Virus record (IMG/VR): IMGVR_UViG_3300047476_001680
Location: 24,751 to 88,750 of that record
Source of the DNA: a virus
Length of the DNA: 64,000 bases
Strand: one strand, 5' to 3'
The notes below the pieces were generated by a model. That model had not been told where the DNA came from, did no database searches, and saw only the letters and a list, made by a program, of their open reading frames with translations. This document shows positions 1-64,000 of the stretch, piece by piece. Every line of letters begins with the position of its first letter. Position 1 is the first letter of the stretch. The position numbers were made by a program, and so were the translations under genes.

Positions 1-718
1 AGGTGATGAACGCAGACTTGCAGAGATCACCCACGGTACTAGGGATGGCACAGTGACTATCTGGACTCCCAATGCCCTGGCACCTTACTGGCGGCCGAAA
101 GCCAAATACGAAGGCGACCTAGGCCGTGTATACGGTGTGCAATGGCGCCACTGGCGTAAGCTTAAACCCAGAGAGGCTGATGGAACATTTAAAGATGGTT
201 TTGGTACTTCATATCGTAGAATAGGTAATAATGTAGAAGTAGTTGAGGTAGATCAACTTAAGAATCTAATCGAGGGCATCAAAACAGATCCATACGGCAG
301 GCGACATATATTAACAGCCTGGAACCCCGGGGAGCTAGACTCAATGGCACTGCCTCCCTGTCATTGCTTTGCACAGTTTTATGTAGAAGATGGCAAACTA
401 AGTTGCCAGATGTATCAGCGTAGCTGCGATATGTTTCTGGGAGTGCCTTTCAACATTGCAAGTTACTCATTACTCACGCATATGATTGCACAGGTTTGTG
501 GTTTGGGAGTGGGCGAGTTTGTTCACGTTCTCGGAGACGCACATATATACAGTAATCATCTCGAGCAGGTAAAGGAACAACTGGAACGTGAGTCTCTGCC
601 TGCCCCAGTTCTTAGACTTAATCCCGAGATAAAAGATATCACCAAATTCACTATGGATGATATCTATCTAGGCAATTACAAATCGCACACCCCACTCAAG
701 GCACCAATGGCAGTATGA
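1..718 (+). CDS. thyA: Thymidylate synthase (ThyA type), 5' truncated
   Basis: This enzyme converts dUMP and methylene-tetrahydrofolate to dTMP for phage DNA synthesis. The reading frame is open from base 2, so the N-terminus lies outside the window; the GTG at 53 is an internal codon, not the start. The catalytic cysteine sits in the motif PPCHCF, followed by the conserved [17 protein letters not shown] block and the substrate-binding GDAHIYSNH motif. The C-terminus APMAV corresponds to the mobile APVAI tail of the E. coli enzyme. Compared with E. coli there is an insertion of roughly 20 residues between the QWRHW segment and the RRHILTAW segment. It overlaps the next gene by four bases (ATGA). 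A dCMP deaminase elsewhere in the window would supply the dUMP. The identification is secure. Confidence 0.97.
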
Positions 719-987
719 CAAACAGTTCATCTTCATCTAATAGAGTCAAGGTAGTATTTGCTACTCTTAGACTGGCTGATGTTGAAGACCCGGAAATATA
801 CGCGGCAGGTCCTTTGATGGATTGGCAAAAAACAGAAATGGGACAATGGTGTATGGAGAATTCTCTAGATCAACCCCATTATACTATAATACAGGACTAT
901 GCTACCTGGGGGTATACTATCAAGGTATCGGGAATACTAATGGAAAAAGACTTCACTTATTTTTCCCTGAAATGGGGGCAACAATGA
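715..987 (+). CDS. Small hypothetical protein (90 aa)
   Basis: I do not recognise this protein. It starts at an ATG that overlaps the thymidylate synthase stop (ATGA) and ends with a TGA that overlaps the epimerase ATG, so it is tied into a translationally coupled run. The product has a serine-rich N-terminus (residues 3-8), then a mixed alpha/beta-looking segment rich in Trp and Tyr. There is no signal peptide, membrane segment or cysteine motif. The overlaps on both sides are the main evidence that it is expressed. Its position between nucleotide and sugar genes does not fix a role. Confidence 0.7.
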
Positions 988-1952
988 AATTTATTGTAAC
1001 TGGTGGTGCTGGTTTTATAGGTCATAATGTTGTTCGTCAACTTGAGGATCAAGGTCATAATTGTTTTATTGTTGACAATGTCACTGACTATGGTTTTTTA
1101 AACAATCAAGAACTTGAGTATCTTTATCGAGCAAGATCTAATAGAACTCGAGCTGGCGCTCATCACATTGATATAAGAGATTATAAATCACTTAGAGGAT
1201 TTTTTAGTACTTTCGCTGTTGATTGCCACGCTGTAATACATCTAGCTAGTTTTCCAAGACAAAAAGTTGTTGGAAAAAATCCTATCTGGGGTAGTGAAGT
1301 GATGAGTACTGCACTTATTAATTTGCTGGAATTAACCAAGAGTTACCGTATACCTAAATTTGTTTATATAAGCTCTAGTATGGTTTATGGAGACTTCAAG
1401 GACGATGTGAAAGAGGATGCTATATGTCGCCCACAGGGACAGTATGGTATTATGAAACTTATGGGCGAGCATCTTGTACGTGACTATACAAGACAAGGAC
1501 ATTTTGATCACGTTATCATTAGGCCTAGTGCAGTCTACGGAGAATATGACGTGGAGGATCGTGTGGTAAGTAAGTTTATGTTAAGTGCTCTACGTGGAGA
1601 GACTTTAAAAGTTAATGGGGCTGGTGAAACTCTTGACTTTACCTACGTGGAAGATGCTGCCAGTGGCATCGTGGCGGCTGCCACTAAACAAGCTGCCAAT
1701 AATAAAACATATAACATCACAAAGAGTCACAGTTATAGTCTACTGGACGCGGCACGTATTGCTGTCGAGATCGCTGGTCGTGGTGAAATAGAGGTGCGTG
1801 ACAGAGATCTAGACTTTCCCAGTCGCGGTGCCTTAAACATTGACGCAGCACGTAGAGATCTTGGCTTTGACCCCAAGGTTGATGTGCGTGAGGGGTTTCA
1901 ACGATATGCTGATTGGTTTAGGAGTAGTCCATATTGGAAAAACCTGATCTAA
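984..1952 (+). CDS. NAD(P)-dependent nucleotide-sugar epimerase/dehydratase (extended SDR)
   Basis: This is an extended short-chain dehydrogenase of the kind that epimerises or dehydrates NDP-sugars. The Rossmann dinucleotide-binding motif GGAGFIG lies at residues 7-13 and the catalytic pair YxxxK at Tyr154/Lys158, preceded by the Ser-rich SSSMVYG strand. The C-terminal part carries the substrate-domain block RPSAVYGEYD. The frame extends further upstream, but the ATG at 984 places the Rossmann strand MKFIVTGG at the true N-terminus and overlaps the previous stop as ATGA, so I use it. The final 19 bases overlap the aminotransferase gene. The two enzymes probably act in sequence on one nucleotide sugar; the exact sugar cannot be read from the sequence. 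Confidence 0.93.
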   Translation: MKFIVTGGAGFIGHNVVRQLEDQGHNCFIVDNVTDYGFLNNQELEYLYRARSNRTRAGAHHIDIRDYKSLRGFFSTFAVDCHAVIHLASFPRQKVVGKNPIWGSEVMSTALINLLELTKSYRIPKFVYISSSMVYGDFKDDVKEDAICRPQGQYGIMKLMGEHLVRDYTRQGHFDHVIIRPSAVYGEYDVEDRVVSKFMLSALRGETLKVNGAGETLDFTYVEDAASGIVAAATKQAANNKTYNITKSHSYSLLDAARIAVEIAGRGEIEVRDRDLDFPSRGALNIDAARRDLGFDPKVDVREGFQRYADWFRSSPYWKNLI

Positions 1953-3082
1953 TTAAGTTTATTGATCTAAAAAGGCAATATCAGGGAATTCGCGAACAAG
2001 TTTTAGATGCAGTGGACTCTGTGTTGTCCACTGGGCAGGTTCTAGATGGTGCTAATATAGAACACCTAGAAGGCGCTATAGCGAGAATGACCAATCGCCG
2101 TTATGCGGTGGCTGTAAATTCGGGAACGCAGGCACTCATCTTTGCCGTCAGAGCTCTTGAAGAAACAAATAAAACAGGTAATGTCAGAAACAAAATATTG
2201 ATACCTTGTATAAGTTTTGTAGCAACGTTAAACTCTGTTCTAGAGACTCATAATAATCCAGTTTTTTGTGATGTAGACTATCAGGGTCTCCTGGATATTA
2301 CTACATTAACCAAGCCCTTTGATCGATCATCAGACAGGCGCCCTTTTGATATTGTAATGTATGTTAATATTTTTGGTAACACCATTGACTACGACAAGTT
2401 CTACACTGCGGTTAAGTTTTTTGGTGACCAAGACATACCCATCATTGAAGATGCTGCACAGAGTTTAGGTGCAAAATACAAAGGTATACCCAGTGGCAAA
2501 CTGGGTGATATTAGCATACTAAGTTTTGACCCTACCAAAAATTTGCCTAACTATGGTTCGGGCGGTATGATACTCACCGACGATGCAGCAGAGTATGCTT
2601 TGCTACGAGATCTAAGAGATAACGGCAAATACGATAACTATTCTAGAACTGGAATCAATAGCAAGATGAGTGAGCTAGATGCAGCCGTGATGCTAGTAAA
2701 GCTAGAGCATTTCCCCAAGTGGCAGAAAAGACGCACTGATATAGCTAATTACTATACACAAGAGCTACAAGACTATGTACAAGTGCCCAAGATCACGCAG
2801 GATTGTGAGCCAGCCTGGCACAAGTATGTTATAAGATATGCTGACCGCAGTATTCTCAAAGCTCACTTAATGCGTGAAAATATTGAAACAAAAATACACT
2901 ACGACACGCCACTTTTTGACCTACCGCTGGGATTTAGTTACGCTGATTTTAAATCAACTATGTATACCAATGCTATGATGTTTAGTCGTAGCTGCCTCAG
3001 CTTACCCATATATCCCGAGCTAAGTGACCTAGAAGTAGAGCGAATAGTTAACAGTGTCAAAAGTGGTGCCGCAAGGACCTAG
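1934..3082 (+). CDS. DegT/DnrJ/EryC1/StrS-family PLP sugar aminotransferase
   Basis: This fold-type I PLP enzyme typically transfers an amino group to a keto-sugar nucleotide. The motifs are NSGTQAL near residue 62 (phosphate-binding turn), EDAAQSLGA at 172-180 (Asp that contacts the PLP ring nitrogen) and SFDPTKNL at 197-204, where Lys202 should form the Schiff base. The length of 382 residues is normal for the family. The start overlaps the epimerase by 19 bases, indicating coupled translation. The last 26 bases run into the oppositely oriented 794-residue gene, a tail-to-tail overlap with no room for a dedicated terminator. With the epimerase it suggests synthesis of an amino- or N-acyl-amino-sugar. 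Confidence 0.93.
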   Translation: MEKPDLIKFIDLKRQYQGIREQVLDAVDSVLSTGQVLDGANIEHLEGAIARMTNRRYAVAVNSGTQALIFAVRALEETNKTGNVRNKILIPCISFVATLNSVLETHNNPVFCDVDYQGLLDITTLTKPFDRSSDRRPFDIVMYVNIFGNTIDYDKFYTAVKFFGDQDIPIIEDAAQSLGAKYKGIPSGKLGDISILSFDPTKNLPNYGSGGMILTDDAAEYALLRDLRDNGKYDNYSRTGINSKMSELDAAVMLVKLEHFPKWQKRRTDIANYYTQELQDYVQVPKITQDCEPAWHKYVIRYADRSILKAHLMRENIETKIHYDTPLFDLPLGFSYADFKSTMYTNAMMFSRSCLSLPIYPELSDLEVERIVNSVKSGAART

Positions 3083-5441
3083 CGTAGTCTGCTAGCCAGG
3101 CCCAGTCAAAACTTAATTTAATCTTGTCGTAATCACCAGCCACTTGCTCGTAGTAATCAAGAGCATCCTGTGCCCCCTGAAGGCACCAGTCGGCATTCTC
3201 TCCCTCAGCCCTCGTAGTCCAGACTTTTAGTCTGTGACTAGTCTCTATGGTTTCAGTCTGACTATTAAAGTGTTTGAGCTTTAGTACTTCACGAAATGCT
3301 GTACGCCAGGTCATCCAGGGATTTTGATTGAAATGTGCCACACCGGAAAGCACAGGCACACTCTCGTGAGCTTGGCTTAGAGTAAAATCTATGCCGGGTT
3401 GGTTATTCTCTAGTACTAACTTTTTATTATAGGCGATAAGACCCTGATGACCATACTCCAGTCCATTAAGAATATTCTTACTGTTAAAAATATAATGTTT
3501 AGGCTGCTGGAAATAATCTGGTTGCCAATAAAAATTAAAATCTGGAGTTATCTCTAGTTTAGCAAACACTGCAAAGAACCAGGGAGTATGGCTTAACTCC
3601 GCGGCTGCTTGATAGGCGGCTGTCCTGCCATTGACATTTTGTACTCTACGCACCTTTTTACTGGCAATGTTCGCAAGATGATTGTACCAATGCTCAGCAT
3701 CAGGTTCCCCGTTACTGATATAGATTATATCCAGAGGTTGATCAATACTTAGTTTATTTTTTGTTTTGTTGATATAGGGATAATCGTAGATCTGTGTGTT
3801 GATGTGACCCTTGGCGTCACGTGGCACATAGCAAACACTGTTACTGGGACAGAAGCTGACTAACTCTCTGTCTTTATGTGACCATAGACAGACATTGTCC
3901 ATTATATGTGTATGTGATCGGTTGGTAAACAGTGCGTAGGGAGTTTTAAACTGATGCTTGCTTATTTCTTCAGTGAGATTGTCTGAATCATACTTAACAA
4001 TATCCTGAGGAAAACGTAATACTATTTGATCTTCACAGTAGTTTATGATATTAAACCAATCCAGCAGTTCAAGATCATACATCTGTTGTTTAAAGCTGGG
4101 CACGTGAATATAAAATGTATCACCACGTTTCAACACACCCGTGGGGAAACAATGTATCATTTCTCTCTGACTGCCGTCAGGATGCCAGGTAAAATCAAAT
4201 TTACTGTAATCACAAATGCTGCTAACGATCCAGACGAACTCAGTGTCAGCCAGGCTCATTATGCGCTTAAAAACATTGAGATGGTTGTCCACGTACCTGG
4301 TGCTTTTGATATCCGGAAAACGTTCTTTTAATTCTTCCAGTTGTCGCTTGCTTTCTGGATTTAGGAAATCCATATAGAATATCTGCGTGGCATTGGTGCG
4401 TATTTTCTGGCCGGCCACATATTTGATGCCGGCGGTGCCATTGTATATGGGCCCGCCTTCTCTCTGCCACTGAGTGGGGAATCTGTATTCGTAATCTGGC
4501 TCAAATCTAGAAGGGTGCCAACTAAAATCAAAGCCTGTAGTATCTATGCCAGCGGGCACTGTCCACCGTGACATATCAGGCAATGCTGTGGCAGTGGGAG
4601 TATATACAATTTTAACTCCAGCAGTTCCACGATAGATTGGCCCACCAGAACTTTGCCATTGGGTACCAAAATGATATTCGTAGTCTAGGTCCCTAAAGTC
4701 AGGATGCCAACTAAAATCAAAGCTTGCTTGGTCAATATTGTCGGGCACTGACCACCGGGACATATCAGGAAGTGCTCGGGCTGTTTGTGCCGTTTCTAGT
4801 TTTATGCCAGCTACTCCCTGGTATATTGGTCCACCCGTTTTTTGCCACTGGGTACCAAAATGGTATTCATAGGCAGGTTCCCTTATATCAGGATGCCAAC
4901 TAAAGTCAAAATTGCTAGTATCTATGTTAGCTGGTATTTTCCACCGAGATAAGTCAGCAAGAGCGTGTGCACGTTGCTCGCTGGCTAACTTTGTACCCTT
5001 GGTGCCTGGGTATATTGGTCCACCAGTGTCTTGCCATTGCGTGCCAAAATAATGCTCGTAATCACCATCAGTAAAGTCTGGGTGCCAGCTAAAATCAAAT
5101 TTTTCTTCGTCTATATGTACAGGTATACGCCATACAGACTTTACACTTTGTCTAATTACTCGTTGATCGCTTCTAAAATTATACTGTAATTGAGCAGCGG
5201 AACCTTTTCTAGCAAAATAAGTTCCACCATTGCGCTGATGCTGCGAAGGAAAAACGTGCACGTGGTCTCGTTCCCAGGGTGGTGGTTGCCAGAAAAAATT
5301 GAAACCAGTGTAATCATTATGGCCATCAAGGAACCAGAAGAATTCAGTTCGCGACAGTTCAGCAGCTTCAGCTAAACTGTTAGCAGAACGCTCAAAGGCG
5401 AATAATCCTGTGGGTTGGTTTTTATAGAAAACGTCAAACAT
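3057..5441 (-). CDS. 794-aa tandem-repeat protein with degenerate glycosyltransferase-like modules
   Basis: This is a repeat protein with no function I can name. Residues 115-303 are three exact 63-residue units, followed by a partial fourth (304 to about 345). Each begins FDFSWHPD, then has YEYHFGTQWQ, GGPIY and SRW at fixed positions. Looser versions of the same module occur at about 28-80, 405-465 and 640-710, with the pattern TEFFW...FNFFWQP...VFPS. The last module continues into NGLEYGHQGLIAYNKKL and WMTWRTAFREVLKL, which aligns by eye with the glycosyltransferase-like protein of the same train (NGLRYGNGGLSVW, AWRAGFREGVKM). The acidic DGD motif of that protein is not kept here, so catalysis is doubtful. 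It overlaps the dCMP deaminase gene by 8 bases and is the last gene of the 20-gene train. Possible roles include binding a glycan or a scaffold role. Confidence 0.8.
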   Translation of the reverse strand: MFDVFYKNQPTGLFAFERSANSLAEAAELSRTEFFWFLDGHNDYTGFNFFWQPPPWERDHVHVFPSQHQRNGGTYFARKGSAAQLQYNFRSDQRVIRQSVKSVWRIPVHIDEEKFDFSWHPDFTDGDYEHYFGTQWQDTGGPIYPGTKGTKLASEQRAHALADLSRWKIPANIDTSNFDFSWHPDIREPAYEYHFGTQWQKTGGPIYQGVAGIKLETAQTARALPDMSRWSVPDNIDQASFDFSWHPDFRDLDYEYHFGTQWQSSGGPIYRGTAGVKIVYTPTATALPDMSRWTVPAGIDTTGFDFSWHPSRFEPDYEYRFPTQWQREGGPIYNGTAGIKYVAGQKIRTNATQIFYMDFLNPESKRQLEELKERFPDIKSTRYVDNHLNVFKRIMSLADTEFVWIVSSICDYSKFDFTWHPDGSQREMIHCFPTGVLKRGDTFYIHVPSFKQQMYDLELLDWFNIINYCEDQIVLRFPQDIVKYDSDNLTEEISKHQFKTPYALFTNRSHTHIMDNVCLWSHKDRELVSFCPSNSVCYVPRDAKGHINTQIYDYPYINKTKNKLSIDQPLDIIYISNGEPDAEHWYNHLANIASKKVRRVQNVNGRTAAYQAAAELSHTPWFFAVFAKLEITPDFNFYWQPDYFQQPKHYIFNSKNILNGLEYGHQGLIAYNKKLVLENNQPGIDFTLSQAHESVPVLSGVAHFNQNPWMTWRTAFREVLKLKHFNSQTETIETSHRLKVWTTRAEGENADWCLQGAQDALDYYEQVAGDYDKIKLSFDWAWLADYARSLRHHF
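4407..5099 (-). repeat. 189-base (63-aa) tandem repeat, three full units plus a partial fourth
   Basis: Inside the 794-residue gene, units beginning with the codons for FDFSWHPD recur exactly every 189 bases. The full units are 5099-4911, 4910-4722 and 4721-4533, and a partial copy follows. Protein conservation is strong and nucleotide identity is only partial, so the duplications are not very recent and are kept by selection on the protein. Confidence 0.92.
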
Positions 5442-5949
5442 CTAAAATCTGTTCTACTTGAATACCTGAAGCTTTGAGAAACTTGATGCCAGCATCATCA
5501 CGATAGTTGGCACCGTAGAAAACTCTCTTAATACCTGATTGATAAATTAGTTTTGCACAGTCAATGCAGGGGCTATGGGTAACAAAAATATCAGCACCAT
5601 CCCCACTTTCACTGGACTTGGCTAATTTAGAGATAGCATTGGACTCGGCGTGCAGTACTTCGGGTCTAGTCACTAACTTGTATCTACCCACTGATACATT
5701 TTCAGTATATTCTTCCAAGGGCCATAGTTCCTCAACCTCTGGCAGACTTAACCACCCGCCCGCATCCTGCGGCATCCATTCACGTGTTTCACAATTATTG
5801 TCCCAGCCAGCCGGCATACCATTGTACCCAATAGAGATAATTCTATCGTCTTTGACCACAATGGCGCCCACTTGGAGACGTTTGGCGTAACTAAGTCCAG
5901 CAAATGTCTTGGCTGTGGACATATAAGCCCGCTTAAATTTTTCTTTCAT
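5434..5949 (-). CDS. dCMP deaminase
   Basis: This zinc-dependent deaminase converts dCMP to dUMP, the substrate of the phage thymidylate synthase. The zinc site is visible as HAES (His100, catalytic Glu102) and PCIDC (Cys128, Cys131). The N-terminal YAKRLQVGAIVVKDDRIISIGYNGMP segment is typical of the ComEB/T4 cd family. There is an insertion of about 30 residues between GYNGMPAGWDNNCE and the HAE motif, as often seen in phage enzymes of this type. It sits among glycan genes in the minus train: its start abuts the preceding stop at a shared base, and its end overlaps the repeat-protein start by 8 bases. The identification is secure. Confidence 0.95.
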   Translation of the reverse strand: MKEKFKRAYMSTAKTFAGLSYAKRLQVGAIVVKDDRIISIGYNGMPAGWDNNCETREWMPQDAGGWLSLPEVEELWPLEEYTENVSVGRYKLVTRPEVLHAESNAISKLAKSSESGDGADIFVTHSPCIDCAKLIYQSGIKRVFYGANYRDDAGIKFLKASGIQVEQILDV

Positions 5950-7058
5950 TATTCACACATTTCTAAAAAAGGGTAAACTAGGTCGTTCACTAGTCTATAT
6001 TCTACTACGTCTGCATTAAAAAATAAATGATAATTATGTTCAATTTTACCTTCAGTGATTCTATCATATAAAAATTTTGATGATTTTTTGTTCGAATACA
6101 CATTGCCTTGCAATTTTTTCACATTTTCAACAATCTGGTCTAATCGCACATACGCATCATCTGTCTCATCATAGCTTTCATCAAATAGGTTATCATAAGT
6201 TTCAAATCCCAAACTCTTTAAATGTTTCACAATGCCCGGCTGGCCGTGTATTATAAAAGGATGCCCGTACATTATGGGTTTATAAGTTTTTTCTGTTATA
6301 AACAGTGGAGAATCAAAATTATTTTTATTATGGAGAAAAGGCTGCCTTATTACACAGGTTTCCGATACCAAGCTAAAATATGTATCATTGTACCAATCTG
6401 GATTAAAATACCTGTCGTTAATTATTCCCAGGTTTTCATATTCCCATAAATTATATTGATTTTCAAAATTGATATTTCTAGGAAGGTATATATTTTCCTT
6501 CATACAACTATACAATACGTCAGGCAATAACGGTTCCATTTTCTTCAAGAGTTCTTCTCTATGATTTCTTAATCTACCGATGGGCATTAATGCCAGTTTA
6601 TTTCTATTTGCTTCGCGAGGATAGGAGAACTTGTGAAAGATTAGTTTCTTGTCACCCCTGAAACTTTCCCAGCCATTCAAATGTCTAAATACTTCGTTGA
6701 ACCAAAACCAATTAGTTACATTGAATATTTCAAATTGATTATAAATTTCCGGATGGTGTTCGGGATAATATTCTGTAAAATGCCATATAATAACCTTAAA
6801 CCCGTCATTTCGAAGTGACGCATAAAGTGGTAAATTATTTAAAAATTGTTCTTGATTATAAATGTCACAAATTACAAAGATATGTTGAGTTTTATCATAG
6901 GATTTTGTTTCATCATATATTTCTATATTAAAAAAATTTTCAAAAAAAGGCCGCATATTCAAGCCGAAATATGCTGTAGATGATTTTTCATAAAAATCTT
7001 TTCGACGGAACCAATATTTTTCAGTTGCCCAATCCAATAAAACAATAGTTTTCTTCAT
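5949..7058 (-). CDS. Putative GT-B-like glycosyltransferase (369 aa)
   Basis: The protein ends with a motif typical of a group of marine-phage and bacterial glycosyltransferase-like proteins: FITEKTYKPIMYGHPFIIHG at about residues 255-274, then a Gly- and Leu-rich LKSLGFETYDNLFDESYD segment. In GT-B and fucosyltransferase-like families this Glu-Lys plus 'KP...GHP' arrangement lies in the nucleotide-sugar pocket of the C-terminal domain. The N-terminal half is a Rossmann-like alpha/beta domain with many aromatic residues. No membrane segment or signal peptide is seen, so it should be cytoplasmic. Its ATG shares a base with the stop of the small gene before it. Donor and acceptor are unknown. 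Confidence 0.7.
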   Translation of the reverse strand: MKKTIVLLDWATEKYWFRRKDFYEKSSTAYFGLNMRPFFENFFNIEIYDETKSYDKTQHIFVICDIYNQEQFLNNLPLYASLRNDGFKVIIWHFTEYYPEHHPEIYNQFEIFNVTNWFWFNEVFRHLNGWESFRGDKKLIFHKFSYPREANRNKLALMPIGRLRNHREELLKKMEPLLPDVLYSCMKENIYLPRNINFENQYNLWEYENLGIINDRYFNPDWYNDTYFSLVSETCVIRQPFLHNKNNFDSPLFITEKTYKPIMYGHPFIIHGQPGIVKHLKSLGFETYDNLFDESYDETDDAYVRLDQIVENVKKLQGNVYSNKKSSKFLYDRITEGKIEHNYHLFFNADVVEYRLVNDLVYPFLEMCE

Positions 7059-7282
7059 TATTTTTTATTTCTATTGGCCACTGCGTCCTTGAGCATAGCC
7101 TTAACCATTAATATGACTCTATTTTTTTCTTTCTCGGCTAACAATTTTACTAGCACTTGTTTATCTTCGTAACTTTTAGCATTGTCCAAAAACTCGGGAG
7201 GAACAGTTAGCTTGGGTTTTTTGGGTTTAAATTTTTTAAAATCATTTGCGTCGTCATCGTTCATTTTATTATTATTCTCCAC
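7058..7282 (-). CDS. Small charged hypothetical protein (74 aa)
   Basis: This is an unrecognised protein with a Lys/Pro-rich N-terminal half (KKFKPKKPKL at about 16-25) and a helical, charged C-terminal half. It has no cysteines and no membrane segment. The stop codon overlaps the glycosyltransferase ATG (TAATG), and the gene lies 13 bases after the carbamoyltransferase stop, so it is firmly in the operon. It may be a small accessory subunit of a neighbour, but nothing in the sequence shows which. Confidence 0.65.
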   Translation of the reverse strand: MENNNKMNDDDANDFKKFKPKKPKLTVPPEFLDNAKSYEDKQVLVKLLAEKEKNRVILMVKAMLKDAVANRNKK

Positions 7283-7295
7283 GATATTTTTATTT

Positions 7296-8774
7296 TTAAC
7301 TACACACTTTTACACCATACATTTTTTCGAACCTGTCTGCATCCAGGCGATCATTGACTATCGGCTCGCCACGTACATTCAAGCTAGTATTTAACAGCAT
7401 AGGACAGTCTGTGATCTCGTACCAACGTTCCAGTAAAGATCTGATGCCTGAATTGGAATCTTTACCGACTGTCTGCACTCTACTAGTACCGTCCACGTGT
7501 ACTATGGCAGGAAAGAGATCAGGTTGTTTACATTTTGCCACCACTTGCATATAGGGGCTTGATTTCCACCCACGCGGCATTTCAAAATAATTGTCCACAA
7601 GTTCCTCTAGAATTACTGGGGCGAAAGGTCTGAATTTTTGTCTACGCTTTATTTCGTTAACTCGATCCTTGATATCGGTACCTCTTGGATCTGCTAATAA
7701 ACTTCTATTGCCCAATGCCCTGGGTCCAAATTCTGCGCGACCGCTAGCAACGCCCACAATGCCATCAACCAGTAAACTATCAAGAAGGTCATCAACAGGG
7801 TATGGACCAGGTATATTATTCCCAATATAAGCGTTAGTCCAATTAAGCTGACTCCCATAAGCGAGGGCCGCAGCACCAAGGCTACTACCAGCATCGCCGG
7901 GATTAGGCATAATCCAAATATTCTCAAAGTATTCTCCTAAATTTCTATTGGCTAGACAGTTCAACGCCACCCCGCCACTGTAAACTAAATTATTACTATT
8001 GTTTAGATTTCGAGCTCTTGAAAAAACTTTTTTCAGAATTCTTTCTGTCACTTTTTGTGCACAAGCGGCTATTTCTTCTTTTTCAAAAAAAGCTAGTTCA
8101 TTTTCAGAGATTCCCAAATGTAAATTTAGTTTAAAAGAAGACTCGGCAATATCGTCAATGTATTTGCGTTCTAAAATACTATAATGGTAAGGACGAGCAT
8201 AGGCGCTCATCCCCATCAATATATATTCTTCTTCGTTGGGTTTTAGCCCCACTCTTTTGGTCATTGCACTATAAAATAAACCAATACTATGTGGATACTT
8301 TTTTGACCAAAGCTTTTCATATCGGGCACGGCCGCCTACGAGTGAAGCATTCCAGATTGATATAGTATCAAACTCCCCAATGGCATCAATGACCACAACA
8401 GTGGCGCGGTCGAATCCACTGGTTTGGAATCCCGCAGCGGCGTGACTGAGATGATGTCCGTAGGTTTTTATTTTAAAATTATTTAAATTGATGGGGAGTT
8501 GTTGCTGTAGTATTTGTCTAGTAGTAAACTTGTCCAGTTCTAGACCTTGTCCACTATATAAGCGACGTAATTGTTTAAGCCAAGGTCGTTCAAAATAAGC
8601 TAGGGTATTGATGGGAAATGCAAAAGCATCACTTATTAAAGACTTATGTAAGTTGGGGTCGTTTTTTATTTTGCTGTAACGTTCACTGTGCCCAGCAAAC
8701 AGTATGTCCCCTTGTGGACTAACGACACTAAGAGCAGCATCGTGATCACCCGCCGATATACCTAATATGTTCAT
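7296..8774 (-). CDS. NodU/CmcH/TobZ-type O-carbamoyltransferase
   Basis: Enzymes of this family transfer a carbamoyl group from carbamoyl phosphate, through carbamoyl-adenylate, to a hydroxyl of a sugar or antibiotic. The N-terminal MNILGISAGDHDAALSVV strand, HHLSHA with the conserved histidines (107, 108, 111), YSGGVALNC and the C-terminal GPRALGNRSLLADPR block are all family hallmarks. I take the ATG at 8774 rather than a TTG 15 bases upstream because it puts the first strand at the N-terminus. The start overlaps the preceding SGNH gene by 29 bases. With the sugar genes it suggests that the phage glycan or modified product carries O-carbamoyl groups. The 492-residue length is slightly short for the family but all blocks are present. 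Confidence 0.92.
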   Translation of the reverse strand: MNILGISAGDHDAALSVVSPQGDILFAGHSERYSKIKNDPNLHKSLISDAFAFPINTLAYFERPWLKQLRRLYSGQGLELDKFTTRQILQQQLPINLNNFKIKTYGHHLSHAAAGFQTSGFDRATVVVIDAIGEFDTISIWNASLVGGRARYEKLWSKKYPHSIGLFYSAMTKRVGLKPNEEEYILMGMSAYARPYHYSILERKYIDDIAESSFKLNLHLGISENELAFFEKEEIAACAQKVTERILKKVFSRARNLNNSNNLVYSGGVALNCLANRNLGEYFENIWIMPNPGDAGSSLGAAALAYGSQLNWTNAYIGNNIPGPYPVDDLLDSLLVDGIVGVASGRAEFGPRALGNRSLLADPRGTDIKDRVNEIKRRQKFRPFAPVILEELVDNYFEMPRGWKSSPYMQVVAKCKQPDLFPAIVHVDGTSRVQTVGKDSNSGIRSLLERWYEITDCPMLLNTSLNVRGEPIVNDRLDADRFEKMYGVKVCS

Positions 8775-9390
8775 AAACTTTATTAGCAATTAATTTATGC
8801 CCTTCGGGATTGGGATGACCCCGAGGCATTTTGGATAATTTGTTAGTCCACTCATCGGTACTATCAAACATTGTTTTATCTACAAACATATCCATATCAA
8901 TATTTTTTACAAGATCTTGATGTAAATGATTAAATTTCATATGCAATTTATTTGCATTATGACTGATAAACATCACGCAGGGTATTTGTTTTAACTTACA
9001 CATACCTTGTATTAAAATTATCTGTCTCAGCCAATTGGTATAATAGTACTCAGGCTGATCGTGCAATACAGTATACTTAATTAAATCTACTCTGTGCTGT
9101 AAATTGTGATCATTGACCCAGGGACTAATCCGTCCTCCCCAAACATCATATATTCCGTAGTTATCAGCTAATTCCATTCTTCCGGGATTGGTCCAGGAAA
9201 TTACTAATAATTTGCAATCAGACAAAACTACATCTAGGGCTCTTTTTACTATCCTGGTATTTCCGCAAGCTTCTTTACCAAGATTCGTGACTTCTCGTCC
9301 CAATAAATTTTGCAATACACTGGGCCAGGCGTCTGCCCTATCTGCCAGTTCAGCACCGTACGTAAAGCTACAACCCACTGCATATATCAT
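8746..9390 (-). CDS. SGNH/GDSL-like hydrolase (esterase or acyltransferase-like)
   Basis: The protein shows the block order of SGNH hydrolases: GCSFTYG with nucleophile Ser8, ACGNTRI with Asn44 in the oxyanion region, and a C-terminal HPNPEGHKLIA with His198 as the likely catalytic base. At 214 residues it is a single-domain enzyme. No signal peptide is present, so it should act in the cytoplasm, perhaps removing or adding an acyl group on a sugar or carrier. It sits between the small DPFIY protein (3-base gap) and the carbamoyltransferase (29-base overlap). The substrate is unknown. Confidence 0.8.
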   Translation of the reverse strand: MIYAVGCSFTYGAELADRADAWPSVLQNLLGREVTNLGKEACGNTRIVKRALDVVLSDCKLLVISWTNPGRMELADNYGIYDVWGGRISPWVNDHNLQHRVDLIKYTVLHDQPEYYYTNWLRQIILIQGMCKLKQIPCVMFISHNANKLHMKFNHLHQDLVKNIDMDMFVDKTMFDSTDEWTNKLSKMPRGHPNPEGHKLIANKVYEHIRYIGG

Positions 9391-9393
9391 AAT

Positions 9394-9492
9394 TTAATAG
9401 ATAAAAGGGTCGCGCTTTCGTAGTTCTTTGAGTTTTCGTCTATACTTAATTTCTAGTTTAATTCTATTATATAAGTTTACTAACCATTTCAT
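9394..9492 (-). CDS. Tiny basic protein ending in DPFIY (32 aa)
   Basis: A 32-codon frame fills the gap between two train genes almost exactly, with 2 bases to the previous stop and 3 to the next start. The product is basic and helical (IKYRRKLKELRKRDPFIY at the C-terminus). A GGGGAC sequence lies about eight bases before the ATG as a plausible ribosome site. From memory, small proteins ending in a Lys/Arg-rich helix plus DPFIY recur in marine T4-like phages; I cannot check this here. The function is unknown. The tight fit in the operon is the main evidence. Confidence 0.65.
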   Translation of the reverse strand: MKWLVNLYNRIKLEIKYRRKLKELRKRDPFIY

Positions 9493-9494
9493 TT

Positions 9495-10601
9495 TTATGT
9501 CCCCACTGAGTATTTACTACTGAAGTCGTAGCCGGGTTTCATCATTTCTATTTGCTGCATTTCATAATCTGAATCTGACCAGCAGTAATCATATTCTTGT
9601 CGCACGCCATCAACTTCAATTGCCTGAATGTTTAGATGATTTCCCAATATTTTCCATATTTGCTGTGCATCAGTGGTACCAAAGCTTCCCATCAAATCCA
9701 CTTGACCAATGGGTAAATACCCTAAACTTAATTTTGGATCATTAAGGGCTCTACCATTGCGGGTCAACCACTCCTTGAATTTATCCTGCTGTTCAGTATG
9801 CCAGTAGGCTGGTCCACCATAGACCACATCATTGCCCCATTCTACGTCGAACTCGCCACTGTAGAATTTTAGCTCAGTTATCGCCTCACAGACGGTGTCA
9901 GTTAAATCAGGAGCACCCTCATCTCTAAAAACTTCAAACAATGTTTTTCCAATCTGTGTCCAGTGCATATACACCCCACCTAGCACTCTATCGTAACCAT
10001 TGATGGAAAATAACTCCCTGTGCTCATCAGTTAATAGATATCTTGGCGCTTGTAGAAAGGTAGTTATCTGGCTGGGTCTAATCCAGAAAGGAACAGTTTG
10101 TAATTTTCTCTGACTTAAAACATAGCTTTCTAATTCGTGACAGATATTATTAAGTTGCCTTATGGCATACTTGGTCTCGTAGTTTGCCTTCTTATAATAA
10201 TCACTTAACTCCCAAACAGTACCTTGTAACACTTCAAAGTGATTGTGAAGCAAGTTAAAGACTTCGTGATTGGGACCTAGATCCTGATCATCGGTCCAGA
10301 GATCTTTTGTGTACTTTTCTGAAATTGTATAGGAATCTTTAAAAAAATTATTGATAGTATCAATGTGTTTGTTTAAATTCTCGGTAAGATATCCCAGATT
10401 CCTAGCAGTATAAGGGAATCCCATAAAGCAATAATTTTTTTCTAGGTGCTTATTATTATGTAATAGTTCTTTAAGTGCAAAGAGCCAATCCCGTGCAAGA
10501 ACGTTGTCTGCAGGAATTATATTGTATTCTATAGTGTCTTTTTTATTCCAGGGATTGGATAATATTACTTTAACTAATTGTTTTGTACCAGTCATAGACA
10601 T
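9495..10601 (-). CDS. Conserved-looking hypothetical protein (368 aa) next to the radical SAM array
   Basis: I cannot assign a function. The protein has no cysteine cluster and no nucleotide-binding motif. It is rich in Trp and Tyr, with a striking central segment: FWIRPSQITTFLQAPRYLL at about 171-189, then NGYDRVLGGVYMHWTQIGKTLFEVFRDEG at about 199-227. The C-terminal part (about 298-368) has an acidic, Tyr-rich tail. The start overlaps the adjacent radical SAM gene by 32 bases, so the two are co-translated. This gene closes the array on its downstream side. A substrate-carrier or partner role for the radical SAM enzymes is possible but only inferred from position. Confidence 0.8.
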   Translation of the reverse strand: MSMTGTKQLVKVILSNPWNKKDTIEYNIIPADNVLARDWLFALKELLHNNKHLEKNYCFMGFPYTARNLGYLTENLNKHIDTINNFFKDSYTISEKYTKDLWTDDQDLGPNHEVFNLLHNHFEVLQGTVWELSDYYKKANYETKYAIRQLNNICHELESYVLSQRKLQTVPFWIRPSQITTFLQAPRYLLTDEHRELFSINGYDRVLGGVYMHWTQIGKTLFEVFRDEGAPDLTDTVCEAITELKFYSGEFDVEWGNDVVYGGPAYWHTEQQDKFKEWLTRNGRALNDPKLSLGYLPIGQVDLMGSFGTTDAQQIWKILGNHLNIQAIEVDGVRQEYDYCWSDSDYEMQQIEMMKPGYDFSSKYSVGT

Positions 10602-11862
10602 CTTTTCTTGTTGATAATATTTCTTCCAGGCAAGTACTAGCCTTGCGTCTTGATTCCATTTTTAATATTTGGTTTTTACCAGATGCTAGGTGCTTGATAT
10701 AATCGTCACCATACTGTTCCTGATAGGTAGGTCTGTTTTTAAGTTGTACCAGTATATCTTTTAGTGACCCTGAAACTTGTGGTACAAGTTCATCTACCCA
10801 GGGGTCTAAAATTTCCCTGGGCAGAGCCAAGGGCGATAAGATTATATCTGGACTAAAACTAAAAATGACCTTGGATAGCACATCTACCCCTAGCGTTTGC
10901 GCGAGCTGCTGTATTTTGACAACTTCAAACATTCCGGGCAGAGTGAGCGTAAAGTCAATTCTGAGCTGACGTGAGTGAGTTCTGATCTCAAGTCCTTGAC
11001 GGAAGTTCTCAAGCCACTGGTCGTAGTCAAGACCTGTTCTAATGTATTCTCCAATTGCTCCTGTACCGTCGAGGCTCGCACATATCTGCCAATCACGAAG
11101 CCCAGTAAGAATGTCACGGTAAAGATTAATACCGCGATAATTAATTCTAGATAAATTTGTGTTGTATCTTGCATAAACACGATGGCCGTCTCCTAATTCT
11201 ATTATTCTTGCCATATAACGCCAATGTTGTTCATACATTAGTGGCTCACCACCCACCCAGTAGACCTCTTCCACTCGGTGCTCTTCTACAGCTCTTCTGA
11301 ATTCTTCTTCGATTTGTGTGTCCTGAAAACTTTCTATTTTAACTCTGTTTTCAGATTTCATCCAATTGTTTTTCGGATTGGACCAGTCAATATCATTAAA
11401 CTGTCGGCGTTCTGATTCCCAACTACTACTTAGCATATCGCCACACATACGACACTTAAAATTACATAGGTTACTGAACCTATAATCCCAACTAACAGGC
11501 TGCATAGTGGTGTAACCAGTGTTGTCTGTTTTAGCCATTGCCTCCGAATACTTATGCCCAAACAGTTGATTAAAATAACTACGGTAAACGTCGGTGTTAA
11601 GAAGTTTGTGGTTGCAGACTTCGCACTCAGGCAATTCTTGTCCTGACATCATACGACGTCTCACAGACTTCATATGTTCACTGTTCCAGTGTTCTTCTAG
11701 TGTTAGTGGACGATATTCTCCCGTGCCCGCATCAGTATCAATGTATTGTTGAAAGTTTTGCGCAGGTTCACGGCTAGCACAGCACATTCTTCGTTCAGTC
11801 TGCGGGCTTAGGTAGGTATGTACCCAGGGGGCCATACATAAAGTTTTGGGTTTATCTGACAT
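10570..11862 (-). CDS. Radical SAM enzyme with N-terminal twitch-like cysteine region (array member 1)
   Basis: A 4Fe-4S radical SAM enzyme. The cluster motif CxxxCxxC is Cys133, Cys137, Cys140 (NLCNFKCRMC), and the SAM-binding GGEP motif is at 204-207. Unusually, extra cysteines that could hold an auxiliary cluster lie before the core: Cys9 in CMAPW, Cys27-Cys28, and Cys80/Cys83 (CEVC). This architecture matches radical SAM proteins described as having an N-terminal twitch domain. Unlike most array members it lacks the C-terminal RG-DF-FP-L motif. The start overlaps the upstream member by 11 bases. The substrate is unknown; the family includes enzymes acting on peptides, sugars and other small molecules. 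Confidence 0.92.
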   Translation of the reverse strand: MSDKPKTLCMAPWVHTYLSPQTERRMCCASREPAQNFQQYIDTDAGTGEYRPLTLEEHWNSEHMKSVRRRMMSGQELPECEVCNHKLLNTDVYRSYFNQLFGHKYSEAMAKTDNTGYTTMQPVSWDYRFSNLCNFKCRMCGDMLSSSWESERRQFNDIDWSNPKNNWMKSENRVKIESFQDTQIEEEFRRAVEEHRVEEVYWVGGEPLMYEQHWRYMARIIELGDGHRVYARYNTNLSRINYRGINLYRDILTGLRDWQICASLDGTGAIGEYIRTGLDYDQWLENFRQGLEIRTHSRQLRIDFTLTLPGMFEVVKIQQLAQTLGVDVLSKVIFSFSPDIILSPLALPREILDPWVDELVPQVSGSLKDILVQLKNRPTYQEQYGDDYIKHLASGKNQILKMESRRKASTCLEEILSTRKDVYDWYKTIS

Positions 11863-12973
11863 AAGGGGTTAATTCAGGAAATACAGTTAACAAGTCTGTG
11901 CCACGATGTTGATCGTGGCGTTTGAAGAAACCTAAACTTTCCGCGAAACCACTTTCGTCTAGGTTAGTTGCATAACCCGTAGCGGCCTCAATTGACATTT
12001 TAGTAGTATTATTAACTGATAAGTTTTGTAGCATTTCGTATTTTTTATGCAAATGGTCACTTAACCCCAGTGGTAACCTCTGCGGATTCATAATTTCAGG
12101 ATCATCCACGGAGCATAGATACAGATTTTCTATATCATTCTGTAGTGCCCAGGTGATTAAATCAGGATATCTTAATAGGGATAGATTACTAAACGCAGTC
12201 CTAATATTAAATTGTTGATCGCAGTTTTTTAAGATATCAATACCCGTTAATATCTGTTCCCAACGAGAAGGGTAGCGTAAATAATCGTTGACTTCGTTGA
12301 CACCATCTATGCTAACATCTATATCAAAATCTTTAAAGTTTTCTTGTATCCGTGTCACTCGATCTGCTTTAATATTAGTGGCATTTGTAGTGAAATATAA
12401 TTTTATTTTTTTAGAAAGACCACGTTGAATTAATTCTTCTATAAATTGAAACGTTACTTTATCATAAAACGGCTCTCCACCCAGCAAACTAACTGTGGAA
12501 AAATTATACTGCTCAATAATCTCTAAAATTTTATCTCTTTTATCTTGAGATATATCAATGAGCCCAATGTCTTGGTTTTTGTTTAATACTTTTATTTCTA
12601 TTAGTTCTTTTATTCTGGGAAAGCTACTGTAACTACAGGGCAGACATTTTAAATTACAAGCATTGCTAGTAGAGATTAGAATTGTGCCATCATCAAAATC
12701 TCCCACTTCATAGTTTTTATCTTTTATGTTTTTACTAAATCTTAAACTGCTACCATATTTTTCTTCATTAGTTTTGCAGACTCTGCACTGATAGGGCAAT
12801 TCTCCATCTTCCAGGTGAGCTCTTTGTAGTTCCAAAATTTCAGGATGTGTGAAATAATTATATATATTAATGTCAGAGGAAGACGGCAAATAGGGAGGGC
12901 AGGGTTTAGATCTACCATACTCATCTATTATCATACCTTCATAAGGATTTACACAAAGTGGTTTCTTATTCAT
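11852..12973 (-). CDS. Radical SAM enzyme (array member 2)
   Basis: Cluster cysteines are Cys106, Cys110 and Cys113 (NACNLKCLPC), and the GGEPF motif follows at about residue 165. The N-terminal cysteine region is the most divergent of the array: Cys7, Cys25 in KPCPPY, then Cys63/Cys66 (CRVC), without the CxxPW signature. The C-terminus carries the shared motif HRGTDLLTVFPEL. At 373 residues it is the shortest member of the array. The start overlaps member 3 by 8 bases. Its sequence appears more A+T-rich than its neighbours, which might point to a separate origin, but I have not measured this. The reaction is unknown. Confidence 0.9.
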   Translation of the reverse strand: MNKKPLCVNPYEGMIIDEYGRSKPCPPYLPSSSDINIYNYFTHPEILELQRAHLEDGELPYQCRVCKTNEEKYGSSLRFSKNIKDKNYEVGDFDDGTILISTSNACNLKCLPCSYSSFPRIKELIEIKVLNKNQDIGLIDISQDKRDKILEIIEQYNFSTVSLLGGEPFYDKVTFQFIEELIQRGLSKKIKLYFTTNATNIKADRVTRIQENFKDFDIDVSIDGVNEVNDYLRYPSRWEQILTGIDILKNCDQQFNIRTAFSNLSLLRYPDLITWALQNDIENLYLCSVDDPEIMNPQRLPLGLSDHLHKKYEMLQNLSVNNTTKMSIEAATGYATNLDESGFAESLGFFKRHDQHRGTDLLTVFPELTPYVR

Positions 12974-14180
12974 ATCCCATTGCCTTTGCTATTTCATAGT
13001 GTGTGTCTTTGAAGTTTTGATTTCTATATTGATCTGTTTGCTTCATACGACGCAAAAATTCTCTGCCATCACTACCTGACCCGTTCTCTATAAAGCGTAT
13101 GACATTTTCTATTTCTCTTTGATAAAACTTACTAGACCAGAAAGTTGTTTTTAACTTGTTTAGGACTAACTCTTGAGCAGTGGGGGTCATTTGTTGTATA
13201 CTCATATGATCTGGACTATGTAACATATTAAAATAAACATTATCAAAACCCTTTTTGTCAGCCCAGTCCAGTAATTCATCTAGGTAATAGACATTTTGTA
13301 TGTTAACTGTAAAGCACAGCTGAGTGGTCAAATGAACACCGTCGTGTTGCTTGTAAGAACTGATAGCCATAATGTTATCATTCACCTCCTGCCATTTAGC
13401 ACCGTAACGCTCATATTCGAATCGTTTGCCGACATTGTCAATGCTAAATGCAATATCCACACGACCAAAATGTTGCCAGACCCAGGAATCCAAATTAGGG
13501 TCAACTGTACCATTGGTGTTATAATGAATATCAATATTTTTACTATAGCCCTGATCCACGGCAAACTTTAATAGATCAAAATGTTCTTGAATTAGGAAGG
13601 GCTCACCACCAGTGAATTCCATATACTTTATGTTAGGCAATAACTCTTTAAGATTATTCCAAAAATTTGTATCCTTGTCCCTGGGCCAGGCGCCCTGTTT
13701 GAGCCATTGGTAGGCTACGTGCTTCTCCTTGGGTACATTGGGTGTATATTTTAATTCTTCATCAGCCCACTTACTGCTGCTCCAGCTTCCGCAGATTCTG
13801 CATTTTAGGTTACAGATATTACCCAACTTTAAGTCAACAAACCATAATTGATCTGGTACTAAGTTTTCCCAATCAACATTTTTGTAAAGCTCTTTCAGTC
13901 GTATTCTGCTATTAATTCTTTTGCTAGTCCTACCCGCGGCCTCTTCCTCCCAGCATAACTGGCAAGTACTGGGCTTTTCTCCCTGTAGCATTTGTTTTCT
14001 CAAGCCTTGCATATATGAACTCTTATATGCAGTCACTAAATCAGAAGTGCGCAAATTTATTTTTTGTCCATTATCATCCGTAATTTCTTCCCGGGCCAGA
14101 CAACAAGGCCTCACTGTGCCCATAGGACTAGTCTCTATACTGACCCAGGGCAACATACAAATTGTTTCAGGTAGTTTCAT
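12966..14180 (-). CDS. Radical SAM enzyme with N-terminal twitch-like region (array member 3)
   Basis: The N-terminus has CMLPW (Cys8), RPCCLA (Cys26-Cys27), and GEKPSTCQLCW (Cys73, Cys76), the auxiliary-cluster pattern. The radical SAM motif is Cys123, Cys127, Cys130 (NICNLKCRIC), and FTGGEPF follows near 200. The TIM-barrel part contains the typical YNTNGT strand. The last 30 residues differ from the RG-DF-FP-L motif of other members. The ATG overlaps the stop of member 4 by 14 bases. It is closest by eye to members 1 and 4, which share the CMxPW start. Confidence 0.92.
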   Translation of the reverse strand: MKLPETICMLPWVSIETSPMGTVRPCCLAREEITDDNGQKINLRTSDLVTAYKSSYMQGLRKQMLQGEKPSTCQLCWEEEAAGRTSKRINSRIRLKELYKNVDWENLVPDQLWFVDLKLGNICNLKCRICGSWSSSKWADEELKYTPNVPKEKHVAYQWLKQGAWPRDKDTNFWNNLKELLPNIKYMEFTGGEPFLIQEHFDLLKFAVDQGYSKNIDIHYNTNGTVDPNLDSWVWQHFGRVDIAFSIDNVGKRFEYERYGAKWQEVNDNIMAISSYKQHDGVHLTTQLCFTVNIQNVYYLDELLDWADKKGFDNVYFNMLHSPDHMSIQQMTPTAQELVLNKLKTTFWSSKFYQREIENVIRFIENGSGSDGREFLRRMKQTDQYRNQNFKDTHYEIAKAMGYE

Positions 14181-15513
14181 ATTTTTTTAACTCTTGTAAT
14201 TCAGGAAAAACTTCAAAAAAGTTTTCACCACGTGTGGTATCCAATAATTTTACTTCATTTAGGAATCTAGGAAGTAAATGCTCGGCATTGTTTCCGTTGA
14301 TAAAGTTTAAAAGTCCACGATATCCAGAAGTAGCACGTTTCAATGGGTCTATGGGCTCAAGCCAGGCCAAATGTTCGTTATATTTTTGAGTCAATTGAAC
14401 TTTGATATCCGCTGGCAATATGTCTGCACGGTACCAATCAGGACCCTGGCAGACGTTTATGTTAAAATCTTTGGCATTGATTAGTCCCAGATCAGTCCAT
14501 TCTCTATGAAAGTCAGGAACGTGAAAGGCATTCATAGAACTCACAGTGGCCGCAATATAAAAATCCACGTGCGGTACCTCTTGTATCATTCTCTGTCTAT
14601 TATCCACAGTTTGATGCCATTTGGTACCTTTGCGCATAAGCTCTGCCCTTGCGCCGCTGGCATCTAGGCTAGCACCCACACTGACGTTTTTAAAATGTTT
14701 CCAAAATTCAAATACGTGCTTGTCCTTGAAGGCTAACTCACTAAAGTTAGTATTGTACTGTATTCTAATATCTGTTTTTCCGTGCTCCAATAACTTCTCC
14801 AGCATAAAATAATGCTCTTTCATTATCAGTGGTTCACCTCCAGCAAAATACACTTGTTCAAGATAGGGAATATGCGGCAACATTTGATCTAACATCGACT
14901 GTTCATCACCAGCAGCATATTCTATCCGCATCATTTCTCTACCCAATACATCTGGTTTTTTACCGTACTGTTTGACGTGTTCGTTATACCAGTTACTGCT
15001 AAAGATTGGCCCACAGGTTCTGCAACTAAAATTGCATAGATTACTAAATCGTACGTCCCAGTATCTAATCTTGAAATCTTGAACTGTGCCGTCGAGAGCT
15101 GTCTTTTCTACATCGTCAATATGGTGCCCATAGTTTCTATTACTGTCATATCTCATACTGAACAGTCCATTTTTTTCCTGTTCATAACATTTTTTGCACT
15201 GAACGCTGGGTTTTCCCTCCAGCATATTTTTTCGCATTTTGCGTAGAGGTCGCTGATTCCAGACTTCCTGCATAGAATTTTTTCTAAGATCTCCTATAGG
15301 ATGCCAGTAATCAGCAAGGCAGCAGGGGTAGGCGCGACCGTCAGGAAAGGCGTGCATATGAACCCAGGGTAACATACAAAAAGTGTCGCTTTCGGTCAGC
15401 AAATGTTTTTGCTTATCAGTGAGCTTTTCTTCGCTTACAAAGAAAGGTTTGCGATCGTTATACTTGTAACCTTTATTATAAAAACCCTTTACTCCTTGAT
15501 CTTCCTTATCCAT
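14167..15513 (-). CDS. Radical SAM enzyme with N-terminal twitch-like region (array member 4)
   Basis: The protein has CMLPWV, YPCCLADYWHP and a CKKC pair before the core, then the radical SAM cysteines (160, 164, 167 from this start; NLCNFSCRTC) and FAGGEPL. The C-terminus has TRGENFFEVFPEL, the shared array motif. Two in-frame ATGs are available. I choose the second, which forms a TAATG junction with the upstream stop and has GGGG six bases before it; the alternative adds six residues. An extra segment of about 40 residues precedes the CMLPW block, unlike members 1 and 3. The substrate is unknown. Confidence 0.92.
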   Translation of the reverse strand: MDKEDQGVKGFYNKGYKYNDRKPFFVSEEKLTDKQKHLLTESDTFCMLPWVHMHAFPDGRAYPCCLADYWHPIGDLRKNSMQEVWNQRPLRKMRKNMLEGKPSVQCKKCYEQEKNGLFSMRYDSNRNYGHHIDDVEKTALDGTVQDFKIRYWDVRFSNLCNFSCRTCGPIFSSNWYNEHVKQYGKKPDVLGREMMRIEYAAGDEQSMLDQMLPHIPYLEQVYFAGGEPLIMKEHYFMLEKLLEHGKTDIRIQYNTNFSELAFKDKHVFEFWKHFKNVSVGASLDASGARAELMRKGTKWHQTVDNRQRMIQEVPHVDFYIAATVSSMNAFHVPDFHREWTDLGLINAKDFNINVCQGPDWYRADILPADIKVQLTQKYNEHLAWLEPIDPLKRATSGYRGLLNFINGNNAEHLLPRFLNEVKLLDTTRGENFFEVFPELQELKKYETT

Positions 15514-16919
15514 TATATGCCCCTGTACCATTCTGCCAAGTCGGGAAACGTTTTTTCAAAATCTCTACCCCTTCTTTTATCAAACTGCACAAAGAAATTT
15601 TTAAAATCTTGCGCAAGATCTGATTTAATATATGTGACGTTTTGTTTGTCGTAATCTTGTTCTTCAAAAGTAATACCCTTGTGTGGAACTTCCACAGTCT
15701 TTAAGTATTCTGCCAAACGTTTTATTTGTACAATATCATCAGCATTAAAGTATTTTGAATTATCTGGATTGTCTATAAATTCCATTATATCATCACTGTA
15801 CTTTACTCTTTTTTCCATTGGTAAAATAAAAATATTTTGAAAAGCTGGGAATCTCACAAAATTAATATATGAACTTAATTTTCTTTTACTGCGTGTTTCT
15901 TGTCTAAAATTTTTGGACCATATTAAGTATTCTAAATATCCATCTATGCTCACAGCACTTATTGTGCTTTGTAGATGAATTTTATCCACTACTTTTTCTT
16001 TTATAAGTCTACGTAGATTTTTTTCAAATTGCACACTGTCTAGACCATCTCTCACATACTCTGCTTTGGTGCCAATATTTTCTATACTCACCAACATAAA
16101 TATTTCTTTTAATCTTGGTTTAGTTCGTTTTAAATGATCTATTAACTTATCCATAACATCGTCATCGTAGGATAAATTTGTAATAATACCTATTTTTTCT
16201 AAACTAGTATTTTCTTGTTCTGCACACCAATCCAGGAATCGCCATAGATAACCACCCATCGTGGGCTCGCCGCCAGTGAACAATATAAGTTTGAGGTGTT
16301 TATGGAGTTCCGTTTCCCACCACTTAAAGAAAGCTTCTATATAGGGATTATTTTCACGATCATTGTAGTCATACTTTACAGTATGATCCTGTGCACTGGC
16401 ATATTGATCGCTACCATTGGTAGTTAAATTAGTATATGGGCCGTTATTTCTCACATCCTTGGCCCAACTGCTGCTGATATAGGGACTACAATAGGTGCAG
16501 GCCAGCTGACAGGTTCTATCGAAGGCTATTTCTAGTTCTCGTAATTGTACGTCTGAATCAGGGTCAGCATCAAAAGCTAATTTTAACTCCTCGGGACTGT
16601 AGTTCATACTATATCGCATCCTATCGGATATAGCTTCTGGATTTGCTTCTTCAATGACCCAACAAAACTGACAATTGATGGGCTTCTCACCGCGAAGCAT
16701 CTGCGCTCTTTCAACCTTTTTTAATTTGGTATTATGAATAGCTGAGGGATTGGTTTTAATTTCTTCAGGGTCAATACTGTGTCCTGGATTGTGAAAGCAG
16801 CTCTGTGTGCCTCCCATCCAGAGTTGTATGGTAGCATAATACCACTTGTGCCCACAAAAGCTAGCTGACTTGGTGTCCAGATGTTTCTTTTTAAAAAATT
16901 TTATTTTCTGTTCATTCAT
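15513..16919 (-). CDS. Radical SAM enzyme, SC-HP/HNT subfamily (array member 5)
   Basis: Members 5, 6 and 7 form a subfamily. Shared N-terminal landmarks are a Cys followed by KW (Cys22), SCFHNP, a NPSAIHNT block, GEKPINCQFCW (Cys83, Cys86) and then the radical SAM motif, here Cys137, Cys141, Cys144 (RTCQLACTYC). FTGGEPTM follows, about 100 residues after the cluster motif. The C-terminal end is FDKRRGRDFEKTFPDL, the array motif in full. The length is 468 residues. The gene overlaps member 6 by four bases (ATGA) and shares one base with member 4. The extended N-terminus with histidines beside cysteines could offer mixed Cys/His metal ligation. Confidence 0.92.
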   Translation of the reverse strand: MNEQKIKFFKKKHLDTKSASFCGHKWYYATIQLWMGGTQSCFHNPGHSIDPEEIKTNPSAIHNTKLKKVERAQMLRGEKPINCQFCWVIEEANPEAISDRMRYSMNYSPEELKLAFDADPDSDVQLRELEIAFDRTCQLACTYCSPYISSSWAKDVRNNGPYTNLTTNGSDQYASAQDHTVKYDYNDRENNPYIEAFFKWWETELHKHLKLILFTGGEPTMGGYLWRFLDWCAEQENTSLEKIGIITNLSYDDDVMDKLIDHLKRTKPRLKEIFMLVSIENIGTKAEYVRDGLDSVQFEKNLRRLIKEKVVDKIHLQSTISAVSIDGYLEYLIWSKNFRQETRSKRKLSSYINFVRFPAFQNIFILPMEKRVKYSDDIMEFIDNPDNSKYFNADDIVQIKRLAEYLKTVEVPHKGITFEEQDYDKQNVTYIKSDLAQDFKNFFVQFDKRRGRDFEKTFPDLAEWYRGI

Positions 16920-18271
16920 AGAGTGTTATACCATTCCACCAAGGAGGGGAAACTAACCGCAAAGTCTTTTCCTCTACGTTGATCATACTGGCTATAAAAG
17001 TTTTTAAAGTCCATACGCAATTTTGAAAGTTCAAATGCTTCACTATGTGGAGTTTCCACTCGATCAAGATAATTTATCAATCTTTTCACGTGGGCGATTT
17101 CGTGCTCGTGCAGTCCTACGTGATTTTGCCAGATATCCAACCAATGCTGGAGCCTGCCTTTATATTTTGACTTGATGTCATCAGGCAATACTAGGGCACT
17201 CTGGAAGCTGGGAAACCTTAGTATATTTAAGGTAAAGTTTATACTGTCTTTACCAAAGTTACTTTTAAATTCCAACAATTTAGTTAAAAAATCTGGCAAT
17301 GAATCCAGGCACAATGCATTGATAGTGCACATAACGTGCACCCCCTTGATTGTTTTATTGCGCACAAGTAATTCTAGATTTTTAAGCCATTGGTTGTAGT
17401 CCAACCCATCTCTAATGTACTCCGCTTGTGGGCCCACACTTTCATTGCTGGTGTAAATTTCTAAATGTGGTATTCCCTCGACCTTGTCTAAAAATTCTTT
17501 CAGTCTTCCTTCATCGAATCCCAGATTGCTGTTTATGGCCAGCTTGGTTGAGCTCTTGTTGTCGTTACTAGTATACCAGTCTAATAGTTTCCAGGTGTAA
17601 CCAGACATAAGAGGCTCACCGCCGGTAATTCTTAACTCCTTTAGGCTCTTGTGTAAATCTGATTCCCACCAGTTAAAAAACGCAGTAATATAAGGGTTTT
17701 CTTCGCCGAACTTATAAAGTTGACTACTATCGTGAGTATGAGTAAAGTGGTTCCTACCATCACTAACCAAATTGACATAGGGTCCATTATTTTTAATGTC
17801 TCTAACCCAGGTGCTACTAAAGGCAGGATTACAATAAGAACAAGCAAATTGACAAGTGCGGTCAAAAGATATTTCAAGAGTCTGTAGGTTAACGTCACTA
17901 TCCGACGGTAAATTAAATGCATATTCGAGATCCTTATCATCGTAAATAACTGTTTTGTAAACACGATCACTGACATTATTAACATCAGCGTCTTCAATCT
18001 TCCAGCAATACTCGCAGCCACGAGGTCTTTCTCCCTGTTGCATCTGTTTACGTTCTGCTTTTTTATGACTAGTATTATGCAGAGCACGTGGATTACTCAT
18101 TACTTCTTGTTCAGACACGTGATGTGGTAAAGGATGATGGCAGCTAGTAGTCTGGCCACTGCCCAACCAAATGGTGGCATTATACCACTTGGCCGCGCAC
18201 CAACTTTCACTCTTGATATCTATTACACGCTTTTTATAGTCTAAATAGGTTTCGTTATTTTGTTTTGGCAT
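16916..18271 (-). CDS. Radical SAM enzyme, SC-HP/HNT subfamily (array member 6)
   Basis: This is a close paralogue of members 5 and 7. Landmarks are Cys25-Ala-Ala-Lys-Trp, SCHHPLPHH at 43-51, NPRALHNT at 60-67, GERPRGCEYCW (Cys86, Cys89), radical SAM Cys140/144/147 (RTCQFACSYC), ITGGEPLM, and the C-terminal YDQRRGKDFAVSFPSL. Members 5 and 6 share the phrase DSDVxLxxLEIxFDRTCQ just before the cluster, which argues for a duplication between them after splitting from member 7. The gene overlaps member 7 by 17 bases and member 5 by four. The function is unknown. Confidence 0.92.
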   Translation of the reverse strand: MPKQNNETYLDYKKRVIDIKSESWCAAKWYNATIWLGSGQTTSCHHPLPHHVSEQEVMSNPRALHNTSHKKAERKQMQQGERPRGCEYCWKIEDADVNNVSDRVYKTVIYDDKDLEYAFNLPSDSDVNLQTLEISFDRTCQFACSYCNPAFSSTWVRDIKNNGPYVNLVSDGRNHFTHTHDSSQLYKFGEENPYITAFFNWWESDLHKSLKELRITGGEPLMSGYTWKLLDWYTSNDNKSSTKLAINSNLGFDEGRLKEFLDKVEGIPHLEIYTSNESVGPQAEYIRDGLDYNQWLKNLELLVRNKTIKGVHVMCTINALCLDSLPDFLTKLLEFKSNFGKDSINFTLNILRFPSFQSALVLPDDIKSKYKGRLQHWLDIWQNHVGLHEHEIAHVKRLINYLDRVETPHSEAFELSKLRMDFKNFYSQYDQRRGKDFAVSFPSLVEWYNTL

Positions 18272-19643
18272 AATATTCGCATTGGCGCCAAAATTCAGAC
18301 ATTTCTGGAAATGATTTTAGAAAGTCTGTCCCCCGGCGGCGATCGTGTTCGTTAAAAAACTTATAAAAGTCAGCTTGTTGCATTGTAACATAATCTGGAT
18401 CAAGATTGCGACCTTCATTCATCCAATCTATCACACGCTGTAATCTCTGTAACTCATAATCTTTGAATCCTTTAAATGGCCTAGTTGGATCTTCCAGATT
18501 CTTCATTATGAACACCCAGCTTTCCTCTAGAAGATCAGAATACACTTCTGGTAAAATTTGTAGACTCTGATGTGTGGGCTGCCTAAGTATGGGCGTATCA
18601 AACCAAACTCTCTGATAGGTTTTGCTATATATCTCTCTAAGTCCCATAATGGCATTAAACAACTCACGGACACCAGTTACATTTAGAGCATTCATTGTGA
18701 TAATAAATGTAAGGCTGCTTCTATTGGGAACTTCATTTAAAAATCTATTTACATTATCCCAGAGCCTGTTAAAATCCAACCCATTTCTACCATATTCAGC
18801 TTTTCCCCCCACACAGTCCAAACTCACATACTGCATAAAGTGCTGTAGGTGTTTGGGTTCGTTGGTAGTTAATCTCTTTACATAGTCCAGATATTTTTCA
18901 AACAACTCTGGTTCTACACTGAAGTTACTGGTCACATCAAGATGTAGATCAGGACTGGGATTTTCCAGAACGTAATCAAATACTCTATAGGTATTGCGAT
19001 CCATCAAGGGCTCGCCACCAGTCATCCTAAAGTGTTTTAGTTTCGGGTAGAGTTCAGGCCACCAGGACCAAAAGGCATCAACATATGGATTATCTTCACG
19101 AGCGGGGATAGGTTTTCTCCGACCCAGGAAGTAACTAGGCTCGTTATGAAGATTACTAGTGGGATATGCTCCGTGCCTAGCAATTTCGTCAGCCCAACTG
19201 CTACTAAACTGAGGGCTACAATAACTACACTTAAGGTTACAAGCGTGATTAAAATTGACTTCCACATAACTTGGTATTTCATTTTCTTCTCCGGTACTAT
19301 TTACAATACGATCAAAATGTTCCGCGGCCCAGGGTTCGCCGCTGCGATAGTGCCTGTCACTTAAATTACCTAGGTCTTCTTGTGTCCAGCAATAGCTGCA
19401 CTCTTGTGGGCGTTCGTTGCGTAGCATAATTCGACGCTGTTCTTTTTTGTGCGGTGTATTATGTAATGCACTGGGATTGTCTTTTAGCAAGGATGCGTCT
19501 ATTTCGTGTAGCGGGGGATGATAACAACTATTTGTTAATCCTGTGGGCAAGTGAAGACTAACCTGTTGCCATTTAGCTAGGCACAAACCTTCCCCCAGTT
19601 TGGATTTCATTTGTTCTGCTGCTGAAAGAAAATCGCTTGACAT
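18255..19643 (-). CDS. Radical SAM enzyme, SC-HP/HNT subfamily (array member 7)
   Basis: This is the first-transcribed radical SAM gene of the array. It has Cys-x-x-Lys-Trp (CLAKW), SCYHPPLHE, NPSALHNT, RPQECSYCW, radical SAM cysteines 135, 139 and 142 (HACNLKCSYC), MTGGEPLM and the C-terminal HDRRRGTDFLKSFPEM. I choose the ATG at 19643 over a TTG six bases upstream because GAGG lies eight bases before it and it forms a TAATG junction with the glycosyltransferase-like gene. Direct coupling of a sugar-transferase-like gene to a radical SAM gene supports a shared pathway. Confidence 0.92.
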   Translation of the reverse strand: MSSDFLSAAEQMKSKLGEGLCLAKWQQVSLHLPTGLTNSCYHPPLHEIDASLLKDNPSALHNTPHKKEQRRIMLRNERPQECSYCWTQEDLGNLSDRHYRSGEPWAAEHFDRIVNSTGEENEIPSYVEVNFNHACNLKCSYCSPQFSSSWADEIARHGAYPTSNLHNEPSYFLGRRKPIPAREDNPYVDAFWSWWPELYPKLKHFRMTGGEPLMDRNTYRVFDYVLENPSPDLHLDVTSNFSVEPELFEKYLDYVKRLTTNEPKHLQHFMQYVSLDCVGGKAEYGRNGLDFNRLWDNVNRFLNEVPNRSSLTFIITMNALNVTGVRELFNAIMGLREIYSKTYQRVWFDTPILRQPTHQSLQILPEVYSDLLEESWVFIMKNLEDPTRPFKGFKDYELQRLQRVIDWMNEGRNLDPDYVTMQQADFYKFFNEHDRRRGTDFLKSFPEMSEFWRQCEYYAKTK

Positions 19644-20578
19644 TACCAACCCTCAATTCTACGGATGACGTCTAGTTCAGTCATCATTACTTCAGTGTTT
19701 CTCTGCCCAGTACTATAATGATGCTTGAAAAATTTACTTTGTTCAGGAGACAAAGTTGTTATAGGTAACCCCAGTCGATTTTTTAGAGAATCTTCAATGT
19801 TTTGACAGCCCACTAGTGGATCTTCCTTGCCAAAACTATCCCAGAGTTTTTCTAACATATCAAAATCTTGAACGTGATGGTGATCCCATTTTTCCAGCAT
19901 AATCATATATGTGCCCAGTCTGGCTCCATACATTGCCCAGTAACCATTTTCTACATCTGCTCCCACACTCTGCCAGATGCATAGATGATCGTAATTACGA
20001 TTGTTAACCTTTTGTTCGAACTCTTGTAGTGTCGGTTTGTGTCCGCGATCTAGACACATCTTCACTCCTTCACGAAACCCAGCACGCCAGGCCTGTTTGG
20101 CACTGCCGTTGGGATAGGTGGTACTATAACAATTATGCATCGCAAAATATTTTGGATCAAAACAAAACTCCACCGATGTTTCTTCTCTGCCGTCGGAGTT
20201 TTCGTGAGTACGCATATTGTTGACAAATTCGCGGCTCCAGACACTGAGACCACCATTACCATACCTTAAACCATTGATGACATTTCTGGCTTTCCAACGG
20301 AAGGCTGCACCCTGGTATTCTGGTTTTAATGTCAACTGTAGGTTAAAAAATTCTGGATCAGGTAGGTTATCACCATCAATTAATACAAACCATTCAGTGT
20401 CACTGGTGTTGGCTGCGGCCTTGTGAGCAGCATCAGACCCCTTGATGCCATCAACCCTCTTGGCCCAGGGAATCATATTTTGTATCTTAACCCAAAAGTC
20501 TTCCTTTTTGGGTTCATCATAGGTTAAGAAAATTACATCTAGGTCAGCAATATCAAGTGTGTCGATGTGTGTAGTCAT
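19643..20578 (-). CDS. GT-A (family 2-like) glycosyltransferase
   Basis: The N-terminal half looks like a GT-A fold: strand DVIFLTYDEP at 14-23, then TEWFVLIDGDN at 61-71 with the acidic DGD motif (68-70) expected to bind metal and nucleotide sugar. NGLRYGNGGLSVW and KQAWRAGFREGVKM follow, and both recur in the C-terminal module of the 794-residue repeat protein. I use the ATG at 20578; a TTG 27 bases upstream is possible. The start overlaps the preceding gene by 26 bases. It is the only copy of this module in the window with an intact acidic motif, so it is the likely active enzyme of the set. Confidence 0.75.
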   Translation of the reverse strand: MTTHIDTLDIADLDVIFLTYDEPKKEDFWVKIQNMIPWAKRVDGIKGSDAAHKAAANTSDTEWFVLIDGDNLPDPEFFNLQLTLKPEYQGAAFRWKARNVINGLRYGNGGLSVWSREFVNNMRTHENSDGREETSVEFCFDPKYFAMHNCYSTTYPNGSAKQAWRAGFREGVKMCLDRGHKPTLQEFEQKVNNRNYDHLCIWQSVGADVENGYWAMYGARLGTYMIMLEKWDHHHVQDFDMLEKLWDSFGKEDPLVGCQNIEDSLKNRLGLPITTLSPEQSKFFKHHYSTGQRNTEVMMTELDVIRRIEGW

Positions 20579-20933
20579 AATAGTCAATGTGTTCAAAATC
20601 TTCAAGGTCGTTTTTTTCTAGTACCAGGGCTGCGTGTCCTGGCACTGTGGGAATACCGGTACTACTTTTTTTAAGTTTTCTTTTTAGCTCAACACTGTGC
20701 ACAATGAGTTCAGCTACTCTATCCTTAATGTGATACTGGTGATAATTATGATATATTTCTTGTTCAACAACTATATAAGGTAATTCTGTCCCAGGATGGT
20801 TTATCATACTGCACATTTTGATATCACCATTTTCATTATAGTACCATCGATATTCAGGAATCTCAGGTCTATAATCCAGGTGCTCCTGGTAGGCTGCCAT
20901 CAAGGCTTTAAATAATTCCTGCTCTGCGTTCAT
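20553..20933 (-). CDS. Hypothetical protein (126 aa)
   Basis: This small acidic, Tyr-rich protein contains EYRWYYNENGDI (about 26-37) and YIVVEQEIYHNYHQYHIKD (about 53-71). I recall similar 'ExRxYY...DG' proteins as a common small family in marine T4-like phages, but no function is known to me. It has no cysteine motif and no membrane segment. It overlaps both neighbours by about 26 bases each, so it is firmly part of the train. Confidence 0.75.
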   Translation of the reverse strand: MNAEQELFKALMAAYQEHLDYRPEIPEYRWYYNENGDIKMCSMINHPGTELPYIVVEQEIYHNYHQYHIKDRVAELIVHSVELKRKLKKSSTGIPTVPGHAALVLEKNDLEDFEHIDYYDYTHRHT

Positions 20934-21765
20934 AGTATTCGATTAATTCCTGTGTGGCATACTCTTTTTCGTAATAGTGAACTGGCCAATATTGATTTAC
21001 ACCATTAATACGTATCATATCCCCGTCACGTTCACTCATAACTGCATCATACCAGGGTATGCCCACATTGTAGCCATTTATTTCTGGTTTCATATGTGCA
21101 AACTTTATAAAATCCAAACTGGGCAGTGTGACATTTTCCACCCCAATCATCTGTGCTGTCACCGCATATAATACATCAGTACTAGGCACATCTTCGCGAC
21201 AATTCTTTAACACTTTATTTTTTAATTCGTCCCAGTGTTCTCGAATTTGATTGGCTGTTCTAAAAAAATTAGCGCCAGTATGAGAAAATCTGAAATACAT
21301 CAGCCCAGTGTATACATCAGGTAATGAATTACTGTCAAAAAATCTTCTGTATTCTCTACTAGTTGCTGGAATTCCCAGACTGGTTAGACAACCCAGAGGC
21401 ATTAATACATCGCGAAGTCTAAAACTTGGTAACCAATGATCTATGCTGCTAGTAAAAAGAAGATCACTTTCTAACTTGATAGTTTCTTTAAAAGGCGTTA
21501 GGCTAAATGTCTGGCACTCGTTGGCCAGTCTCCATTTAGAGTCGTCAGAATTATAATTATTTTCGATCTCAATGACGTAATCAAAAACTCTCCGATGCCG
21601 GTCAGTCAGTAACTCTGCTGTTTTTTTATCAACCACCACCGCATATTTGTTTTGCTTTTGTGTGCATTTAACATTAAGAGCCTGCAGATAAGCTAGACTC
21701 AAATAGTCTACCTCTGATGTATTTTCGGCTATGGTTAAAAAACCCAGTTGTTCTTTATGCTGCAT
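20908..21765 (-). CDS. Glycosyltransferase-like protein, family 8-type fold, degenerate DxD
   Basis: The N-terminus resembles its upstream neighbour: GFLTIAENTSEVDYLSLAYLQA against GVVMFASNTEQIDYLKIASRCA. This suggests two paralogous GT-A proteins in tandem. The usual DxD position holds ESD (99-101, KLESDLLF), which could still bind metal but is weaker. The C-terminal part carries a conserved-looking INGYNVGIPWYDAV segment and HYYEKEYATQELIEYYE. It overlaps the upstream gene by 11 bases and the downstream gene by 26. It may be a transferase or a non-catalytic partner of the upstream enzyme. Confidence 0.65.
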   Translation of the reverse strand: MQHKEQLGFLTIAENTSEVDYLSLAYLQALNVKCTQKQNKYAVVVDKKTAELLTDRHRRVFDYVIEIENNYNSDDSKWRLANECQTFSLTPFKETIKLESDLLFTSSIDHWLPSFRLRDVLMPLGCLTSLGIPATSREYRRFFDSNSLPDVYTGLMYFRFSHTGANFFRTANQIREHWDELKNKVLKNCREDVPSTDVLYAVTAQMIGVENVTLPSLDFIKFAHMKPEINGYNVGIPWYDAVMSERDGDMIRINGVNQYWPVHYYEKEYATQELIEYYERRAGII

Positions 21766-22567
21766 TACTAATATATTGTTCTAAAAAATTATTAAAATTG
21801 TCTGATAACAAATACATCTTGTCCATAACGTGTATGTCCTGTATGGGAGATATCAATGCTCTGTCCCTTGTTCGTATTACTATTGAGTTATTGAGACTTT
21901 CCATTGCCTTGATTTCATTATCAAAAGTAAACATCGACCAGGGTATTCGTTTATTTTTCTCTAGTTTATACCCGTTGATAACTAGATCCGCGATGGCGAA
22001 GGCGTAATCATTTCTATAACTCTGATTAAAAATATTAAACATTGCACAGTAGTAACTATATCTATTTTCTATCCTCCTTACCAAATCAAATAAACTTTGG
22101 CTTACTGGTGTTCTATTAAAAACAATCACGGTGGCCCAGATATAGTTTATACTGCCGCGAGCCATTGGTTGTGTCAGTGTTTCGTACCCATTGTAACTAT
22201 CTCCCATAATTTTATAGTCGAAATCAGCATCCATCAATTTGGCAAGATTATCTGTGAGAGGCAAATAATCAGCGTCAATTAAAATAGTGGTGTCGTAAGG
22301 ACTGAGCTCGTAGGCACTGTATCTGCTTTTATTCCTCCAAGCCCAGGCCTGGTTATTATAATATTTGGTATTAGAATTATCTAGTGCATCAATGTTTATA
22401 ATCTTATCAAATAATGAATTTTGGTAATCTTGAGAATCAGTGATCAGAGTTACAGGAAGTGCTAGTGTATGCTGCACTAGTTGTGCACATCTCGATGCTA
22501 TTTTTAGGTAATCTATTTGCTCAGTATTACTGGCAAACATAACCACTCCTTTAGACTTTTCTGACAC
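21755..22567 (-). CDS. GT-A glycosyltransferase-like protein with DAD motif
   Basis: The first strand GVVMFASN and the TTILIDADYLPLT block with DAD at 98-100 fit a GT-A nucleotide-diphospho-sugar transferase of the family 8 type. The later ARGSINYIWATVIVFNRT segment also fits. The start is uncertain. The GTG at 22567 keeps the complete first strand. An ATG at 22540 has AAAGGAG five bases before it, the better ribosome site, but would trim that strand. The gene overlaps the upstream small protein by 17 bases. The protein lacks membrane segments. Donor and acceptor are unknown. Confidence 0.7.
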   Translation of the reverse strand: MSEKSKGVVMFASNTEQIDYLKIASRCAQLVQHTLALPVTLITDSQDYQNSLFDKIINIDALDNSNTKYYNNQAWAWRNKSRYSAYELSPYDTTILIDADYLPLTDNLAKLMDADFDYKIMGDSYNGYETLTQPMARGSINYIWATVIVFNRTPVSQSLFDLVRRIENRYSYYCAMFNIFNQSYRNDYAFAIADLVINGYKLEKNKRIPWSMFTFDNEIKAMESLNNSIVIRTRDRALISPIQDIHVMDKMYLLSDNFNNFLEQYISNAA

Positions 22568-22865
22568 GAGTTATTTCCTGATATTGCTGATGCCAAGCGT
22601 TCATTTGTACTTGATAGTGTTGCCGGGCTAGGTCGTAGAATTCAGTTCGATTTACCTTTACTGGATTTTCATAAACGTCTGCCAGAAATAATTCCTCATC
22701 AGGCCAGGTTGCCACAAAGGATAATAATTCGGGAGTTGCCAAGAACATCCCGCCATTATAAGTAAAATGCAGATTGGTTTTTATTGCTTCCCTGATTAAC
22801 TTTTTGTTTATCTGGATATCAGTTGCTTGTCGCACTGATTCCGCTAGCTGACTTATTGAATTCAT
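22551..22865 (-). CDS. Conserved-looking small protein (104 aa), first gene of the train
   Basis: This is the first gene after the hairpin that ends the structural operon. The sequence has a distinctive middle, IKTNLHFTYNGGMFLATPELLSFV, and a C-terminal HYQVQMNAWHQQYQEITRVRKV. I recall very similar proteins in many marine T4-like phages, where they are annotated as hypothetical. There is no known function, no cysteines and no membrane segment. It overlaps the next gene by 17 bases. A clear promoter in front of it is not visible, so the train may depend on read-through from the tail genes. Confidence 0.8.
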   Translation of the reverse strand: MNSISQLAESVRQATDIQINKKLIREAIKTNLHFTYNGGMFLATPELLSFVATWPDEELFLADVYENPVKVNRTEFYDLARQHYQVQMNAWHQQYQEITRVRKV

Positions 22866-22880
22866 AATTTAAATGTGATA

Positions 22881-22909
22881 AAGGCCTACAGTAGTATACT
22901 ATAGGCCTT
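22881..22909 (-). terminator. Hairpin between structural operon and radical SAM/glycan train
   Basis: AAGGCCTA and TAGGCCTT pair perfectly over eight bases. After a C/A mismatch, AGTA and TACT extend the stem around a three-base loop. On the minus strand the hairpin is followed by TTTATCACATTT, a weak T-rich tract. It therefore could terminate part of the transcription coming from the tail genes while allowing read-through into the downstream train. Confidence 0.65.
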
Positions 22910-22941
22910 GAGCAGTGTCAATATTTTATTGGTAATTGCTT

Positions 22942-23892
22942 TTAGGTAATTGTTATAGTACCCCAAGTGTTTGCCAAGAAAGTTGTTTCTGGTGGTACGA
23001 TATCGATTCTAGTAGTAATGGTACCAGAAATATCATCGCTAGTAGTGTCTGCACCAGATTCAGCAGACTGGAATCCTTGGTTGATTGTGTAGGTAAAAGT
23101 TAACACATTACCCACATCCAGGTAGGTGGCGTCCTGTTGGCCATTGGTTCTTAGTCTTAGGGTAACGTTACTATCAGTATATTGAGCTGTAGTGGCTGTT
23201 GCCTGGAATAAAGTAACGTTAGATGAGGTCAATTGCCAGTAGCCCACGTTAGTTGTGTCAGTGACTGAACCGCCACCAGTGCCTGATCTTGCAGAAGCAT
23301 TGCCACCGCGAATAGTCTTGGCAGTCATCATTGGCTGGAAAGCCACGAATGTCGCGCCCCTTGAGGTGGAGTCAGTTCTAGTAATTGCAGGCACATTGAA
23401 AACAATGGCGCCACCAGCATTAAAGAAGAATCTGGCTGCATCTGGACTGGCAAAGCTTACTGTCCTGGTAACGTTTACAGTGTACAGTGCAGAAGAAGTT
23501 GTAGAATAAGAAGCGTTGGCATTGGTGCCAGTAATAGTTGTACCCACTGCGCTGTAGTTATTACGATTGGTATAAGCTGTGGTTAAGTTACCAGTGACCT
23601 GACTGTAAAAAGTAATAGTGTCACCAGCAACAGGCAAAGTGGTAATAATGTTTGCACCAGAATCTTGATGTCGACGCATTTGGTTTAAATCATTAAAAAA
23701 CTCTGACCATTGAGTAGCAGTAACAGTGTTGCCCACTGTTACGTTTGCAGGCACTACTTGTCCATAGCCGCTGTCACCTTTTCCTCTACCCCAGACAGTG
23801 GCAAGTTCTCCGGATATTTTGGCGCCGGCATTACTTCCTATAAAACTATTATAGTCAGATGCTTGAATTAAACCAGTTTGTGCGTAAGTCAT
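22942..23892 (-). CDS. Putative virion structural protein (316 aa)
   Basis: The protein is rich in Thr, Ser, Asn and Val, with beta-strand-like segments throughout, as in phage tail adhesins. The N-terminus MTYAQTGLIQASDYNSFIGS and the WSEFFNDLNQMRRHQ segment (about 82-96) recall a widespread marine-phage structural family, a helical N-terminal anchor followed by a beta-rich body. There are no cysteines or enzymatic motifs. AGGAATAAGAT before the ATG gives a plausible ribosome site, and a late-promoter-like octamer lies 28 bases upstream. It is the last gene of the structural operon before the hairpin. Confidence 0.75.
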   Translation of the reverse strand: MTYAQTGLIQASDYNSFIGSNAGAKISGELATVWGRGKGDSGYGQVVPANVTVGNTVTATQWSEFFNDLNQMRRHQDSGANIITTLPVAGDTITFYSQVTGNLTTAYTNRNNYSAVGTTITGTNANASYSTTSSALYTVNVTRTVSFASPDAARFFFNAGGAIVFNVPAITRTDSTSRGATFVAFQPMMTAKTIRGGNASARSGTGGGSVTDTTNVGYWQLTSSNVTLFQATATTAQYTDSNVTLRLRTNGQQDATYLDVGNVLTFTYTINQGFQSAESGADTTSDDISGTITTRIDIVPPETTFLANTWGTITIT

Positions 23893-23914
23893 ATCTTATT
23901 CCTAAAATTTCTAT

Positions 23915-25414
23915 TTAAATATTTATTCTAACGATAGCCAGCACTGTATTTTCTCCCTCGTCTTTTTTATCTTCAAGAGATCTACCTATAACGTTAAATG
24001 GGGTAACTTCCTCAGATTTGGCGGCACGGGCCAGACCGTTTCCTGCAGATACCAAGCGATCTCCTTTGGAGACAGCGCCAATGGCTCTTACTGGGACGCG
24101 ACCTGATAGTACTACCGCAGGATGTGATTTTTCGTCACCAACTTCTGAGTTCATTAAGTATGCGGGAGCAGTACTGATTACTCCAAGAACATCTTGACTC
24201 AGTTCTTGTGTTTCCAGAGTGACTTCATAGAAACCACCCACACGCACTAATGTGCCAGGTTGGTAAACATTATCTGCTGCAAATCTTTCGGCCAAGTCAG
24301 CGTATTCGGCTGAACTAGCTCTACCTTGGAGAGTGACTGCTGTAATAGTGTTAGCAAATACATTACTAAAGTATCTAGTACTACTACCTATTGTACCACT
24401 TATATTAGATGCAGGTATTACATTACTGGTGTTTATAGTTACATTACCAACAACTACACTGGAAGTTGCGGCATAGGTGGCTGCTTGCACCTGTGTATTA
24501 GAGTAAATTCTCAGTGCTTCTACACTGCTACCAGAATTGACGACGTTTACTGCAATGTCACCGCTGTTAACGGTGTTTTGTAACCTTACTAAACTGGTTG
24601 ATCCGCCCACAATTCGGAACTGGCTGGCATTACCAAAACTTACACCAGCCTCATTGGTAGAAGAAAACTGTATGGCGCCGCTCAAGACTTGGCCATTGCC
24701 TGTTGTGGTGACATAGGCGTTGGCATCAATATTACCTAGTTTATCTGAATTAGTGGCAGTTCCGACTAGTTTAACGTTGGCACTGCTAAATGTGAAACCT
24801 GTATATAAGTTGGCATTAGAACCAAAAGATGTCGTAATGTCCGTGGTTAATGTGCTGGCATCTGACCCCATTGTGAAATCACTGCCGCTCAGGACTGCCA
24901 CAACATTGCCATCAATATAGAATGCTGTGACAGTTTTACTTGCCCCCACACTACTATCAACTGTACCAGTTACCGTGCCACTGGTGCCGGCATTACTACT
25001 AAATGTGCTTTCACCAACTTTGACCCAGGCGTTGCCATTGTAAATTTTTAGTGCTTTGTTAGCTGGATCTGTGGTCTTGTCAAACCAAAGGTCGCCTTCT
25101 TTGACAGTGGCTGAAGCTGCTACTACATTACTGATAGTCAGCTTGGCCAGACTGTTAAATCGAGTGCCATCATATACTTTAAGTGACAAGTTGGCTTTAT
25201 CGTACCATAACTGACCGGTTAAAATATTTGTGGGATTGGGCTGCGTATCGCTGGCAAAATTTTCAGTAATTCTTAGAAAATTTTGATTCAGGGCTGGGCC
25301 GTAATCTGCTGAGTTTTTACCAATGAACTGAACTACATAGTCAGTGGTAGGAGTAACTAGACCTGCACTAATTGACAGTGGGGTGCCGTCTTGTTTATTA
25401 ATTGTATATGCCAT
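23915..25414 (-). CDS. Tail fibre/adhesin-like structural protein with C-terminal DLAE domain (499 aa)
   Basis: The N-terminal half has repeats of a short 'LWYDKANLSLKVYDGTRF ... LWFDKTTDPANKALKIYNGNAW' module (about 68-130), typical of fibre proteins that trimerise. The C-terminal 130 residues (SAEYADLAERF ... GTLVRVGG ... VLGVISTAPAYLMN) match the end of the 530-residue protein encoded downstream of it in gene order by eye. This terminal domain resembles self-cleaving or chaperone-like fibre ends (peptidase G2-type), a family assignment I make with caution. A late-promoter octamer lies about 23 bases before the ATG. Confidence 0.78.
   Translation of the reverse strand: MAYTINKQDGTPLSISAGLVTPTTDYVVQFIGKNSADYGPALNQNFLRITENFASDTQPNPTNILTGQLWYDKANLSLKVYDGTRFNSLAKLTISNVVAASATVKEGDLWFDKTTDPANKALKIYNGNAWVKVGESTFSSNAGTSGTVTGTVDSSVGASKTVTAFYIDGNVVAVLSGSDFTMGSDASTLTTDITTSFGSNANLYTGFTFSSANVKLVGTATNSDKLGNIDANAYVTTTGNGQVLSGAIQFSSTNEAGVSFGNASQFRIVGGSTSLVRLQNTVNSGDIAVNVVNSGSSVEALRIYSNTQVQAATYAATSSVVVGNVTINTSNVIPASNISGTIGSSTRYFSNVFANTITAVTLQGRASSAEYADLAERFAADNVYQPGTLVRVGGFYEVTLETQELSQDVLGVISTAPAYLMNSEVGDEKSHPAVVLSGRVPVRAIGAVSKGDRLVSAGNGLARAAKSEEVTPFNVIGRSLEDKKDEGENTVLAIVRINI
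23920..23927 (-). promoter_or_regulatory. Late-promoter-like octamer before the 316-aa structural gene
   Basis: AATAAATA lies 28 bases before the ATG and overlaps the end of the upstream gene. Seven of eight positions match TATAAATA. Confidence 0.55.
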
Positions 25415-25436
25415 TGTTCTAATCCAATAATAAGTG

Positions 25437-25444
25437 TATTTATC
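25437..25444 (-). promoter_or_regulatory. Late-promoter-like octamer before the 499-aa fibre gene
   Basis: GATAAATA followed by C lies 23 bases before the ATG. The nonamer is identical to that in front of the whole structural operon. Confidence 0.66.
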
Positions 25445-25452
25445 CCTAGTCG

Positions 25453-26085
25453 TTAAGCATTGCTTGTGAGGTTAGTCAAACTTTGAATTCTTATAGTATA
25501 ATCAATTTGAATTAACCTGTTCAGCGCCTTCTGAACTGGATGAAATATAACGTGTGTGAGTAATCTTCCTGTTTTTTGCACAGAGCTTTCAGTATAGGGA
25601 TCATTTGACACTATACCAAGCTCGTCAAATACGAAGTCGCCGCTTAGAGTAGCACTATTGTCAAAAGCAGCTTGTCCAGCAGGCTCTGAGTAATCCAAGA
25701 GGCAGCTGATAAAAATATCCGTGTAGACTGTGCCGTCGGTGTGGCGCACCTCTACGAAATTTTTGGCTGTATCTGTATTAAGTGGGCTGTTATTGTCCAC
25801 TACTTTAAAATAGGTTTGGTTGTAGAGATCAGCGTTTCTTCCGTCGCTGGTATTTGTTTTAGTTGGCAAATACGTCACTATACCCGTGCTGTCAATGGCT
25901 GTGGCGCCGTTGCCAAAGGCCATAAGGTAAATAGTACCCAACCCTTTGTTGGCGAAGCTCTTGGCCAGGGCTTCACTCATATTTTCAAAATGAATAGCAT
26001 TGGACTTGTCAACAAATACTTCCGCAGTGACAGGGTCAAATATTTTAATATGCCCCATCATCATAGTATTATTTTTATCAAACAT
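25453..26085 (-). CDS. Virion structural protein (210 aa)
   Basis: The N-terminus MMMGHIKIFDPVTAEVFVDKSNAIHFENMSEALAKSF is of a type I associate with structural proteins of marine myoviruses. The middle part has beta-rich stretches and the C-terminus is basic (HPVQKALNRLIQIDYTIRIQSL). The frame allows GTG at 26088 or the adjacent ATG at 26085; I prefer the ATG. It follows a 48-residue gene whose C-terminal half is a clear short copy of this N-terminus (GFLKITDPESGQTIVETGN). No enzymatic motif is visible. A role in the tail or baseplate is inferred from context. Confidence 0.75.
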   Translation of the reverse strand: MFDKNNTMMMGHIKIFDPVTAEVFVDKSNAIHFENMSEALAKSFANKGLGTIYLMAFGNGATAIDSTGIVTYLPTKTNTSDGRNADLYNQTYFKVVDNNSPLNTDTAKNFVEVRHTDGTVYTDIFISCLLDYSEPAGQAAFDNSATLSGDFVFDELGIVSNDPYTESSVQKTGRLLTHVIFHPVQKALNRLIQIDYTIRIQSLTNLTSNA

Positions 26086-26088
26086 CAC

Positions 26089-26235
26089 TTAGTTTCCAGT
26101 TTCAACAATGGTTTGCCCCGATTCGGGGTCAGTTATCTTTAGAAATCCACGAACATAGATGCCGCTAAGGTCATCTGGTTTTGTCTCGGGTGTGGGTTTT
26201 TCCTGATCTCTTTCAGTATTTTCATTATTTATCAT
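26089..26235 (-). CDS. 48-aa partial paralogue of the adjacent structural protein
   Basis: A short frame between the 530-residue and 210-residue genes starts with ATGA over the upstream stop and ends three bases before the next ATG. The first 20 residues are charged and Pro-rich (ERDQEKPTPETKPDD). The rest, YVRGFLKITDPESGQTIVETGN, aligns with GHIKIFDPVTAEVFVDKSN of the next gene. It looks like a duplicated N-terminal module expressed on its own. The function is unknown; it could compete for or cap the same binding site in the virion. Confidence 0.7.
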   Translation of the reverse strand: MINNENTERDQEKPTPETKPDDLSGIYVRGFLKITDPESGQTIVETGN

Positions 26236-27824
26236 AATATCATAGCCCAGATTTTATGTAATCCCTGCTGGTCACTGTTCTCTAAACTCTTGGCAAACAC
26301 TGCATTGGAGTCATAACTTTCAGTTAGATTACGAACAGATACAGCGTACCCAGCTACGTCACTGGTTACAAGTAGATCACCTTTCTGCACTGGTCCTTTG
26401 ACATTGACTGGGATTTTCCCACGTAGTGCAAGCGGTAGACCTTGTTCGTCACCATTCATCAGATATGCGGGATTAGTAGATATAGCGCCAGCCACACGGG
26501 TGTCTGCGTTGATCGTTGTCACTGTAATTTCTGCACTACCTCCAAAAATTACCACAGTGCCAGCGTCATATTGTGAGTCAGGTACATATATCTCTGCTAA
26601 GTCAGCGTACTGTGCACTGGTGGCCTTGGCGTGCAAAGTATTAAATCTATTATCAATCTGCCCAATGTTGCCAATGTTACTAGTGCCTGTTTTAACAATC
26701 TGACTGACTGTTAAACTTGTGGCGAACTCGCCAGTGGGGGCCACTACACTTGTATTTGCATTTAAATTAGCAGCAGTGATATTTCCATTTGCAGACAAAA
26801 TACCAGCACGTACATTACTGGAAATTACTGTGCCTATTAGGTTACCAGCTGTCACATTAGTAGCTATGACAAACCTTGTATTAATAGTTGAAATGTGAGC
26901 ATTGCTGAACCAATTAGCTGTGTTGCCTATGTTGGCCACATTCGCCGCAGTGGGCACAATAGCGTTGGCTGTAAGTGCAAATAAATCAATATACCCGTTT
27001 CCTGCAAATATATTATTGTATCTATTAGTTGTATTACCCAAGGTCCCAGATAGGTTTGATATGGGCGACACTTCTGCCAGTGTAGTTACATTACCAGTCA
27101 AGGTACTTGTTGTGTTAACAATGAGTTTATCAGCGGTTATGTAATTGCTTATGGTTGCCACAGGTGTGGTCAAAGTTGTATTTGACAGTATGCTGGTTGC
27201 TGTTAACACGTTTCCATTGATATCGCCCTGTGCTGTCAAAATTCCCTGCAGATGTATGTTGCCAGCCACGCCCACGCCGCCTGCCACCCTTAGGGCACCA
27301 GTAGTACTAGATATAGAGTTAGTAGCATTACCGACCACAACCTCACCAGTGGAAAAAGTACCCAAAATACTGTTAGCACTAATTACACCATTTGCATTAC
27401 TTGCTCCTGAACCGAACCAAGTTAAGTAATTTGTGTCTGGCTGTAAAACCAGTGCAGCAACATCAGGGGCAGCGTTGGCCACATAATAAAGTCTTACACC
27501 CACGCTTTTATTATTTGCTGTGATTACATTGGGCAGGGTAAGATTAGCATCTGTTTGCACTTCGATCAAGTTGCTAGCTGAGGATACTGATGTCAGTGTT
27601 ACAGTAGTTTGATTGGGGGCAAAAAGTGTTCCATTTACAGTAACATTACCAGAGTATGTAATATCCCCAGTGGTTATGAAGCTTTTTAAGTTGGTCAAAC
27701 TTACCTGATAGGTCATTAGGTTACCAGTGGTAAGATTCGACGCTACCACTGGAAGACTGCCTCCCGTGGACACCAAGGTTGCAACTGATACGTCATCATT
27801 GAGTTGACTAATTTTTACTGACAT
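26232..27824 (-). CDS. Tail fibre-like structural protein with C-terminal DLAE domain (530 aa)
   Basis: This is a long beta-rich protein. The N-terminus MSVKISQLNDDVSVA and repeated VxGNITxxG-like strands (about 150-380: GGVGVAGNIHLQG, GNIGQIDNRFNTLHA) are typical of trimeric fibre shafts. The C-terminal domain (SAQYADLAEIYVPD ... GTVVIFGG ... VAGAISTNPAYLMN ... GKIPVNVKGPVQKGDLLV) is shared with the 499-residue protein. A late-promoter octamer lies 22 bases before the ATG, and TGGAA gives a ribosome site. It may bind receptor or carry the receptor-binding protein. Confidence 0.8.
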   Translation of the reverse strand: MSVKISQLNDDVSVATLVSTGGSLPVVASNLTTGNLMTYQVSLTNLKSFITTGDITYSGNVTVNGTLFAPNQTTVTLTSVSSASNLIEVQTDANLTLPNVITANNKSVGVRLYYVANAAPDVAALVLQPDTNYLTWFGSGASNANGVISANSILGTFSTGEVVVGNATNSISSTTGALRVAGGVGVAGNIHLQGILTAQGDINGNVLTATSILSNTTLTTPVATISNYITADKLIVNTTSTLTGNVTTLAEVSPISNLSGTLGNTTNRYNNIFAGNGYIDLFALTANAIVPTAANVANIGNTANWFSNAHISTINTRFVIATNVTAGNLIGTVISSNVRAGILSANGNITAANLNANTSVVAPTGEFATSLTVSQIVKTGTSNIGNIGQIDNRFNTLHAKATSAQYADLAEIYVPDSQYDAGTVVIFGGSAEITVTTINADTRVAGAISTNPAYLMNGDEQGLPLALRGKIPVNVKGPVQKGDLLVTSDVAGYAVSVRNLTESYDSNAVFAKSLENSDQQGLHKIWAMIL

Positions 27825-27845
27825 TTTTTATTCCAATCGTTTCTA

Positions 27846-27853
27846 TATTTATT
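27846..27853 (-). promoter_or_regulatory. Late-promoter-like octamer before the 530-aa fibre gene
   Basis: AATAAATA lies 22 bases before the ATG in a 50-base gap, at the same distance as other late octamers of this operon. Confidence 0.62.
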
Positions 27854-27874
27854 TGTATCTATAAACTGCATATA

Positions 27875-30800
27875 TTAACTGGTTAAACCCTTGATGAATC
27901 TAATATATGGGGTATTACTATTAAATATTCCCGTATTAGACGCTGGTGCGTTGGCCAAAGTCTCAACTGTGATATTTTCCAAACTAGCTTCAGTAATTAC
28001 CACCACATTGGATTCAGTTAAAATAGGACTATCAGCGTATCCTTGTTCGTTGAATACTCCAGTACGGACAGCATTATTAACTGAGGTAAACGTATAGGTA
28101 ATCGGAGGACCAAAATTAGCCCCTTCAAATCGTTTCCCAAACTCAACACCAGCTACATTTACTCTCGTAAAAGCAATATTGTCTCTGTCAGCCTTGTCTA
28201 CACCTTGAACTACATCAACATTGGCACCCATATCATAGACAACTGTGCCGGCACTGTGTGAGGCCATACCAGTACCAAGAGTGCCGCGACGAATGTTACT
28301 TAGTGTATGTGTAGCAGTGTCCACATTCCAGAAAGTAATGCGTTCACCATTTATGTAAATTACCCCGGGTATTCTGCTTGTGGGTGTGTTAACTGGCAAT
28401 GACAACACTGCGCTGTTTGCAACCACAATGGTGTTGGAGTTTGCAGTAATATCTGAAGCCAATGTGGTTCTGTCTAGCACATAGTCTGCTCTGTAATATC
28501 TATAAATGTCCTCACCGTCCTGAATCTCAGTGAATCTAGGAAGGTTTTTATAGGACTGTATAGACTTATGAATTCTATAGCTAAACACATTGTTAGTTGT
28601 CTCCCAGTAGGGACGAGACAGTCTTGGATATATGATCGCTGGTCTTAAGTTACCACCAGTGACTGTGATCACAGGGTTATCCAGATATCGTAGACCTGGC
28701 TGACTGATGGATATTCCCACGATTGATCCCAGATTGTCCAAGATAATACCGTCTGTGGTTATTGTAGCAGTCACCAAAGCATTTCCAGAAGTTACAGTGA
28801 CATTTACCGAAGAAATACCATCCTTGGTATAACCAAGACCGCCGTCTTCAATGAATACCCCATCAAGAGTCATACCAATGGAATTATACCAGTTAGTGTA
28901 CTCAGACGACAACGGGTCAACGTTCGCAGTTGTGATAGTCATTACCACGGAATCAAACATCCTACCGGGAACTAGTTCTTCTGGTGAATGGCTGTTGTAA
29001 GGATCTACGTAGTCCCCACCATCTATTTCTATAACACTGGCGTTACTTGAAAAACTAGTATCAAATGCGGTGTTGGCCAGTGGTGGCCCACCATCAATGA
29101 TTCTATCCAGCAAGTCTTCATCAAATACAAAGACGCCATCTTCATTTCTAGCCTGAGCATCAAAGTTATCTTCGTCAAACTCATTAGAGCTGACATCGAA
29201 TCCACCGGACTCTGAAAAATATGGACTATCTAGCAACACTCTAGGATAATCTATTCCTGACTGCAATAATGCTAGATTTTTTCCAGGTCTTCCAATGTCA
29301 GGATTGTAGTAGGCAGTGATTCTGTCGTTAGCGTTGTCAAAATCCCCGCCGCTTAATTCAACAAGATTTTCTGAGCTAAACAGACTGGTACTCGTAAATC
29401 CAGTGCTCACACGGTAGGCAACATTATTAAATGTCACAATGTCATTCTCACTGAATACAGTATTTGCTGACCAGGTCAACACATTGCTAGAGTAAGTTAT
29501 TCTATCGTAGACTAAAGTAGTTTTAATCTTTCTCACTGTTTTATTATCTAAAACAGGATAAAGTCTAGCAGCGTTACCACCAAAACTTAAAGTGATATTT
29601 GGGGTAGTATAATAACCGCTACCAGGATATGTAACTATCACGCTGGTCACACTGCCATTGGCAACCAGTGCTCGAGCTCTTGCGTCGTCATTGGTCATAC
29701 TACCTGAGAAGGTAATAGTGGGCGGGTCAGCATAACCAGAACCACCATCAACCACCCTCACTTCACTCACATAGTAATCGTGATTGTTTTTCCAGTAAGA
29801 GTTAACGCTGGTATTCAGAGCATCAAGGTCCTGTGGATATACTGAACCACCAGTGGCGAAGGACGTGGGGCTTCGGAATAATCCCAATTCACCATCATAG
29901 TAGGGCACAACATCAAAGTCTGACACATTTAAATTATTGTTTTCTGTTTTTTCGTAGTTAAAAACATATTCTCTAATAGTTGACCTATAGGGCTTAACTT
30001 CTTCAACATATTGTTTATAGTTGTCTTGATTATTTCTACGATACAGTGGAAGTTCTTCAAGGTTAGCAACTTTATGAATAATATTAATAAAGCTAGTTTT
30101 AAATGCCCAGTCCACCAGCTTCTGTTCATTGAATATGTAGTGAACAAATACAAAGAATAACTCAGTGAATTTCTGGCTTAGTTCATTGATAAAGATGTTA
30201 TTTCTTAAAGCTTCTACAATAGTTCTCATTTCCACAGTGGGAGTTCTGTCGAATGTCGAACTTTCAAAACTTCCAGTATCAAAACTATACCCGTATTTTT
30301 CGTAATCGTAAAGATTATCCTTGAATTGGATAGTTCCTGACTGTATACCAATAATACGTAAATCTTGATCGGTCACTAGTAAAAGAATCCATTTATTTTG
30401 ACCGTTATTTTTAATTTTTATTATGTCACCAGTGGTCAATCTACTGGTTATATCGTTTAAGTTGATGGTAGCTTCAATGGTAAAGTTCGGAACTGTCAGT
30501 GCACTATAACCAACTGCGTACCAGTCAGTGTACTCCCAATAATCTGCAACATCATAACTCTGAATGCGCAGTAGTCTCCAACCATCAGTTCTTAGATTTT
30601 CGTACAGAGCCCAGTGATTGCCCACTGTGGAATCGTTAACTACGAGGACACGATAGCCCAAGGGTGTTGTCAGAGGATTTACAAATCCAAATTCTAGATT
30701 GTTTTCACAGCGCAGATCGTACTCACCAAGAGTAATGTCAGGAAGTGGTTCGCCACCACTGATGGACTCCAGATCAAAACCGCGAGTAACCACGGTCTGC

Positions 30801-33800
30801 TTGAGTACTTCATTGACGTAGTCAACCATATTAGCAATAGCTTGCTCACGCTTGACGAACATAGTTTGTCTTGGTCTGTTGCTGATACCGTATTTTAACT
30901 GAACTGGCAGAGCAGCATCGGGAACAATATTATCGTAGACATCAACCCCACTAAGACTATCAAGTAATTTATTATAGATTACTTGTGGTATGTTGGCAGG
31001 TTTGTCGCCCGTGGGTGACAACAATGAAAACTCACGATGAATAATATCTTGATTAATTTTGCTAGCATAATCAATATGAAGAATAATTTTGTCTGAAATT
31101 ACATCTTCAAATATATTAAATAACGCCACTGCGTCATTACGCAGAGCGGCCAGGTACTTGATACCACTTCCCTTGGGGTTTCTAATATAATCAGTGACAG
31201 TCAAGCAAGATAATTTTCTTGAAGCAATCTGTGGCACGGAAATTTTATTTTTGACCCAGAAATAGTATTTTACCACTGCTAGGTTGGTCACTGTGTCAAT
31301 GTAGTTAACAGATACATAGGTATCAGTGTACTTGACCTCACCATCACCGTTTAATGTAGCATACTGACTGGGAGGATAATCGCTTTCTACCCACTCATAG
31401 ACGTCTATGCTACTACCTTCAAATTGTGCTCCCCAGTTATCTGTTCTGTATTTTATGGATCCTTGTTCATAATCTACATATCTTACAGTGCCTAGGTCCC
31501 ACCATAGCTGCCCCACTTGTTCTCGGCCCCACTGGAAATTCTGACTCAGTGTAATGTCAGATCTCACAGAGTTATTATAGACTGCTGGATCATAATCAGT
31601 TTTATAGGTGAGTTCTTGTTCGGCTTGGCCAAGTATTTTGCCCTTGATTGGGTCTATGTAGTCTAGGTAGTACACAACTTGGTTAGTATCTTTGTTATAA
31701 AGATAAGCTTTTACTATGCTGTTGATATCAACTCTGCCCTGTTTGCTTTCAACTTGATCCCAACCCTTGCTGCCAGTGTTGTTTTTAAAATAGAACACGC
31801 TACCGTGGTATTCTTGGGGATTTACTGTAGAGGTAAACGAGCTACTGTCTTGTGTGGCCCCAACGAATAGACTATCACCACGAACTGCCACAGCACTTCC
31901 AAATTTAATGTCAGTACTAAAGTCTACATTTATATCAGTGGGTATTAATTGCTGTGTTAGACTAAATTTACCTGGATATTCTATACTCTGTCTGCTGTCA
32001 GACAAATATTGCATTAACCATACTGCACCACTGTCAAAATTATCATTGAACGTAGTGCTACCATCGTCAAAAGTAGTAGCTTGATCTAACTTATCCAAGG
32101 TAGAATCTGTGAAGTATTTTGTAGCTGGAGTAGTTTCAGCCAGCGCAGGATATACATCAAAAGTAGTTTCTTTATAGGTCTTGGCCTCGGGACTACCCAC
32201 TACTAACCCATCACTTGTGTCAGTGATAGCTATAGTATATCCGAATCTATCGTAAGATGTTGCTGTGGGATTTTCTATAATTTCCACGTCCTTGAATATG
32301 TCCAGACCTAGATAGGTTATAGGACTGGTGCCACTATGTGTGCTTGGCAGGACTCTCAGTCTATCAGCAACGATGACTGCGTCACTGTTAATTTTTAGGT
32401 ATCCGTTGTAATTAGACGCAGTGATACCCGGAATGCGTGTATTGTTTATGTCGTTGACAATATTGTTTAGAGTTGTACCTGTGAACTCCACCACAACGTC
32501 ATTGATTCTAATAGTGTCCCCAATGACAGCGGTTGGGTTAACCACAGTGCCAACGATGGTACCATAGACTCTAGATTGGTTTAGTAGTCTATAAACTCTT
32601 CCCACTTCAAACTTATTGTCACTGCTAAAATAAGGCACACCAACATAGACGCTGCAATTATAAGGGCAAATATCCACACTATAACCATATTGGTCATCTG
32701 TGGCAACATTGTCAGTTCCTTTCTTGGTACCTATTAATTCAAAGTTGTTTGATTCAACTTCAATGGTACTACCATTTGCTGGCTCAGTGATAAATGACAC
32801 TGTATTACCTGACACTGTATAGTCAACATTAATTGTTTGTAGTTGTCCAGTTACATAAACCTTGTTTTTGTTGTCCAAGCTATGCAGGGAAACCACGGTG
32901 AAGCTGACATTACTGGTGGTTTTATAAAAACGTTCCACACTTCTATCTAGTATACTAATACTCCCTGAGCGTGATATACCATCAACATCATCAGCAGGAG
33001 CACCAGCCACAAGTTGTCGGCCATCAGTACTGGTAGCCACAGACCAACCAAAATTACTATTGGCGTTTCCAGACACATTAGCATAATATTCATAACCTGA
33101 TTTCTGTGTTACGGTTAGATTACCATAGTTGCCAGCAGTATTAATATTAAATGTGAATGACAATACGTTTCCAGCTAGAGTATAGTCACGATAAGGAGTA
33201 TAAATGAACTCCCTATCTTGAACTACCAGGAAGTCTTGACCGGCTGGTGTAAACGGTAGAGTGAAACTATTACTGCTAACAGCAACTTGCGCTGAAGTAT
33301 AGCTTGTTGACTCGTCGTCTACGTCCCTGAATTGATAGATATAGACTTTATCTTCTCCAGGTGCACCTACATACAGCCAATTATCGTCATCACTAATAGT
33401 GATACTATGACCAAACATAGATGTTGTGTTTACTGGAGAAGCAATTATACTACGCTGTGCCAGTGCACCACGTTCGTCCTGATCAAATACAACCACTGCC
33501 CCACGATTATTTTTAGTGTACGGAGCACTGGCAATAACGATCGCATCACCATTGGCCACGTCGTGACCCAGCCCCACTAGATCCTTGGCATTGCTGGTTA
33601 TTGAACCAGTTTCTATATATTGATCATATTTGTTTCTGGCAAAGTTAACCACGTTGCCGGTTACACTATTTGTTCCAGGACGGCCAGCGGTCAAGTACTT
33701 ACCAGTACTAGATAAACTCAAAGAACTACCTAGATAACCCTGGTTACTAAGCACACTTTGTTTTAAGTTGTTTTCCAGTACCCAGGGCTCAGATTTTTCA

Positions 33801-36800
33801 TAGATAGACCATTCATCAGCTTGGTTACCATTCTCTATGTAAATCTTGGTACTAGGAGTCCATTGCAATTTTCTACTAGGAACTTCGCTTAGATATCTAA
33901 ACTTGATGCTTGAAAGTTTTAGTATTTTAACAAAATCTACCTCTGCACCGATAAATCCAGTGAGGTCAAAATCACCAGTATATTCAATTACAAAATTTGT
34001 ATCATCAGTTACAGATTTAATTTCATACAATCCAGAAAAATTATCTATTCCATTTAAAATAATGATATTTTCTTTGGCAAAATTATGCTTGTCAGAAGTG
34101 GTCACTGTAAGTTGCCCGCCAAGACTATTAGTAATGTTGACAGTAAACACCTCTGTGTTGGTAACTTCGTAAATATCCCAAACTTGTTTATAATTTTTTG
34201 CACACCACAATGTTTTGCCAACATCCAGAATGTCCAATTGCTCTTGGGTCAGCAATGTACTACCAAGATCAAAAACCTTTACATCTATCTCATCTATCTT
34301 GGCGAAACCCACAGATTGAATATCTTCGTCGTAGTCGCTAGATTCGTTTCGATCCAGGAATATAGGGAATTCAAGAGTATGTGTTGATGTTTTATAAACA
34401 CTGTTTTTGTTTGTGTACGTTTCTGAATACAGAGCACTGCCATTAGCACCAATTACCAAACTCGCTGGGTTATTTTTTAAATACTGTTCCTGTAGCTGTA
34501 TTTCAATATATCTATTAGTATCCAGACTTCCATATTCGCCTACTTTGAAAGCCCAGTCTTCGTGAAGTGTTATATTGCTGGTGTTGTCTTCAAAACTCAG
34601 CTGTTTTAATGCGTCAATGGCTCGCTTGGTACCTTTTTCTCGTATAAAGCCTTGATAGAACTTTACCTGTGATGTATCATTGATACCCAGATTATCCAGA
34701 TAACTTCTATTTCTATATCCTATTAGGCCCAGGCTGTACTGATCAAAAATATTGTCATCAGTGACAGTGTCTATATCATAGTAATTTTCAGCGAGCCCTG
34801 CCATTGTACCAAAACTGTTTAATAAACCAGTCTTGATTCTTGACTTGTCCACTGGCAACCATTCTGTAAACTTAAATTCATCGTTGGCCACAATGTTATC
34901 TTTGGCAGCATAATAAAAGTTTTTATACTCTACGAGATCTCCACGACGATAGTCGGTACCCGAAGTCCAGCCGGGCACAGTCTCTCGGTTATATACAAAA
35001 CCTGGAATTTCAAAAGAACCAGTCCAATCCTGAGTTTTACTGCCCACTAGTTTAACTCTGAACTGGCGCTGGCCCGTGGCTGGGTCGTAGATAACATCGT
35101 TAAATTGTGATTTATTATTGAACACCATCGCGTGTTCATATTGCACAGTGTTTAACTTTGCCAGAGCAATCATTGACTGGTTGTTATCTAAAATAATATT
35201 ACAGTTATTACCCACGCGAGAAATACTGTAAGCATCATAATTCAGTGTCTTGAAATTCTGATCGACGACCCTACTGTTCCAGGGATCATTAGAAATTTTG
35301 TCGACCACTGTGGCTGAATTTTCGAACTCAAGTGTATTAGCCACTGGGCTTAGAACTAAAATGCTACCCACGGACCAGCCCTGTTGAATCCAAAATAAAA
35401 ATTCTTCTATACTCAGTGCCCAGTCACCCACTTTACCCAGATCTTCTCGGAACTTGGTAAATTTAAATCCTTGACTCACTAGTCCCCGTTCGTATCCAGC
35501 TATAAAATCACAGACATCCTGAGCTGTCTTAAATTCTGTGCCATAGGGCACATCTTGAATTGTATTCTGAAATATAGTTGGATAGGTAACTGTTTCCTTT
35601 AATACTCTTATTGGGTAACTATTGGCTGATGGTGCAGGAACTGCCACTGTAAAATATGGCTGGGAAACATCATAACCCCTCAGACTCCATCCGCTGGTAG
35701 TTTTTTCCACTATTATTGCACTATATGTTGGTGTAAGTATTGGTTGAGATTTATTTACAAAAAGCTTGTAATCATCATCAGGAATAACAACACCTTGATT
35801 TAAACTGTTGGGACTGTATTGTTCGGCTATGACTTTGATTCGACTCTTGTCACTGAAGCCTGCCATACGATAACTGAGTTGTATGGAGTAATTTTCTATA
35901 AATGATTTCAGCGGAGTTTTATCCACTACTCCCAGGCCAGTCTGTCTTTCTGCCAGCCAGTTTATGTAGCCAGCACCTCGAGTTATTGTGCCAGCGGAAT
36001 CGATATACCCGTTGATCTTGATATCATTTTGTGTTATACAACGATTGGTACCTTCTACCACATACTGATTTAATACTTCGTCGTACCTATATATGTCAGT
36101 GGCCACACCCAGACTGAAATATTCTGCTGGGTTGATGACTGCAGATAAAATCTGGCAGGCGAAAGGATAATTTACACTCTTGCGCCAGGCTGTTTCTATT
36201 CTTCCCCACTCACCAGAAACCCAGGGTTTGTCAAAGTCTTGTTCATTGTAGCTATTGGTCAACAAACCCAATGGTGGTAATAAATTCCCTTGGTTGTCCA
36301 CGGGAATGATATTGGATAATCCTGGACGGACAAAACGTGCATCATATTGCACTGTGATGCCATCACGTATAGCACCTGCCTCGAGATCTTCCCAGAGTAG
36401 TGTGTTATCACTAGTGTAGGGTGCAGGCCCGTATTGGTCTTGCCACCATAATGGTTCTTCACTAAATCCCAGCATTTCCCAGGGACGAAGATTGGGCGCT
36501 TCAGTGTCATAAAAATACTGGAAGCACGCTCTCCAACTTCCAGGCAGTGCCTGGTTATCCAAAACATCACCAGCCCCACCATAGTTATAGGTGTAGGGAT
36601 TGTCTACGTCATAGGTGTCATTGCTAGTAAAGTTTAATCCTAGTGCCCCGGCCCAGTTCAAGAAATTTTTACTTAATGCAAATTCGATTTGCTCCAGTGT
36701 ATAGTCTCTATTAAGTTCTTTTCTAAATCTACCAGGCTTGGTTGCAAACATATCTACACTTGTTGAAGTGTAACTTACTTTGATATTATTGTAGATTCGT

Positions 36801-39800
36801 CTCTCTAACTCTAGAACTAAGTCGTCTCTAAAATCATTGAATGCTGGCGTCACTGACCCGTCGTGACCACGTATCATTTTTACAGTACCGCTTAGGTAGC
36901 TGGTGTCATCAAAAATCTCAGGCGTGAACTTGGGCCACAGGCCCAATTTAGTTGGTGTTTCTGGAATATAACAGCCGTCGGTGTTGGTATATTCAAAAAT
37001 AGTAATTCTGTCGCCCACTGTGAGTTCAAAATTATCCAGGAACCTAAATGCTGGTGATGATTCGAGAAACTCGTAATCTCGTCCTAGTAGTATCTGTGTT
37101 TTATTGTAATAAATTATAACTGCTTTATTAGATAATACTGTGGGATTGAAAATTTCCGATAGCAAATAACTACGTCTTGCAGTATCTAGCACGTAATAGG
37201 TTATAATATTTTTGTCACTGCCATAGGGAACCATATCGCTGGCAAACCAGGGAAAGCTATTGTCCTTGACTGAGTTAATCTGTGATAATATTTTGTCCAC
37301 TGCCACAATAGGGCTTTCTAGATCTAGATATGGCTCTGTGATGGCCATACTTAAAAACTTGTGTCTAAATCTAGAATATTCTTTTTCTGCGTATCTCACA
37401 CTGTCCACGAAGTTATACTTTTCACTGCTCAAGAACAGTGCAGGTAAACTCACTGGATTGGCGTGTTGTAGGATGGTGCCCACACCAGTGTTAAAATCAA
37501 TGTCTCTACTATTGTTAACTCCCGGGAACTCACCAGTTAAATCCACCGTACTCTGAGCTAGATTGGTTGCGTGACCACGCATCTGACCCAGGGTGATTTC
37601 ATTGACAATAAAATTCTGAGCATTGTAGTTTAAGTTTTCTGGAATGATGTAAAATCCCAGCTGGCTCTGTGACTTACTATAGAAATTAATATCAATTCTA
37701 TCCCCCTGCTTGATGAGTTCCGAGTCAATAGTAATGTCGTGTTTGTTTCCAATTAAGTCAGTCACAGTGTAATAATCTGCTGTGATCTCTTTGAAGTTTA
37801 CCAATACACGTAGATTTTTTCTAGTTATGCTGTCTTCCATTAATACATCCACACGGAAGACATTGTCTGTACCATCGTAGATATAGGGAATACTCTGGAA
37901 TTGTGAAGTGGGCTCGTTTACTTTTCTCCAGGGTATTAGTTTTCTAAGTTCACCAGTGCTAAACTCTTGTAGAGTACCCAGTCCAATTTTTTGTGTATAA
38001 GTAACTCCATCAATTACATAGTTAAATGTTTCATTTTCAAAGGTATTTTCAAATACGATGTCGCCAGATGTAATTAGATTTTTATAAGACAGTGGGAACC
38101 CCAGCACACTGTCGTTGGCGCCTGCACCAATTTTATAGCTAAAAATTGTGGAGCCATTAAATGCAGTAGCAGAATTGTTTATGGGGTAATAGTCAAGATC
38201 CCCGAAACTGATGCCGTTGGCATCATAAACGTCAAACCTAGGTGCCTGATTCACATTGAGTTTTTGTTGCCCCTCATTCCAGTCCACACCATCCCACCAG
38301 AAATACTTTCCATTGTTACTAGACTGTGTGGCCCGGACACTGCTAAAAGGCACCACTACATCAGTCTCTTCAATTAAATTAATGACAGGCGCAGGATTAA
38401 ATGTATTGATGTCAGTGTCAATGAATGCTACTCGGTAGACTTTTTTTCTAGCTTCGGGATCAAGTTCACGTGTAAAAATAACACGCATACCATCTTCAAA
38501 TTTAGTACCAGCGTTATCGTAGGCCACAGGCTGGCCTTGTATAGCCACAAAAGGGCGTTCGTGAATTTGATCCACGATGTCCACGGGCTGAAGCCCAATG
38601 TAGCCTGAATTAAACAATTTAATATCTGGGATAAACTCGATGATGGGGCGACGTGCCTTGATGGCCTGGGTTAATTCCACATTGGTATTATTGTATCTGG
38701 CAGTGTCAAATAAAACTTGTTGGTGGAACCAACGGTTGTTTTTGCTCCAGGGATTAAAGTCTGTGCTGCTTCTGTTAATTGTAATATAATCAGGTACAGT
38801 AATATCCACTGGATCACTATCGTAGACTATCAAACTATCCACAGCAGTCAGTCTGATACCTTTGCCCACCCCGTCCACATAGAACTCTCGTTCAGAATAG
38901 GTGCTGGACTGTGCGCTGGCATCAAATCTGACTTTTAATCCATTGGTGAATTTTACACCGTTGGGACTGGTGTAATACGTTCTTGACAAAATATCATTTT
39001 CAACGTTGATGATATTGTTTTCAACATCGATGATTCTAATATAACCCCAAGCCCCCTCACGTGATCCGTTTTGATAATATAATCTGTCAAGATTGGCAGT
39101 GATGATGGGCACACTTTCTAGTGTTTGTGTAGTAGTCTTGTACCAACTAGTTGATCTTAAAGTTTGTCCACCGGTGACAGTTATCTTGTTTAGACTAGCG
39201 ATGTCAGCATAGTAACTTAACTTAAATCTATATTGCCCGTCACCAATGTCTTCTAGATTCATTCTCCAGATGTCGTATCTATTTGCCAGTGTGACAGCAT
39301 AGTCATTAGTGACTACATCAAGAGTTAAAGGTAAATCATCAGAGGGCTCGTCAAATCCTAGACTGTCGAAAGTAGTACCGACTTCATCGAAAATTCCCGA
39401 GGGAATCCAGTCATTGACATTGTTATAAACTTGACCGAAAACTAAAAGATTATTATCTAACTGTTCAAACTTTTGCACACCATCAATGCCGCCAAATAAT
39501 TCAACTACATTATCTAGGGTTTGATTATAGACTTGTGTAAACTTTAATGGGGTAGCATATAATGTTAGATCGTCGGGAATATCTACCTCGGGTAAGTTTA
39601 GATAGAAATCCTGATCGTTTTTAAGAGGAACGTTAAATGTAATGGTACCCTGCGATTCACCATTGTTAGTAACTCCCAATATACTTCTAGTTGAAATAGT
39701 GGGATCAGTGACTTTAAAACCTGTGGTGCCCTGCTCAGTCTGGATCCAGAACCCTTCAGAATTCTGATTGACTTCAAAAGTATAGGTACCACCACGAGCC

Positions 39801-40342
39801 AGCGTGATGTCAGGGTTTACCTGTGTCTCGTCTGACCCAAACAGATAATAGTTCAGCGTGGAATTTAAATTGGGTGTGAAGGTTTTTTCTAGATCTACTT
39901 CGTTGGCAAAAACGTCCACTGCGTCAGGACCATTGGGGACCCAGTAGTACTCATTGAAGTTGACGAAAGCATCTAGATTTATCTTGGGGTCGTAACTATA
40001 AGATTCTCCAGAAAATAATTTATTTGGGTCTTGTGCACTGCCACCGTAATACTGTATTTTTTGCAGTAGTTCTGGGTATGTTACGTGGAAGTCTACTTGT
40101 TGTGTTTCTGGGTCAACGACTACTACACTTGGCTCAAGTTGATAGTCAGCTCTATCAATACTAGGCTCAATTAGATATTCATTTATATTTTTAAATCCCG
40201 GACTGCTCTTACGTCCCACGTACCCATTGATAGGGGTAAGATTGGCGTTGGTGGTCAGCTGATCCAGTGTGGCATTTAAAAATTTCTTGTTTGTTTCAGT
40301 CTGGAAGACTGATGGCAAAAGATCTAATGTTCTAGTTATCAT
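27875..40342 (-). CDS. Giant virion structural protein (4155 aa)
   Basis: This one gene occupies almost a fifth of the window. Residues about 2190-2860 contain repeated propeller-like blades of FG-GAP type: SLSSTGKYLTAGRPG, SISDDDNWLYVGAPG, STDGRQLVAGAPA, ITDTSDGLVVGSPE, VRGDSLFVGATQD, each followed by a G-x-V-Y/F strand. Further on, GGSGYADPPTITFSG and GSGYYTTPNITLS (about 3530-3590), and GLGYTKDG...LDNPVITVTGG (about 3840-3890), are repeated beta units. Near the C-terminus a block GERITFWNVD...LSNIRRGTLGT (about 4020-4060) is of a kind common in phage tail proteins. It follows gp6 by six bases without a clear ribosome site. I infer a tail-tip or baseplate-attached protein, possibly a host-recognition scaffold. 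Confidence 0.85.
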   Translation of the reverse strand: MITRTLDLLPSVFQTETNKKFLNATLDQLTTNANLTPINGYVGRKSSPGFKNINEYLIEPSIDRADYQLEPSVVVVDPETQQVDFHVTYPELLQKIQYYGGSAQDPNKLFSGESYSYDPKINLDAFVNFNEYYWVPNGPDAVDVFANEVDLEKTFTPNLNSTLNYYLFGSDETQVNPDITLARGGTYTFEVNQNSEGFWIQTEQGTTGFKVTDPTISTRSILGVTNNGESQGTITFNVPLKNDQDFYLNLPEVDIPDDLTLYATPLKFTQVYNQTLDNVVELFGGIDGVQKFEQLDNNLLVFGQVYNNVNDWIPSGIFDEVGTTFDSLGFDEPSDDLPLTLDVVTNDYAVTLANRYDIWRMNLEDIGDGQYRFKLSYYADIASLNKITVTGGQTLRSTSWYKTTTQTLESVPIITANLDRLYYQNGSREGAWGYIRIIDVENNIINVENDILSRTYYTSPNGVKFTNGLKVRFDASAQSSTYSEREFYVDGVGKGIRLTAVDSLIVYDSDPVDITVPDYITINRSSTDFNPWSKNNRWFHQQVLFDTARYNNTNVELTQAIKARRPIIEFIPDIKLFNSGYIGLQPVDIVDQIHERPFVAIQGQPVAYDNAGTKFEDGMRVIFTRELDPEARKKVYRVAFIDTDINTFNPAPVINLIEETDVVVPFSSVRATQSSNNGKYFWWDGVDWNEGQQKLNVNQAPRFDVYDANGISFGDLDYYPINNSATAFNGSTIFSYKIGAGANDSVLGFPLSYKNLITSGDIVFENTFENETFNYVIDGVTYTQKIGLGTLQEFSTGELRKLIPWRKVNEPTSQFQSIPYIYDGTDNVFRVDVLMEDSITRKNLRVLVNFKEITADYYTVTDLIGNKHDITIDSELIKQGDRIDINFYSKSQSQLGFYIIPENLNYNAQNFIVNEITLGQMRGHATNLAQSTVDLTGEFPGVNNSRDIDFNTGVGTILQHANPVSLPALFLSSEKYNFVDSVRYAEKEYSRFRHKFLSMAITEPYLDLESPIVAVDKILSQINSVKDNSFPWFASDMVPYGSDKNIITYYVLDTARRSYLLSEIFNPTVLSNKAVIIYYNKTQILLGRDYEFLESSPAFRFLDNFELTVGDRITIFEYTNTDGCYIPETPTKLGLWPKFTPEIFDDTSYLSGTVKMIRGHDGSVTPAFNDFRDDLVLELERRIYNNIKVSYTSTSVDMFATKPGRFRKELNRDYTLEQIEFALSKNFLNWAGALGLNFTSNDTYDVDNPYTYNYGGAGDVLDNQALPGSWRACFQYFYDTEAPNLRPWEMLGFSEEPLWWQDQYGPAPYTSDNTLLWEDLEAGAIRDGITVQYDARFVRPGLSNIIPVDNQGNLLPPLGLLTNSYNEQDFDKPWVSGEWGRIETAWRKSVNYPFACQILSAVINPAEYFSLGVATDIYRYDEVLNQYVVEGTNRCITQNDIKINGYIDSAGTITRGAGYINWLAERQTGLGVVDKTPLKSFIENYSIQLSYRMAGFSDKSRIKVIAEQYSPNSLNQGVVIPDDDYKLFVNKSQPILTPTYSAIIVEKTTSGWSLRGYDVSQPYFTVAVPAPSANSYPIRVLKETVTYPTIFQNTIQDVPYGTEFKTAQDVCDFIAGYERGLVSQGFKFTKFREDLGKVGDWALSIEEFLFWIQQGWSVGSILVLSPVANTLEFENSATVVDKISNDPWNSRVVDQNFKTLNYDAYSISRVGNNCNIILDNNQSMIALAKLNTVQYEHAMVFNNKSQFNDVIYDPATGQRQFRVKLVGSKTQDWTGSFEIPGFVYNRETVPGWTSGTDYRRGDLVEYKNFYYAAKDNIVANDEFKFTEWLPVDKSRIKTGLLNSFGTMAGLAENYYDIDTVTDDNIFDQYSLGLIGYRNRSYLDNLGINDTSQVKFYQGFIREKGTKRAIDALKQLSFEDNTSNITLHEDWAFKVGEYGSLDTNRYIEIQLQEQYLKNNPASLVIGANGSALYSETYTNKNSVYKTSTHTLEFPIFLDRNESSDYDEDIQSVGFAKIDEIDVKVFDLGSTLLTQEQLDILDVGKTLWCAKNYKQVWDIYEVTNTEVFTVNITNSLGGQLTVTTSDKHNFAKENIIILNGIDNFSGLYEIKSVTDDTNFVIEYTGDFDLTGFIGAEVDFVKILKLSSIKFRYLSEVPSRKLQWTPSTKIYIENGNQADEWSIYEKSEPWVLENNLKQSVLSNQGYLGSSLSLSSTGKYLTAGRPGTNSVTGNVVNFARNKYDQYIETGSITSNAKDLVGLGHDVANGDAIVIASAPYTKNNRGAVVVFDQDERGALAQRSIIASPVNTTSMFGHSITISDDDNWLYVGAPGEDKVYIYQFRDVDDESTSYTSAQVAVSSNSFTLPFTPAGQDFLVVQDREFIYTPYRDYTLAGNVLSFTFNINTAGNYGNLTVTQKSGYEYYANVSGNANSNFGWSVATSTDGRQLVAGAPADDVDGISRSGSISILDRSVERFYKTTSNVSFTVVSLHSLDNKNKVYVTGQLQTINVDYTVSGNTVSFITEPANGSTIEVESNNFELIGTKKGTDNVATDDQYGYSVDICPYNCSVYVGVPYFSSDNKFEVGRVYRLLNQSRVYGTIVGTVVNPTAVIGDTIRINDVVVEFTGTTLNNIVNDINNTRIPGITASNYNGYLKINSDAVIVADRLRVLPSTHSGTSPITYLGLDIFKDVEIIENPTATSYDRFGYTIAITDTSDGLVVGSPEAKTYKETTFDVYPALAETTPATKYFTDSTLDKLDQATTFDDGSTTFNDNFDSGAVWLMQYLSDSRQSIEYPGKFSLTQQLIPTDINVDFSTDIKFGSAVAVRGDSLFVGATQDSSSFTSTVNPQEYHGSVFYFKNNTGSKGWDQVESKQGRVDINSIVKAYLYNKDTNQVVYYLDYIDPIKGKILGQAEQELTYKTDYDPAVYNNSVRSDITLSQNFQWGREQVGQLWWDLGTVRYVDYEQGSIKYRTDNWGAQFEGSSIDVYEWVESDYPPSQYATLNGDGEVKYTDTYVSVNYIDTVTNLAVVKYYFWVKNKISVPQIASRKLSCLTVTDYIRNPKGSGIKYLAALRNDAVALFNIFEDVISDKIILHIDYASKINQDIIHREFSLLSPTGDKPANIPQVIYNKLLDSLSGVDVYDNIVPDAALPVQLKYGISNRPRQTMFVKREQAIANMVDYVNEVLKQTVVTRGFDLESISGGEPLPDITLGEYDLRCENNLEFGFVNPLTTPLGYRVLVVNDSTVGNHWALYENLRTDGWRLLRIQSYDVADYWEYTDWYAVGYSALTVPNFTIEATINLNDITSRLTTGDIIKIKNNGQNKWILLLVTDQDLRIIGIQSGTIQFKDNLYDYEKYGYSFDTGSFESSTFDRTPTVEMRTIVEALRNNIFINELSQKFTELFFVFVHYIFNEQKLVDWAFKTSFINIIHKVANLEELPLYRRNNQDNYKQYVEEVKPYRSTIREYVFNYEKTENNNLNVSDFDVVPYYDGELGLFRSPTSFATGGSVYPQDLDALNTSVNSYWKNNHDYYVSEVRVVDGGSGYADPPTITFSGSMTNDDARARALVANGSVTSVIVTYPGSGYYTTPNITLSFGGNAARLYPVLDNKTVRKIKTTLVYDRITYSSNVLTWSANTVFSENDIVTFNNVAYRVSTGFTSTSLFSSENLVELSGGDFDNANDRITAYYNPDIGRPGKNLALLQSGIDYPRVLLDSPYFSESGGFDVSSNEFDEDNFDAQARNEDGVFVFDEDLLDRIIDGGPPLANTAFDTSFSSNASVIEIDGGDYVDPYNSHSPEELVPGRMFDSVVMTITTANVDPLSSEYTNWYNSIGMTLDGVFIEDGGLGYTKDGISSVNVTVTSGNALVTATITTDGIILDNLGSIVGISISQPGLRYLDNPVITVTGGNLRPAIIYPRLSRPYWETTNNVFSYRIHKSIQSYKNLPRFTEIQDGEDIYRYYRADYVLDRTTLASDITANSNTIVVANSAVLSLPVNTPTSRIPGVIYINGERITFWNVDTATHTLSNIRRGTLGTGMASHSAGTVVYDMGANVDVVQGVDKADRDNIAFTRVNVAGVEFGKRFEGANFGPPITYTFTSVNNAVRTGVFNEQGYADSPILTESNVVVITEASLENITVETLANAPASNTGIFNSNTPYIRFIKGLTS

Positions 40343-40348
40343 TTTTTA

Positions 40349-43300
40349 CTAAGTTATTATTGTATTTAATGTACTTGAAGAAGTGCCCAGTTTAGTAGAT
40401 GTAATGCCGCTGATAATTTCTATATTGTCAATGGTGGCAACACTGATCAAGATCTCATTGGCCTCACTGCTTATCTGTTGAAGACTTCCATATATCTGAT
40501 CACTGGACTTGGGCACAATAATAATGCTACTAACATTGGGTGCCATAGATTGCTGTATGTAGGTGGCCAACTCAGTGAAATAAAAAGTATCACCAAAGTC
40601 CCAGTTACCCGAAGCAAAAAAGTTATTAATATACTTTAATACCTGTGTGCGTATCTCACTGTCACTTAAATTAATTCCAGTATTTTTAACTACCTTGAAT
40701 GTTGCTTGAAGTTCTGAACTAGCCCTGGGGCCGAACAGTGGCTTAAATTTCGCGCTGTTAAAAATCAAGGCGTCACTCACACTCTTATAATCTTCTAGAG
40801 TGCTAAATTGAAGCTTGAGCTCTTCGCTAGTTGGTCTACTAGGTTCTTGTATTAGATTATTACTGACATTAGTAGCCCAGACTCTATAGTCTGTTTCGTA
40901 CCCCTTGGTCAGTATGTAAAGATCGATGAGATTACTTGGGCTTGGGTCTATTCTACGACTGTTAAGTGCGTTGTGCCTGTACTGGAAATATAGGTCCCGT
41001 CGACCTGAGTAAAATTTGTATTGATAAAAATTGTTTTCGTCCAGTGTTACATCCAGTAATTCCCTTATTCCACTGCTATTAAGTGTAATTTGGTAAAACT
41101 TCCTGCCGGTGACATCCTCAGTGCTTGTGGTGAAAAATAACTGACCCACTACATATAAATTGATATCGGGTAAAATATCACTGCTTATGGCATAATCGGT
41201 GTTTACCTCTCCAGGATCAAGAGCAAGATAGTTAATAAAAGAAATATCACTAGTATCTCGTTCAAAAAATACTAGATCGTCCCCAACCACCATATCAAAA
41301 ATATCAGGATCGTCTGGCACCCCATCATCGTTTTTATCACTGTAGCTCACATAGACTTTACTGTTATTGACAAACCCGTCGCTGTCAATTACTTGACCAC
41401 GAACCCACCAATTAACATCGTGGTTCAACAAGGCAGTGCCCTGGGGATTCTTGTTAACCTGTAAAACTTTCACAGTGTCATTGACAGTGCGCCCGGTTAT
41501 TGGATCAAATATTTTAGTGGTTTCGTCATAATAAAACTTGGTGGCACGTAGACTGTCAAACCTATATCTCAGACCCCGAATTTCCACAGTATAAACTGTG
41601 CTTGTCAGTGTAAAGTTCAAAAGCCAGCTATTATCTTCCCCCAGGCCCTCACGTGTCTGTGAGAATATATAGTTACCTTGTGAGTCCACATCAGTGTTAA
41701 GATAGGATTTGGGTATAATTTTCCAAGCACCTTCAGTCTGATCAAAACGCAGGCCAAACTCACTGTAGTTGCTGATTTCTCTGATTAGGCTTTGGGTAAA
41801 CTCAGTGCTAAAAGTATTGTTATAGGCAGGAATCACTGTCTGTGCTATGGCGTCAGTGGGTATTATTTCACTGACGCTGATTGGGCCCAGACCTGTGTTT
41901 AATATTCCCTGCTCACCATTTCCTATTACATTGGTCACTGTGGCATAAATTGTGTCCTTGCCACCGTCAGGTATAATGCCTGAACTAGGTAACGGCATTA
42001 TTTTGTTTTGTGCGTTAAAATAATTTCCCGTGCCAGGAGAAAAAATCACTATGCAATTAACACCGATGTACTTGTTGCTACCTGTGACCAGTGATCCAAT
42101 TTGTTGTGGTAATCCCGCAGAATTTTTAAAATAACCAGTGCCACTACTACTGCCCACAGTAACCTGTTCCCAATATAAGTTATCTAAAGTAAACCTATTA
42201 AAATACTTGTAATAAAAATGCAGTAGTTCCTTGGCCTTGATCTTGGGTAGGATTTGATTTTGAATTACTTTATTAATATCTACTGTGGTACTGAAACTAA
42301 AAGTAATACTGTTGTCAATGACATCCTCTTTGATTAAGATACCATCTTCGTTAAAAATATTGGTAGAACTGTATCTGCCAGTGGTGTCCGCTGTGTCAAG
42401 AAATCGACTAGTGCCGCTACTGGTTCTGTTGACTGCTTTAATTTTACTAATACTGCTAAAATTAGCATAGGGGAATGTGTTATAGTCTTCCGCAGTGACC
42501 ATACGGTTCTGCGTATAGTATTGTTGCGGTGCGCGAGCTCTAATTTCATCAGTGGTTTCCGCTGCCAGGGCGTTGGCCACCGTGTACTTTAAACTAGCAG
42601 TGATGGTCAGTGTCTCTGGTCTACCAGTGGCACTGACGTAGGGAATGTTTAGACTGATGTTTTGCATTTCGCTGGGCACAATTTTGTAAGTAGTTCCCGA
42701 ACTCTGTCTATAAAATGCAGTAAAATTTCCCTGTGGTATACTGGCAAAGGTTCCATCACCGAAAATTAAATCAATCTGGTCACTTGTCTTGGTAGTGACC
42801 TGATAGCTCTTTTTAGCGGCATTACTGTTATAGATAATATTAGGTGCTTGTACTGCCAGGACCTGATTCCACTCATTGGTAAGCACATTGTTGGCATTAC
42901 GTTCAAACAACCAGACGTCATCATTATTGATGTTGTCAGCATTAATATTGATAACATTATTGGGTATGCTTTCTATAATAGAAAAATTAGTGCTATTTAG
43001 AACACCCTGTTTAAAATATAAGAAAAACCCGGTATTATTACTGGCGTTGCCTTGTCCGTCATTGCGATAAAGAATATTAAAAACTTGTCCTAGACGTGGG
43101 CTAACCTCATAGATATAGGATTTGTTTACGCTGGTGGCGCTGACAAATTCAAAAGGCAGTGGAGTTCCTTCAATTTCGCTGTCAAAAGCAAATACTGGTA
43201 GAATATCGCTGGGAGTATTAATATTGTACTCGCTGTTCACAATACCACCAATGGTTTGTGTATTACTGGGGCGGCCTACCTTTTGACCCGAAATAAGTGC

Positions 43301-43786
43301 TGCATTCACGACGATAATAAATTGCTCGTACCAGTTAACATTAGTATTGTCATTCCAGAATATACTTAGATTAGTTAGGTCGTTGCCCTCGTTGTCTCTC
43401 AGAGGCTCGGTAGTACGAATACTTTCAAATTTTAAAAATCCCTGTGCTGCTTTGTTGCGCTTGGGTGCGTAGCTAATTAACTTAGCTAGTTTTAGGACAC
43501 TTTCGCGACGTTCGGCAGTGTCAATGAAGTTTTCTCTGGCATTGAGATCAGTCCTAAACGCAAGACTCTGACCGAGGTAGGCTATCATATCAATCAGCGC
43601 AATAAACTCGCTGCTCTCAATGAAGTCATTGAAGTCCTCGGGGTAGTAAAGTTGCAGATATTCTATCATTGATTTTCTAAGAGTTTGATAGTCATAACTC
43701 TGAAAATCAGCATTTCTAAAACTTTCGTAGACTCTAGTCCAATCTTGATTCACTAGTAGACTGTTTTGTCTTGTAGTATTTGCCAT
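40349..43786 (-). CDS. 6: Baseplate wedge subunit gp6
   Basis: The N-terminal 150 residues carry the gp6 hallmark: a helical segment with SMIEYLQLYYPEDFNDFIES and AYLGQSLAFRTDLNARENFIDTAERRESVLKLAKLI. In T4 gp6 forms the inner ring of the baseplate wedge and contacts gp53 and gp25, both encoded nearby. At 1145 residues it is much longer than T4 gp6 (660), as is usual for marine relatives. The extra length is beta-rich. A late-promoter octamer lies about 22 bases before the ATG. The gene is separated from the giant protein gene by only six bases. Confidence 0.93.
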   Translation of the reverse strand: MANTTRQNSLLVNQDWTRVYESFRNADFQSYDYQTLRKSMIEYLQLYYPEDFNDFIESSEFIALIDMIAYLGQSLAFRTDLNARENFIDTAERRESVLKLAKLISYAPKRNKAAQGFLKFESIRTTEPLRDNEGNDLTNLSIFWNDNTNVNWYEQFIIVVNAALISGQKVGRPSNTQTIGGIVNSEYNINTPSDILPVFAFDSEIEGTPLPFEFVSATSVNKSYIYEVSPRLGQVFNILYRNDGQGNASNNTGFFLYFKQGVLNSTNFSIIESIPNNVININADNINNDDVWLFERNANNVLTNEWNQVLAVQAPNIIYNSNAAKKSYQVTTKTSDQIDLIFGDGTFASIPQGNFTAFYRQSSGTTYKIVPSEMQNISLNIPYVSATGRPETLTITASLKYTVANALAAETTDEIRARAPQQYYTQNRMVTAEDYNTFPYANFSSISKIKAVNRTSSGTSRFLDTADTTGRYSSTNIFNEDGILIKEDVIDNSITFSFSTTVDINKVIQNQILPKIKAKELLHFYYKYFNRFTLDNLYWEQVTVGSSSGTGYFKNSAGLPQQIGSLVTGSNKYIGVNCIVIFSPGTGNYFNAQNKIMPLPSSGIIPDGGKDTIYATVTNVIGNGEQGILNTGLGPISVSEIIPTDAIAQTVIPAYNNTFSTEFTQSLIREISNYSEFGLRFDQTEGAWKIIPKSYLNTDVDSQGNYIFSQTREGLGEDNSWLLNFTLTSTVYTVEIRGLRYRFDSLRATKFYYDETTKIFDPITGRTVNDTVKVLQVNKNPQGTALLNHDVNWWVRGQVIDSDGFVNNSKVYVSYSDKNDDGVPDDPDIFDMVVGDDLVFFERDTSDISFINYLALDPGEVNTDYAISSDILPDINLYVVGQLFFTTSTEDVTGRKFYQITLNSSGIRELLDVTLDENNFYQYKFYSGRRDLYFQYRHNALNSRRIDPSPSNLIDLYILTKGYETDYRVWATNVSNNLIQEPSRPTSEELKLQFSTLEDYKSVSDALIFNSAKFKPLFGPRASSELQATFKVVKNTGINLSDSEIRTQVLKYINNFFASGNWDFGDTFYFTELATYIQQSMAPNVSSIIIVPKSSDQIYGSLQQISSEANEILISVATIDNIEIISGITSTKLGTSSSTLNTIIT

Positions 43787-43807
43787 ATGAAAAATCCAGT
43801 TATTTTA

Positions 43808-43815
43808 TATTTATC
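43808..43815 (-). promoter_or_regulatory. Late-promoter-like octamer before gp6
   Basis: GATAAATA (seven of eight to TATAAATA) lies 22 bases before the gp6 start, in the short gap after gp25. It is an internal late promoter that would boost gp6 and the giant structural gene. Confidence 0.65.
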
Positions 43816-43835
43816 AGCCTAGAACACCCCAGGTT

Positions 43836-44207
43836 TTAGACAGAAGTAATGTTGTTGGTGCGGTTAAAATTGACCTTGAGTGTGTCTCTCTCATTGGTTC
43901 TAATATGAATTAAGTTTATTTCTATCTGGAACCCTTGTTCTGATTGTATTACGCTGACATTCTCGGCTGCTATTCTTGGATCGCTACCAATAATTCTATT
44001 GATATCGTTTATGATTTTGTTTTTAGTATCAGCATCAAAAGGTTCAAAGACCATATCGTGAATAATAGTGCCGTATTCGGGGTTCATTAGCTTTTCGCCC
44101 TTCCTAATATTAAAACTGTTATAAAGGTCTTGTTTCGCTAGTTCAAAATCAGTGACTCGAAATCTCTTTACACGATTAACTGTACTAAAACCCCTGTATT
44201 GTGCCAT
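43836..44207 (-). CDS. 25: Baseplate wedge subunit gp25
   Basis: This protein is of the gp25/GPW family, 123 residues against 132 in T4. It contains RKGEKLMNPEYGTIIHDMVFEPFD with the family EYG motif, and INDINRIIGSDPRIAAENV. gp25 joins the baseplate to the sheath and is conserved in all contractile injection systems. It begins one base after the gp5 stop. Cotranscription with gp5, gp6 and gp53 is expected. Confidence 0.95.
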   Translation of the reverse strand: MAQYRGFSTVNRVKRFRVTDFELAKQDLYNSFNIRKGEKLMNPEYGTIIHDMVFEPFDADTKNKIINDINRIIGSDPRIAAENVSVIQSEQGFQIEINLIHIRTNERDTLKVNFNRTNNITSV

Positions 44208-44208
44208 T

Positions 44209-46461
44209 TTATGCTCCTAGTTTATTTTTACTTTCTGATGCTGCTGCCAGCTTGGGGGCACCGGCCTGCACAGCGTAGACACCGTTGGCATAATAATTGC
44301 CCACGCCAGTACCGTAAGCATCTGATGCATTGGATTTACCAGCATAAAACTTACTTGCATTTCCAGTGCCACCTAGATGCGAAGCTGATAGTAGTCCAGC
44401 CACTTCTTCCTTGGGAGTACTGTCTGTGATCACGCCCGTGCTCTTTAATCTTGTATAATTTGTCTGAGTATACTTGTACATAACATCTTCTTGAAGTTGC
44501 TTGTTATTAAGAAACTCGTCTCTACTGGCTGGCTTGCCTGGGCCACCCACCCAGACGCTGGGGTCTTTGAGTTGTGCTTCTGTAGTGCCGCGTTTAACAA
44601 GCCCTTGGTCTGCCAGAGCTGCTGCACCCATCTGATATTTGCCCACATACCCCAGTGAGTTGACAGTGTCATATTTTCCAGCACTTTCAGTGTATCCAGT
44701 CTGCCCGAAAAGTGCTTTGACTTCCGATTGCTCTAGATTGCCTATGCCACCCTTGGGCTCGGGCTGTCTGCGCAGGAAAGCTTCAGGTGCTTGTTTTTTA
44801 GGGTTAGAATACTTGGAAACATCAGGTTTCCCAGCACCGCTGCCAGTGCCACTACCGCCTCCTGAAACAGTGCCACCGGTACTACCTGAGCTAGACGATG
44901 TGCTAGAGTTAGTATTACTTGATGACGATGAACCTGCCTTTTTAGCATCTTGTTGATTTTGATAAACTTCCTGCGGATTAGTACTACTTGATGTGGAGTT
45001 ACCCGCGGCGGCTGCAGACTGTGATTGCGATTTATTGATACTTTCTAATTCTTGCAGAGTTTTTCTAGTGTAGGGTTCGTGAGTGGCAATATGTGTGTTA
45101 ATAGATTTAACTTTGCCAGGTACCTGATCCCAGGTATTATTAATGTATTCTGTTTCTGTAAGACTATTCTGCGGCAGTTTGTCTACCAGGGGAGCACTAG
45201 CATTGCCCCCACTGTTTATATTGACTGGGCCACCTAGTATGTTCATTGCACCACTGGAACTTATTACTCCCTTGCCACTGTTCATAATTAAACTGGAAGT
45301 ATTTGTGGTAATATAATCTTTGCCGTAGAGGTTAATACTATCGTCGCCTCTAATTTTAACGCTGGCAGTACTTTCTATATGCACACCATTCTTGCCGTAC
45401 ATACGTATGTAATCTGCGTTTATGTTTAAACTGTTGTCACTGTGAATTTGTATGGGCCCGTGACTACGCATATTGATACCCATAGCACTATAAACTATGA
45501 CTTCACCACCGGGACTTAGTTCCACCCAGCTATCACCACGTGCATTACTGATGTAGATAAATTCCTGATCTTCTTCATCGTACATCACTATTTGATGCCC
45601 TGCTGCACTGCGCCAGCGGGTCAGTTTACTTTTACCGAAGAGATCACCGTCATCCATCACAAAACTATGACCACCCTGGCGATTTTTAACATTAAAATCT
45701 TCGATGTTAAAATCGCCCTGTTCAATTTTAGTCCTCAACTGTTCATCGTTGGCTGGATCTGGTGTGGGTCTACCTGGAGTACTGACACCGAACACACCGT
45801 TAACGATATCTCTATTAGGTGTTGAGTTTAGTGGACCTCTTAAGGGGTCTCTGTCCAGGCCCTGATTTATGTACTGATCAGCCAAAAAGGGATTTATTGG
45901 TTTTTTATTTTTGAACCATCCAGGCGAAAATGCAGTGTTTTTGCTGTCGTTATATTCCCCTGTGGGATAATAACCCGCGGGCTTGACACGAGATTTCAAA
46001 TCGTCAGGTATGCTGTCAGCATCAATATTGGCCAGAGGTTCAGCTGCGTTGGCTGGTATCATACTCTTGCCCAGGAAATCACTCACACAGGCGAACCAAA
46101 AACCCTCGGAATTTTTCCCATTGGGGAAGCAACATAACACCTTGTTGCCAATGTCAGGCGGTGTCATAAACATACCATAACTTTGTCTGGTATTAGTATA
46201 GGTGTTTTTTCCTGATAATATGTCAGTGCCAGTGGTATGCCCCAGGAAGGGACTGGCATAGCGTACTGGGAACCAACCCTGCCTGTTGTTGGGGGCGTGA
46301 TTGCCCAGTCCATCAATATAGACAAAAAGAGACCCATTTCTACTAAAAGTGTCTATGTCCTTGACTATACCCACATAAATGTTACCCAGATTGGCGGGAT
46401 TAGTAACTGATTTGATACTATCTAGACTGGGTTTTGTACTGGTTACTTTGTTATTTGCCAT
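44209..46461 (-). CDS. 5: Baseplate hub spike gp5-like with C-terminal lysozyme-like domain
   Basis: The OB-fold of gp5-type spikes lies at about 20-145 (VGIVKDIDTF, WFPVRYASPFLG, VLCCFPNGK). A beta-helix needle region of VxIxSxG-like repeats is at about 310-420, and a Ser/Gly linker at about 500-545. A C-terminal lysozyme superfamily-like domain begins around 585 (GYTESAGKYDTVN...GYVGKYQMGAAAL), with Glu in TES as the likely catalytic residue. In T4 the lysozyme sits between the OB and needle domains; here it follows the needle. I use the ATG at 46461 rather than a GTG upstream, since it forms TAATATG with the previous stop. The lysozyme should locally open peptidoglycan during infection. 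Confidence 0.9.
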   Translation of the reverse strand: MANNKVTSTKPSLDSIKSVTNPANLGNIYVGIVKDIDTFSRNGSLFVYIDGLGNHAPNNRQGWFPVRYASPFLGHTTGTDILSGKNTYTNTRQSYGMFMTPPDIGNKVLCCFPNGKNSEGFWFACVSDFLGKSMIPANAAEPLANIDADSIPDDLKSRVKPAGYYPTGEYNDSKNTAFSPGWFKNKKPINPFLADQYINQGLDRDPLRGPLNSTPNRDIVNGVFGVSTPGRPTPDPANDEQLRTKIEQGDFNIEDFNVKNRQGGHSFVMDDGDLFGKSKLTRWRSAAGHQIVMYDEEDQEFIYISNARGDSWVELSPGGEVIVYSAMGINMRSHGPIQIHSDNSLNINADYIRMYGKNGVHIESTASVKIRGDDSINLYGKDYITTNTSSLIMNSGKGVISSSGAMNILGGPVNINSGGNASAPLVDKLPQNSLTETEYINNTWDQVPGKVKSINTHIATHEPYTRKTLQELESINKSQSQSAAAAGNSTSSSTNPQEVYQNQQDAKKAGSSSSSNTNSSTSSSSGSTGGTVSGGGSGTGSGAGKPDVSKYSNPKKQAPEAFLRRQPEPKGGIGNLEQSEVKALFGQTGYTESAGKYDTVNSLGYVGKYQMGAAALADQGLVKRGTTEAQLKDPSVWVGGPGKPASRDEFLNNKQLQEDVMYKYTQTNYTRLKSTGVITDSTPKEEVAGLLSASHLGGTGNASKFYAGKSNASDAYGTGVGNYYANGVYAVQAGAPKLAAASESKNKLGA

Positions 46462-46462
46462 A

Positions 46463-48586
46463 TTAAATTGTAAATGATGCACCTACACGAGATTTTACAT
46501 CGGGTAAAATATTTGTTTCCTGTCCTGTGGGGGCTCTTTGTAGAGCCAGAGCCTCGGCTTCTTGTATGGGCAGTCTCACTAGGTTCAGTGTTTGCTCAAA
46601 CTTGCCACCAGCAAAAACATTTTCTATGTCCACAATGCTGTACTTGCCCGAGAACGGAACATAGCTATACGGACCCTTGGTGGGGTCAGCCAAGCCAGTC
46701 TGTTCATTATAATCAGTGGGTGACAAAAAAGTTAGGTGCACGTAGAGCTCGTGCCCGTCCATTGAAAGACTGTTGTTGCTTATGGGGTCGGTCTGATATA
46801 TACCCACGTTGTTAAAAATATTATCCTGTTTGATGAATGTAGGATCTCCCACTATTCTCAAACGAACTTTAATCATATCTCCACGACTGTCCATTTCGCG
46901 AGCTTTGTGCGCATCTGCTGCGGCTGCACTTTTATTATCTGCACCAGGACTATTAACGTCCCCCTGCACATATCGCACAGGAACTATTTGATTAAAGCTG
47001 CTGGGATTGGTTGATTCTCCAGACTTAGTGACCTTGGTGGCGTTGGTGTCCACCATATTTTCCACAGCTAGTCCACGTTCTTTGTTGTCGGCGCCAGCAG
47101 TGTAATTGGTATTAACTATGATGGTAGATTCGTTGAAGTAAAGCATATTAAAATCCAGAGAAAATTCTAATATGTCATTGTTTTTTCCAGTGTAGATATA
47201 CTGATAGTCTTTGACCACGCCCGGTATCTGACCGGCTAGGTCGCTGGCTGGGTGTGAGTTATGCAACAGCCATTTTTTAACGTGATATTCTATTTCGTAA
47301 ATGTAGGAATTAATTTTAGTGTCAAAGTTTTTAATTTTGACGATGGGTATTATCTTAAAACCCTTGAAGCTATTGCTAGAGATAGGGTTTGTTTTATCCT
47401 TGTCTGATTTAAGATCCTTGATCTGTGCCTGGTAGGGCACCACTTGCTTGCGATAGTATTCACTGTTAATAACTAATTCTTCTATCACGTCGTCTATTCT
47501 AGTACGACTGGGTATCTTGAATTCATTTCCCGAAAAACTCAATGAAGTAAATTCTTTACCCACCGAGCTCTGTATACTGGCCTTTTTACTATCTCGAGTA
47601 TTGTTGACCACAGGCTGGGTATTTTTATTGTTCTGGTAGGCATCGGACTCACCTATTTCCTTGTCCATAATGACCCTGTATTCGTGAGCGTACTCCATTT
47701 TACCCTGCGCTACTTGATCTGTGTAAAACTTGTTGACCGCATCCACAAATCCCGACCCCTGAAAGTTTTTACCTGGTTGTGCGGGTTGAATTTCTGGTGC
47801 ATCTGATTGCCCTGGTAATGAAAAGGACTTGACACCCACCCCCAGAAAATCAATGACTTTTTCCCCTTTGATGCTAAAAGAGGTGGGCGCCTGTGCCATC
47901 ACTTCGGTCATTGCGGTTTGATTGAAGGGTACAGCTTCTACGGCATACTCAGTGCCGCGGGCTGATATCCTGGTTTTCATTGTCACAATGCTGATGGGCA
48001 GATATTTGGAAGTGTTGGGAATTATTCCAGGCTTGGGTGGATCGCTGGAGTAAAAATCTATCTGTAACATATAGGGAGCACGTGACCAGTCTCGTATACC
48101 TTTTTCTTTACACATTGCCACCATACGATTAAGCAGCGTGAAGCCCACTGGCTCCACAATAGTAAAACTTAAATTAACTAGGTTGCTGTTTTTGTTCTGA
48201 AAGGTCTTGCCCACCACAGTGCGAATTTTAAGGTTGTCCCAATAAAAATCTTCAGTGAAATAGGGATTGCGTTTAAAGTCTTCGCCGTGGCGACCGGCGC
48301 CTGCGATGAGAACATTTTTTGGTGTATATTTTCCCTTGCTGACCACATCATTATAATCTGAAGTTTCCAGCAGAGCCAGGCTGAGTATGTAGGTATAGCT
48401 GGCATAGTTATGCAGAGGATTTACTATGACTTTTTGTTTGATCTCATACTCACGGTCAGCCACCACTTCCACTGGCGGCAGTGATTTTTCTTCCTCGGTT
48501 TGTCCGCCATAGACTTCGACTTTGAGTGGCGGGCCTTGTTCAGTGGAAGGGCCTGATTTGGTCTCTGGTGGTGGTTCTACAACCAT
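46463..48586 (-). CDS. Baseplate hub-region structural protein (707 aa), possible gp27 analogue
   Basis: This long structural protein begins with a Pro/Glu-rich leader (EPPPETKSGPSTEQGPP). It then has NPLHNYASYTYILSLALLETSDYN, which I recognise as a start typical of hub proteins of marine T4-like phages. A second hallmark lies past the middle: VVKDYQYIYTGKNNDILEFSLDFNMLYF. It sits directly before the gp5 spike gene, as gp27 sits with gp5 in the hub, so I infer the gp27 role but cannot show homology by eye. AGGATAACC precedes the ATG. There are no catalytic motifs. Confidence 0.75.
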   Translation of the reverse strand: MVVEPPPETKSGPSTEQGPPLKVEVYGGQTEEEKSLPPVEVVADREYEIKQKVIVNPLHNYASYTYILSLALLETSDYNDVVSKGKYTPKNVLIAGAGRHGEDFKRNPYFTEDFYWDNLKIRTVVGKTFQNKNSNLVNLSFTIVEPVGFTLLNRMVAMCKEKGIRDWSRAPYMLQIDFYSSDPPKPGIIPNTSKYLPISIVTMKTRISARGTEYAVEAVPFNQTAMTEVMAQAPTSFSIKGEKVIDFLGVGVKSFSLPGQSDAPEIQPAQPGKNFQGSGFVDAVNKFYTDQVAQGKMEYAHEYRVIMDKEIGESDAYQNNKNTQPVVNNTRDSKKASIQSSVGKEFTSLSFSGNEFKIPSRTRIDDVIEELVINSEYYRKQVVPYQAQIKDLKSDKDKTNPISSNSFKGFKIIPIVKIKNFDTKINSYIYEIEYHVKKWLLHNSHPASDLAGQIPGVVKDYQYIYTGKNNDILEFSLDFNMLYFNESTIIVNTNYTAGADNKERGLAVENMVDTNATKVTKSGESTNPSSFNQIVPVRYVQGDVNSPGADNKSAAAADAHKAREMDSRGDMIKVRLRIVGDPTFIKQDNIFNNVGIYQTDPISNNSLSMDGHELYVHLTFLSPTDYNEQTGLADPTKGPYSYVPFSGKYSIVDIENVFAGGKFEQTLNLVRLPIQEAEALALQRAPTGQETNILPDVKSRVGASFTI

Positions 48587-48589
48587 AGG

Positions 48590-48895
48590 TTATCCTAGAA
48601 TAGAAGTAAGATTTGACTGCTTGGGTATATAAATTTTGATACCAGGTATCATATCAAACACTGGGTCTTTGAGCACATTGGGATTTCGCATTGCGAAAAC
48701 CCACCACAAATTTACATCCTCGTAGAGGTCATAGGCTAGTAAATCTGGTCGCCATTTATAAGCAGCTGGTAGTTCATAGAGAACATCACTGGCCAACTTG
48801 GGTATCACTGGCAGATCCAATACACTGAGATATTTTCCTGTGCTGCCCACTGCAAAATAATAGGGACTGTTTTTACTGTAATTAACGCTGGCCAT
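48590..48895 (-). CDS. 53: Baseplate wedge subunit gp53
   Basis: The C-terminal block ELPAAYKWRPDLLAYDLYED and NLWWVFAMRNPN is diagnostic of gp53-type baseplate wedge proteins, with a LysM-like end (GIKIYIPKQSNL). At 101 residues it is about half the length of T4 gp53, as in other marine phages. The ATG overlaps the stop of the upstream gene (TAATG). In T4 gp53 locks wedges together in the baseplate ring. Confidence 0.92.
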   Translation of the reverse strand: MASVNYSKNSPYYFAVGSTGKYLSVLDLPVIPKLASDVLYELPAAYKWRPDLLAYDLYEDVNLWWVFAMRNPNVLKDPVFDMIPGIKIYIPKQSNLTSILG

Positions 48896-49770
48896 TAGAT
48901 AAATCCTCCGCGATCGCTGTTGGGCCCTTGAGTTAGATCACCCTTGGCGTACTTGTCTAGACTAAAGTTTTCATAGATATTTCTTCTACTGTAGACTGGC
49001 TGTAGTGTTACACTTATAGAACTCATTGTGGGCAATCTCACTGTGGCCTTGTCTATGGTAGTAATGGGTTCCGTGGGACCGCCGCTCCAGTCGTACTTGG
49101 GTTGAGTGGTGGTACTCCTGGTCATTGGCACATTAATATAGTCTACATCCTGTGGCATAGTGTGACTGAAGGTTGTCAGCACACAAGGCACATTGGGCAA
49201 ATAGGGTGCGCCGTAGCCATTTAAAAATACCAGTGGAGGGGGAGTGCCTGCTATGCTATCTGCACCGAAAAACATCTTGGTACAACTCCTAAAAAAATGC
49301 ACAGCAGCCATAAGGTAGCGTCCCTCGGCCATATTTTGTACTGTAAAGTCGCCCGAAATAGTTATGGGACTAATTTCGCTACTCTGATAGTAAACTATAG
49401 GGTAATTACTGTGTGTAAGGCTTTCCACTCCATACTTTGCACTGTGGCTCATAGTAAACTGAGGGGTATAGGGAAATATTACCCCGTTGGTCTCTTGAAG
49501 TGGTGACATAAATATACTATCACTATACTTGAAATACGAAGAGCTTGCTGGAGCGAGACTAATTCTTACACGCCAATCATTATCTGCACTCAAGGTTTGC
49601 TTGGAACCGCTATTCATATCAATGTTTAATACTTGGCCTTTGATATTGTCCAAAGCTTGCTTGCCGCCTTTTTGTATTGCTGAACCCAATCGCCCAGCAC
49701 CTTCTTTAAAGTTATTGGCTAGACTAGTCGCTCCGTTACTTACGGATTGTTTTATTTTTTCAAAAGACAT
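48895..49770 (-). CDS. Baseplate or tail-tube-cap structural protein (291 aa), gp48/gp54-like candidate
   Basis: The N-terminal 45 residues are helical and Lys/Gly-rich (IKQSVSNGATSLANNFKEGAGRL). The body is beta-rich: NDWRVRISLAPASSSYF, SPLQETNGVIFPYTPQFTMSHSAKYG, SGDFTVQNMAEGRYLMAAVHFFRSCTKMFFG. This pattern recalls a tail-tube-related structural protein of cyanophages, which suggests a tube cap such as gp48 or gp54, but I cannot decide between them. It is the first gene of the long minus structural operon and lies behind a late-promoter octamer. The ATG has only a weak ribosome site. Confidence 0.7.
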   Translation of the reverse strand: MSFEKIKQSVSNGATSLANNFKEGAGRLGSAIQKGGKQALDNIKGQVLNIDMNSGSKQTLSADNDWRVRISLAPASSSYFKYSDSIFMSPLQETNGVIFPYTPQFTMSHSAKYGVESLTHSNYPIVYYQSSEISPITISGDFTVQNMAEGRYLMAAVHFFRSCTKMFFGADSIAGTPPPLVFLNGYGAPYLPNVPCVLTTFSHTMPQDVDYINVPMTRSTTTQPKYDWSGGPTEPITTIDKATVRLPTMSSISVTLQPVYSRRNIYENFSLDKYAKGDLTQGPNSDRGGFI

Positions 49771-49793
49771 TTCAGTGTTTACCCAGTGTAGGG

Positions 49794-49801
49794 TATTTAT
49801 C
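49794..49801 (-). promoter_or_regulatory. Late-promoter-like octamer GATAAATA before the minus structural operon
   Basis: GATAAATA matches the T4 late promoter TATAAATA at seven of eight positions and lies 24 bases before the operon's first ATG. The nonamer GATAAATAC recurs exactly at 25436-25444. Opening it would require gp55, encoded just to the right in the opposite direction. Confidence 0.7.
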
Positions 49802-49857
49802 AGTAAAATAAACTGCTGTTATTTTAACAAAAATATGGTAAAAAGTTGAAAAAGGTA

Positions 49858-49886
49858 TTGACAATTTGTTTATTTTTTACTAATAT
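49858..49886 (+). promoter_or_regulatory. sigma70-type promoter for gp55
   Basis: A perfect TTGACA is followed after exactly 17 bases by TAATAT (four of six to TATAAT), in an A+T-rich gap, 19 bases before the gp55 ATG. No late octamer is found here. Host polymerase could therefore make gp55 before late transcription starts. Confidence 0.75.
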
Positions 49887-49904
49887 TAGCTAAAGGACCA
49901 AAAA

Positions 49905-50789
49905 ATGAAATTTAACTATCTTAACAACAAAGACATACTCAAGGAAATACATAAAAGTAAAAATACTTACTGCGTTTATAAAGACCCCGAGGCCGCTGAT
50001 TACGACATAATTGTGCCCGATCTCTCCAAGATTAATAAAAAGAATATTCTGCAAGCTAGAAAGAATCGAGCGGAAAGACTGGCCAAGTTAGCCCACGACG
50101 AAGCTGTGGCTAGTACTGGTCAAAAGCAAAAGATGGAAAACTTTGAAATAAAGTACACCAAGATACCACAGACTGATGTGGTATTTAGAGTGATGACTTG
50201 GGAGCATATTCCACTGGATGACGCCAAGACACAACGTGCCCGTGACGCCGCTCGTGAGCTTTTTGAAGACGAGGAAGAAGAGGCCTATACTGAATACGAT
50301 GAAGATGACCCCAAGCACAATAAGTACGTCAAAGTCAATTTTCCACCGTTCCAACATTTTAGAGTAGACGAAGAAGGAGTTCCGATCCTAGTAGGCAAAA
50401 GCCACTGGCAGGGTGGGCTCAAGCGTGGTAAGTTTTGTCGAGACCACGGACAGATGACCAATAAATTGGCTCATATGTTTATTAAATTATGTGAGCGTTA
50501 TGCTACCCGTAGTAACTGGCGAGGTTACACATACAATGATGAAATGCGCAGCCAGGCATTATTACAGTTATCACAGATTGGTCTACAATTTGACGAAAGC
50601 AAGTCACAAAATCCATTTGCCTACTACACCGCAGCCATCACCAATAGTTTTACCCGTGTGCTTAATATCGAAAAACGAAATCAAAATATTCGCGACGATA
50701 TTCTAGAAATGAATGGATTGAATCCCAGTTACACACGCCAGGGGGCAGGAAGTTGGACCGGCGGAGACGGTGGCTACTATGATGAATAA
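49905..50789 (+). CDS. 55: Late sigma factor gp55
   Basis: The C-terminal part carries the compact sigma region 2-like core of gp55. HMFIKLCERYATRSNWRGYTYNDEMRSQALLQL is followed by NPFAYYTAAITNSFTRVLNIEKRNQNIRDDIL (about 239-270). gp55 directs RNA polymerase to TATAAATA-type late promoters, of which several candidates are present. At 294 residues it is longer than T4 gp55 (185), because of an N-terminal extension with a basic stretch (about 40-75) and an acidic run (EDEEEEAYTEYDEDD, about 122-136). TAAAGGACC precedes the ATG. It is transcribed divergently from the structural operon it should activate. Confidence 0.92.
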   Translation: MKFNYLNNKDILKEIHKSKNTYCVYKDPEAADYDIIVPDLSKINKKNILQARKNRAERLAKLAHDEAVASTGQKQKMENFEIKYTKIPQTDVVFRVMTWEHIPLDDAKTQRARDAARELFEDEEEEAYTEYDEDDPKHNKYVKVNFPPFQHFRVDEEGVPILVGKSHWQGGLKRGKFCRDHGQMTNKLAHMFIKLCERYATRSNWRGYTYNDEMRSQALLQLSQIGLQFDESKSQNPFAYYTAAITNSFTRVLNIEKRNQNIRDDILEMNGLNPSYTRQGAGSWTGGDGGYYDE

Positions 50790-50818
50790 TATCTGAATAG
50801 ATTGATAACCAAAGTCCA

Positions 50819-50847
50819 TTGAAATCTAGCTGCTGACCGTGTATACT
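50819..50847 (+). promoter_or_regulatory. sigma70-type promoter for gp47, possibly leaderless
   Basis: TTGAAA, a 17-base spacer and TATACT (each five of six to consensus) end seven bases before the gp47 ATG at 50854. The expected transcription start would therefore fall on or next to the start codon, and no ribosome-binding sequence is visible. Confidence 0.68.
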
Positions 50848-50853
50848 TAATGA

Positions 50854-51876
50854 ATGTCTAATTTATTCAAACGAGCAGCCATCTGTACAGATATACATTT
50901 TGGCCTAAAATCTAACAGCACCCAGCATAACGAGGACTGTCTAGATTTCATCAAATGGTTCACCGCCAAGGCTAAGGAAGAAGGGTGTGAAACAGCGTTT
51001 TTTCTTGGAGACTGGCATAACAATCGCGCCAGTCTTAACATTGTCACACTCAACTATAGCTTAAGGGCACTGGAACATTTAAATGATAACTTTGATGTTG
51101 TATATTTTATACCTGGGAATCACGATCTTTATTATCGCGACAAGCGTGATGTTCAGTCAGTTGAATGGGCTCGGCACCTCCCCAATGTCAAAATTTGCAA
51201 CGATTGGTTTCAAAGTGGGGATGTCGTTATCGCTCCTTGGCTTGTCGGGAATGATCATAAGCGTATTCCAAAGCTAAAAGGCAAATATATGTTTGGGCAT
51301 TTTGAACTGCCGCATTTTTATATGAATGCGATGGTGCAGATGCCGGACCACGGAGAAGTCAAATCAGAACTATTTCGTGGCTTTGACCAAGTGTACACTG
51401 GGCACTTCCATAAACGCCAGACTCGAGGCAATATCACTTATATTGGTAACTGTTTCCCGCATAACTATGCCGATGCCGGCGATGATGAACGTGGTATGTT
51501 AATACTAGACTGGGATGGCACTGAACAATACTTTGCCTGGCCAGGACAACCCAAGTACAGAGTTTATGACCTAGGGGAGCTCTTGGAAGAAGCCGAGGCA
51601 GTGCAGAAGCTACTGGAAAATATGCACGTAAGAGTCAATTTAGACATTGACATCAGCTACGAAGAGGCTAGCTTTTTGCGTGATACATTTTTGAGCCAGT
51701 ATAAACTTCGTGAAATTAGCCTGCTGCCCAAGAAGAACACCGACCTAGAAAAATACGAAATACAGGGCAATGTAAAATTTGAAAGCGTGGATCAGATCGT
51801 GATCAATCAGCTTACCAACATCGTCGATGGTCAGTTTGACAAAAAGCTCTTGCTGGACATCTACAGGAACCTATAA
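50854..51876 (+). CDS. 47: Recombination endonuclease subunit gp47 (Mre11/SbcD type)
   Basis: This metallophosphoesterase nuclease is the partner of gp46 in resection of DNA ends for recombination-dependent replication. Metal-binding motifs are in order: DIH (Asp13, His15), GDWHNN (Asp53), GNHD (89-91), GHFE and TGHFH. The start at 50854 is needed to keep the first strand before Asp13. There is no ribosome-binding sequence in front of it; see the overlapping promoter. It ends five bases before gp46, forming a conserved gene pair. Confidence 0.95.
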   Translation: MSNLFKRAAICTDIHFGLKSNSTQHNEDCLDFIKWFTAKAKEEGCETAFFLGDWHNNRASLNIVTLNYSLRALEHLNDNFDVVYFIPGNHDLYYRDKRDVQSVEWARHLPNVKICNDWFQSGDVVIAPWLVGNDHKRIPKLKGKYMFGHFELPHFYMNAMVQMPDHGEVKSELFRGFDQVYTGHFHKRQTRGNITYIGNCFPHNYADAGDDERGMLILDWDGTEQYFAWPGQPKYRVYDLGELLEEAEAVQKLLENMHVRVNLDIDISYEEASFLRDTFLSQYKLREISLLPKKNTDLEKYEIQGNVKFESVDQIVINQLTNIVDGQFDKKLLLDIYRNL

Positions 51877-51881
51877 TCGCT

Positions 51882-53654
51882 ATGTTCAAAATTAAGTCGT
51901 TAACACTAAAAAACTTTATGAGTGTGGGTAATGCCACACAGGCAGTTAATTTTGATCGTGAAGATCTGACCCTGGTGCTGGGCGAAAACGTAGACCTGGG
52001 CGGGGATGATGCTGGTGCTAGAAATGGCACTGGTAAAACTACCATCATTAATGCCCTGAGCTATGCGCTCTACGGTGAAGCACTGACCAAGATTAAAAAA
52101 GATAACTTGATCAATCGCACCAATGCCAAAAATATGTTAGTGACCATTGACTTTGAGTGTAATGGTCAGGAATACAGAATTGAACGAGGCCGTAAACCCA
52201 ATGTAATGAAGTTTTTTATTGGCGGCGATGAACAAGAACAAAAAGAAGATGAGAGTCAGGGAGACAGTCGTGAAACACAAGCGGCCATCGAGCACTTACT
52301 CAATATGAGCCCGGATATGTTCAGGCACATTGTTGCCCTGAATACCTACACTGAGCCCTTCCTAAGCCTCAGGGCTAATGATCAGAGAACTATTATCGAA
52401 CAATTACTGGGTATTACTATGCTCAGTGAAAAAGCCGAGTCACTCAAGGAGCAGCAAAAGCTGACCAAGGAAGCCATACAGGAAGAGGACTTTAGGATCA
52501 AGGCCACTCTGGATGCCAACAAACGCATACAGGAACAGATTGCCAACACTGAACGCAGACAAAAACTCTGGCGCCAGAAACACGACGAGGATTTAGCCGC
52601 CATACAGGCCGCTTACGATGAACTTGCCAAGTTGGACATTGAGCAAGAGTTACTGGCACACCAGGCTTTGACCAATTATAAGGAACAGATTAGAACTTTG
52701 CAGGAAAGTCAACGCTGGATCAAGAGCATAGACTCTGAAAACGCCAAGTTGAACAAGACCGTGGAGACTTTAAAAAAAGAACTAGCCGCCCTGGACAATC
52801 ACGAATGTTACGCCTGTGGGCAGGCATTACACGACAGTAAACAAGACGAGATTCGTGCTGCTAAAACCAAACAGATGCAGGAGACTGCGCTGCAAATTCT
52901 TTCCAACGAAACACAACGTGGCGAGCATCAGGCTGTGGTGGAATCTTTAAAGTCGCTGGGTGCTGAACCCGTGACTTTTTATGCTACCGAAGGCGACGCT
53001 TTTGAACACCGTAGCAGTATGGCGGCACTGCTCACTCAGTTGTCTGCAAAGCAGGCCGAGCACGACCCCTACCAGGATGCCATCACAGAAATGCGTGAGC
53101 AGGCCCTGCAGGAAGTAAGCTACGATCTAGTTAACGAACTGACCAGTCTTCGAGACCACCAGGAGTTTTTGTTAAAACTACTGAGTAACAAGGACAGTTT
53201 CATTCGCAAGCGTATTATTGATCAGAACTTAAACTACCTAAATGCCCGACTGGGTCACTACTTGGATAAAATTGGCCTACCGCACACAGTTAAATTTAAC
53301 AATGACCTCACAGTGAGTATTGAAGAGCTGGGCCGTGAACTAGACTTTGATAATTTAAGTCGCGGTGAACGCAACAGATTAATTTTAAGTCTGAGCTGGG
53401 CTTTTCGTGATGTCTGGGAGAGTTTATATCAGAGTGTTAATTTATTGTTTATTGATGAGCTAATTGACAGTGGACTGGATAGTTCGGGTGTGGAAAATAG
53501 TCTTGCATTGCTGAAAAAAATGAGCCGAGAAGGCAACAAGAGTGTCTGGTTAGTGTCTCATAAAGACGAACTGATTGGACGAGTGGGCAATATTATGCGA
53601 GTGGTCAAAGAAAACGGATATACAATTTACAATACTGATGTTGACCTCGCCTAA
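51882..53654 (+). CDS. 46: Recombination endonuclease subunit gp46 (Rad50/SbcC type)
   Basis: This is an ABC-type ATPase of the SMC/Rad50 group. Walker A is GARNGTGKT (45-53). The zinc hook is CYAC (Cys309, Cys312) in the middle of coiled-coil arms. The signature LSRGERNRL lies around 493 and Walker B LLFIDEL around 522, followed by DSGLD. With gp47 it forms the phage resection nuclease. AGGAAC precedes the ATG. The last 17 bases are overlapped by a radical SAM gene, an unusual neighbour for gp46. Confidence 0.95.
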   Translation: MFKIKSLTLKNFMSVGNATQAVNFDREDLTLVLGENVDLGGDDAGARNGTGKTTIINALSYALYGEALTKIKKDNLINRTNAKNMLVTIDFECNGQEYRIERGRKPNVMKFFIGGDEQEQKEDESQGDSRETQAAIEHLLNMSPDMFRHIVALNTYTEPFLSLRANDQRTIIEQLLGITMLSEKAESLKEQQKLTKEAIQEEDFRIKATLDANKRIQEQIANTERRQKLWRQKHDEDLAAIQAAYDELAKLDIEQELLAHQALTNYKEQIRTLQESQRWIKSIDSENAKLNKTVETLKKELAALDNHECYACGQALHDSKQDEIRAAKTKQMQETALQILSNETQRGEHQAVVESLKSLGAEPVTFYATEGDAFEHRSSMAALLTQLSAKQAEHDPYQDAITEMREQALQEVSYDLVNELTSLRDHQEFLLKLLSNKDSFIRKRIIDQNLNYLNARLGHYLDKIGLPHTVKFNNDLTVSIEELGRELDFDNLSRGERNRLILSLSWAFRDVWESLYQSVNLLFIDELIDSGLDSSGVENSLALLKKMSREGNKSVWLVSHKDELIGRVGNIMRVVKENGYTIYNTDVDLA

Positions 53655-54501
53655 AATTTTACATTTAGAACCCACTGATGTGTGTAATCTAGAATGTCCG
53701 CTATGTGCTCGTGTAGTTGACACTGAATTCAACTCCGCACACCAAAATCATCTTAATGTCAATCAAATAAAAGCATTGTTTAGCGTGGACGAGATTAAAT
53801 GTTTAGACAAGATGTTTATGTGTGGTAATTATGGTGACCCAGCGGCAGGAAAATTCACACTAGAATTATACAGATATTTTCGTGAGGTCAACACCAATAT
53901 TATTCTAGGTATGAACACTAGCGGAAGTTTGCGCAATGTCGAGTGGTGGATTGAACTAGCGCATATTTTAAATAAATCAAAAGATTATGTAGTGTTTAGC
54001 ATTGACGGACTTGAAGATACTAACCACATTTATAGAGTCAATAGTATCTGGGATAAAATTATCACTAATGCCACTGCATTTATTCGTGCTGGTGGACAGG
54101 CGCACTGGGATATGTTAGTATATAGACATAATGAACATCAAGTTGAAGCTGCTATACAGCTGGCCCGACAGATAGGATTTAAATGGTTTAGAACTAAAGT
54201 AAGCAAACGCCCCCTAGTTAACGGACTCGAGACCCCCGTGCACTGGGTTAAGCCATCAATTACTCTTGGCACTATTGATTGTATTGCACTGCGTGAACAA
54301 AGTCTTTATGTAGATGCTACTGGTAGAATAAGCCCCTGTTGTTGGCTGGGTGCTAGAAAAAGTAATTTTATTGCCGATTTTGATCAAGTCAAGGCATCTT
54401 GGCTGTCAGACAAACCTGAACCAACTTGTTTAATGACTTGCGGCACTAGATCTAATATATCAAATTTTGAAAATCAATGGACTAGCGAGGTGGAATTATG
54501 A
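53638..54501 (+). CDS. Radical SAM enzyme with SPASM-like C-terminus (287 aa)
   Basis: The radical SAM motif is at Cys16, Cys20, Cys23 (DVCNLECPLC). The usual GGEP is replaced by a GNYGDP motif at about residue 63. Near the C-terminus VDATGRISPCCWLGA and CLMTCG supply cysteines for an auxiliary SPASM-like cluster. I use the ATG at 53638, which puts the motif at the expected distance from the N-terminus and overlaps gp46 by 17 bases; an upstream in-frame start would lie well inside gp46. The stop overlaps the next ATG (ATGA). The substrate is unknown; SPASM-type enzymes often modify peptides. Confidence 0.88.
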   Translation: MLTSPKILHLEPTDVCNLECPLCARVVDTEFNSAHQNHLNVNQIKALFSVDEIKCLDKMFMCGNYGDPAAGKFTLELYRYFREVNTNIILGMNTSGSLRNVEWWIELAHILNKSKDYVVFSIDGLEDTNHIYRVNSIWDKIITNATAFIRAGGQAHWDMLVYRHNEHQVEAAIQLARQIGFKWFRTKVSKRPLVNGLETPVHWVKPSITLGTIDCIALREQSLYVDATGRISPCCWLGARKSNFIADFDQVKASWLSDKPEPTCLMTCGTRSNISNFENQWTSEVEL

Positions 54502-55511
54502 AACTAGCTACCTGGCATTGGCATATAGAAATTTCCAGTAAATGTACACTACGGTGCCCACGTTGTGCTAGATCTGAAGTTCCTGACTCATTGGTGAATA
54601 CTGAGTTAAGTTTAGATTTTTTTAAAAACACATTTACCCCTAAATTCATAAAAGACAATTTAGAAAAAATTACATTCTGTGGGGATGATGGAGATCCAAT
54701 CTACGCTCACGATTTAATACCTGTAATAGAATATATCAAAAGTGTTAAGCCGGTTAAATTTGTTATCATCACTAACGGTAGTTATAAAAAAGCTAGTTGG
54801 TGGAAACAGCTTGGCCAAATACTTGACGAAAATGATCACGTACATTGGAGTCTAGACGGATGGGATCAAGACAGTAACGAAAAGTACAGGGTTAATTGCA
54901 ACTGGGCGAGTATCATTGAAGGTATAAGAGAGTTTCGAGCATCGAGCTCGGCTTATATGACCTGGGCTTGTATAGCATTTAAGTTTAATCAAGATCACAT
55001 AGAGTCAATGAAGTTAATGGCACGTGATCTTGGCTTTGATCAGTTCCAGTTGACTCTTAGCACGAAATTTAATAAAGTATATCCTGTATATCCTGCAGGA
55101 GATACTTTACAACCACGTGGTGATTTGATTAGCGACAACTATAGATTTCAACGACAATTTGAATATATTAGTGGTCGTAGACCAAGCAACGTTGGTGTAA
55201 ATACAAATCTTGGCCTTTATAATTCGGCTCAAACATATAACGATGTCAAACCGCTATGTAGCATAGGAAATAAAGGATTGTATTTAAACAGCCAAGGGCG
55301 ATTATTTCCTTGCTGCTGGGTCGCCAATAGATATAATCACAACAATGAATGGGCTAAATTAAGCGAACGTTTTGATTTAAATATTCGTTCGATAGATTCA
55401 GTGTTATCTGACCCGTTTTGGTCTGGTGATTTTGAAAATTTTCACTGGACTGAATGCAACACTAAATGTAATATACAAGTAGTAGATGAACAGTATTCTA
55501 CCGAATGGTAA
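54498..55511 (+). CDS. Radical SAM enzyme with SPASM-like C-terminus (337 aa)
   Basis: This is a paralogue of the preceding gene, with the cluster cysteines at identical positions 16, 20 and 23 (SKCTLRCPRC) and GDDGDP in place of GGEP. The C-terminal LNSQGRLFPCCWVANR parallels VDATGRISPCCWLGA of its neighbour, and a final CNTKC pair could complete the auxiliary site. It overlaps the previous gene by four bases. The two form a tandem duplication inserted between gp46 and a nuclease gene, a place where T4 has no such enzymes. They differ from the minus-strand array, whose extra cysteines are N-terminal. Confidence 0.9.
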   Translation: MKLATWHWHIEISSKCTLRCPRCARSEVPDSLVNTELSLDFFKNTFTPKFIKDNLEKITFCGDDGDPIYAHDLIPVIEYIKSVKPVKFVIITNGSYKKASWWKQLGQILDENDHVHWSLDGWDQDSNEKYRVNCNWASIIEGIREFRASSSAYMTWACIAFKFNQDHIESMKLMARDLGFDQFQLTLSTKFNKVYPVYPAGDTLQPRGDLISDNYRFQRQFEYISGRRPSNVGVNTNLGLYNSAQTYNDVKPLCSIGNKGLYLNSQGRLFPCCWVANRYNHNNEWAKLSERFDLNIRSIDSVLSDPFWSGDFENFHWTECNTKCNIQVVDEQYSTEW

Positions 55512-55534
55512 TACTACTATAATAAGAAAATCAA

Positions 55535-56095
55535 ATGCCAAGTCCACAAAAAGCCAAGGGTTCAAGCTGGGAGCGAGATGTCGCAAAATATCTTAGCGAC
55601 CTTTACGGGGAAACATTTATACGTGCCCCAGGATCTGGCGCTTATGTGGGCGGATCTAACGCAAAACGCAAGGAAGTGCTACACGAAGGGCAGATTAGAA
55701 GCTTTAAAGGTGATATTGTGCCCGGGCAGAGCTTCCCACGTTTAAATGCTGAATGCAAAAGTTATAGCGATCTAGCGTTTCATCAACTTTTCACCGGCAG
55801 CGTTAAACAATTAGATAGCTGGATCACACAGTGTTTGGATGCTGGTGACGCCGGTGATGCTAATATCATTTTTATGAAGTTCAATCGAAAAGGTAAATTT
55901 ATATTATTACAAATTAAGCCATCTGACACCACGTCAACTAAAAACCACGAAAATATCTCTGACACCACGTCAAATCTTGTTTTAAAAAATCACTTTATAT
56001 ACAACACAGAAAGCCAGGGGACCTGGGTTTTAATGTCCCTGGAAAGTTTTTTTGATTTAAATGCCGCAGAGTTTAAACAACTCTGCGCTGCGTAA
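55535..56095 (+). CDS. PD-(D/E)XK nuclease, Holliday-junction-resolvase-like
   Basis: The N-terminal helix KGSSWERDVAKYLSDLYG with its conserved Glu, then FKGDIV (Asp) and AECKSY (Glu-x-Lys), reproduce the E...D...ExK layout of the PD-(D/E)XK nuclease fold, as in RecU/Hjc-type resolvases. At 186 residues it is single-domain. It follows the gp47/gp46 recombination genes, which fits a branch-resolving role. The stretch KPSDTTSTKNHENISDTTSN (about 128-147) is a probable loop with a repeated SDTTS. The last codons form a GC-rich hairpin (CGCAGAG/CTCTGCG). Confidence 0.75.
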   Translation: MPSPQKAKGSSWERDVAKYLSDLYGETFIRAPGSGAYVGGSNAKRKEVLHEGQIRSFKGDIVPGQSFPRLNAECKSYSDLAFHQLFTGSVKQLDSWITQCLDAGDAGDANIIFMKFNRKGKFILLQIKPSDTTSTKNHENISDTTSNLVLKNHFIYNTESQGTWVLMSLESFFDLNAAEFKQLCAA

Positions 56096-56565
56096 TACAG
56101 TAGTAATGTCAAGGCCCTGTTGGTAGGAGTTGTCCTATCCCCATTGAGCCAGCCGAGGTAGAGCTCGTTGCCGGCGGATTCTTGGGTGCCAGTAAAGTAA
56201 GTGCCGCTCTAGAGCATAAATGATTCAGGCCCTGTGAAAAAGATACAACCTGAACTTCTTGACTTGCAGTATGGTTGTGAGTTAGGAGGTACCGTTGATA
56301 ATGCAAAGGCGAGAGTAGTGGGGGTACCGGTCAACCGCCTCCCAGTGTGTATACACTAGCTCTTCCAACCATAGGCTGTGTCCGGACTCGTCGGAAGACC
56401 ACGCCAATTTGCCCGTATCGGGCAAATTGTGGCTGAAGGATCTGTCGGAATACCTGAGATGATATAATAGACAAGATGATATATTCTAAATCACTCTGAT
56501 GGAATTAAAAGAAGTTATCGAGCGATAGCGAAGATAACAGACTTGCGTAGCAAGTCTTAGAAGCA
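56096..56565 (+). ncRNA. Candidate structured RNA (470 bases without a convincing gene)
   Basis: No plausible protein gene is found on either strand. By hand count G+C is 32-33 of 60 bases in three stretches (56161-56220, 56281-56340, 56341-56400), against 22 of 60 just upstream (55981-56040). Potential helices: GGTAGGA/TCCTATC with a GTTG loop (56122-56139); TAGAGC/GCTCTA (56159/56206); TTCAGG/CCTGAA (56224/56249); TATGGTTG/CAACCATA (56270/56366); TCTTCC/GGAAGA (56361/56393); GCCAATTTGCCC with GGGCAAATTGTGGC (56403-56433); GTTATC/GATAAC (56514-56538); AGACTTGC/GCAAGTCT (56539-56557). The fourth and fifth are interlocked, a pseudoknot-like arrangement. AGGCCCTGT occurs twice (56112, 56227). 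The strand and class are unknown. Confidence 0.5.
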
Positions 56566-56787
56566 TTAATAGATAGGTTGTCCAACTTTCTTACTAGCTT
56601 CTAGATTTTCGGATATAAGCTTACCTATGAGTTCACGATCCAGAGGGCTTAATTGATAAGCTTCGGTGTAGGTCACACTGCCTCTCATCCACCAACATAT
56701 TCTCACTATTTCTTCCTTAAGGGCTTTTGCTTGGCGTTCTAGGCTATCAGTGAAGTCCTTGATATCCTCGGCCTGAGTTAACTGCAA
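56566..56787 (-). CDS. Small protein following gp26 (73 aa)
   Basis: The sequence ERQAKALKEEIVRICWWMRGSVTYTEAYQLSPLDRELIGKLISENLEASKKVGQPIY fits a small family that I recall after gp26 in marine T4-like phages. The role is unknown, possibly hub assembly. The only start available in frame is TTG, with AAGG just before it, six bases after the gp26 stop. It ends at the edge of the candidate RNA region. There are no motifs for enzymatic activity. Confidence 0.75.
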   Translation of the reverse strand: MQLTQAEDIKDFTDSLERQAKALKEEIVRICWWMRGSVTYTEAYQLSPLDRELIGKLISENLEASKKVGQPIY

Positions 56788-56792
56788 AAGCC

Positions 56793-57662
56793 TTAACCGA
56801 AAAAAGTGCTATAATCAAACTCAATGGGGGTATCGTAATTGTGACCGCACTCCATACACTGAATTTTCTGATCAGGTGTCTTGCCCTGTTTGGCTAGTTC
56901 TCCCACTAGTTCCTGTACTTCCCTCACAGTGTTCATATCAGCGTTTCTATAGAAGTCCATTATCATTCTGGGATCATCAACTTCCGTTCCGTCGGGCGTG
57001 GTGATGGAATGTGTGCTGCCAGCCAGTACGCTGAGATTCAGATCCACTAATTTTTTTAGATGTTCTTCAGCAATTTTCTTTTTTTGATCATCGTTGAGTG
57101 TGTCATCTTGAAATGCCTGAGCCACTCTCGCTTCACTGAAGTTAGCTAGATTTAATTCGCTCAGACTCTGATAATTTTGTGGTTTAAACAGAAACGTCAA
57201 ATCCCCAATCTGATAGCTCTGGTTGTAGTCTGGTGCCCGGACGCTGTTAATCACACCATAGAGGGGTATGTCATAATTACTTTCTGTCTTGCAGTTGGGG
57301 CAAATTGTGCTGACCTCCATATTTTCACCGTAGCTGGCGATTCTGATGCCCATCAGCACAGTGTCCACATCAACGTTGGGCATCTTCCAGGCATCCTTAA
57401 TACAAGGGCAGCAACTTTCTATGACTTCTACTACAGCGGCACCAGTGAGCAAGGCGTCGGGCATCTTGAGGGTGATTTCGTTCTGCACAGTCATCGGAAA
57501 AATAGGAATTTGCCCATCGGGCGGTATTTCCAAGCTACCCTCAGGCCAATGTTCACCGCCGCTGGGCAATCTTAAATAGACCGCTGCCTGTCTAAAATGA
57601 CTCTTGAGAGGATTGTCCATAACATTGTTTTTAACACCAACCGGGGTTCGAGAATTTGCCAT
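56793..57662 (-). CDS. 26: Baseplate hub subunit gp26
   Basis: The C-terminus CMECGHNYDTPIEFDYSTFFG and the mid-protein CPNCKTESNYDIPLYG are two zinc-ribbon-like CxxC segments characteristic of gp26-type hub proteins of marine T4-like phages. HFRQAAVYLRLPSGGEHWPEGSL near the N-terminus also fits. I take the ATG at 57662; the frame opens slightly earlier at a TTG. gp26 is longer here (289 residues) than in T4 (208). Its promoter region is shared with the divergent tape-measure gene. Confidence 0.85.
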   Translation of the reverse strand: MANSRTPVGVKNNVMDNPLKSHFRQAAVYLRLPSGGEHWPEGSLEIPPDGQIPIFPMTVQNEITLKMPDALLTGAAVVEVIESCCPCIKDAWKMPNVDVDTVLMGIRIASYGENMEVSTICPNCKTESNYDIPLYGVINSVRAPDYNQSYQIGDLTFLFKPQNYQSLSELNLANFSEARVAQAFQDDTLNDDQKKKIAEEHLKKLVDLNLSVLAGSTHSITTPDGTEVDDPRMIMDFYRNADMNTVREVQELVGELAKQGKTPDQKIQCMECGHNYDTPIEFDYSTFFG

Positions 57663-57672
57663 ATTTTGATCC

Positions 57673-57682
57673 AATAAATAAA
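57673..57682 (+). promoter_or_regulatory. Late-promoter-like AATAAATA for the tape-measure gene
   Basis: AATAAATA (seven of eight to TATAAATA) lies about 53 bases before the ATG, in the 72-base divergent gap. On the opposite strand GTTAAATA (57718-57725) could serve gp26 at a similar distance, giving two facing late promoters. Confidence 0.55.
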
Positions 57683-57734
57683 TGAGGAGTATTGTTGAAT
57701 ATCATTTCACTCACTTATATTTAACTGTTAAACT

Positions 57735-60086
57735 ATGGATGAAAACGAAAAATGGCGTGAAGCCATAGAAAAAATGGCAGAGAAGCTGGGTGTTTCTGCG
57801 GACGAAGTGGACAAACTGTTCAAGAACCTCAAGGGTCTTAACACCACTATGGCCAAGAGTGCCAAGAAAGAAGACGTAGAAAAATGGTTTAAAAACTTCA
57901 AAGAGGGTCTGGAATCCGGGGAGATGGGGCTGGATGAGGCGTACAGTGCACTAGGCAGACAAGCCAAGGCCATCAAGGAAAACACTGGTCTCACTGACGC
58001 CCAGAAAAAATCCTACATACAGAATATTGTCACACAACAACGTGCCATACAGACACAACAGAGATTGAATGTCACCGGTGAGGCACTGGGTGCATCGTTA
58101 TTGAGTCTGGGTAAACTCTATGTGGACCTCTATTTTATGCAGGCCGAGGCAGTGCTAGATCAGATAGCCACCATTCAGGGCGGTGCCAGCGGCATCAAAA
58201 TTGCGGTCAGTGGTATGAATCGCCAGCTGAGGATAGCAGCTGAAGAAGCAGCAGGACTGGCTAACGTGTTTGGTGGTATGATGAAGACACTAGCCTTCCT
58301 GCCTGGACTAGGCACAGCACTAAGAATTGCAGCACTGGCTATAGGTGGCATAGCAGAATTTTTTGGAATGGTCCAGAAAAAAAATGCTGAACTTCAAGCC
58401 AAGGCCAATGAAGTTATGGCCGAGGGTGCACAGCAACTCTTGGACGGTTATAAAAATATTACCAAATCTGGTGCTAACTTTGCCAGCGGTATTGACGAAC
58501 TAGCAACACAATCGCACCGTGCCGGTCTCACTGTCAAACAGATGAGCGAGGTAGTACAGCAAAATCAAACACTACTGGCCAAGTCAGGTCTGGGTATCAC
58601 TGGCGGCATAAAGAAAATGGCAGATGTTGGTCAGGCAATGACCAAACAACAGCAGGAAAGCCTGCGCAGGTTGGGATTTAACACAGAAGAAATTTACGGC
58701 ATATCTGCGCAGGTCATTGCTGATGCTGGGCGTCTGGGCAAGCAGCTGGATGCCAAGGAAGTGGCGTCACTCACACAAAAGTATGCTCGTGATTTAAAAA
58801 TTATTGCCGACATCACTGGCGAAGATGCCAGAAAGAAAATGGATGAGCAGCGCAAGCAGATGGAAAATTTAGCTTTCCAGGACGAACTACTGCGCACTGC
58901 TAGAACGCTGGGATTAAATGCCAAGGAGACCACAGAGTTCACGGAAAATATGACAGCCAGCCTGTCCAAGAAAGGTCCCTTATTTTCCAGTGCAATGAAT
59001 AGTTTCTTTGCCAATGGTGCCGTGGTGGGTGATGCTGCTGTGGCGCTGAGTCAGAAGAGTGCCGAGTATCAGCGTATGTTCTACGAAGCCGGTGATCTCT
59101 ATAAGAAAGGCAACATAGCACAGGCTGATGCTCTCTACGAACAGATGGCCAAACAGGATCAGGCAATCACAGAACAACAGAGTGCAATGAGTCGTGCTGG
59201 TAATTTATTTGGTGAATTTTCCGGCGCCAACACACTATTGATGCAGGAAAGACAGTTCCAACTAGGGCTTGCGGGGATAGAAAGTAAACAAATAGAAGCG
59301 AACATAGACAAAGCAGAAAAAGGCGCCGGAAAACTTAATGCACAAATAGCTGCCATAGAAACTGCGGCACAGGGGTTAAGAGTTCAATTAGAAACGGGTA
59401 TCGTGGCACAGATGCCCAAGTTTGTGGATAAATTAAATGAAGAATTAAAAAGACAAATATCGGCATTGCAGCATTATACTGGCGCTTTAGAAACTGGGGG
59501 TGGACTTACTCCTAGTACTTTCTTTAAATTCCTTCAAGATGGTTTTGATAGATTGTTTGGATATCTACGAGAAAAACTTGACAAATTATTCCCAAGTATG
59601 TCTATGCCTGGGGGCGGTGCTGTGGGCCCTGCTGCCAATGTCACCAATGTTGAGTCTGGGTCAGCTGTTAACGCCAATGCTGCATTAGCTTCAGCTATAA
59701 TGAAACTCAGTGAGTCCATTGATAAAACCGCCTACGATCGCAAAATTAAAATGGACGACGAATTACTGGACAAGTTTGGTGACAAGTATAATGTGGGTTT
59801 CTTTGAAAAATGGTACGCCAGAGATACTGCTGTCAAGAGAATTAGACGGGGCGAGGGACTTCCTGAAAAAGCAGCTGGCGGTGTAGTCAATGAGCCTAGC
59901 ATTGCTGGCGAGGCAGGACCAGAAGCCGTGGTACCATTACCTAATGGTGGAAAAATACCAGTTAAACTGGACCTCAGTGATATGACCAGTCTACTAGAAA
60001 AACAAACCAGACAAAATGACGAAATTCTAAGATATCTCCGCGACAGCGTGGATGTACAAGAGAGAATTTATAGTGTACAGAGCTAA
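57735..60086 (+). CDS. Tail tape measure protein (gp29 role)
   Basis: The protein is mainly alpha-helical. Long charged helices alternate with a hydrophobic Ala/Gly/Leu-rich region at about 165-220 (NVFGGMMKTLAFLPGLGTALRIAALAIGGIAEFFGMV), the membrane-active type segment of tape measure proteins. Near the C-terminus GEAGPEAVVPLPNGGKIPV is a recurrent tape-measure ending. The length of 783 residues would set the tail length. It takes the place that gp29 has in T4, although sequence similarity to gp29 is not evident by eye. No clear ribosome site precedes the ATG. Confidence 0.82.
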   Translation: MDENEKWREAIEKMAEKLGVSADEVDKLFKNLKGLNTTMAKSAKKEDVEKWFKNFKEGLESGEMGLDEAYSALGRQAKAIKENTGLTDAQKKSYIQNIVTQQRAIQTQQRLNVTGEALGASLLSLGKLYVDLYFMQAEAVLDQIATIQGGASGIKIAVSGMNRQLRIAAEEAAGLANVFGGMMKTLAFLPGLGTALRIAALAIGGIAEFFGMVQKKNAELQAKANEVMAEGAQQLLDGYKNITKSGANFASGIDELATQSHRAGLTVKQMSEVVQQNQTLLAKSGLGITGGIKKMADVGQAMTKQQQESLRRLGFNTEEIYGISAQVIADAGRLGKQLDAKEVASLTQKYARDLKIIADITGEDARKKMDEQRKQMENLAFQDELLRTARTLGLNAKETTEFTENMTASLSKKGPLFSSAMNSFFANGAVVGDAAVALSQKSAEYQRMFYEAGDLYKKGNIAQADALYEQMAKQDQAITEQQSAMSRAGNLFGEFSGANTLLMQERQFQLGLAGIESKQIEANIDKAEKGAGKLNAQIAAIETAAQGLRVQLETGIVAQMPKFVDKLNEELKRQISALQHYTGALETGGGLTPSTFFKFLQDGFDRLFGYLREKLDKLFPSMSMPGGGAVGPAANVTNVESGSAVNANAALASAIMKLSESIDKTAYDRKIKMDDELLDKFGDKYNVGFFEKWYARDTAVKRIRRGEGLPEKAAGGVVNEPSIAGEAGPEAVVPLPNGGKIPVKLDLSDMTSLLEKQTRQNDEILRYLRDSVDVQERIYSVQS

Positions 60087-60091
60087 CGTTC

Positions 60092-60099
60092 GCTAAATA
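60092..60099 (+). promoter_or_regulatory. Late-promoter-like GCTAAATA before the portal gene
   Basis: The octamer keeps the TAAATA core (six of eight to TATAAATA) and lies 21 bases before the portal ATG, matching the spacing of other late octamers. Confidence 0.5.
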
Positions 60100-60119
60100 T
60101 ACTACAAAGAGACTGAGCG

Positions 60120-61826
60120 ATGTCCTGGAAAAAATATTTTAGATCTTCCCCTGTTAATTCATCTGGTAGTGTGAGTCCTATATCAGGACCCACACAGAAT
60201 GTATCCTATCGTAACTATCAGAGTCAGTTGCCCGAGGTTTATATTGGGCATCCTAATCGTGTGGAAAGATACAATCAGTACGAAAATATGGATATGGACC
60301 CAGAGATCAACGCTGCTCTGGACATTCTAGCTGAGTTTAGCACACAGAGTTCCAAGGACAATCGTACTCCATTCAAGATAGAATGGCTGGATAACCCCAC
60401 AGATAACGAAATAAAAATTGTCAAGGATCAGCTACATAAGTGGGTTAAACTAAATGATCTGCAGGAACGTGCCTATAAAATATTCAGAAATACATTAAAG
60501 TACGGTGATCAAATCTTTATCCGTGACCCAGAAACATTTAAGTTGTTCTGGGTTGAGATGAGCAAGGTGGTCAAAGTCATTGTCAATGAGAGTGAAGGCA
60601 AAAAGCCCGAGCAGTACGTTATCAAAGACATCGCGCCAAATTTTGAAAACCTAACAGCCACCACTATCGCCGCCACAGACATCAGTGTCAATCACCCGCA
60701 AGTGGGTGGCAGTTCAGGCAGTTATATACAAACACAAGCGCCACACACTGGTGGCACTAGATTCAGCCGTGCAGCCAATGAGGCTGCTGTAAATGCCGAG
60801 CACATAATACACCTTAGCTTGACTGAGGGTCTTGATGCTACTTGGCCCTTTGGTGTAAGCGTGTTGGAAAATGTTTTCAAAGTATTCAAACAAAAAGAAT
60901 TACTTGAAGATGCTATTATTATCTACCGTGTACAACGTGCACCAGAACGTCGTGTCTTTAAGATCGATGTGGGTAATATGCCCAGCCATATGGCTATGGC
61001 CTTTGTGGATCGTGTGAAAAACGAAGTACATCAGCGCCGTATTCCCACACAGACCGGTGGCGGTCAAAATATGATGGATGCTACATATAATCCATTAAGC
61101 ACCAACGAAGACTTTTTCTTCCCACAGACTGCTGATGGCCGTGGGTCCAGCGTAGAAACACTGCCCGGCGGCAGTAACCTAGGTGAAATTACTGACTTAC
61201 ATTACTTTACCAATAAACTATTCCGCGGTCTACGTATTCCAGCTAGCTATTTGCCCACTGGCCTAGATGACGGAACTAGCCAACAAAATACATTCAGTGA
61301 CGGTCGAGTGGGCACTGCCCTGATTCAGGAACTACGCTTCAACCAATACTGCCAGAGACTGCAAAGAAGTATCATCAAGAATCTTGATCAGGAGTTTAAA
61401 ATATTCCTGCGCTGGCGCGGTATTAGTATAGACAGCGCATTGTTTAGTCTAGAGTTCAACGAGCCTCAGAACTTCGCCAGCTACAGACAAACTGAAGTAG
61501 ACACCGCACGTATTAACACTTTTACTCAATTGGAAGCTTTCCCTTATCTAAGCAAACGCTTCTTGATGACCAGATTCCTGGGATTGACCGAAGAAGAGAT
61601 TGCAGAAAACGAAAGAATGTTCAAAGAAGAACAAGGTGATATAGATAGTGCACCCGCTGAACCAGCTGGCTTGAGAAGTGTGGGTATCAGTCCCGGCGGT
61701 ATTAGTGGTGACCTAGACAGTATCGATGCTGCACAAGCTGGGGCCGCAGCCGAGCCCGGCGTTGCTCCAGAAGCAGAAGCTGGTGCTGGGCCAGCTGGAG
61801 GTGCTGCTCCCCCGCCAGCAATATAA
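60120..61826 (+). CDS. 20: Portal vertex protein gp20
   Basis: gp20 forms the dodecameric portal through which DNA enters the capsid. Typical segments are YENMDMDPEINAALDILAEFSTQ (about 58-80), the FNQYC and SFDLEFNEPQNFASYRQ-like stretches towards the end, and the SYLPTGLDDGTSQQNTFSDGR block (about 376-395). The length of 568 residues is close to T4 (524). The last 60 residues are an Ala/Gly/Glu/Pro-rich tail (about 520-568) that looks disordered. It heads the capsid gene run 20 - core proteins - 21 - 22, in T4 order. Confidence 0.96.
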   Translation: MSWKKYFRSSPVNSSGSVSPISGPTQNVSYRNYQSQLPEVYIGHPNRVERYNQYENMDMDPEINAALDILAEFSTQSSKDNRTPFKIEWLDNPTDNEIKIVKDQLHKWVKLNDLQERAYKIFRNTLKYGDQIFIRDPETFKLFWVEMSKVVKVIVNESEGKKPEQYVIKDIAPNFENLTATTIAATDISVNHPQVGGSSGSYIQTQAPHTGGTRFSRAANEAAVNAEHIIHLSLTEGLDATWPFGVSVLENVFKVFKQKELLEDAIIIYRVQRAPERRVFKIDVGNMPSHMAMAFVDRVKNEVHQRRIPTQTGGGQNMMDATYNPLSTNEDFFFPQTADGRGSSVETLPGGSNLGEITDLHYFTNKLFRGLRIPASYLPTGLDDGTSQQNTFSDGRVGTALIQELRFNQYCQRLQRSIIKNLDQEFKIFLRWRGISIDSALFSLEFNEPQNFASYRQTEVDTARINTFTQLEAFPYLSKRFLMTRFLGLTEEEIAENERMFKEEQGDIDSAPAEPAGLRSVGISPGGISGDLDSIDAAQAGAAAEPGVAPEAEAGAGPAGGAAPPPAI

Positions 61827-61829
61827 ATA
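61822..61829 (+). promoter_or_regulatory. Perfect TATAAATA at the end of the portal gene
   Basis: This is the only exact match to the T4 late promoter noted in this window. It overlaps the gp20 stop codon and would start transcription about at the next ATG (61835), so the transcript would have almost no leader. It could be a real internal late promoter or a chance match. Confidence 0.5.
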
Positions 61830-61834
61830 CCATT

Positions 61835-62074
61835 ATGTATATCACTGAATTGTACAACACTGAGCCTAGTTCATATCGTCAAGAAAAAGACGATAATACT
61901 AGCCATCGCATAGAAGATAACAGAAAACGTCAGAGTAAAATTACTTTGAAGAAGCTGCATAATCTTCGTATGATGAACGATGGACGTAAACTTGAGCACG
62001 AAGAAAAGCTCAAAAGTCTTTCCAGTCAATATAAACCACAGGCTTCAGCTGAAGCAGGTGGCCTTTCCATATAA
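61835..62074 (+). CDS. Small basic protein between gp20 and prohead core gene (79 aa)
   Basis: The protein is charged and helical: NRKRQSKITLKKLHNLRMMNDGRKLEHEEKLKSLSSQYK is rich in Lys and Arg. It occupies the place of gene 67 of T4 (small prohead core protein), but T4 gp67 is acidic, so equivalence is only positional. There is no cysteine or membrane segment. The 3' end includes a 14-base perfect palindrome (GCTTCAGCTGAAGC, 62042-62055) and runs into a strong hairpin. Confidence 0.75.
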   Translation: MYITELYNTEPSSYRQEKDDNTSHRIEDNRKRQSKITLKKLHNLRMMNDGRKLEHEEKLKSLSSQYKPQASAEAGGLSI

Positions 62075-62110
62075 TTTTACAATAAATTTTTAATTTTTAT
62101 TGTAAAATTA
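62072..62110. terminator. Perfect 15-bp A+T-rich inverted repeat
   Basis: TAATTTTACAATAAA pairs without mismatch with TTTATTGTAAAATTA across a nine-base loop. It begins at the stop codon of the 79-residue gene. It is symmetric enough to act on either strand, and could be a terminator or a 3' end-stabilising hairpin separating the portal mRNA from the core/protease/scaffold mRNA. Confidence 0.65.
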
Positions 62111-62150
62111 GCCAAAAAACAGCCTAATCTAGTACTTTTTTCCTTGGTTC

Positions 62151-62158
62151 AGTAAATA
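62151..62158 (+). promoter_or_regulatory. Late-promoter-like AGTAAATA before the prohead core gene
   Basis: TAAATA core, six of eight to TATAAATA, 43 bases before the ATG and downstream of the 15-bp hairpin. The core-protease-scaffold operon would thus have its own start. Confidence 0.5.
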
Positions 62159-62200
62159 CACTACTGTTATTGCTTTTTTACCAACAAGGAGACCTAGGTA

Positions 62201-63100
62201 ATGAAAACCAAATACGAACAACTCATTGAGTTCATCATCAATGAGGATGAAGACAAAGCCCGTGCATTATTCCACGAGATCGTTGTAGAAAAGAGTAGAG
62301 AAATCTACGAAAGTCTAATTGACGAAGAAGACCTGGAAGAAGCAATGGGTGGTGATGACGTTGAAGAAATGGTAGACGAAATCACTGATGAAGAAGACGA
62401 GATGCACGAGGAAGAAGAAGTTGATGCTGACGAAGCAGGCGACGATGATTCCGAAGAGTCAGCAATGGATATGGATATGGATGCCGGCGATGACGACGCA
62501 TCTGATGATGGTGACGCAGCCACCAAGTCAGACATTATGGACATCAAGGACGAGCTAGAAGCCATTGCTGATAAATTTGATCAGCTAATGGGTATGGACA
62601 GCGACGAGGAAGATATGTCCGCTGATATGGGCGACGATATGGCTGGTGACGATATGGGTATGGATATGGGCGACGAAGGATCTGAAGAGATGCCTGAAGA
62701 AAGCCTGTATATGGAAGGCAAAGGCGAGCGTCGTTTGACTGAAGCTGAATGGCTCCGTGAATATATGGAAAAAGTTGGTCACGACTGGGAAAGCACCACC
62801 GCGGGCAACGAAGGCCACGAAGTTGGCGCTGGTAAGTCCGCCAAGGTTAACACCAAGAGCACCGTTGCTGGCAAGAACGATATGGGCGGCAAGGCTCCCA
62901 AAATGGGCAGTCACACCGAACCAGGCGGCGACAGCACACCCAGTGCAGATCCTAAAGGTTTACTAACCAAGGGTGGTGATATGAAAACCAAGGGTGAGTT
63001 CACTAATAAAGTTGGCGGAATGAAAAAGTCTACCAATCAGATGAAACCACAACACGGTGAAAACAAGCCAGCAGCTGGTGACAGCATTTTAGGTAAGTAA
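62201..63100 (+). CDS. Acidic prohead core protein (299 aa), gp68-like by position
   Basis: The N-terminus YEQLIEFIINEDEDKARALFHEIVVEKSREIYESLI is a pattern I recall from prohead core proteins of marine T4-like phages. The middle (about 45-165) is a very acidic Asp/Glu/Met-rich low-complexity region. The C-terminal third is Lys/Gly-rich with short repeats (GGK, KxxTKS), which may be protease-processing sites or disordered. A strong ribosome site AAGGAG lies nine bases before the ATG. It lies between the portal and the prohead protease, as genes 67/68 do in T4. Confidence 0.8.
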   Translation: MKTKYEQLIEFIINEDEDKARALFHEIVVEKSREIYESLIDEEDLEEAMGGDDVEEMVDEITDEEDEMHEEEEVDADEAGDDDSEESAMDMDMDAGDDDASDDGDAATKSDIMDIKDELEAIADKFDQLMGMDSDEEDMSADMGDDMAGDDMGMDMGDEGSEEMPEESLYMEGKGERRLTEAEWLREYMEKVGHDWESTTAGNEGHEVGAGKSAKVNTKSTVAGKNDMGGKAPKMGSHTEPGGDSTPSADPKGLLTKGGDMKTKGEFTNKVGGMKKSTNQMKPQHGENKPAAGDSILGK

Positions 63101-63103
63101 TTA

Positions 63104-63739
63104 ATGAGCATATTAAGAGAACATCTTACATTCGACTCTGCCAAGATGGAAGTCCTGGCAGAGTCCAATGCTGACGGTAAAGAAAAGAGTCTCTATATGC
63201 AGGGTATTTTTATTCAGGGAGGCGTCAAAAATGCCAACCAGAGAGTTTACCCAGTGCTTGAAATCGGCAAAGCTGTTGACAATATTAACAACACTATTCG
63301 TGATGGTTATAGCGTTCTAGGCGAACTAGACCACCCCGAAGATTTAAAAATTAACCTGGATCGTGTTTGTCATATGATAACAAATATGTGGATGGACGGT
63401 CCCAATGGTTATGGTAAATTGAAAATATTACCAACTCCTATGGGTCAACTAGTGAAAACTATGCTTGAGTCTGGAGTAAAACTCGGTGTATCGAGCAGAG
63501 GTAGCGGTAACGTTAACGAAAGTTCGGGACACGTCAGTGACTTTGATATCGTCACTGTTGACATTGTAGCCCAGCCTAGTGCTCCCAATGCATATCCCAA
63601 GGCAGTCTATGAAGGCCTAATGAATATGCGTCACGGTCACAAGGTACTCGAGATAGCTAAAGATGCTGGGGCAAATCAAAAAGTACAGAAGTATTTGCGT
63701 GAGGAAGTAACACGCCTCATCAAAGACTTAAAAATTTAA
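63104..63739 (+). CDS. 21: Prohead protease gp21
   Basis: This is the serine protease that trims the prohead core and capsid proteins during maturation. The conserved GELDHPE segment holds the catalytic His77, and GVSSRGSG holds the nucleophile (Ser130 or Ser131). The order is gp20, core, gp21, gp22 as in T4. It starts three bases after the previous stop; the ribosome site is not obvious, so translation may be coupled. Length 211 residues, as expected. Confidence 0.96.
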   Translation: MSILREHLTFDSAKMEVLAESNADGKEKSLYMQGIFIQGGVKNANQRVYPVLEIGKAVDNINNTIRDGYSVLGELDHPEDLKINLDRVCHMITNMWMDGPNGYGKLKILPTPMGQLVKTMLESGVKLGVSSRGSGNVNESSGHVSDFDIVTVDIVAQPSAPNAYPKAVYEGLMNMRHGHKVLEIAKDAGANQKVQKYLREEVTRLIKDLKI

Positions 63740-63753
63740 GGAGAAGGATCCAT

Positions 63754-64000
63754 ATGTTTGATACACTCAAGCCATTGATCGACAGCGGGATCATTAACGA
63801 AGACACCAAGCAAGCCATCAGCGAAGCTTGGGAAGCCAAGTTAAATGAAGCTCGCGAGGAGATTCGTGCCGAGATGCGCCACGAGTTCGCCGGTCGATAT
63901 GAACACGATAAAGGTGTAATGGTTGAAGCAATGGACCGTATGATCAGCGAAACTCTTAGCCAAGAGATTCGTGAGTTCGCAGAAGACAAAGAACGTCTAG
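63754..64000 (+). CDS. 22: Prohead scaffold protein gp22, 3' truncated
   Basis: The gene starts at an ATG preceded by AAGGAGAAGG and continues past the window edge. The first 82 residues are helical and charged: LIDSGIINEDTKQAISEAWEAKLNEAREEI and FAGRYEHDKGVMVEAMDRMISETL fit gp22, the main internal scaffold of the prohead, which is digested by gp21. No more can be said because the rest is missing. Confidence 0.9.
   Translation, partial: MFDTLKPLIDSGIINEDTKQAISEAWEAKLNEAREEIRAEMRHEFAGRYEHDKGVMVEAMDRMISETLSQEIREFAEDKERL

Follow-up and report, generated by a model that had tools for sequence, protein, structure and literature searches.

A recurrent array of N-terminal-twitch radical SAM genes beside tail-fibre-like and glycosyltransferase-like genes in T4-like phages

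Introduction

Radical SAM enzymes are costly and easily harmed by oxygen, and depend on a supply of iron, sulphur and electrons. Why should a phage encode seven of them in a row? The question is raised by a stretch of 64,000 nucleotides (hereafter the window) inside the 88,750-base viral record IMGVR_UViG_3300047476_001680, for which a sequence-only reading had proposed an operon of seven such enzymes acting in series or in parallel, perhaps on a peptide, a glycan or a virion protein. Here the array, its partner genes and its relatives were analysed.

Results

Seven adjacent genes of one radical SAM subfamily

Seven consecutive open reading frames on the minus strand (10570-19649, with the ATG of the first gene at 19643) all encode radical SAM proteins. 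These are listed below with their scores against NF033640, the NCBIfam model of N-terminal-twitch (N-Twi) radical SAM proteins, followed by another two radical SAM genes that lie elsewhere in the window.

18255..19649 (ATG 19643, TTG 19649), minus strand: A, core N-Twi radical SAM, 327.5 bits
16916..18271, minus strand: B, core N-Twi radical SAM, 300.5 bits
15513..16919, minus strand: C, non-core N-Twi radical SAM, duplicate of the B lineage, 256 bits
14167..15531, minus strand: D, core N-Twi radical SAM, 406 bits
12966..14180, minus strand: E, core N-Twi radical SAM, 346.1 bits
11852..12973, minus strand: F, divergent, lineage-specific N-Twi radical SAM, 201.5 bits
10570..11862, minus strand: G, core N-Twi radical SAM, 290.9 bits
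53575-54501, plus strand: H, radical SAM with a C-terminal cysteine motif, PF04055 29.3 bits (cut-off 29.5)
54498-55511, plus strand: I, radical SAM with a C-terminal cysteine motif, PF04055 31.5 bits (cut-off 29.5)

All seven array proteins carry CxxxCxxC and GGEP, together with an N-terminal C...C(C)...CxxC set, and all exceed the curated NF033640 (N_Twi_rSAM) cut-off of 170 bits, at 201.5-406 bits over nearly the whole model. The proposed run of seven adjacent minus-strand genes is thus borne out, and the objection that the proteins might not match radical SAM models falls away. The number seven holds for the array: the phage has two more radical SAM genes at 53575-55511, which score far under the N-Twi cut-off, and of the seven array genes just the five A, B, D, E and G belong to the conserved set, C and F being lineage-specific. 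The overlaps between neighbours, given earlier as 1-17 bases, are 4-19 bases when the longest starts are used, and the 1-base minimum is obtained with an internal ATG of D. Since the window is internal to the 88,750-base record and the same arrangement recurs on other contigs, the array is no assembly artefact, and the suspicion of flanking assembly breaks can be dropped.

Judged from its T4-type portal and baseplate genes, the virus of the window is a T4-like phage: a portal-like gene (60120-61826) shares 50-53% identity with portal proteins, and a baseplate-wedge-like gene (40349-43786) shares 34-38% with baseplate wedge proteins.

Iron-sulphur cysteines and predicted structure

The Fe-S cysteines are 100% invariant in all five core groups (67-76 sequences per group), a degree of conservation that puts the motif set far beyond chance, and every core group has four or five invariant N-terminal cysteines. 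The invariant residues are C23/C42/C84/C87 and C137/C141/C144 in A (n=73), seven Fe-S cysteines in B (n=76), the Fe-S cysteines and C289 in E (n=73), and the Fe-S cysteines and C261 in G (n=67). The Pfam SPASM model PF13186 matched D (45.7 bits) and G (23.0 bits) at their N-termini above its cut-off, and E (19.0 bits) below it, and gave no match in A, B, C or F. An auxiliary Fe-S site in the array enzymes, anticipated earlier from extra cysteines in front of the core, is strongly indicated by these sequence patterns, with the N-terminal set present in 7/7 proteins and invariant in the core groups.

The AF2 model of D (pLDDT 91.7) had radical SAM enzymes as its closest solved structures by Foldseek. 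Membership of the viperin family (NF038283; window genes at most 23 bits against a cut-off of 180) and of the sulfatase maturases was rejected on model scores.

Recurrence of a five-gene core in other phages

That the array should turn up in further phages, again with its partners, had been set beforehand as its test, and this test was clearly passed. The five genes A, B, D, E and G stand in a single order in 65 non-redundant freshwater-type IMG/VR loci, and marine T4-like contigs carry the same five with G and E swapped (order ABDGE). Relatives of B are encoded by at least 597 IMG/VR viral stretches. Phage contigs carry 5-17 genes of the N-Twi family, those longer than 200 kb carrying 8-17 each. 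Among annotated phages, megablast of positions 7000-30000 gave no match, nor did B, the partner proteins w9495 and w19643 (below) and two other cassette proteins; D and E found only matches of 24-27% identity, in Vibrio phages K566/K567 and in a single short marine record. Phage K566 encodes four N-Twi-like genes, two of which exceed the N_Twi cut-off, along with a GT8-like gene, and phage nt-1 of Vibrio natriegens encodes one.

Identity is mostly about 20-30% between core pairs, while the orthologues of G have a median identity of 72%. C is 41.5% identical to B and has one close orthologue in IMG/VR at 79% and a few more at 43-46%. F was treated as accessory because no relatives were found in the viral scan; the only orthologue seen is in one other locus (L009, 76% identity), and distant F-like single genes (23-26%) occur in cultured Vibrio phages. 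The dN/dS ratios of A, B, F and G (0.02-0.09) indicate purifying selection; for C, D and E, dS was saturated.

Partner genes of the cassette

The genes around the array, and two sugar-pathway genes near the start of the window, are as follows.

822-1952, plus strand: NAD-dependent sugar epimerase, PF01370 146 bits
1934-3082, plus strand: DegT aminotransferase, PF01041 248.5 bits
5949..7058, minus strand: w5949, GT-B-like by eye; homologues often between radical SAM genes (A/B, E/G)
7296..8789, minus strand: NodU-type O-carbamoyltransferase, PF16861 173 bits, PF02543 122 bits
8746..9390, minus strand: SGNH/GDSL-fold protein, like O-acyl esterases or transferases, PF13472 at 22.8 bits, short of its cut-off
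9495..10601, minus strand: w9495, conserved partner 3' of G in freshwater phages, orthologues in 73 loci
19643..20605, minus strand: w19643, GT2-like glycosyltransferase directly upstream of A, weak GT2 Pfam match, DGDN
20553..20933, minus strand: w20553, small YRxYYxxxG-type protein, recurring between w20908 and w19643
20908..21765, minus strand: w20908, GT8-like glycosyltransferase, profile match to glycogenin-1 in PDB (E 0.0019)
21755..22567, minus strand: second GT8-like glycosyltransferase, hhalign to the w20908 family 99% probability (E 8.6e-18)
22551..22865, minus strand: small conserved cassette protein, in 62 loci, no Pfam match
22942-23892, 23915-25414, 25453-26088 and 26232-27824, minus strand: tail-fibre/adhesin-like genes, role from sequence and position

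An N-Twi gene lies directly downstream of the w19643-type gene in 72 of the 73 testable loci. The assignment of w19643 as a GT2-like transferase is a weak one, suggested by GT2 Pfam matches in 7/19 orthologues (best E 0.011) and an invariant DGDN. The tail-fibre/adhesin-like genes (22942..27824) precede the cassette and are syntenic in freshwater and marine loci, the carbamoyltransferase gene is retained in both kinds of cassette, and SGNH-like genes recur across cassettes. The w9495 gene is absent from one marine locus (L108), and its modelled fold (AF2 pLDDT 89) gave scattered weak matches only against PDB, none of them below E 0.7. No Pfam match was obtained for w5949, and PDB profile searches with three partner families, that of w5949 among them, yielded no usable match.

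In relatives, genes for GHMP kinase, cytidylyltransferase and epimerases stand among the radical SAM genes. Some cassette loci add a SAM synthetase, ferredoxin with its reductase, a nucleosidase (PNP_UDP_1, between E and G) or an Fe-S assembly gene (FeS_assembly_P), as would be expected of working radical SAM enzymes. A-type Fe-S carriers are encoded in 10 of 13 records longer than 200 kb, and the other support genes in a few loci each; the 88-kb record of the window has none of the support genes searched for.

Bacterial relatives and age of the core

In the tree, the nearest cellular kin of every core group are Bacteriovoracia, those of A belonging to Bacteriovoracaceae, and one Bacteriovoracia chromosome holds relatives of all five core enzymes. 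The five-gene array of one such relative (L110) is flanked by genes for Obg, ribosomal protein L27 and RsfS, not by glycan genes, and the Bacteriovoracia relatives of B and G adjoin genes for ABC-2 export, DegT and carbamoyltransferase. The five core paralogues fall into distinct clades that predate the marine-freshwater split, and recent tandem duplication of the core was rejected by the tree. As the core enzymes separated before that split, different steps are favoured over copies of one reaction.

Discussion

A five-enzyme set that recurs in so many phages of fresh water and the sea, with tail-fibre-like and glycosyltransferase-like genes as neighbours, has the look of a dedicated multi-step pathway. 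With a probability of about one half, the array is a multi-enzyme radical SAM pathway, placed in the probable host-recognition region with its tail-fibre-like and glycosyltransferase-like genes, which builds or alters a glycan-type decoration. Each enzyme would reductively cleave SAM at the CxxxCxxC cluster, a second Fe-S site being presumably held by the N-terminal cysteines, and on a sugar-containing intermediate common to all of them each may perform a different radical step, for instance a dehydrogenation, an epimerisation or the making of a C-C or C-S bond. This intermediate might be assembled by the GT2-like and the two GT8-like transferases, and the product finished through acyl and carbamoyl changes by the SGNH and carbamoyltransferase enzymes; most likely, it decorates the virion tail fibres or the surface of the infected cell. 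Of the substrates offered by the sequence-only reading, the glycan is favoured by the partner genes (glycosyltransferase-like, carbamoyltransferase, SGNH, epimerase and aminotransferase) and different steps are favoured by the tree, with the peptide or virion protein persisting as the main rival.

SPASM/twitch enzymes are commonly peptide-acting, the radical SAM/SPASM maturases of ribosomal peptides being an example. The array enzymes might then alter amino acids in a polypeptide made by the phage, with a tail-fibre protein or a small protein of the cassette as the likeliest target, which the transferases would afterwards glycosylate. The tail-fibre-like genes in front of the cassette agree with this, as do a 95-aa PqqD protein (46 bits) and a Peptidase_S74 chaperone protein in one cluster with relatives of G and B (L184), a 100-aa PqqD-like protein (21.1 bits, just below cut-off) directly upstream of B in another (L150) and a LanC-like gene about 4 kb from B in a third (L185). 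Set against these, the overlapping array leaves no precursor-like reading frame, the phage cassettes are interspersed with sugar-pathway genes and not with proteases or leader exporters, and neither a precursor peptide nor an RRE/PqqD partner of the kind seen in RiPP maturation was found among the phage cassette proteins tested, PqqD-like proteins occurring only in some bacterial relatives; peptide modification is judged unlikely. Counting against the glycan reading are the non-glycan flanks of the L110 array, the PqqD-like genes beside relatives of B and G, which point to peptide substrates, the lack of the searched support genes in the record of the window, the scarcity of such genes other than A-type carriers elsewhere, and the weak assignment of w19643.

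Instead of decorating the virion, the product might be added to polysaccharide on the surface of the infected host and prevent superinfection; this concerns its destination and not the pathway, so that the possibility overlaps with the glycan pathway preferred here. Such a role has been proposed for pelagimyophage glycosyltransferases (PMC7029224), and ABC-2 type export genes adjoin the bacterial relatives, but the cassette is grouped with late virion genes and none of the genes in phage cassettes was recognised as coding for an exporter, flippase or ligase, which makes a host-surface destination somewhat doubtful. That a single reaction is carried out by tandem copies of the same enzyme, maintained for the sake of dosage or variety, would account for C as a duplicate of the B lineage and for the many family copies per phage contig, but is improbable in view of five separate clades, most pairs only distantly alike, that are retained as a set. 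Least probable is a nucleotide or antiviral type of chemistry, such as viperin-like chain terminators or DNA/RNA modification: viperin is among the structural neighbours of the D model and the window genes match the viperin model weakly (13-23 bits), but these scores are far under its cut-off and the cassette core is without conserved polymerase- or nucleotide-linked partners.

Given what radical SAM enzymes cost and require, a phage with 5-17 copies, and sometimes its own genes for SAM, ferredoxin and Fe-S supply, must gain something important. More tentatively than the glycan pathway itself, five different radical SAM enzymes working in sequence may be put forward as a previously undescribed phage assembly line, whose product would be a modified decoration of glycan or glycoprotein nature. 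Such a line would be common among T4-like phages of fresh water and the sea, and its gene set is one that Bacteriovoracia also have. Identification of the product would reveal a new way for phages to alter their own or the host surface, and a large enzyme family, so far uncharacterised, would gain a function; part of this can already be tested, since cultured Vibrio phages carry distant homologues.

Comparison with known systems

Many radical SAM genes have been reported in T4-like aquatic phages, 12 of them in one TARA genome, with cassettes in the tail-fibre/GT8 region of T4-like/pelagimyophage genomes and Fe-S assembly genes in the same genomes (PMC5332604, PMC7029224). As far as the available text of these reports goes, they give the counts and cassettes; the core set, gene order, partner set, twitch architecture and bacterial counterpart come from the present analysis. 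The Aeromonas giant phage 332-Vera has eight radical SAM genes within its structural gene cluster, termed highly unusual (PMC12390700); it has been assigned to Chimallinviridae (phiKZ-type), unlike the T4-like phage of the window, and is likened here by description only. Arrays of Bacteriovoracaceae UBA6144 (L110/L146) resemble the phage set in that a single cluster on the chromosome holds a relative of each of the five core enzymes, but, unlike the phage cassettes, they are without tail-fibre, GT8-like and w9495 genes. The radical SAM/SPASM and twitch enzymes anSME, CteB, BlsE and MoaA, which are among the closest structures to the D model, share the radical SAM core and extra Fe-S ligand cysteines, but at TM-scores of only about 0.3-0.45, and their auxiliary domain is C-terminal whereas that of the array enzymes is N-terminal in 7/7. 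NF033640 itself describes a sequence subfamily, with a model entry that, as consulted, carries no chemistry, and the phages show this family as a conserved multi-gene set with fixed partners.

Radical SAM genes of the window

ORF analysis identified seven neighboring radical SAM genes on the minus strand, each overlapping the next, herein referred to as A to G.

Radical SAM genes
18255-19649, minus strand: A, first in transcription order
16916-18271, minus strand: B, second
15513-16919, minus strand: C, third
14167-15531, minus strand: D, fourth
12966-14180, minus strand: E, fifth
11852-12973, minus strand: F, sixth
10570-11862, minus strand: G, seventh
53575-55511, plus strand: H and I, two additional radical SAM genes, homologous to each other and with C-terminal cysteine motifs

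All seven products of A to G passed the curated cut-off of NF033640, the profile of the N-terminal-twitch (N-Twi) radical SAM subfamily, and all seven carry CxxxCxxC, GGEP and an N-terminal cysteine set. H and I adjoin genes resembling gp46 and gp47. The source viral record is 88,750 bases in length, of which the window represents bases 24751-88750, and the portal and baseplate wedge proteins matched those of T4-like phages, jumbo members among them. A 4155-aa ORF (27875-40342, minus strand) probably encodes a giant baseplate or fiber protein.

Conservation of the cassette among phages

At least 597 relatives of B were confirmed by scanning IMG/VR, and locus-by-locus analysis identified a total of 65 non-redundant loci that carry A, B, D, E and G in one shared order. 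In these freshwater-type loci, the core usually comes after tail-fiber-like genes, a gene for a protein of 104 aa, a pair of GT8-like genes and w19643 (a putative GT2-like gene), and is followed by w9495 (the partner gene after G) and a carbamoyltransferase gene wherever the contig extends far enough. Marine contigs, which first surfaced as phage-like members of marine MAG bins, show the order A-B-D-G-E with the same upstream genes; SGNH and carbamoyltransferase genes are mostly kept, and no counterpart of w9495 was recognizable therein. Several contigs assigned to MAGs that bear the names Betaproteobacteria, Verrucomicrobia, Pelagibacter and Rickettsiales have the appearance of T4-like phage DNA. 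C, with a single close orthologue plus a few others at 43-46%, and F, with an orthologue found only in the nearest relative, are outside the conserved set.

Within each core group (67-76 sequences), the N-terminal and core cysteines are all invariant. The dN/dS against the nearest relative was 0.02-0.09 for A, B, F and G, while dS was saturated for C, D and E. The number of N-Twi matches per record was 8-17 in large viral records and 5-12 in shorter marine ones. In Vibrio phage K566, a single cluster contains a homologue of GT8-like LPS galactosyltransferase and four N-Twi-related genes, of which two exceed the NF033640 cut-off.

Some relatives carry support genes within the cassette or at its margin, suggestive of active enzymes, including SAM synthetase, ferredoxin plus flavin reductase, FeS_assembly_P protein, and a PNP_UDP_1 nucleosidase of a type potentially able to clear 5'-deoxyadenosine. 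Among the 38 records searched, A-type Fe-S carriers were found in 13 (10/13 of those >200 kb), PNP_UDP_1 in four and FeS_assembly_P in three; none of these three families was found in the window's own record, a fragment.

Origin and Bacteriovoracia counterparts

In a tree of 84 proteins, A, D, E and G from phages each formed one well-supported clade that unites marine and freshwater sequences, and B likewise, with C nested inside. The nearest cellular kin of every core clade are Bacteriovoracia, the position of B among them being weakly supported. Bacteriovoracaceae UBA6144 carries relatives of all five core enzymes in a single chromosomal cluster, which is flanked by genes recognized by eye as Obg/L27 and Lgt and by RsfS (from Pfam), and therefore is not a phage contig. 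B-type matches were detected in 46 of 129 Bacteriovoracia genomes.

In Bacteriovoracia, two large proteins (1495 aa, L178:6141-10628; 1611 aa, L179:6115-10950) combine an A-type N-Twi radical SAM domain with about 1000 residues without identified homology. A protein resembling nucleotidyltransferases, with an RNS...SDxD motif recognized by eye, is apparently fused to G in one genome (L184:3667-6006), and is located beside A or B relatives in six loci (L110, L180, L183, L186, L187 and L189).

Neighboring genes and the predicted product

The w19643 survey gave 82 distinct loci after 26 duplicates were discarded, and 73 were testable after exclusion of nine that end too early. A was present in 63 of the 73, other N-Twi genes only in nine, and none in one; in reduced cassettes, A is the sole N-Twi gene, directly after the transferases. 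Since w19643 is nearly always accompanied by N-Twi genes (72/73) and the reduced versions keep A, w19643 and the N-Twi genes look like a functional unit. The sequence weakly suggests that w19643 is a GT2-like glycosyltransferase; the two proteins upstream are classed as GT8-like from a match to glycogenin and from their mutual homology. A 794-aa protein (3057-5441, minus strand), found again downstream of many cassettes, contains about four repeats of ~60 aa (DFSWHPD...GTQWQ..GGPIY) and a C-terminal part w19643-like by eye. A dCMP-deaminase-like gene (5434-5949, minus strand) adjoins the glycan genes, as in relatives. In w9495 (9495-10601, minus strand), invariant H119, E123, H155, E156 and E158 on two predicted helices could form a metal site.

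The phage genes between or after the radical SAM genes encode mostly SGNH-fold proteins, GT-B-like proteins (both labeled by eye or by homology to window genes) and epimerases, with GHMP kinase and cytidylyltransferase as single cases. A family that by eye looks amidinotransferase-like, but has no Pfam match, is common to 17 phage loci and one Bacteriovoracia cluster, which also holds N-Twi genes and carbamoyltransferase. Bacteriovoracia relatives of G and B are accompanied by an ABC-2 exporter pair, PqqD, DegT and carbamoyltransferase. These neighbors in phages and Bacteriovoracia favor a sugar-containing product. A peptide substrate is also possible, in view of PqqD and of a LanC-like gene in the vicinity of one B relative. 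The product might be destined either for the virion or for the host surface.

By analogy with the radical SAM superfamily, the core cluster would cleave SAM, hydrogen would then be abstracted from the bound substrate, and the N-terminal auxiliary cluster might pass electrons or hold the substrate. The five core enzymes may act in series on one intermediate, given that they differ in ancestry, are conserved together and share one position. For D, AlphaFold gave a confident model, to which radical SAM enzymes, several of SPASM/twitch type, were the nearest solved structures; the low TM-score is consistent with an unusual position of the auxiliary domain.

Among the open-access papers searched, with few subscription papers or bioRxiv preprints included, neither the conserved five-enzyme set nor its function was found described. 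The abundance of radical SAM genes in T4-like marine viruses (PMC5332604) and radical SAM cassettes in the host-recognition clusters of pelagimyophages (PMC7029224) are already on record, as is a giant Aeromonas phage with eight such genes (PMC12390700).

Follow-up and report, generated by a model that had tools for sequence, protein, structure and literature searches.

The Polynucleobacter-1 motif (RF01718) was described in 2010 from Burkholderiales and from freshwater and estuary sequence (Weinberg et al. 2010, PMC2864571). Among the long structured phage RNAs with pseudoknots are GOLLD and ROOL, the former having a conserved 3′ region and a variable 5′ region (PMC12286853). A different kind of phage transcript is found at the replication origins of T4, which has at least five early origins. 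Middle promoters serve oriF and oriG, several of the origins are located at strand-switch points, and the R-loops form without a specific sequence (PMC3016281). We show here that a gene-free stretch of a viral genome carries a conserved + strand RNA, homologous to RNAs found at the same locus in many jumbo myoviruses. The giant phages that share it are only very distant relatives.

The window (the whole 64-kb stretch of DNA analysed, G000:24751-88750) is part of an 88,750-base virus record. A sequence-only reading had proposed a new structured RNA at positions 56096-56565, in a G+C-rich stretch without a convincing gene, where a recombination operon and the gp26 operon meet. Most of this held. 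The element is real, with the RNA itself at 56112-56557 on the + strand, and a structured RNA at this convergent-operon junction is supported. The G+C content of the gene-free stretch is about 0.47-0.50, higher than that of the 5′ flank (0.35-0.36); no PHROG or Pfam family is matched by any of its four longest small ORFs, and indels exclude a conserved frame. The claimed absence of tRNA, tmRNA, and group I intron signatures was also confirmed, as Rfam models and ARAGORN returned nothing for the window: no Rfam family, GOLLD and ROOL included, and neither a tRNA nor a tmRNA. The genes flanking the stretch are:

55535-56095, + strand: RusA-like / PDDEXK_15 endonuclease gene (phrog_244, E 4e-19; PF24608, E 2.5e-26)
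56566-57674, - strand: convergent genes, a 73-aa ORF (gp51 counterpart by position only) and a gp26-like baseplate hub (phrog_150, E 1.5e-17)

The gp26-like hub is closest to those of jumbo myoviruses (31.6% to Phosso, 30% to Atu_ph07, 27% to the PA5oct group, and 23-27% to RaK2-like phages). We also observe a tandem pair of radical SAM genes (308 and 337 aa, window 53575-55511) separating gp46 from the RusA-like gene.

The region of the window that holds the RNA is also present in three viral contigs (L001-L003). Compared with L001, the window shows 92.0% identity across 56112-56455 and 94.3% across 56505-56557, the part that comprises the two 3′ hairpins; the corresponding values are 73.7% for the upstream RusA gene, 57% for the linker (56456-56504), and 86.9% for the 73-aa gene. 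Single-base indels separate the two RNA sequences which, together with a conservation exceeding that of the upstream gene, indicates that the region is non-coding. The substitutions preserve pairing on the + strand (G-U to G-C, U-A to U-G, C-G to U-G), some pair changes being fully compensatory, and we assign the RNA to this strand because its G-U pairs would be A-C mismatches on the other. It is therefore very likely that 56112-56557 (+) is a structured RNA, neither a gene nor a chance arrangement. Its parts are as follows:

56112-56557, + strand: whole RNA element, ~450 nt, ends inferred from conservation with L001
56122-56139, + strand: 5′ hairpin GGUAGGA/UCCUAUC, preserved in L001 (G-U to G-C)
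56148-56175, + strand: possible helix GCCAGC/GCCGGC with an A-C mismatch; a C-G pair of the window is U-A in L001 (two sequences only)
56224-56254, + strand: stem UUCAGG/CCUGAA around GGCCCUGUGAAAAAGAUACAACC, preserved in L001 (U-A to U-G); similar GCUCUGUGAAAAAGAUACAACCU in several relatives
56270-56373, + strand: long-range helix UAUGGUUG (56270-56277) / CAACCAUA (56366-56373) enclosing the pseudoknot, from complementarity only
56294-56335, + strand: pseudoknot stem S1, GUUGA (56294-56298) / UCAAC (56331-56335), double changes at 4 of 5 pairs
56320-56342, + strand: pseudoknot stem S2, GGGGG (56320-56324) / CCUCC (56338-56342), crossing S1, with variants in relatives
56344-56357, + strand: variable hairpin AGUGU/ACACU, compensatory G-C to A-U in L001, different or absent in other relatives
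56386-56396, + strand: repeat word X1 after ACUC, word GUCGGAA at 56390-56396, equal to X2 in 26/26 relatives with 11 different words
56404-56432, + strand: G+C hairpin separating the X words (12-bp stem with a GU bulge), covarying in relatives
56440-56450, + strand: repeat word X2 after AUCU, word GUCGGAA at 56444-56450, equal to X1 in 26/26 relatives
56514-56538, + strand: 3′ hairpin GUUAUC-GAGCGAUAGCGAA-GAUAAC, loop constant and stems varied in most relatives
56539-56557, + strand: 3′ terminal hairpin AGACUUGC/GCAAGUCU, in most relatives, stems varied

The long-range helix is invariant in L001 and hence without covariation support. The 3′ terminal hairpin has no U-tract on the + strand and is terminator-like only on the - strand. 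Two structures already claimed in the sequence-only reading have homologue support, namely the 12-bp stem with a GT bulge (56404-56415 with 56419-56432), which takes in relatives forms such as UUUGCCC/GGGCAAA, UUCACCG/CGGUGAA, and UUCUGCU/AGCAGAA, and an interlocked pair (56294-56298 with 56331-56335 crossing 56320-56324 with 56338-56342), which is a true pseudoknot. The claim of a duplicated nonamer, AGGCCCTGT at 56112 and 56227, failed: relatives have AGGCCCAGT / AGGCTCTGT, and we reject it as a functional repeat, the duplication being unconserved and attributable to chance.

Simple searches did not reach beyond the closest relatives. A blastn of the window RNA against annotated phage DNA gave no match, scanning viral contigs for exact blocks of 20-22 bases recovered only the three close relatives, and the additional matches of a 16-mer scan of viral contigs were due to chance. 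When 84,980 bacterial and archaeal genomes were scanned with one sequence pattern, the four matches obtained were confined to the 21-base search word and were rejected as homologues, since nothing matched beyond it.

Profile searches recovered a much wider family. A gp26 profile search retrieved 80 viral loci. With a profile built on the window RNA, homologues were located in the interval that separates gene 51 from the RusA-like gene, antisense to gp26, and iterating this search raised the number of loci with a homologue, in the database searched, to 48. The covariance model R1 matches 35 of the 55 jumbo-phage loci examined at E<=0.05, 26 of the sequences having themselves built the model. 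The R1 matches share their position and orientation, next to RusA/EndoVII-46-47 and antisense to baseplate genes 26/51. Long contigs contain one copy each (345 kb, 289 kb), as does G000, and the window matches at E 5e-14 (its sequence is included in the model), with both S1 and S2 present at 5 bp each. Three deviations were observed: L152:6655-6792 is the sole locus with the RNA on the strand of gp26, a local inversion; L131:4032-4233, and also L132, shows an insertion of ~60 bases between S2 and X1, evidence that extra hairpins are tolerated there; and L180 (Agrobacterium phage Atu_ph07, record 490077-490159) gives a weak R1 match (E 0.19) near the record end, away from gp26.

The pseudoknot of these RNAs is supported by covariation. 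S1 is found in relatives as GUUGA/UCAAC, GUUGC/GCAAC, GUUGU/ACAAC, GUUGG/CCAAC, GUCAU/AUGAC, or GUCGU/ACGAC, and S2 as GAGG/CCUC, GUGG/CCAC, CGGG/CCCG, AUAGG/CCUAU, or GUAGG/CCUAC, with a pseudoknot loop, UACCGG, that is near-invariant. Across the 26 window-type cores, 79.8% of pseudoknot cells pair (73.7% in shuffles) and 32 cells show double changes (11.7 in shuffles); the covariation score is 0.264 versus 0.170 when shuffled, a value reached by 0/500 shuffles, and structures slid along the same cores score at most 0.160. Since the 5′ side of S1 is misaligned in several sequences, including the window, these covariation figures are conservative.

A second set of sequences comes from the RaK2-like phages. 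The same place in 121Q, GAP32, CBB, BF, XbC2, and Munch is a gene-free gap of ~0.68-0.84 kb, and, used as a query against 121Q, Munch, BF, GAP32, and XbC2, the gap sequence recovers 4-5 related copies in each genome, which lie on a single strand. These copies contain long invariant blocks and start after a TGnTATAAT box, upstream of which is a TGAAAC/TGGAAC element, an arrangement similar to the second of the promoter classes that have been reported in phage CBB (PMC5259590), and some have a terminator-like hairpin between the two X words. R1 was built without RaK2-type copies; nevertheless, its five best matches among 12 reference jumbo genomes (GAP32 99065 and 35502, BF 30644, XbC2 29133, Munch 100471; E 0.007-0.18) are all RaK2-type copies, in the right strand and position. 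These matches are individually weak but their joint location is beyond chance, so that the RaK2-type copies are homologous to the window RNA. This homology is established by the profile route only, as direct local alignment of the window RNA with the RaK2-type set is not significant. In the RaK2-type pseudoknot, 240/240 cells are paired and 37 show double changes versus 9.2, with 0/500 shuffles reaching this number. The window-type and RaK2-type alignments are independent and give one fold, with compensatory changes, the check named in the sequence-only reading, in both sets; the RNA core is an H-type pseudoknot, followed in the 3′ core by a duplicated module with the same 7-base word twice and by two hairpins.

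These observations bear on the possibility that the stretch is a DNA element or a set of chance hairpins without a functional RNA. The single-sequence folding energy is only modest and alike on both strands (z -2.1 on + and -2.5 on -), which is weak evidence by itself and would fit such an explanation. Nevertheless, it is contradicted by the strand-specific G-U changes, the covariation of the pseudoknot in two sets, and the constant strand of the homologues, and we regard it as practically ruled out.

The window RNA is unmatched in Rfam and the core is absent from Rfam 15. In eleven relatives (L103, L159, L091, and eight others), the RNA does have RF01718 for its 5′ domain, matched full-length and at 80-119 bits (gathering score 37 bits) and immediately preceding the R1 core on the same strand. 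RF01718 has no match in the window at E<=10, nor at gathering, it leaves RaK2-type phages unmatched, and a profile of the RF01718-type 5′ domain recovers only its own clade and not the window, which indicates clade-specific 5′ domains joined to a conserved 3′ core. The claim that the RNA is new therefore holds only in part: it is an undescribed core and a divergent variant of a partly catalogued RNA. We found no description of the pseudoknot core, the paired words, or the multi-copy form in the literature searched (CBB, MIJ3, jumbo-phage biology), but the PA5oct transcriptome work and preprints lay outside it, and earlier notice of the RNA remains possible.

At this locus, phages of the PA5oct group carry ~1.4 kb of gene-poor DNA, and sequence related to it recurs at other places in the genome. 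In L075, L076, and L077, at least three related gene-poor one-strand elements (GGTAGTAGAAACTATCCCCATCGTGC ... TTTTGGGTGC) are annotated as many tiny ORFs. The elements of this group are probably a further branch of the RNA family, with homology unproven: the motifs shared with L001 are suggestive, with a chain alignment z of 3.8 (0/200 shuffles, forward only), but the window gives z 0.75 and R1 has no match, and motif-pair scans intended to bridge PA5oct and the window returned only known relatives and unrelated G+C-rich matches. Sinorhizobium phage Phosso shows a hairpin-rich, gene-free stretch of 1 kb between RNase HI and RusA (L019:7266-8279), with a motif, GAGCGAATAGCGAAG, resembling the loop of the window 3′ hairpin. 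This gap was rejected as a homologue, as neither alignment nor R1 detects a match to the RNA.

The two 7-base words show an unusual evolutionary signature. After the pseudoknot, window-type RNAs have the order ACUC-X, G+C hairpin, AUCU-X, and the two X words are identical in all 26 aligned cores, across which they take 11 forms, while permutation gives a mean of 3.6 identical pairs and a maximum of 10 in 2000. In RaK2-type RNAs, identity holds copy by copy, with GUGUCA twice in the Munch 100k copy and CGUCA-type words twice in its sister copies, and CCGUCAG twice in the BF 93k copy where other copies have UCGUCAG. No complement of X was found within the RNA, and a pairing partner in cis was rejected, own complementarity (5.64) being no higher than permuted (5.74). 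As the relation between the words is identity and not complementarity, both might meet one common partner, or both modules might be converted together; no partner has been identified, and the words offer a concrete handle on it. Alternatively, the words could be the reaction sites of a ribozyme or self-processing RNA, an activity that is only inferred. Perfect co-varying direct repeats around a hairpin and a compact pseudoknot with a near-invariant loop would fit, but there is no internal guide complementary to X and no match to ribozyme or self-splicing intron families in Rfam, making this very unlikely.

The copies of RaK2-like phages are co-oriented and spaced by 52-112 kb, more evenly than random (P 0.0008-0.0018 for gap variation in four orthologous, non-independent genomes; 0.026 in 121Q). 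The five BF copies (L047, L051, L056, L062, and L065, at record 30335, 93061, 174529, 258839, and 335353) overlap no annotated gene, or merely spurious small ORFs. This distribution suggests the main rival to our reading, that the transcript primes or marks replication origins in the manner of the oriF/oriG middle-promoter R-loops, a type of origin that combines a promoter with an A+T-rich unwinding element. In favor are the 4-5 evenly spaced copies, the promoter box before each RaK2-type copy, the T4 precedent of multiple origins, some promoter-driven and some at strand switches, and the strand switch at the BF gp26 copy, where GC skew changes sign. Against it, the skew is unchanged at the other four BF copies and, apart from that strand switch, GC-skew minima were not seen at the copies, each 289-345-kb contig of window-type phages shows a single copy, no promoter is visible before the window copy, and the jumbo-phage RNA preserves an elaborate fold, whereas T4 R-loops need no specific sequence. 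We consider this rival to be serious, although the evidence leans against it.

A cis role is also conceivable, either in the recombination operon, as a structured 3′ UTR or an element for stability or processing, or as a leader for downstream co-directional genes. The window copy begins 16 bases past the RusA stop codon and has no visible promoter, the four extra BF copies immediately precede genes on their own strand, some RaK2-type copies have the terminator-like hairpin between X words, and RF01718 is marked 'y' in the property column after the RNA column (Weinberg et al. 2010), which we take to be possible cis-regulation. However, the universal copy faces a convergent gene and is for this reason not the leader of the next gene, the genes flanking the BF copies have no common function, and the pseudoknot core is preserved in both settings. 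We therefore find a cis element unlikely.

The reading that we prefer is a free-standing, trans-acting phage RNA, although it is inferred, with no function shown and no expression data, and could as easily prove wrong as right. The RNA of RaK2-like phages would be made from its own promoter, often with a terminator-like hairpin, and that of the window, in front of which no promoter was found, would probably be produced with the RusA/recombination-operon transcript, at its 3′ end. The pseudoknot would serve as a scaffold and the two identical words as two equal binding sites for one partner, nucleic acid or protein, co-evolving with the phage; RNA abundance and the identity of the partner are guesses. 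The varied gene neighborhoods, the promoter, the terminator-like hairpins, and the convergent gene opposite the universal copy fit, by inference, a free-standing RNA. Against the trans reading count the missing promoter of the window RNA, the missing complement of X, and two further observations: a purely trans-acting RNA leaves the even RaK2-type spacing unexplained, and the BF copies before co-directional genes might also have a cis role there. A bolder and less probable possibility is a widespread jumbo-phage RNA machine, whose evenly spaced, co-oriented copies would organise replication or gene expression and whose partner would be recognised via two identical, fast-changing 7-base words. 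To our knowledge, no other RNA has such a bivalent recognition scheme. Because several carrier phages infect ordinary laboratory hosts, the function of this long-orphan phage RNA is directly testable.

Compared with the known systems, the RaK2-type copies resemble oriF/oriG in that there are several promoter-driven transcripts per T4-like genome, but the minimal T4 origins are ~100 bp without a conserved RNA fold, and origin activity of the jumbo-phage RNA is only inferred. Like GOLLD and ROOL, this is a long structured phage RNA with a pseudoknot and, as in GOLLD, a conserved 3′ part follows a variable 5′ part. It differs from both in its length of ~450 nt, its other conserved motifs, the lack of Rfam match and of oligomer evidence, and the absence of tRNAs in the window or loci scanned. 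RF01718 belongs to the same RNA but covers 141 nt only, excluding the pseudoknot core, the X words, and the 3′ hairpins. One RNA family with a proven core unites this orphan Polynucleobacter-1 motif, unannotated 0.7-0.8-kb gaps in 121Q, GAP32, CBB, BF, and Munch, and the environmental phage analysed here.
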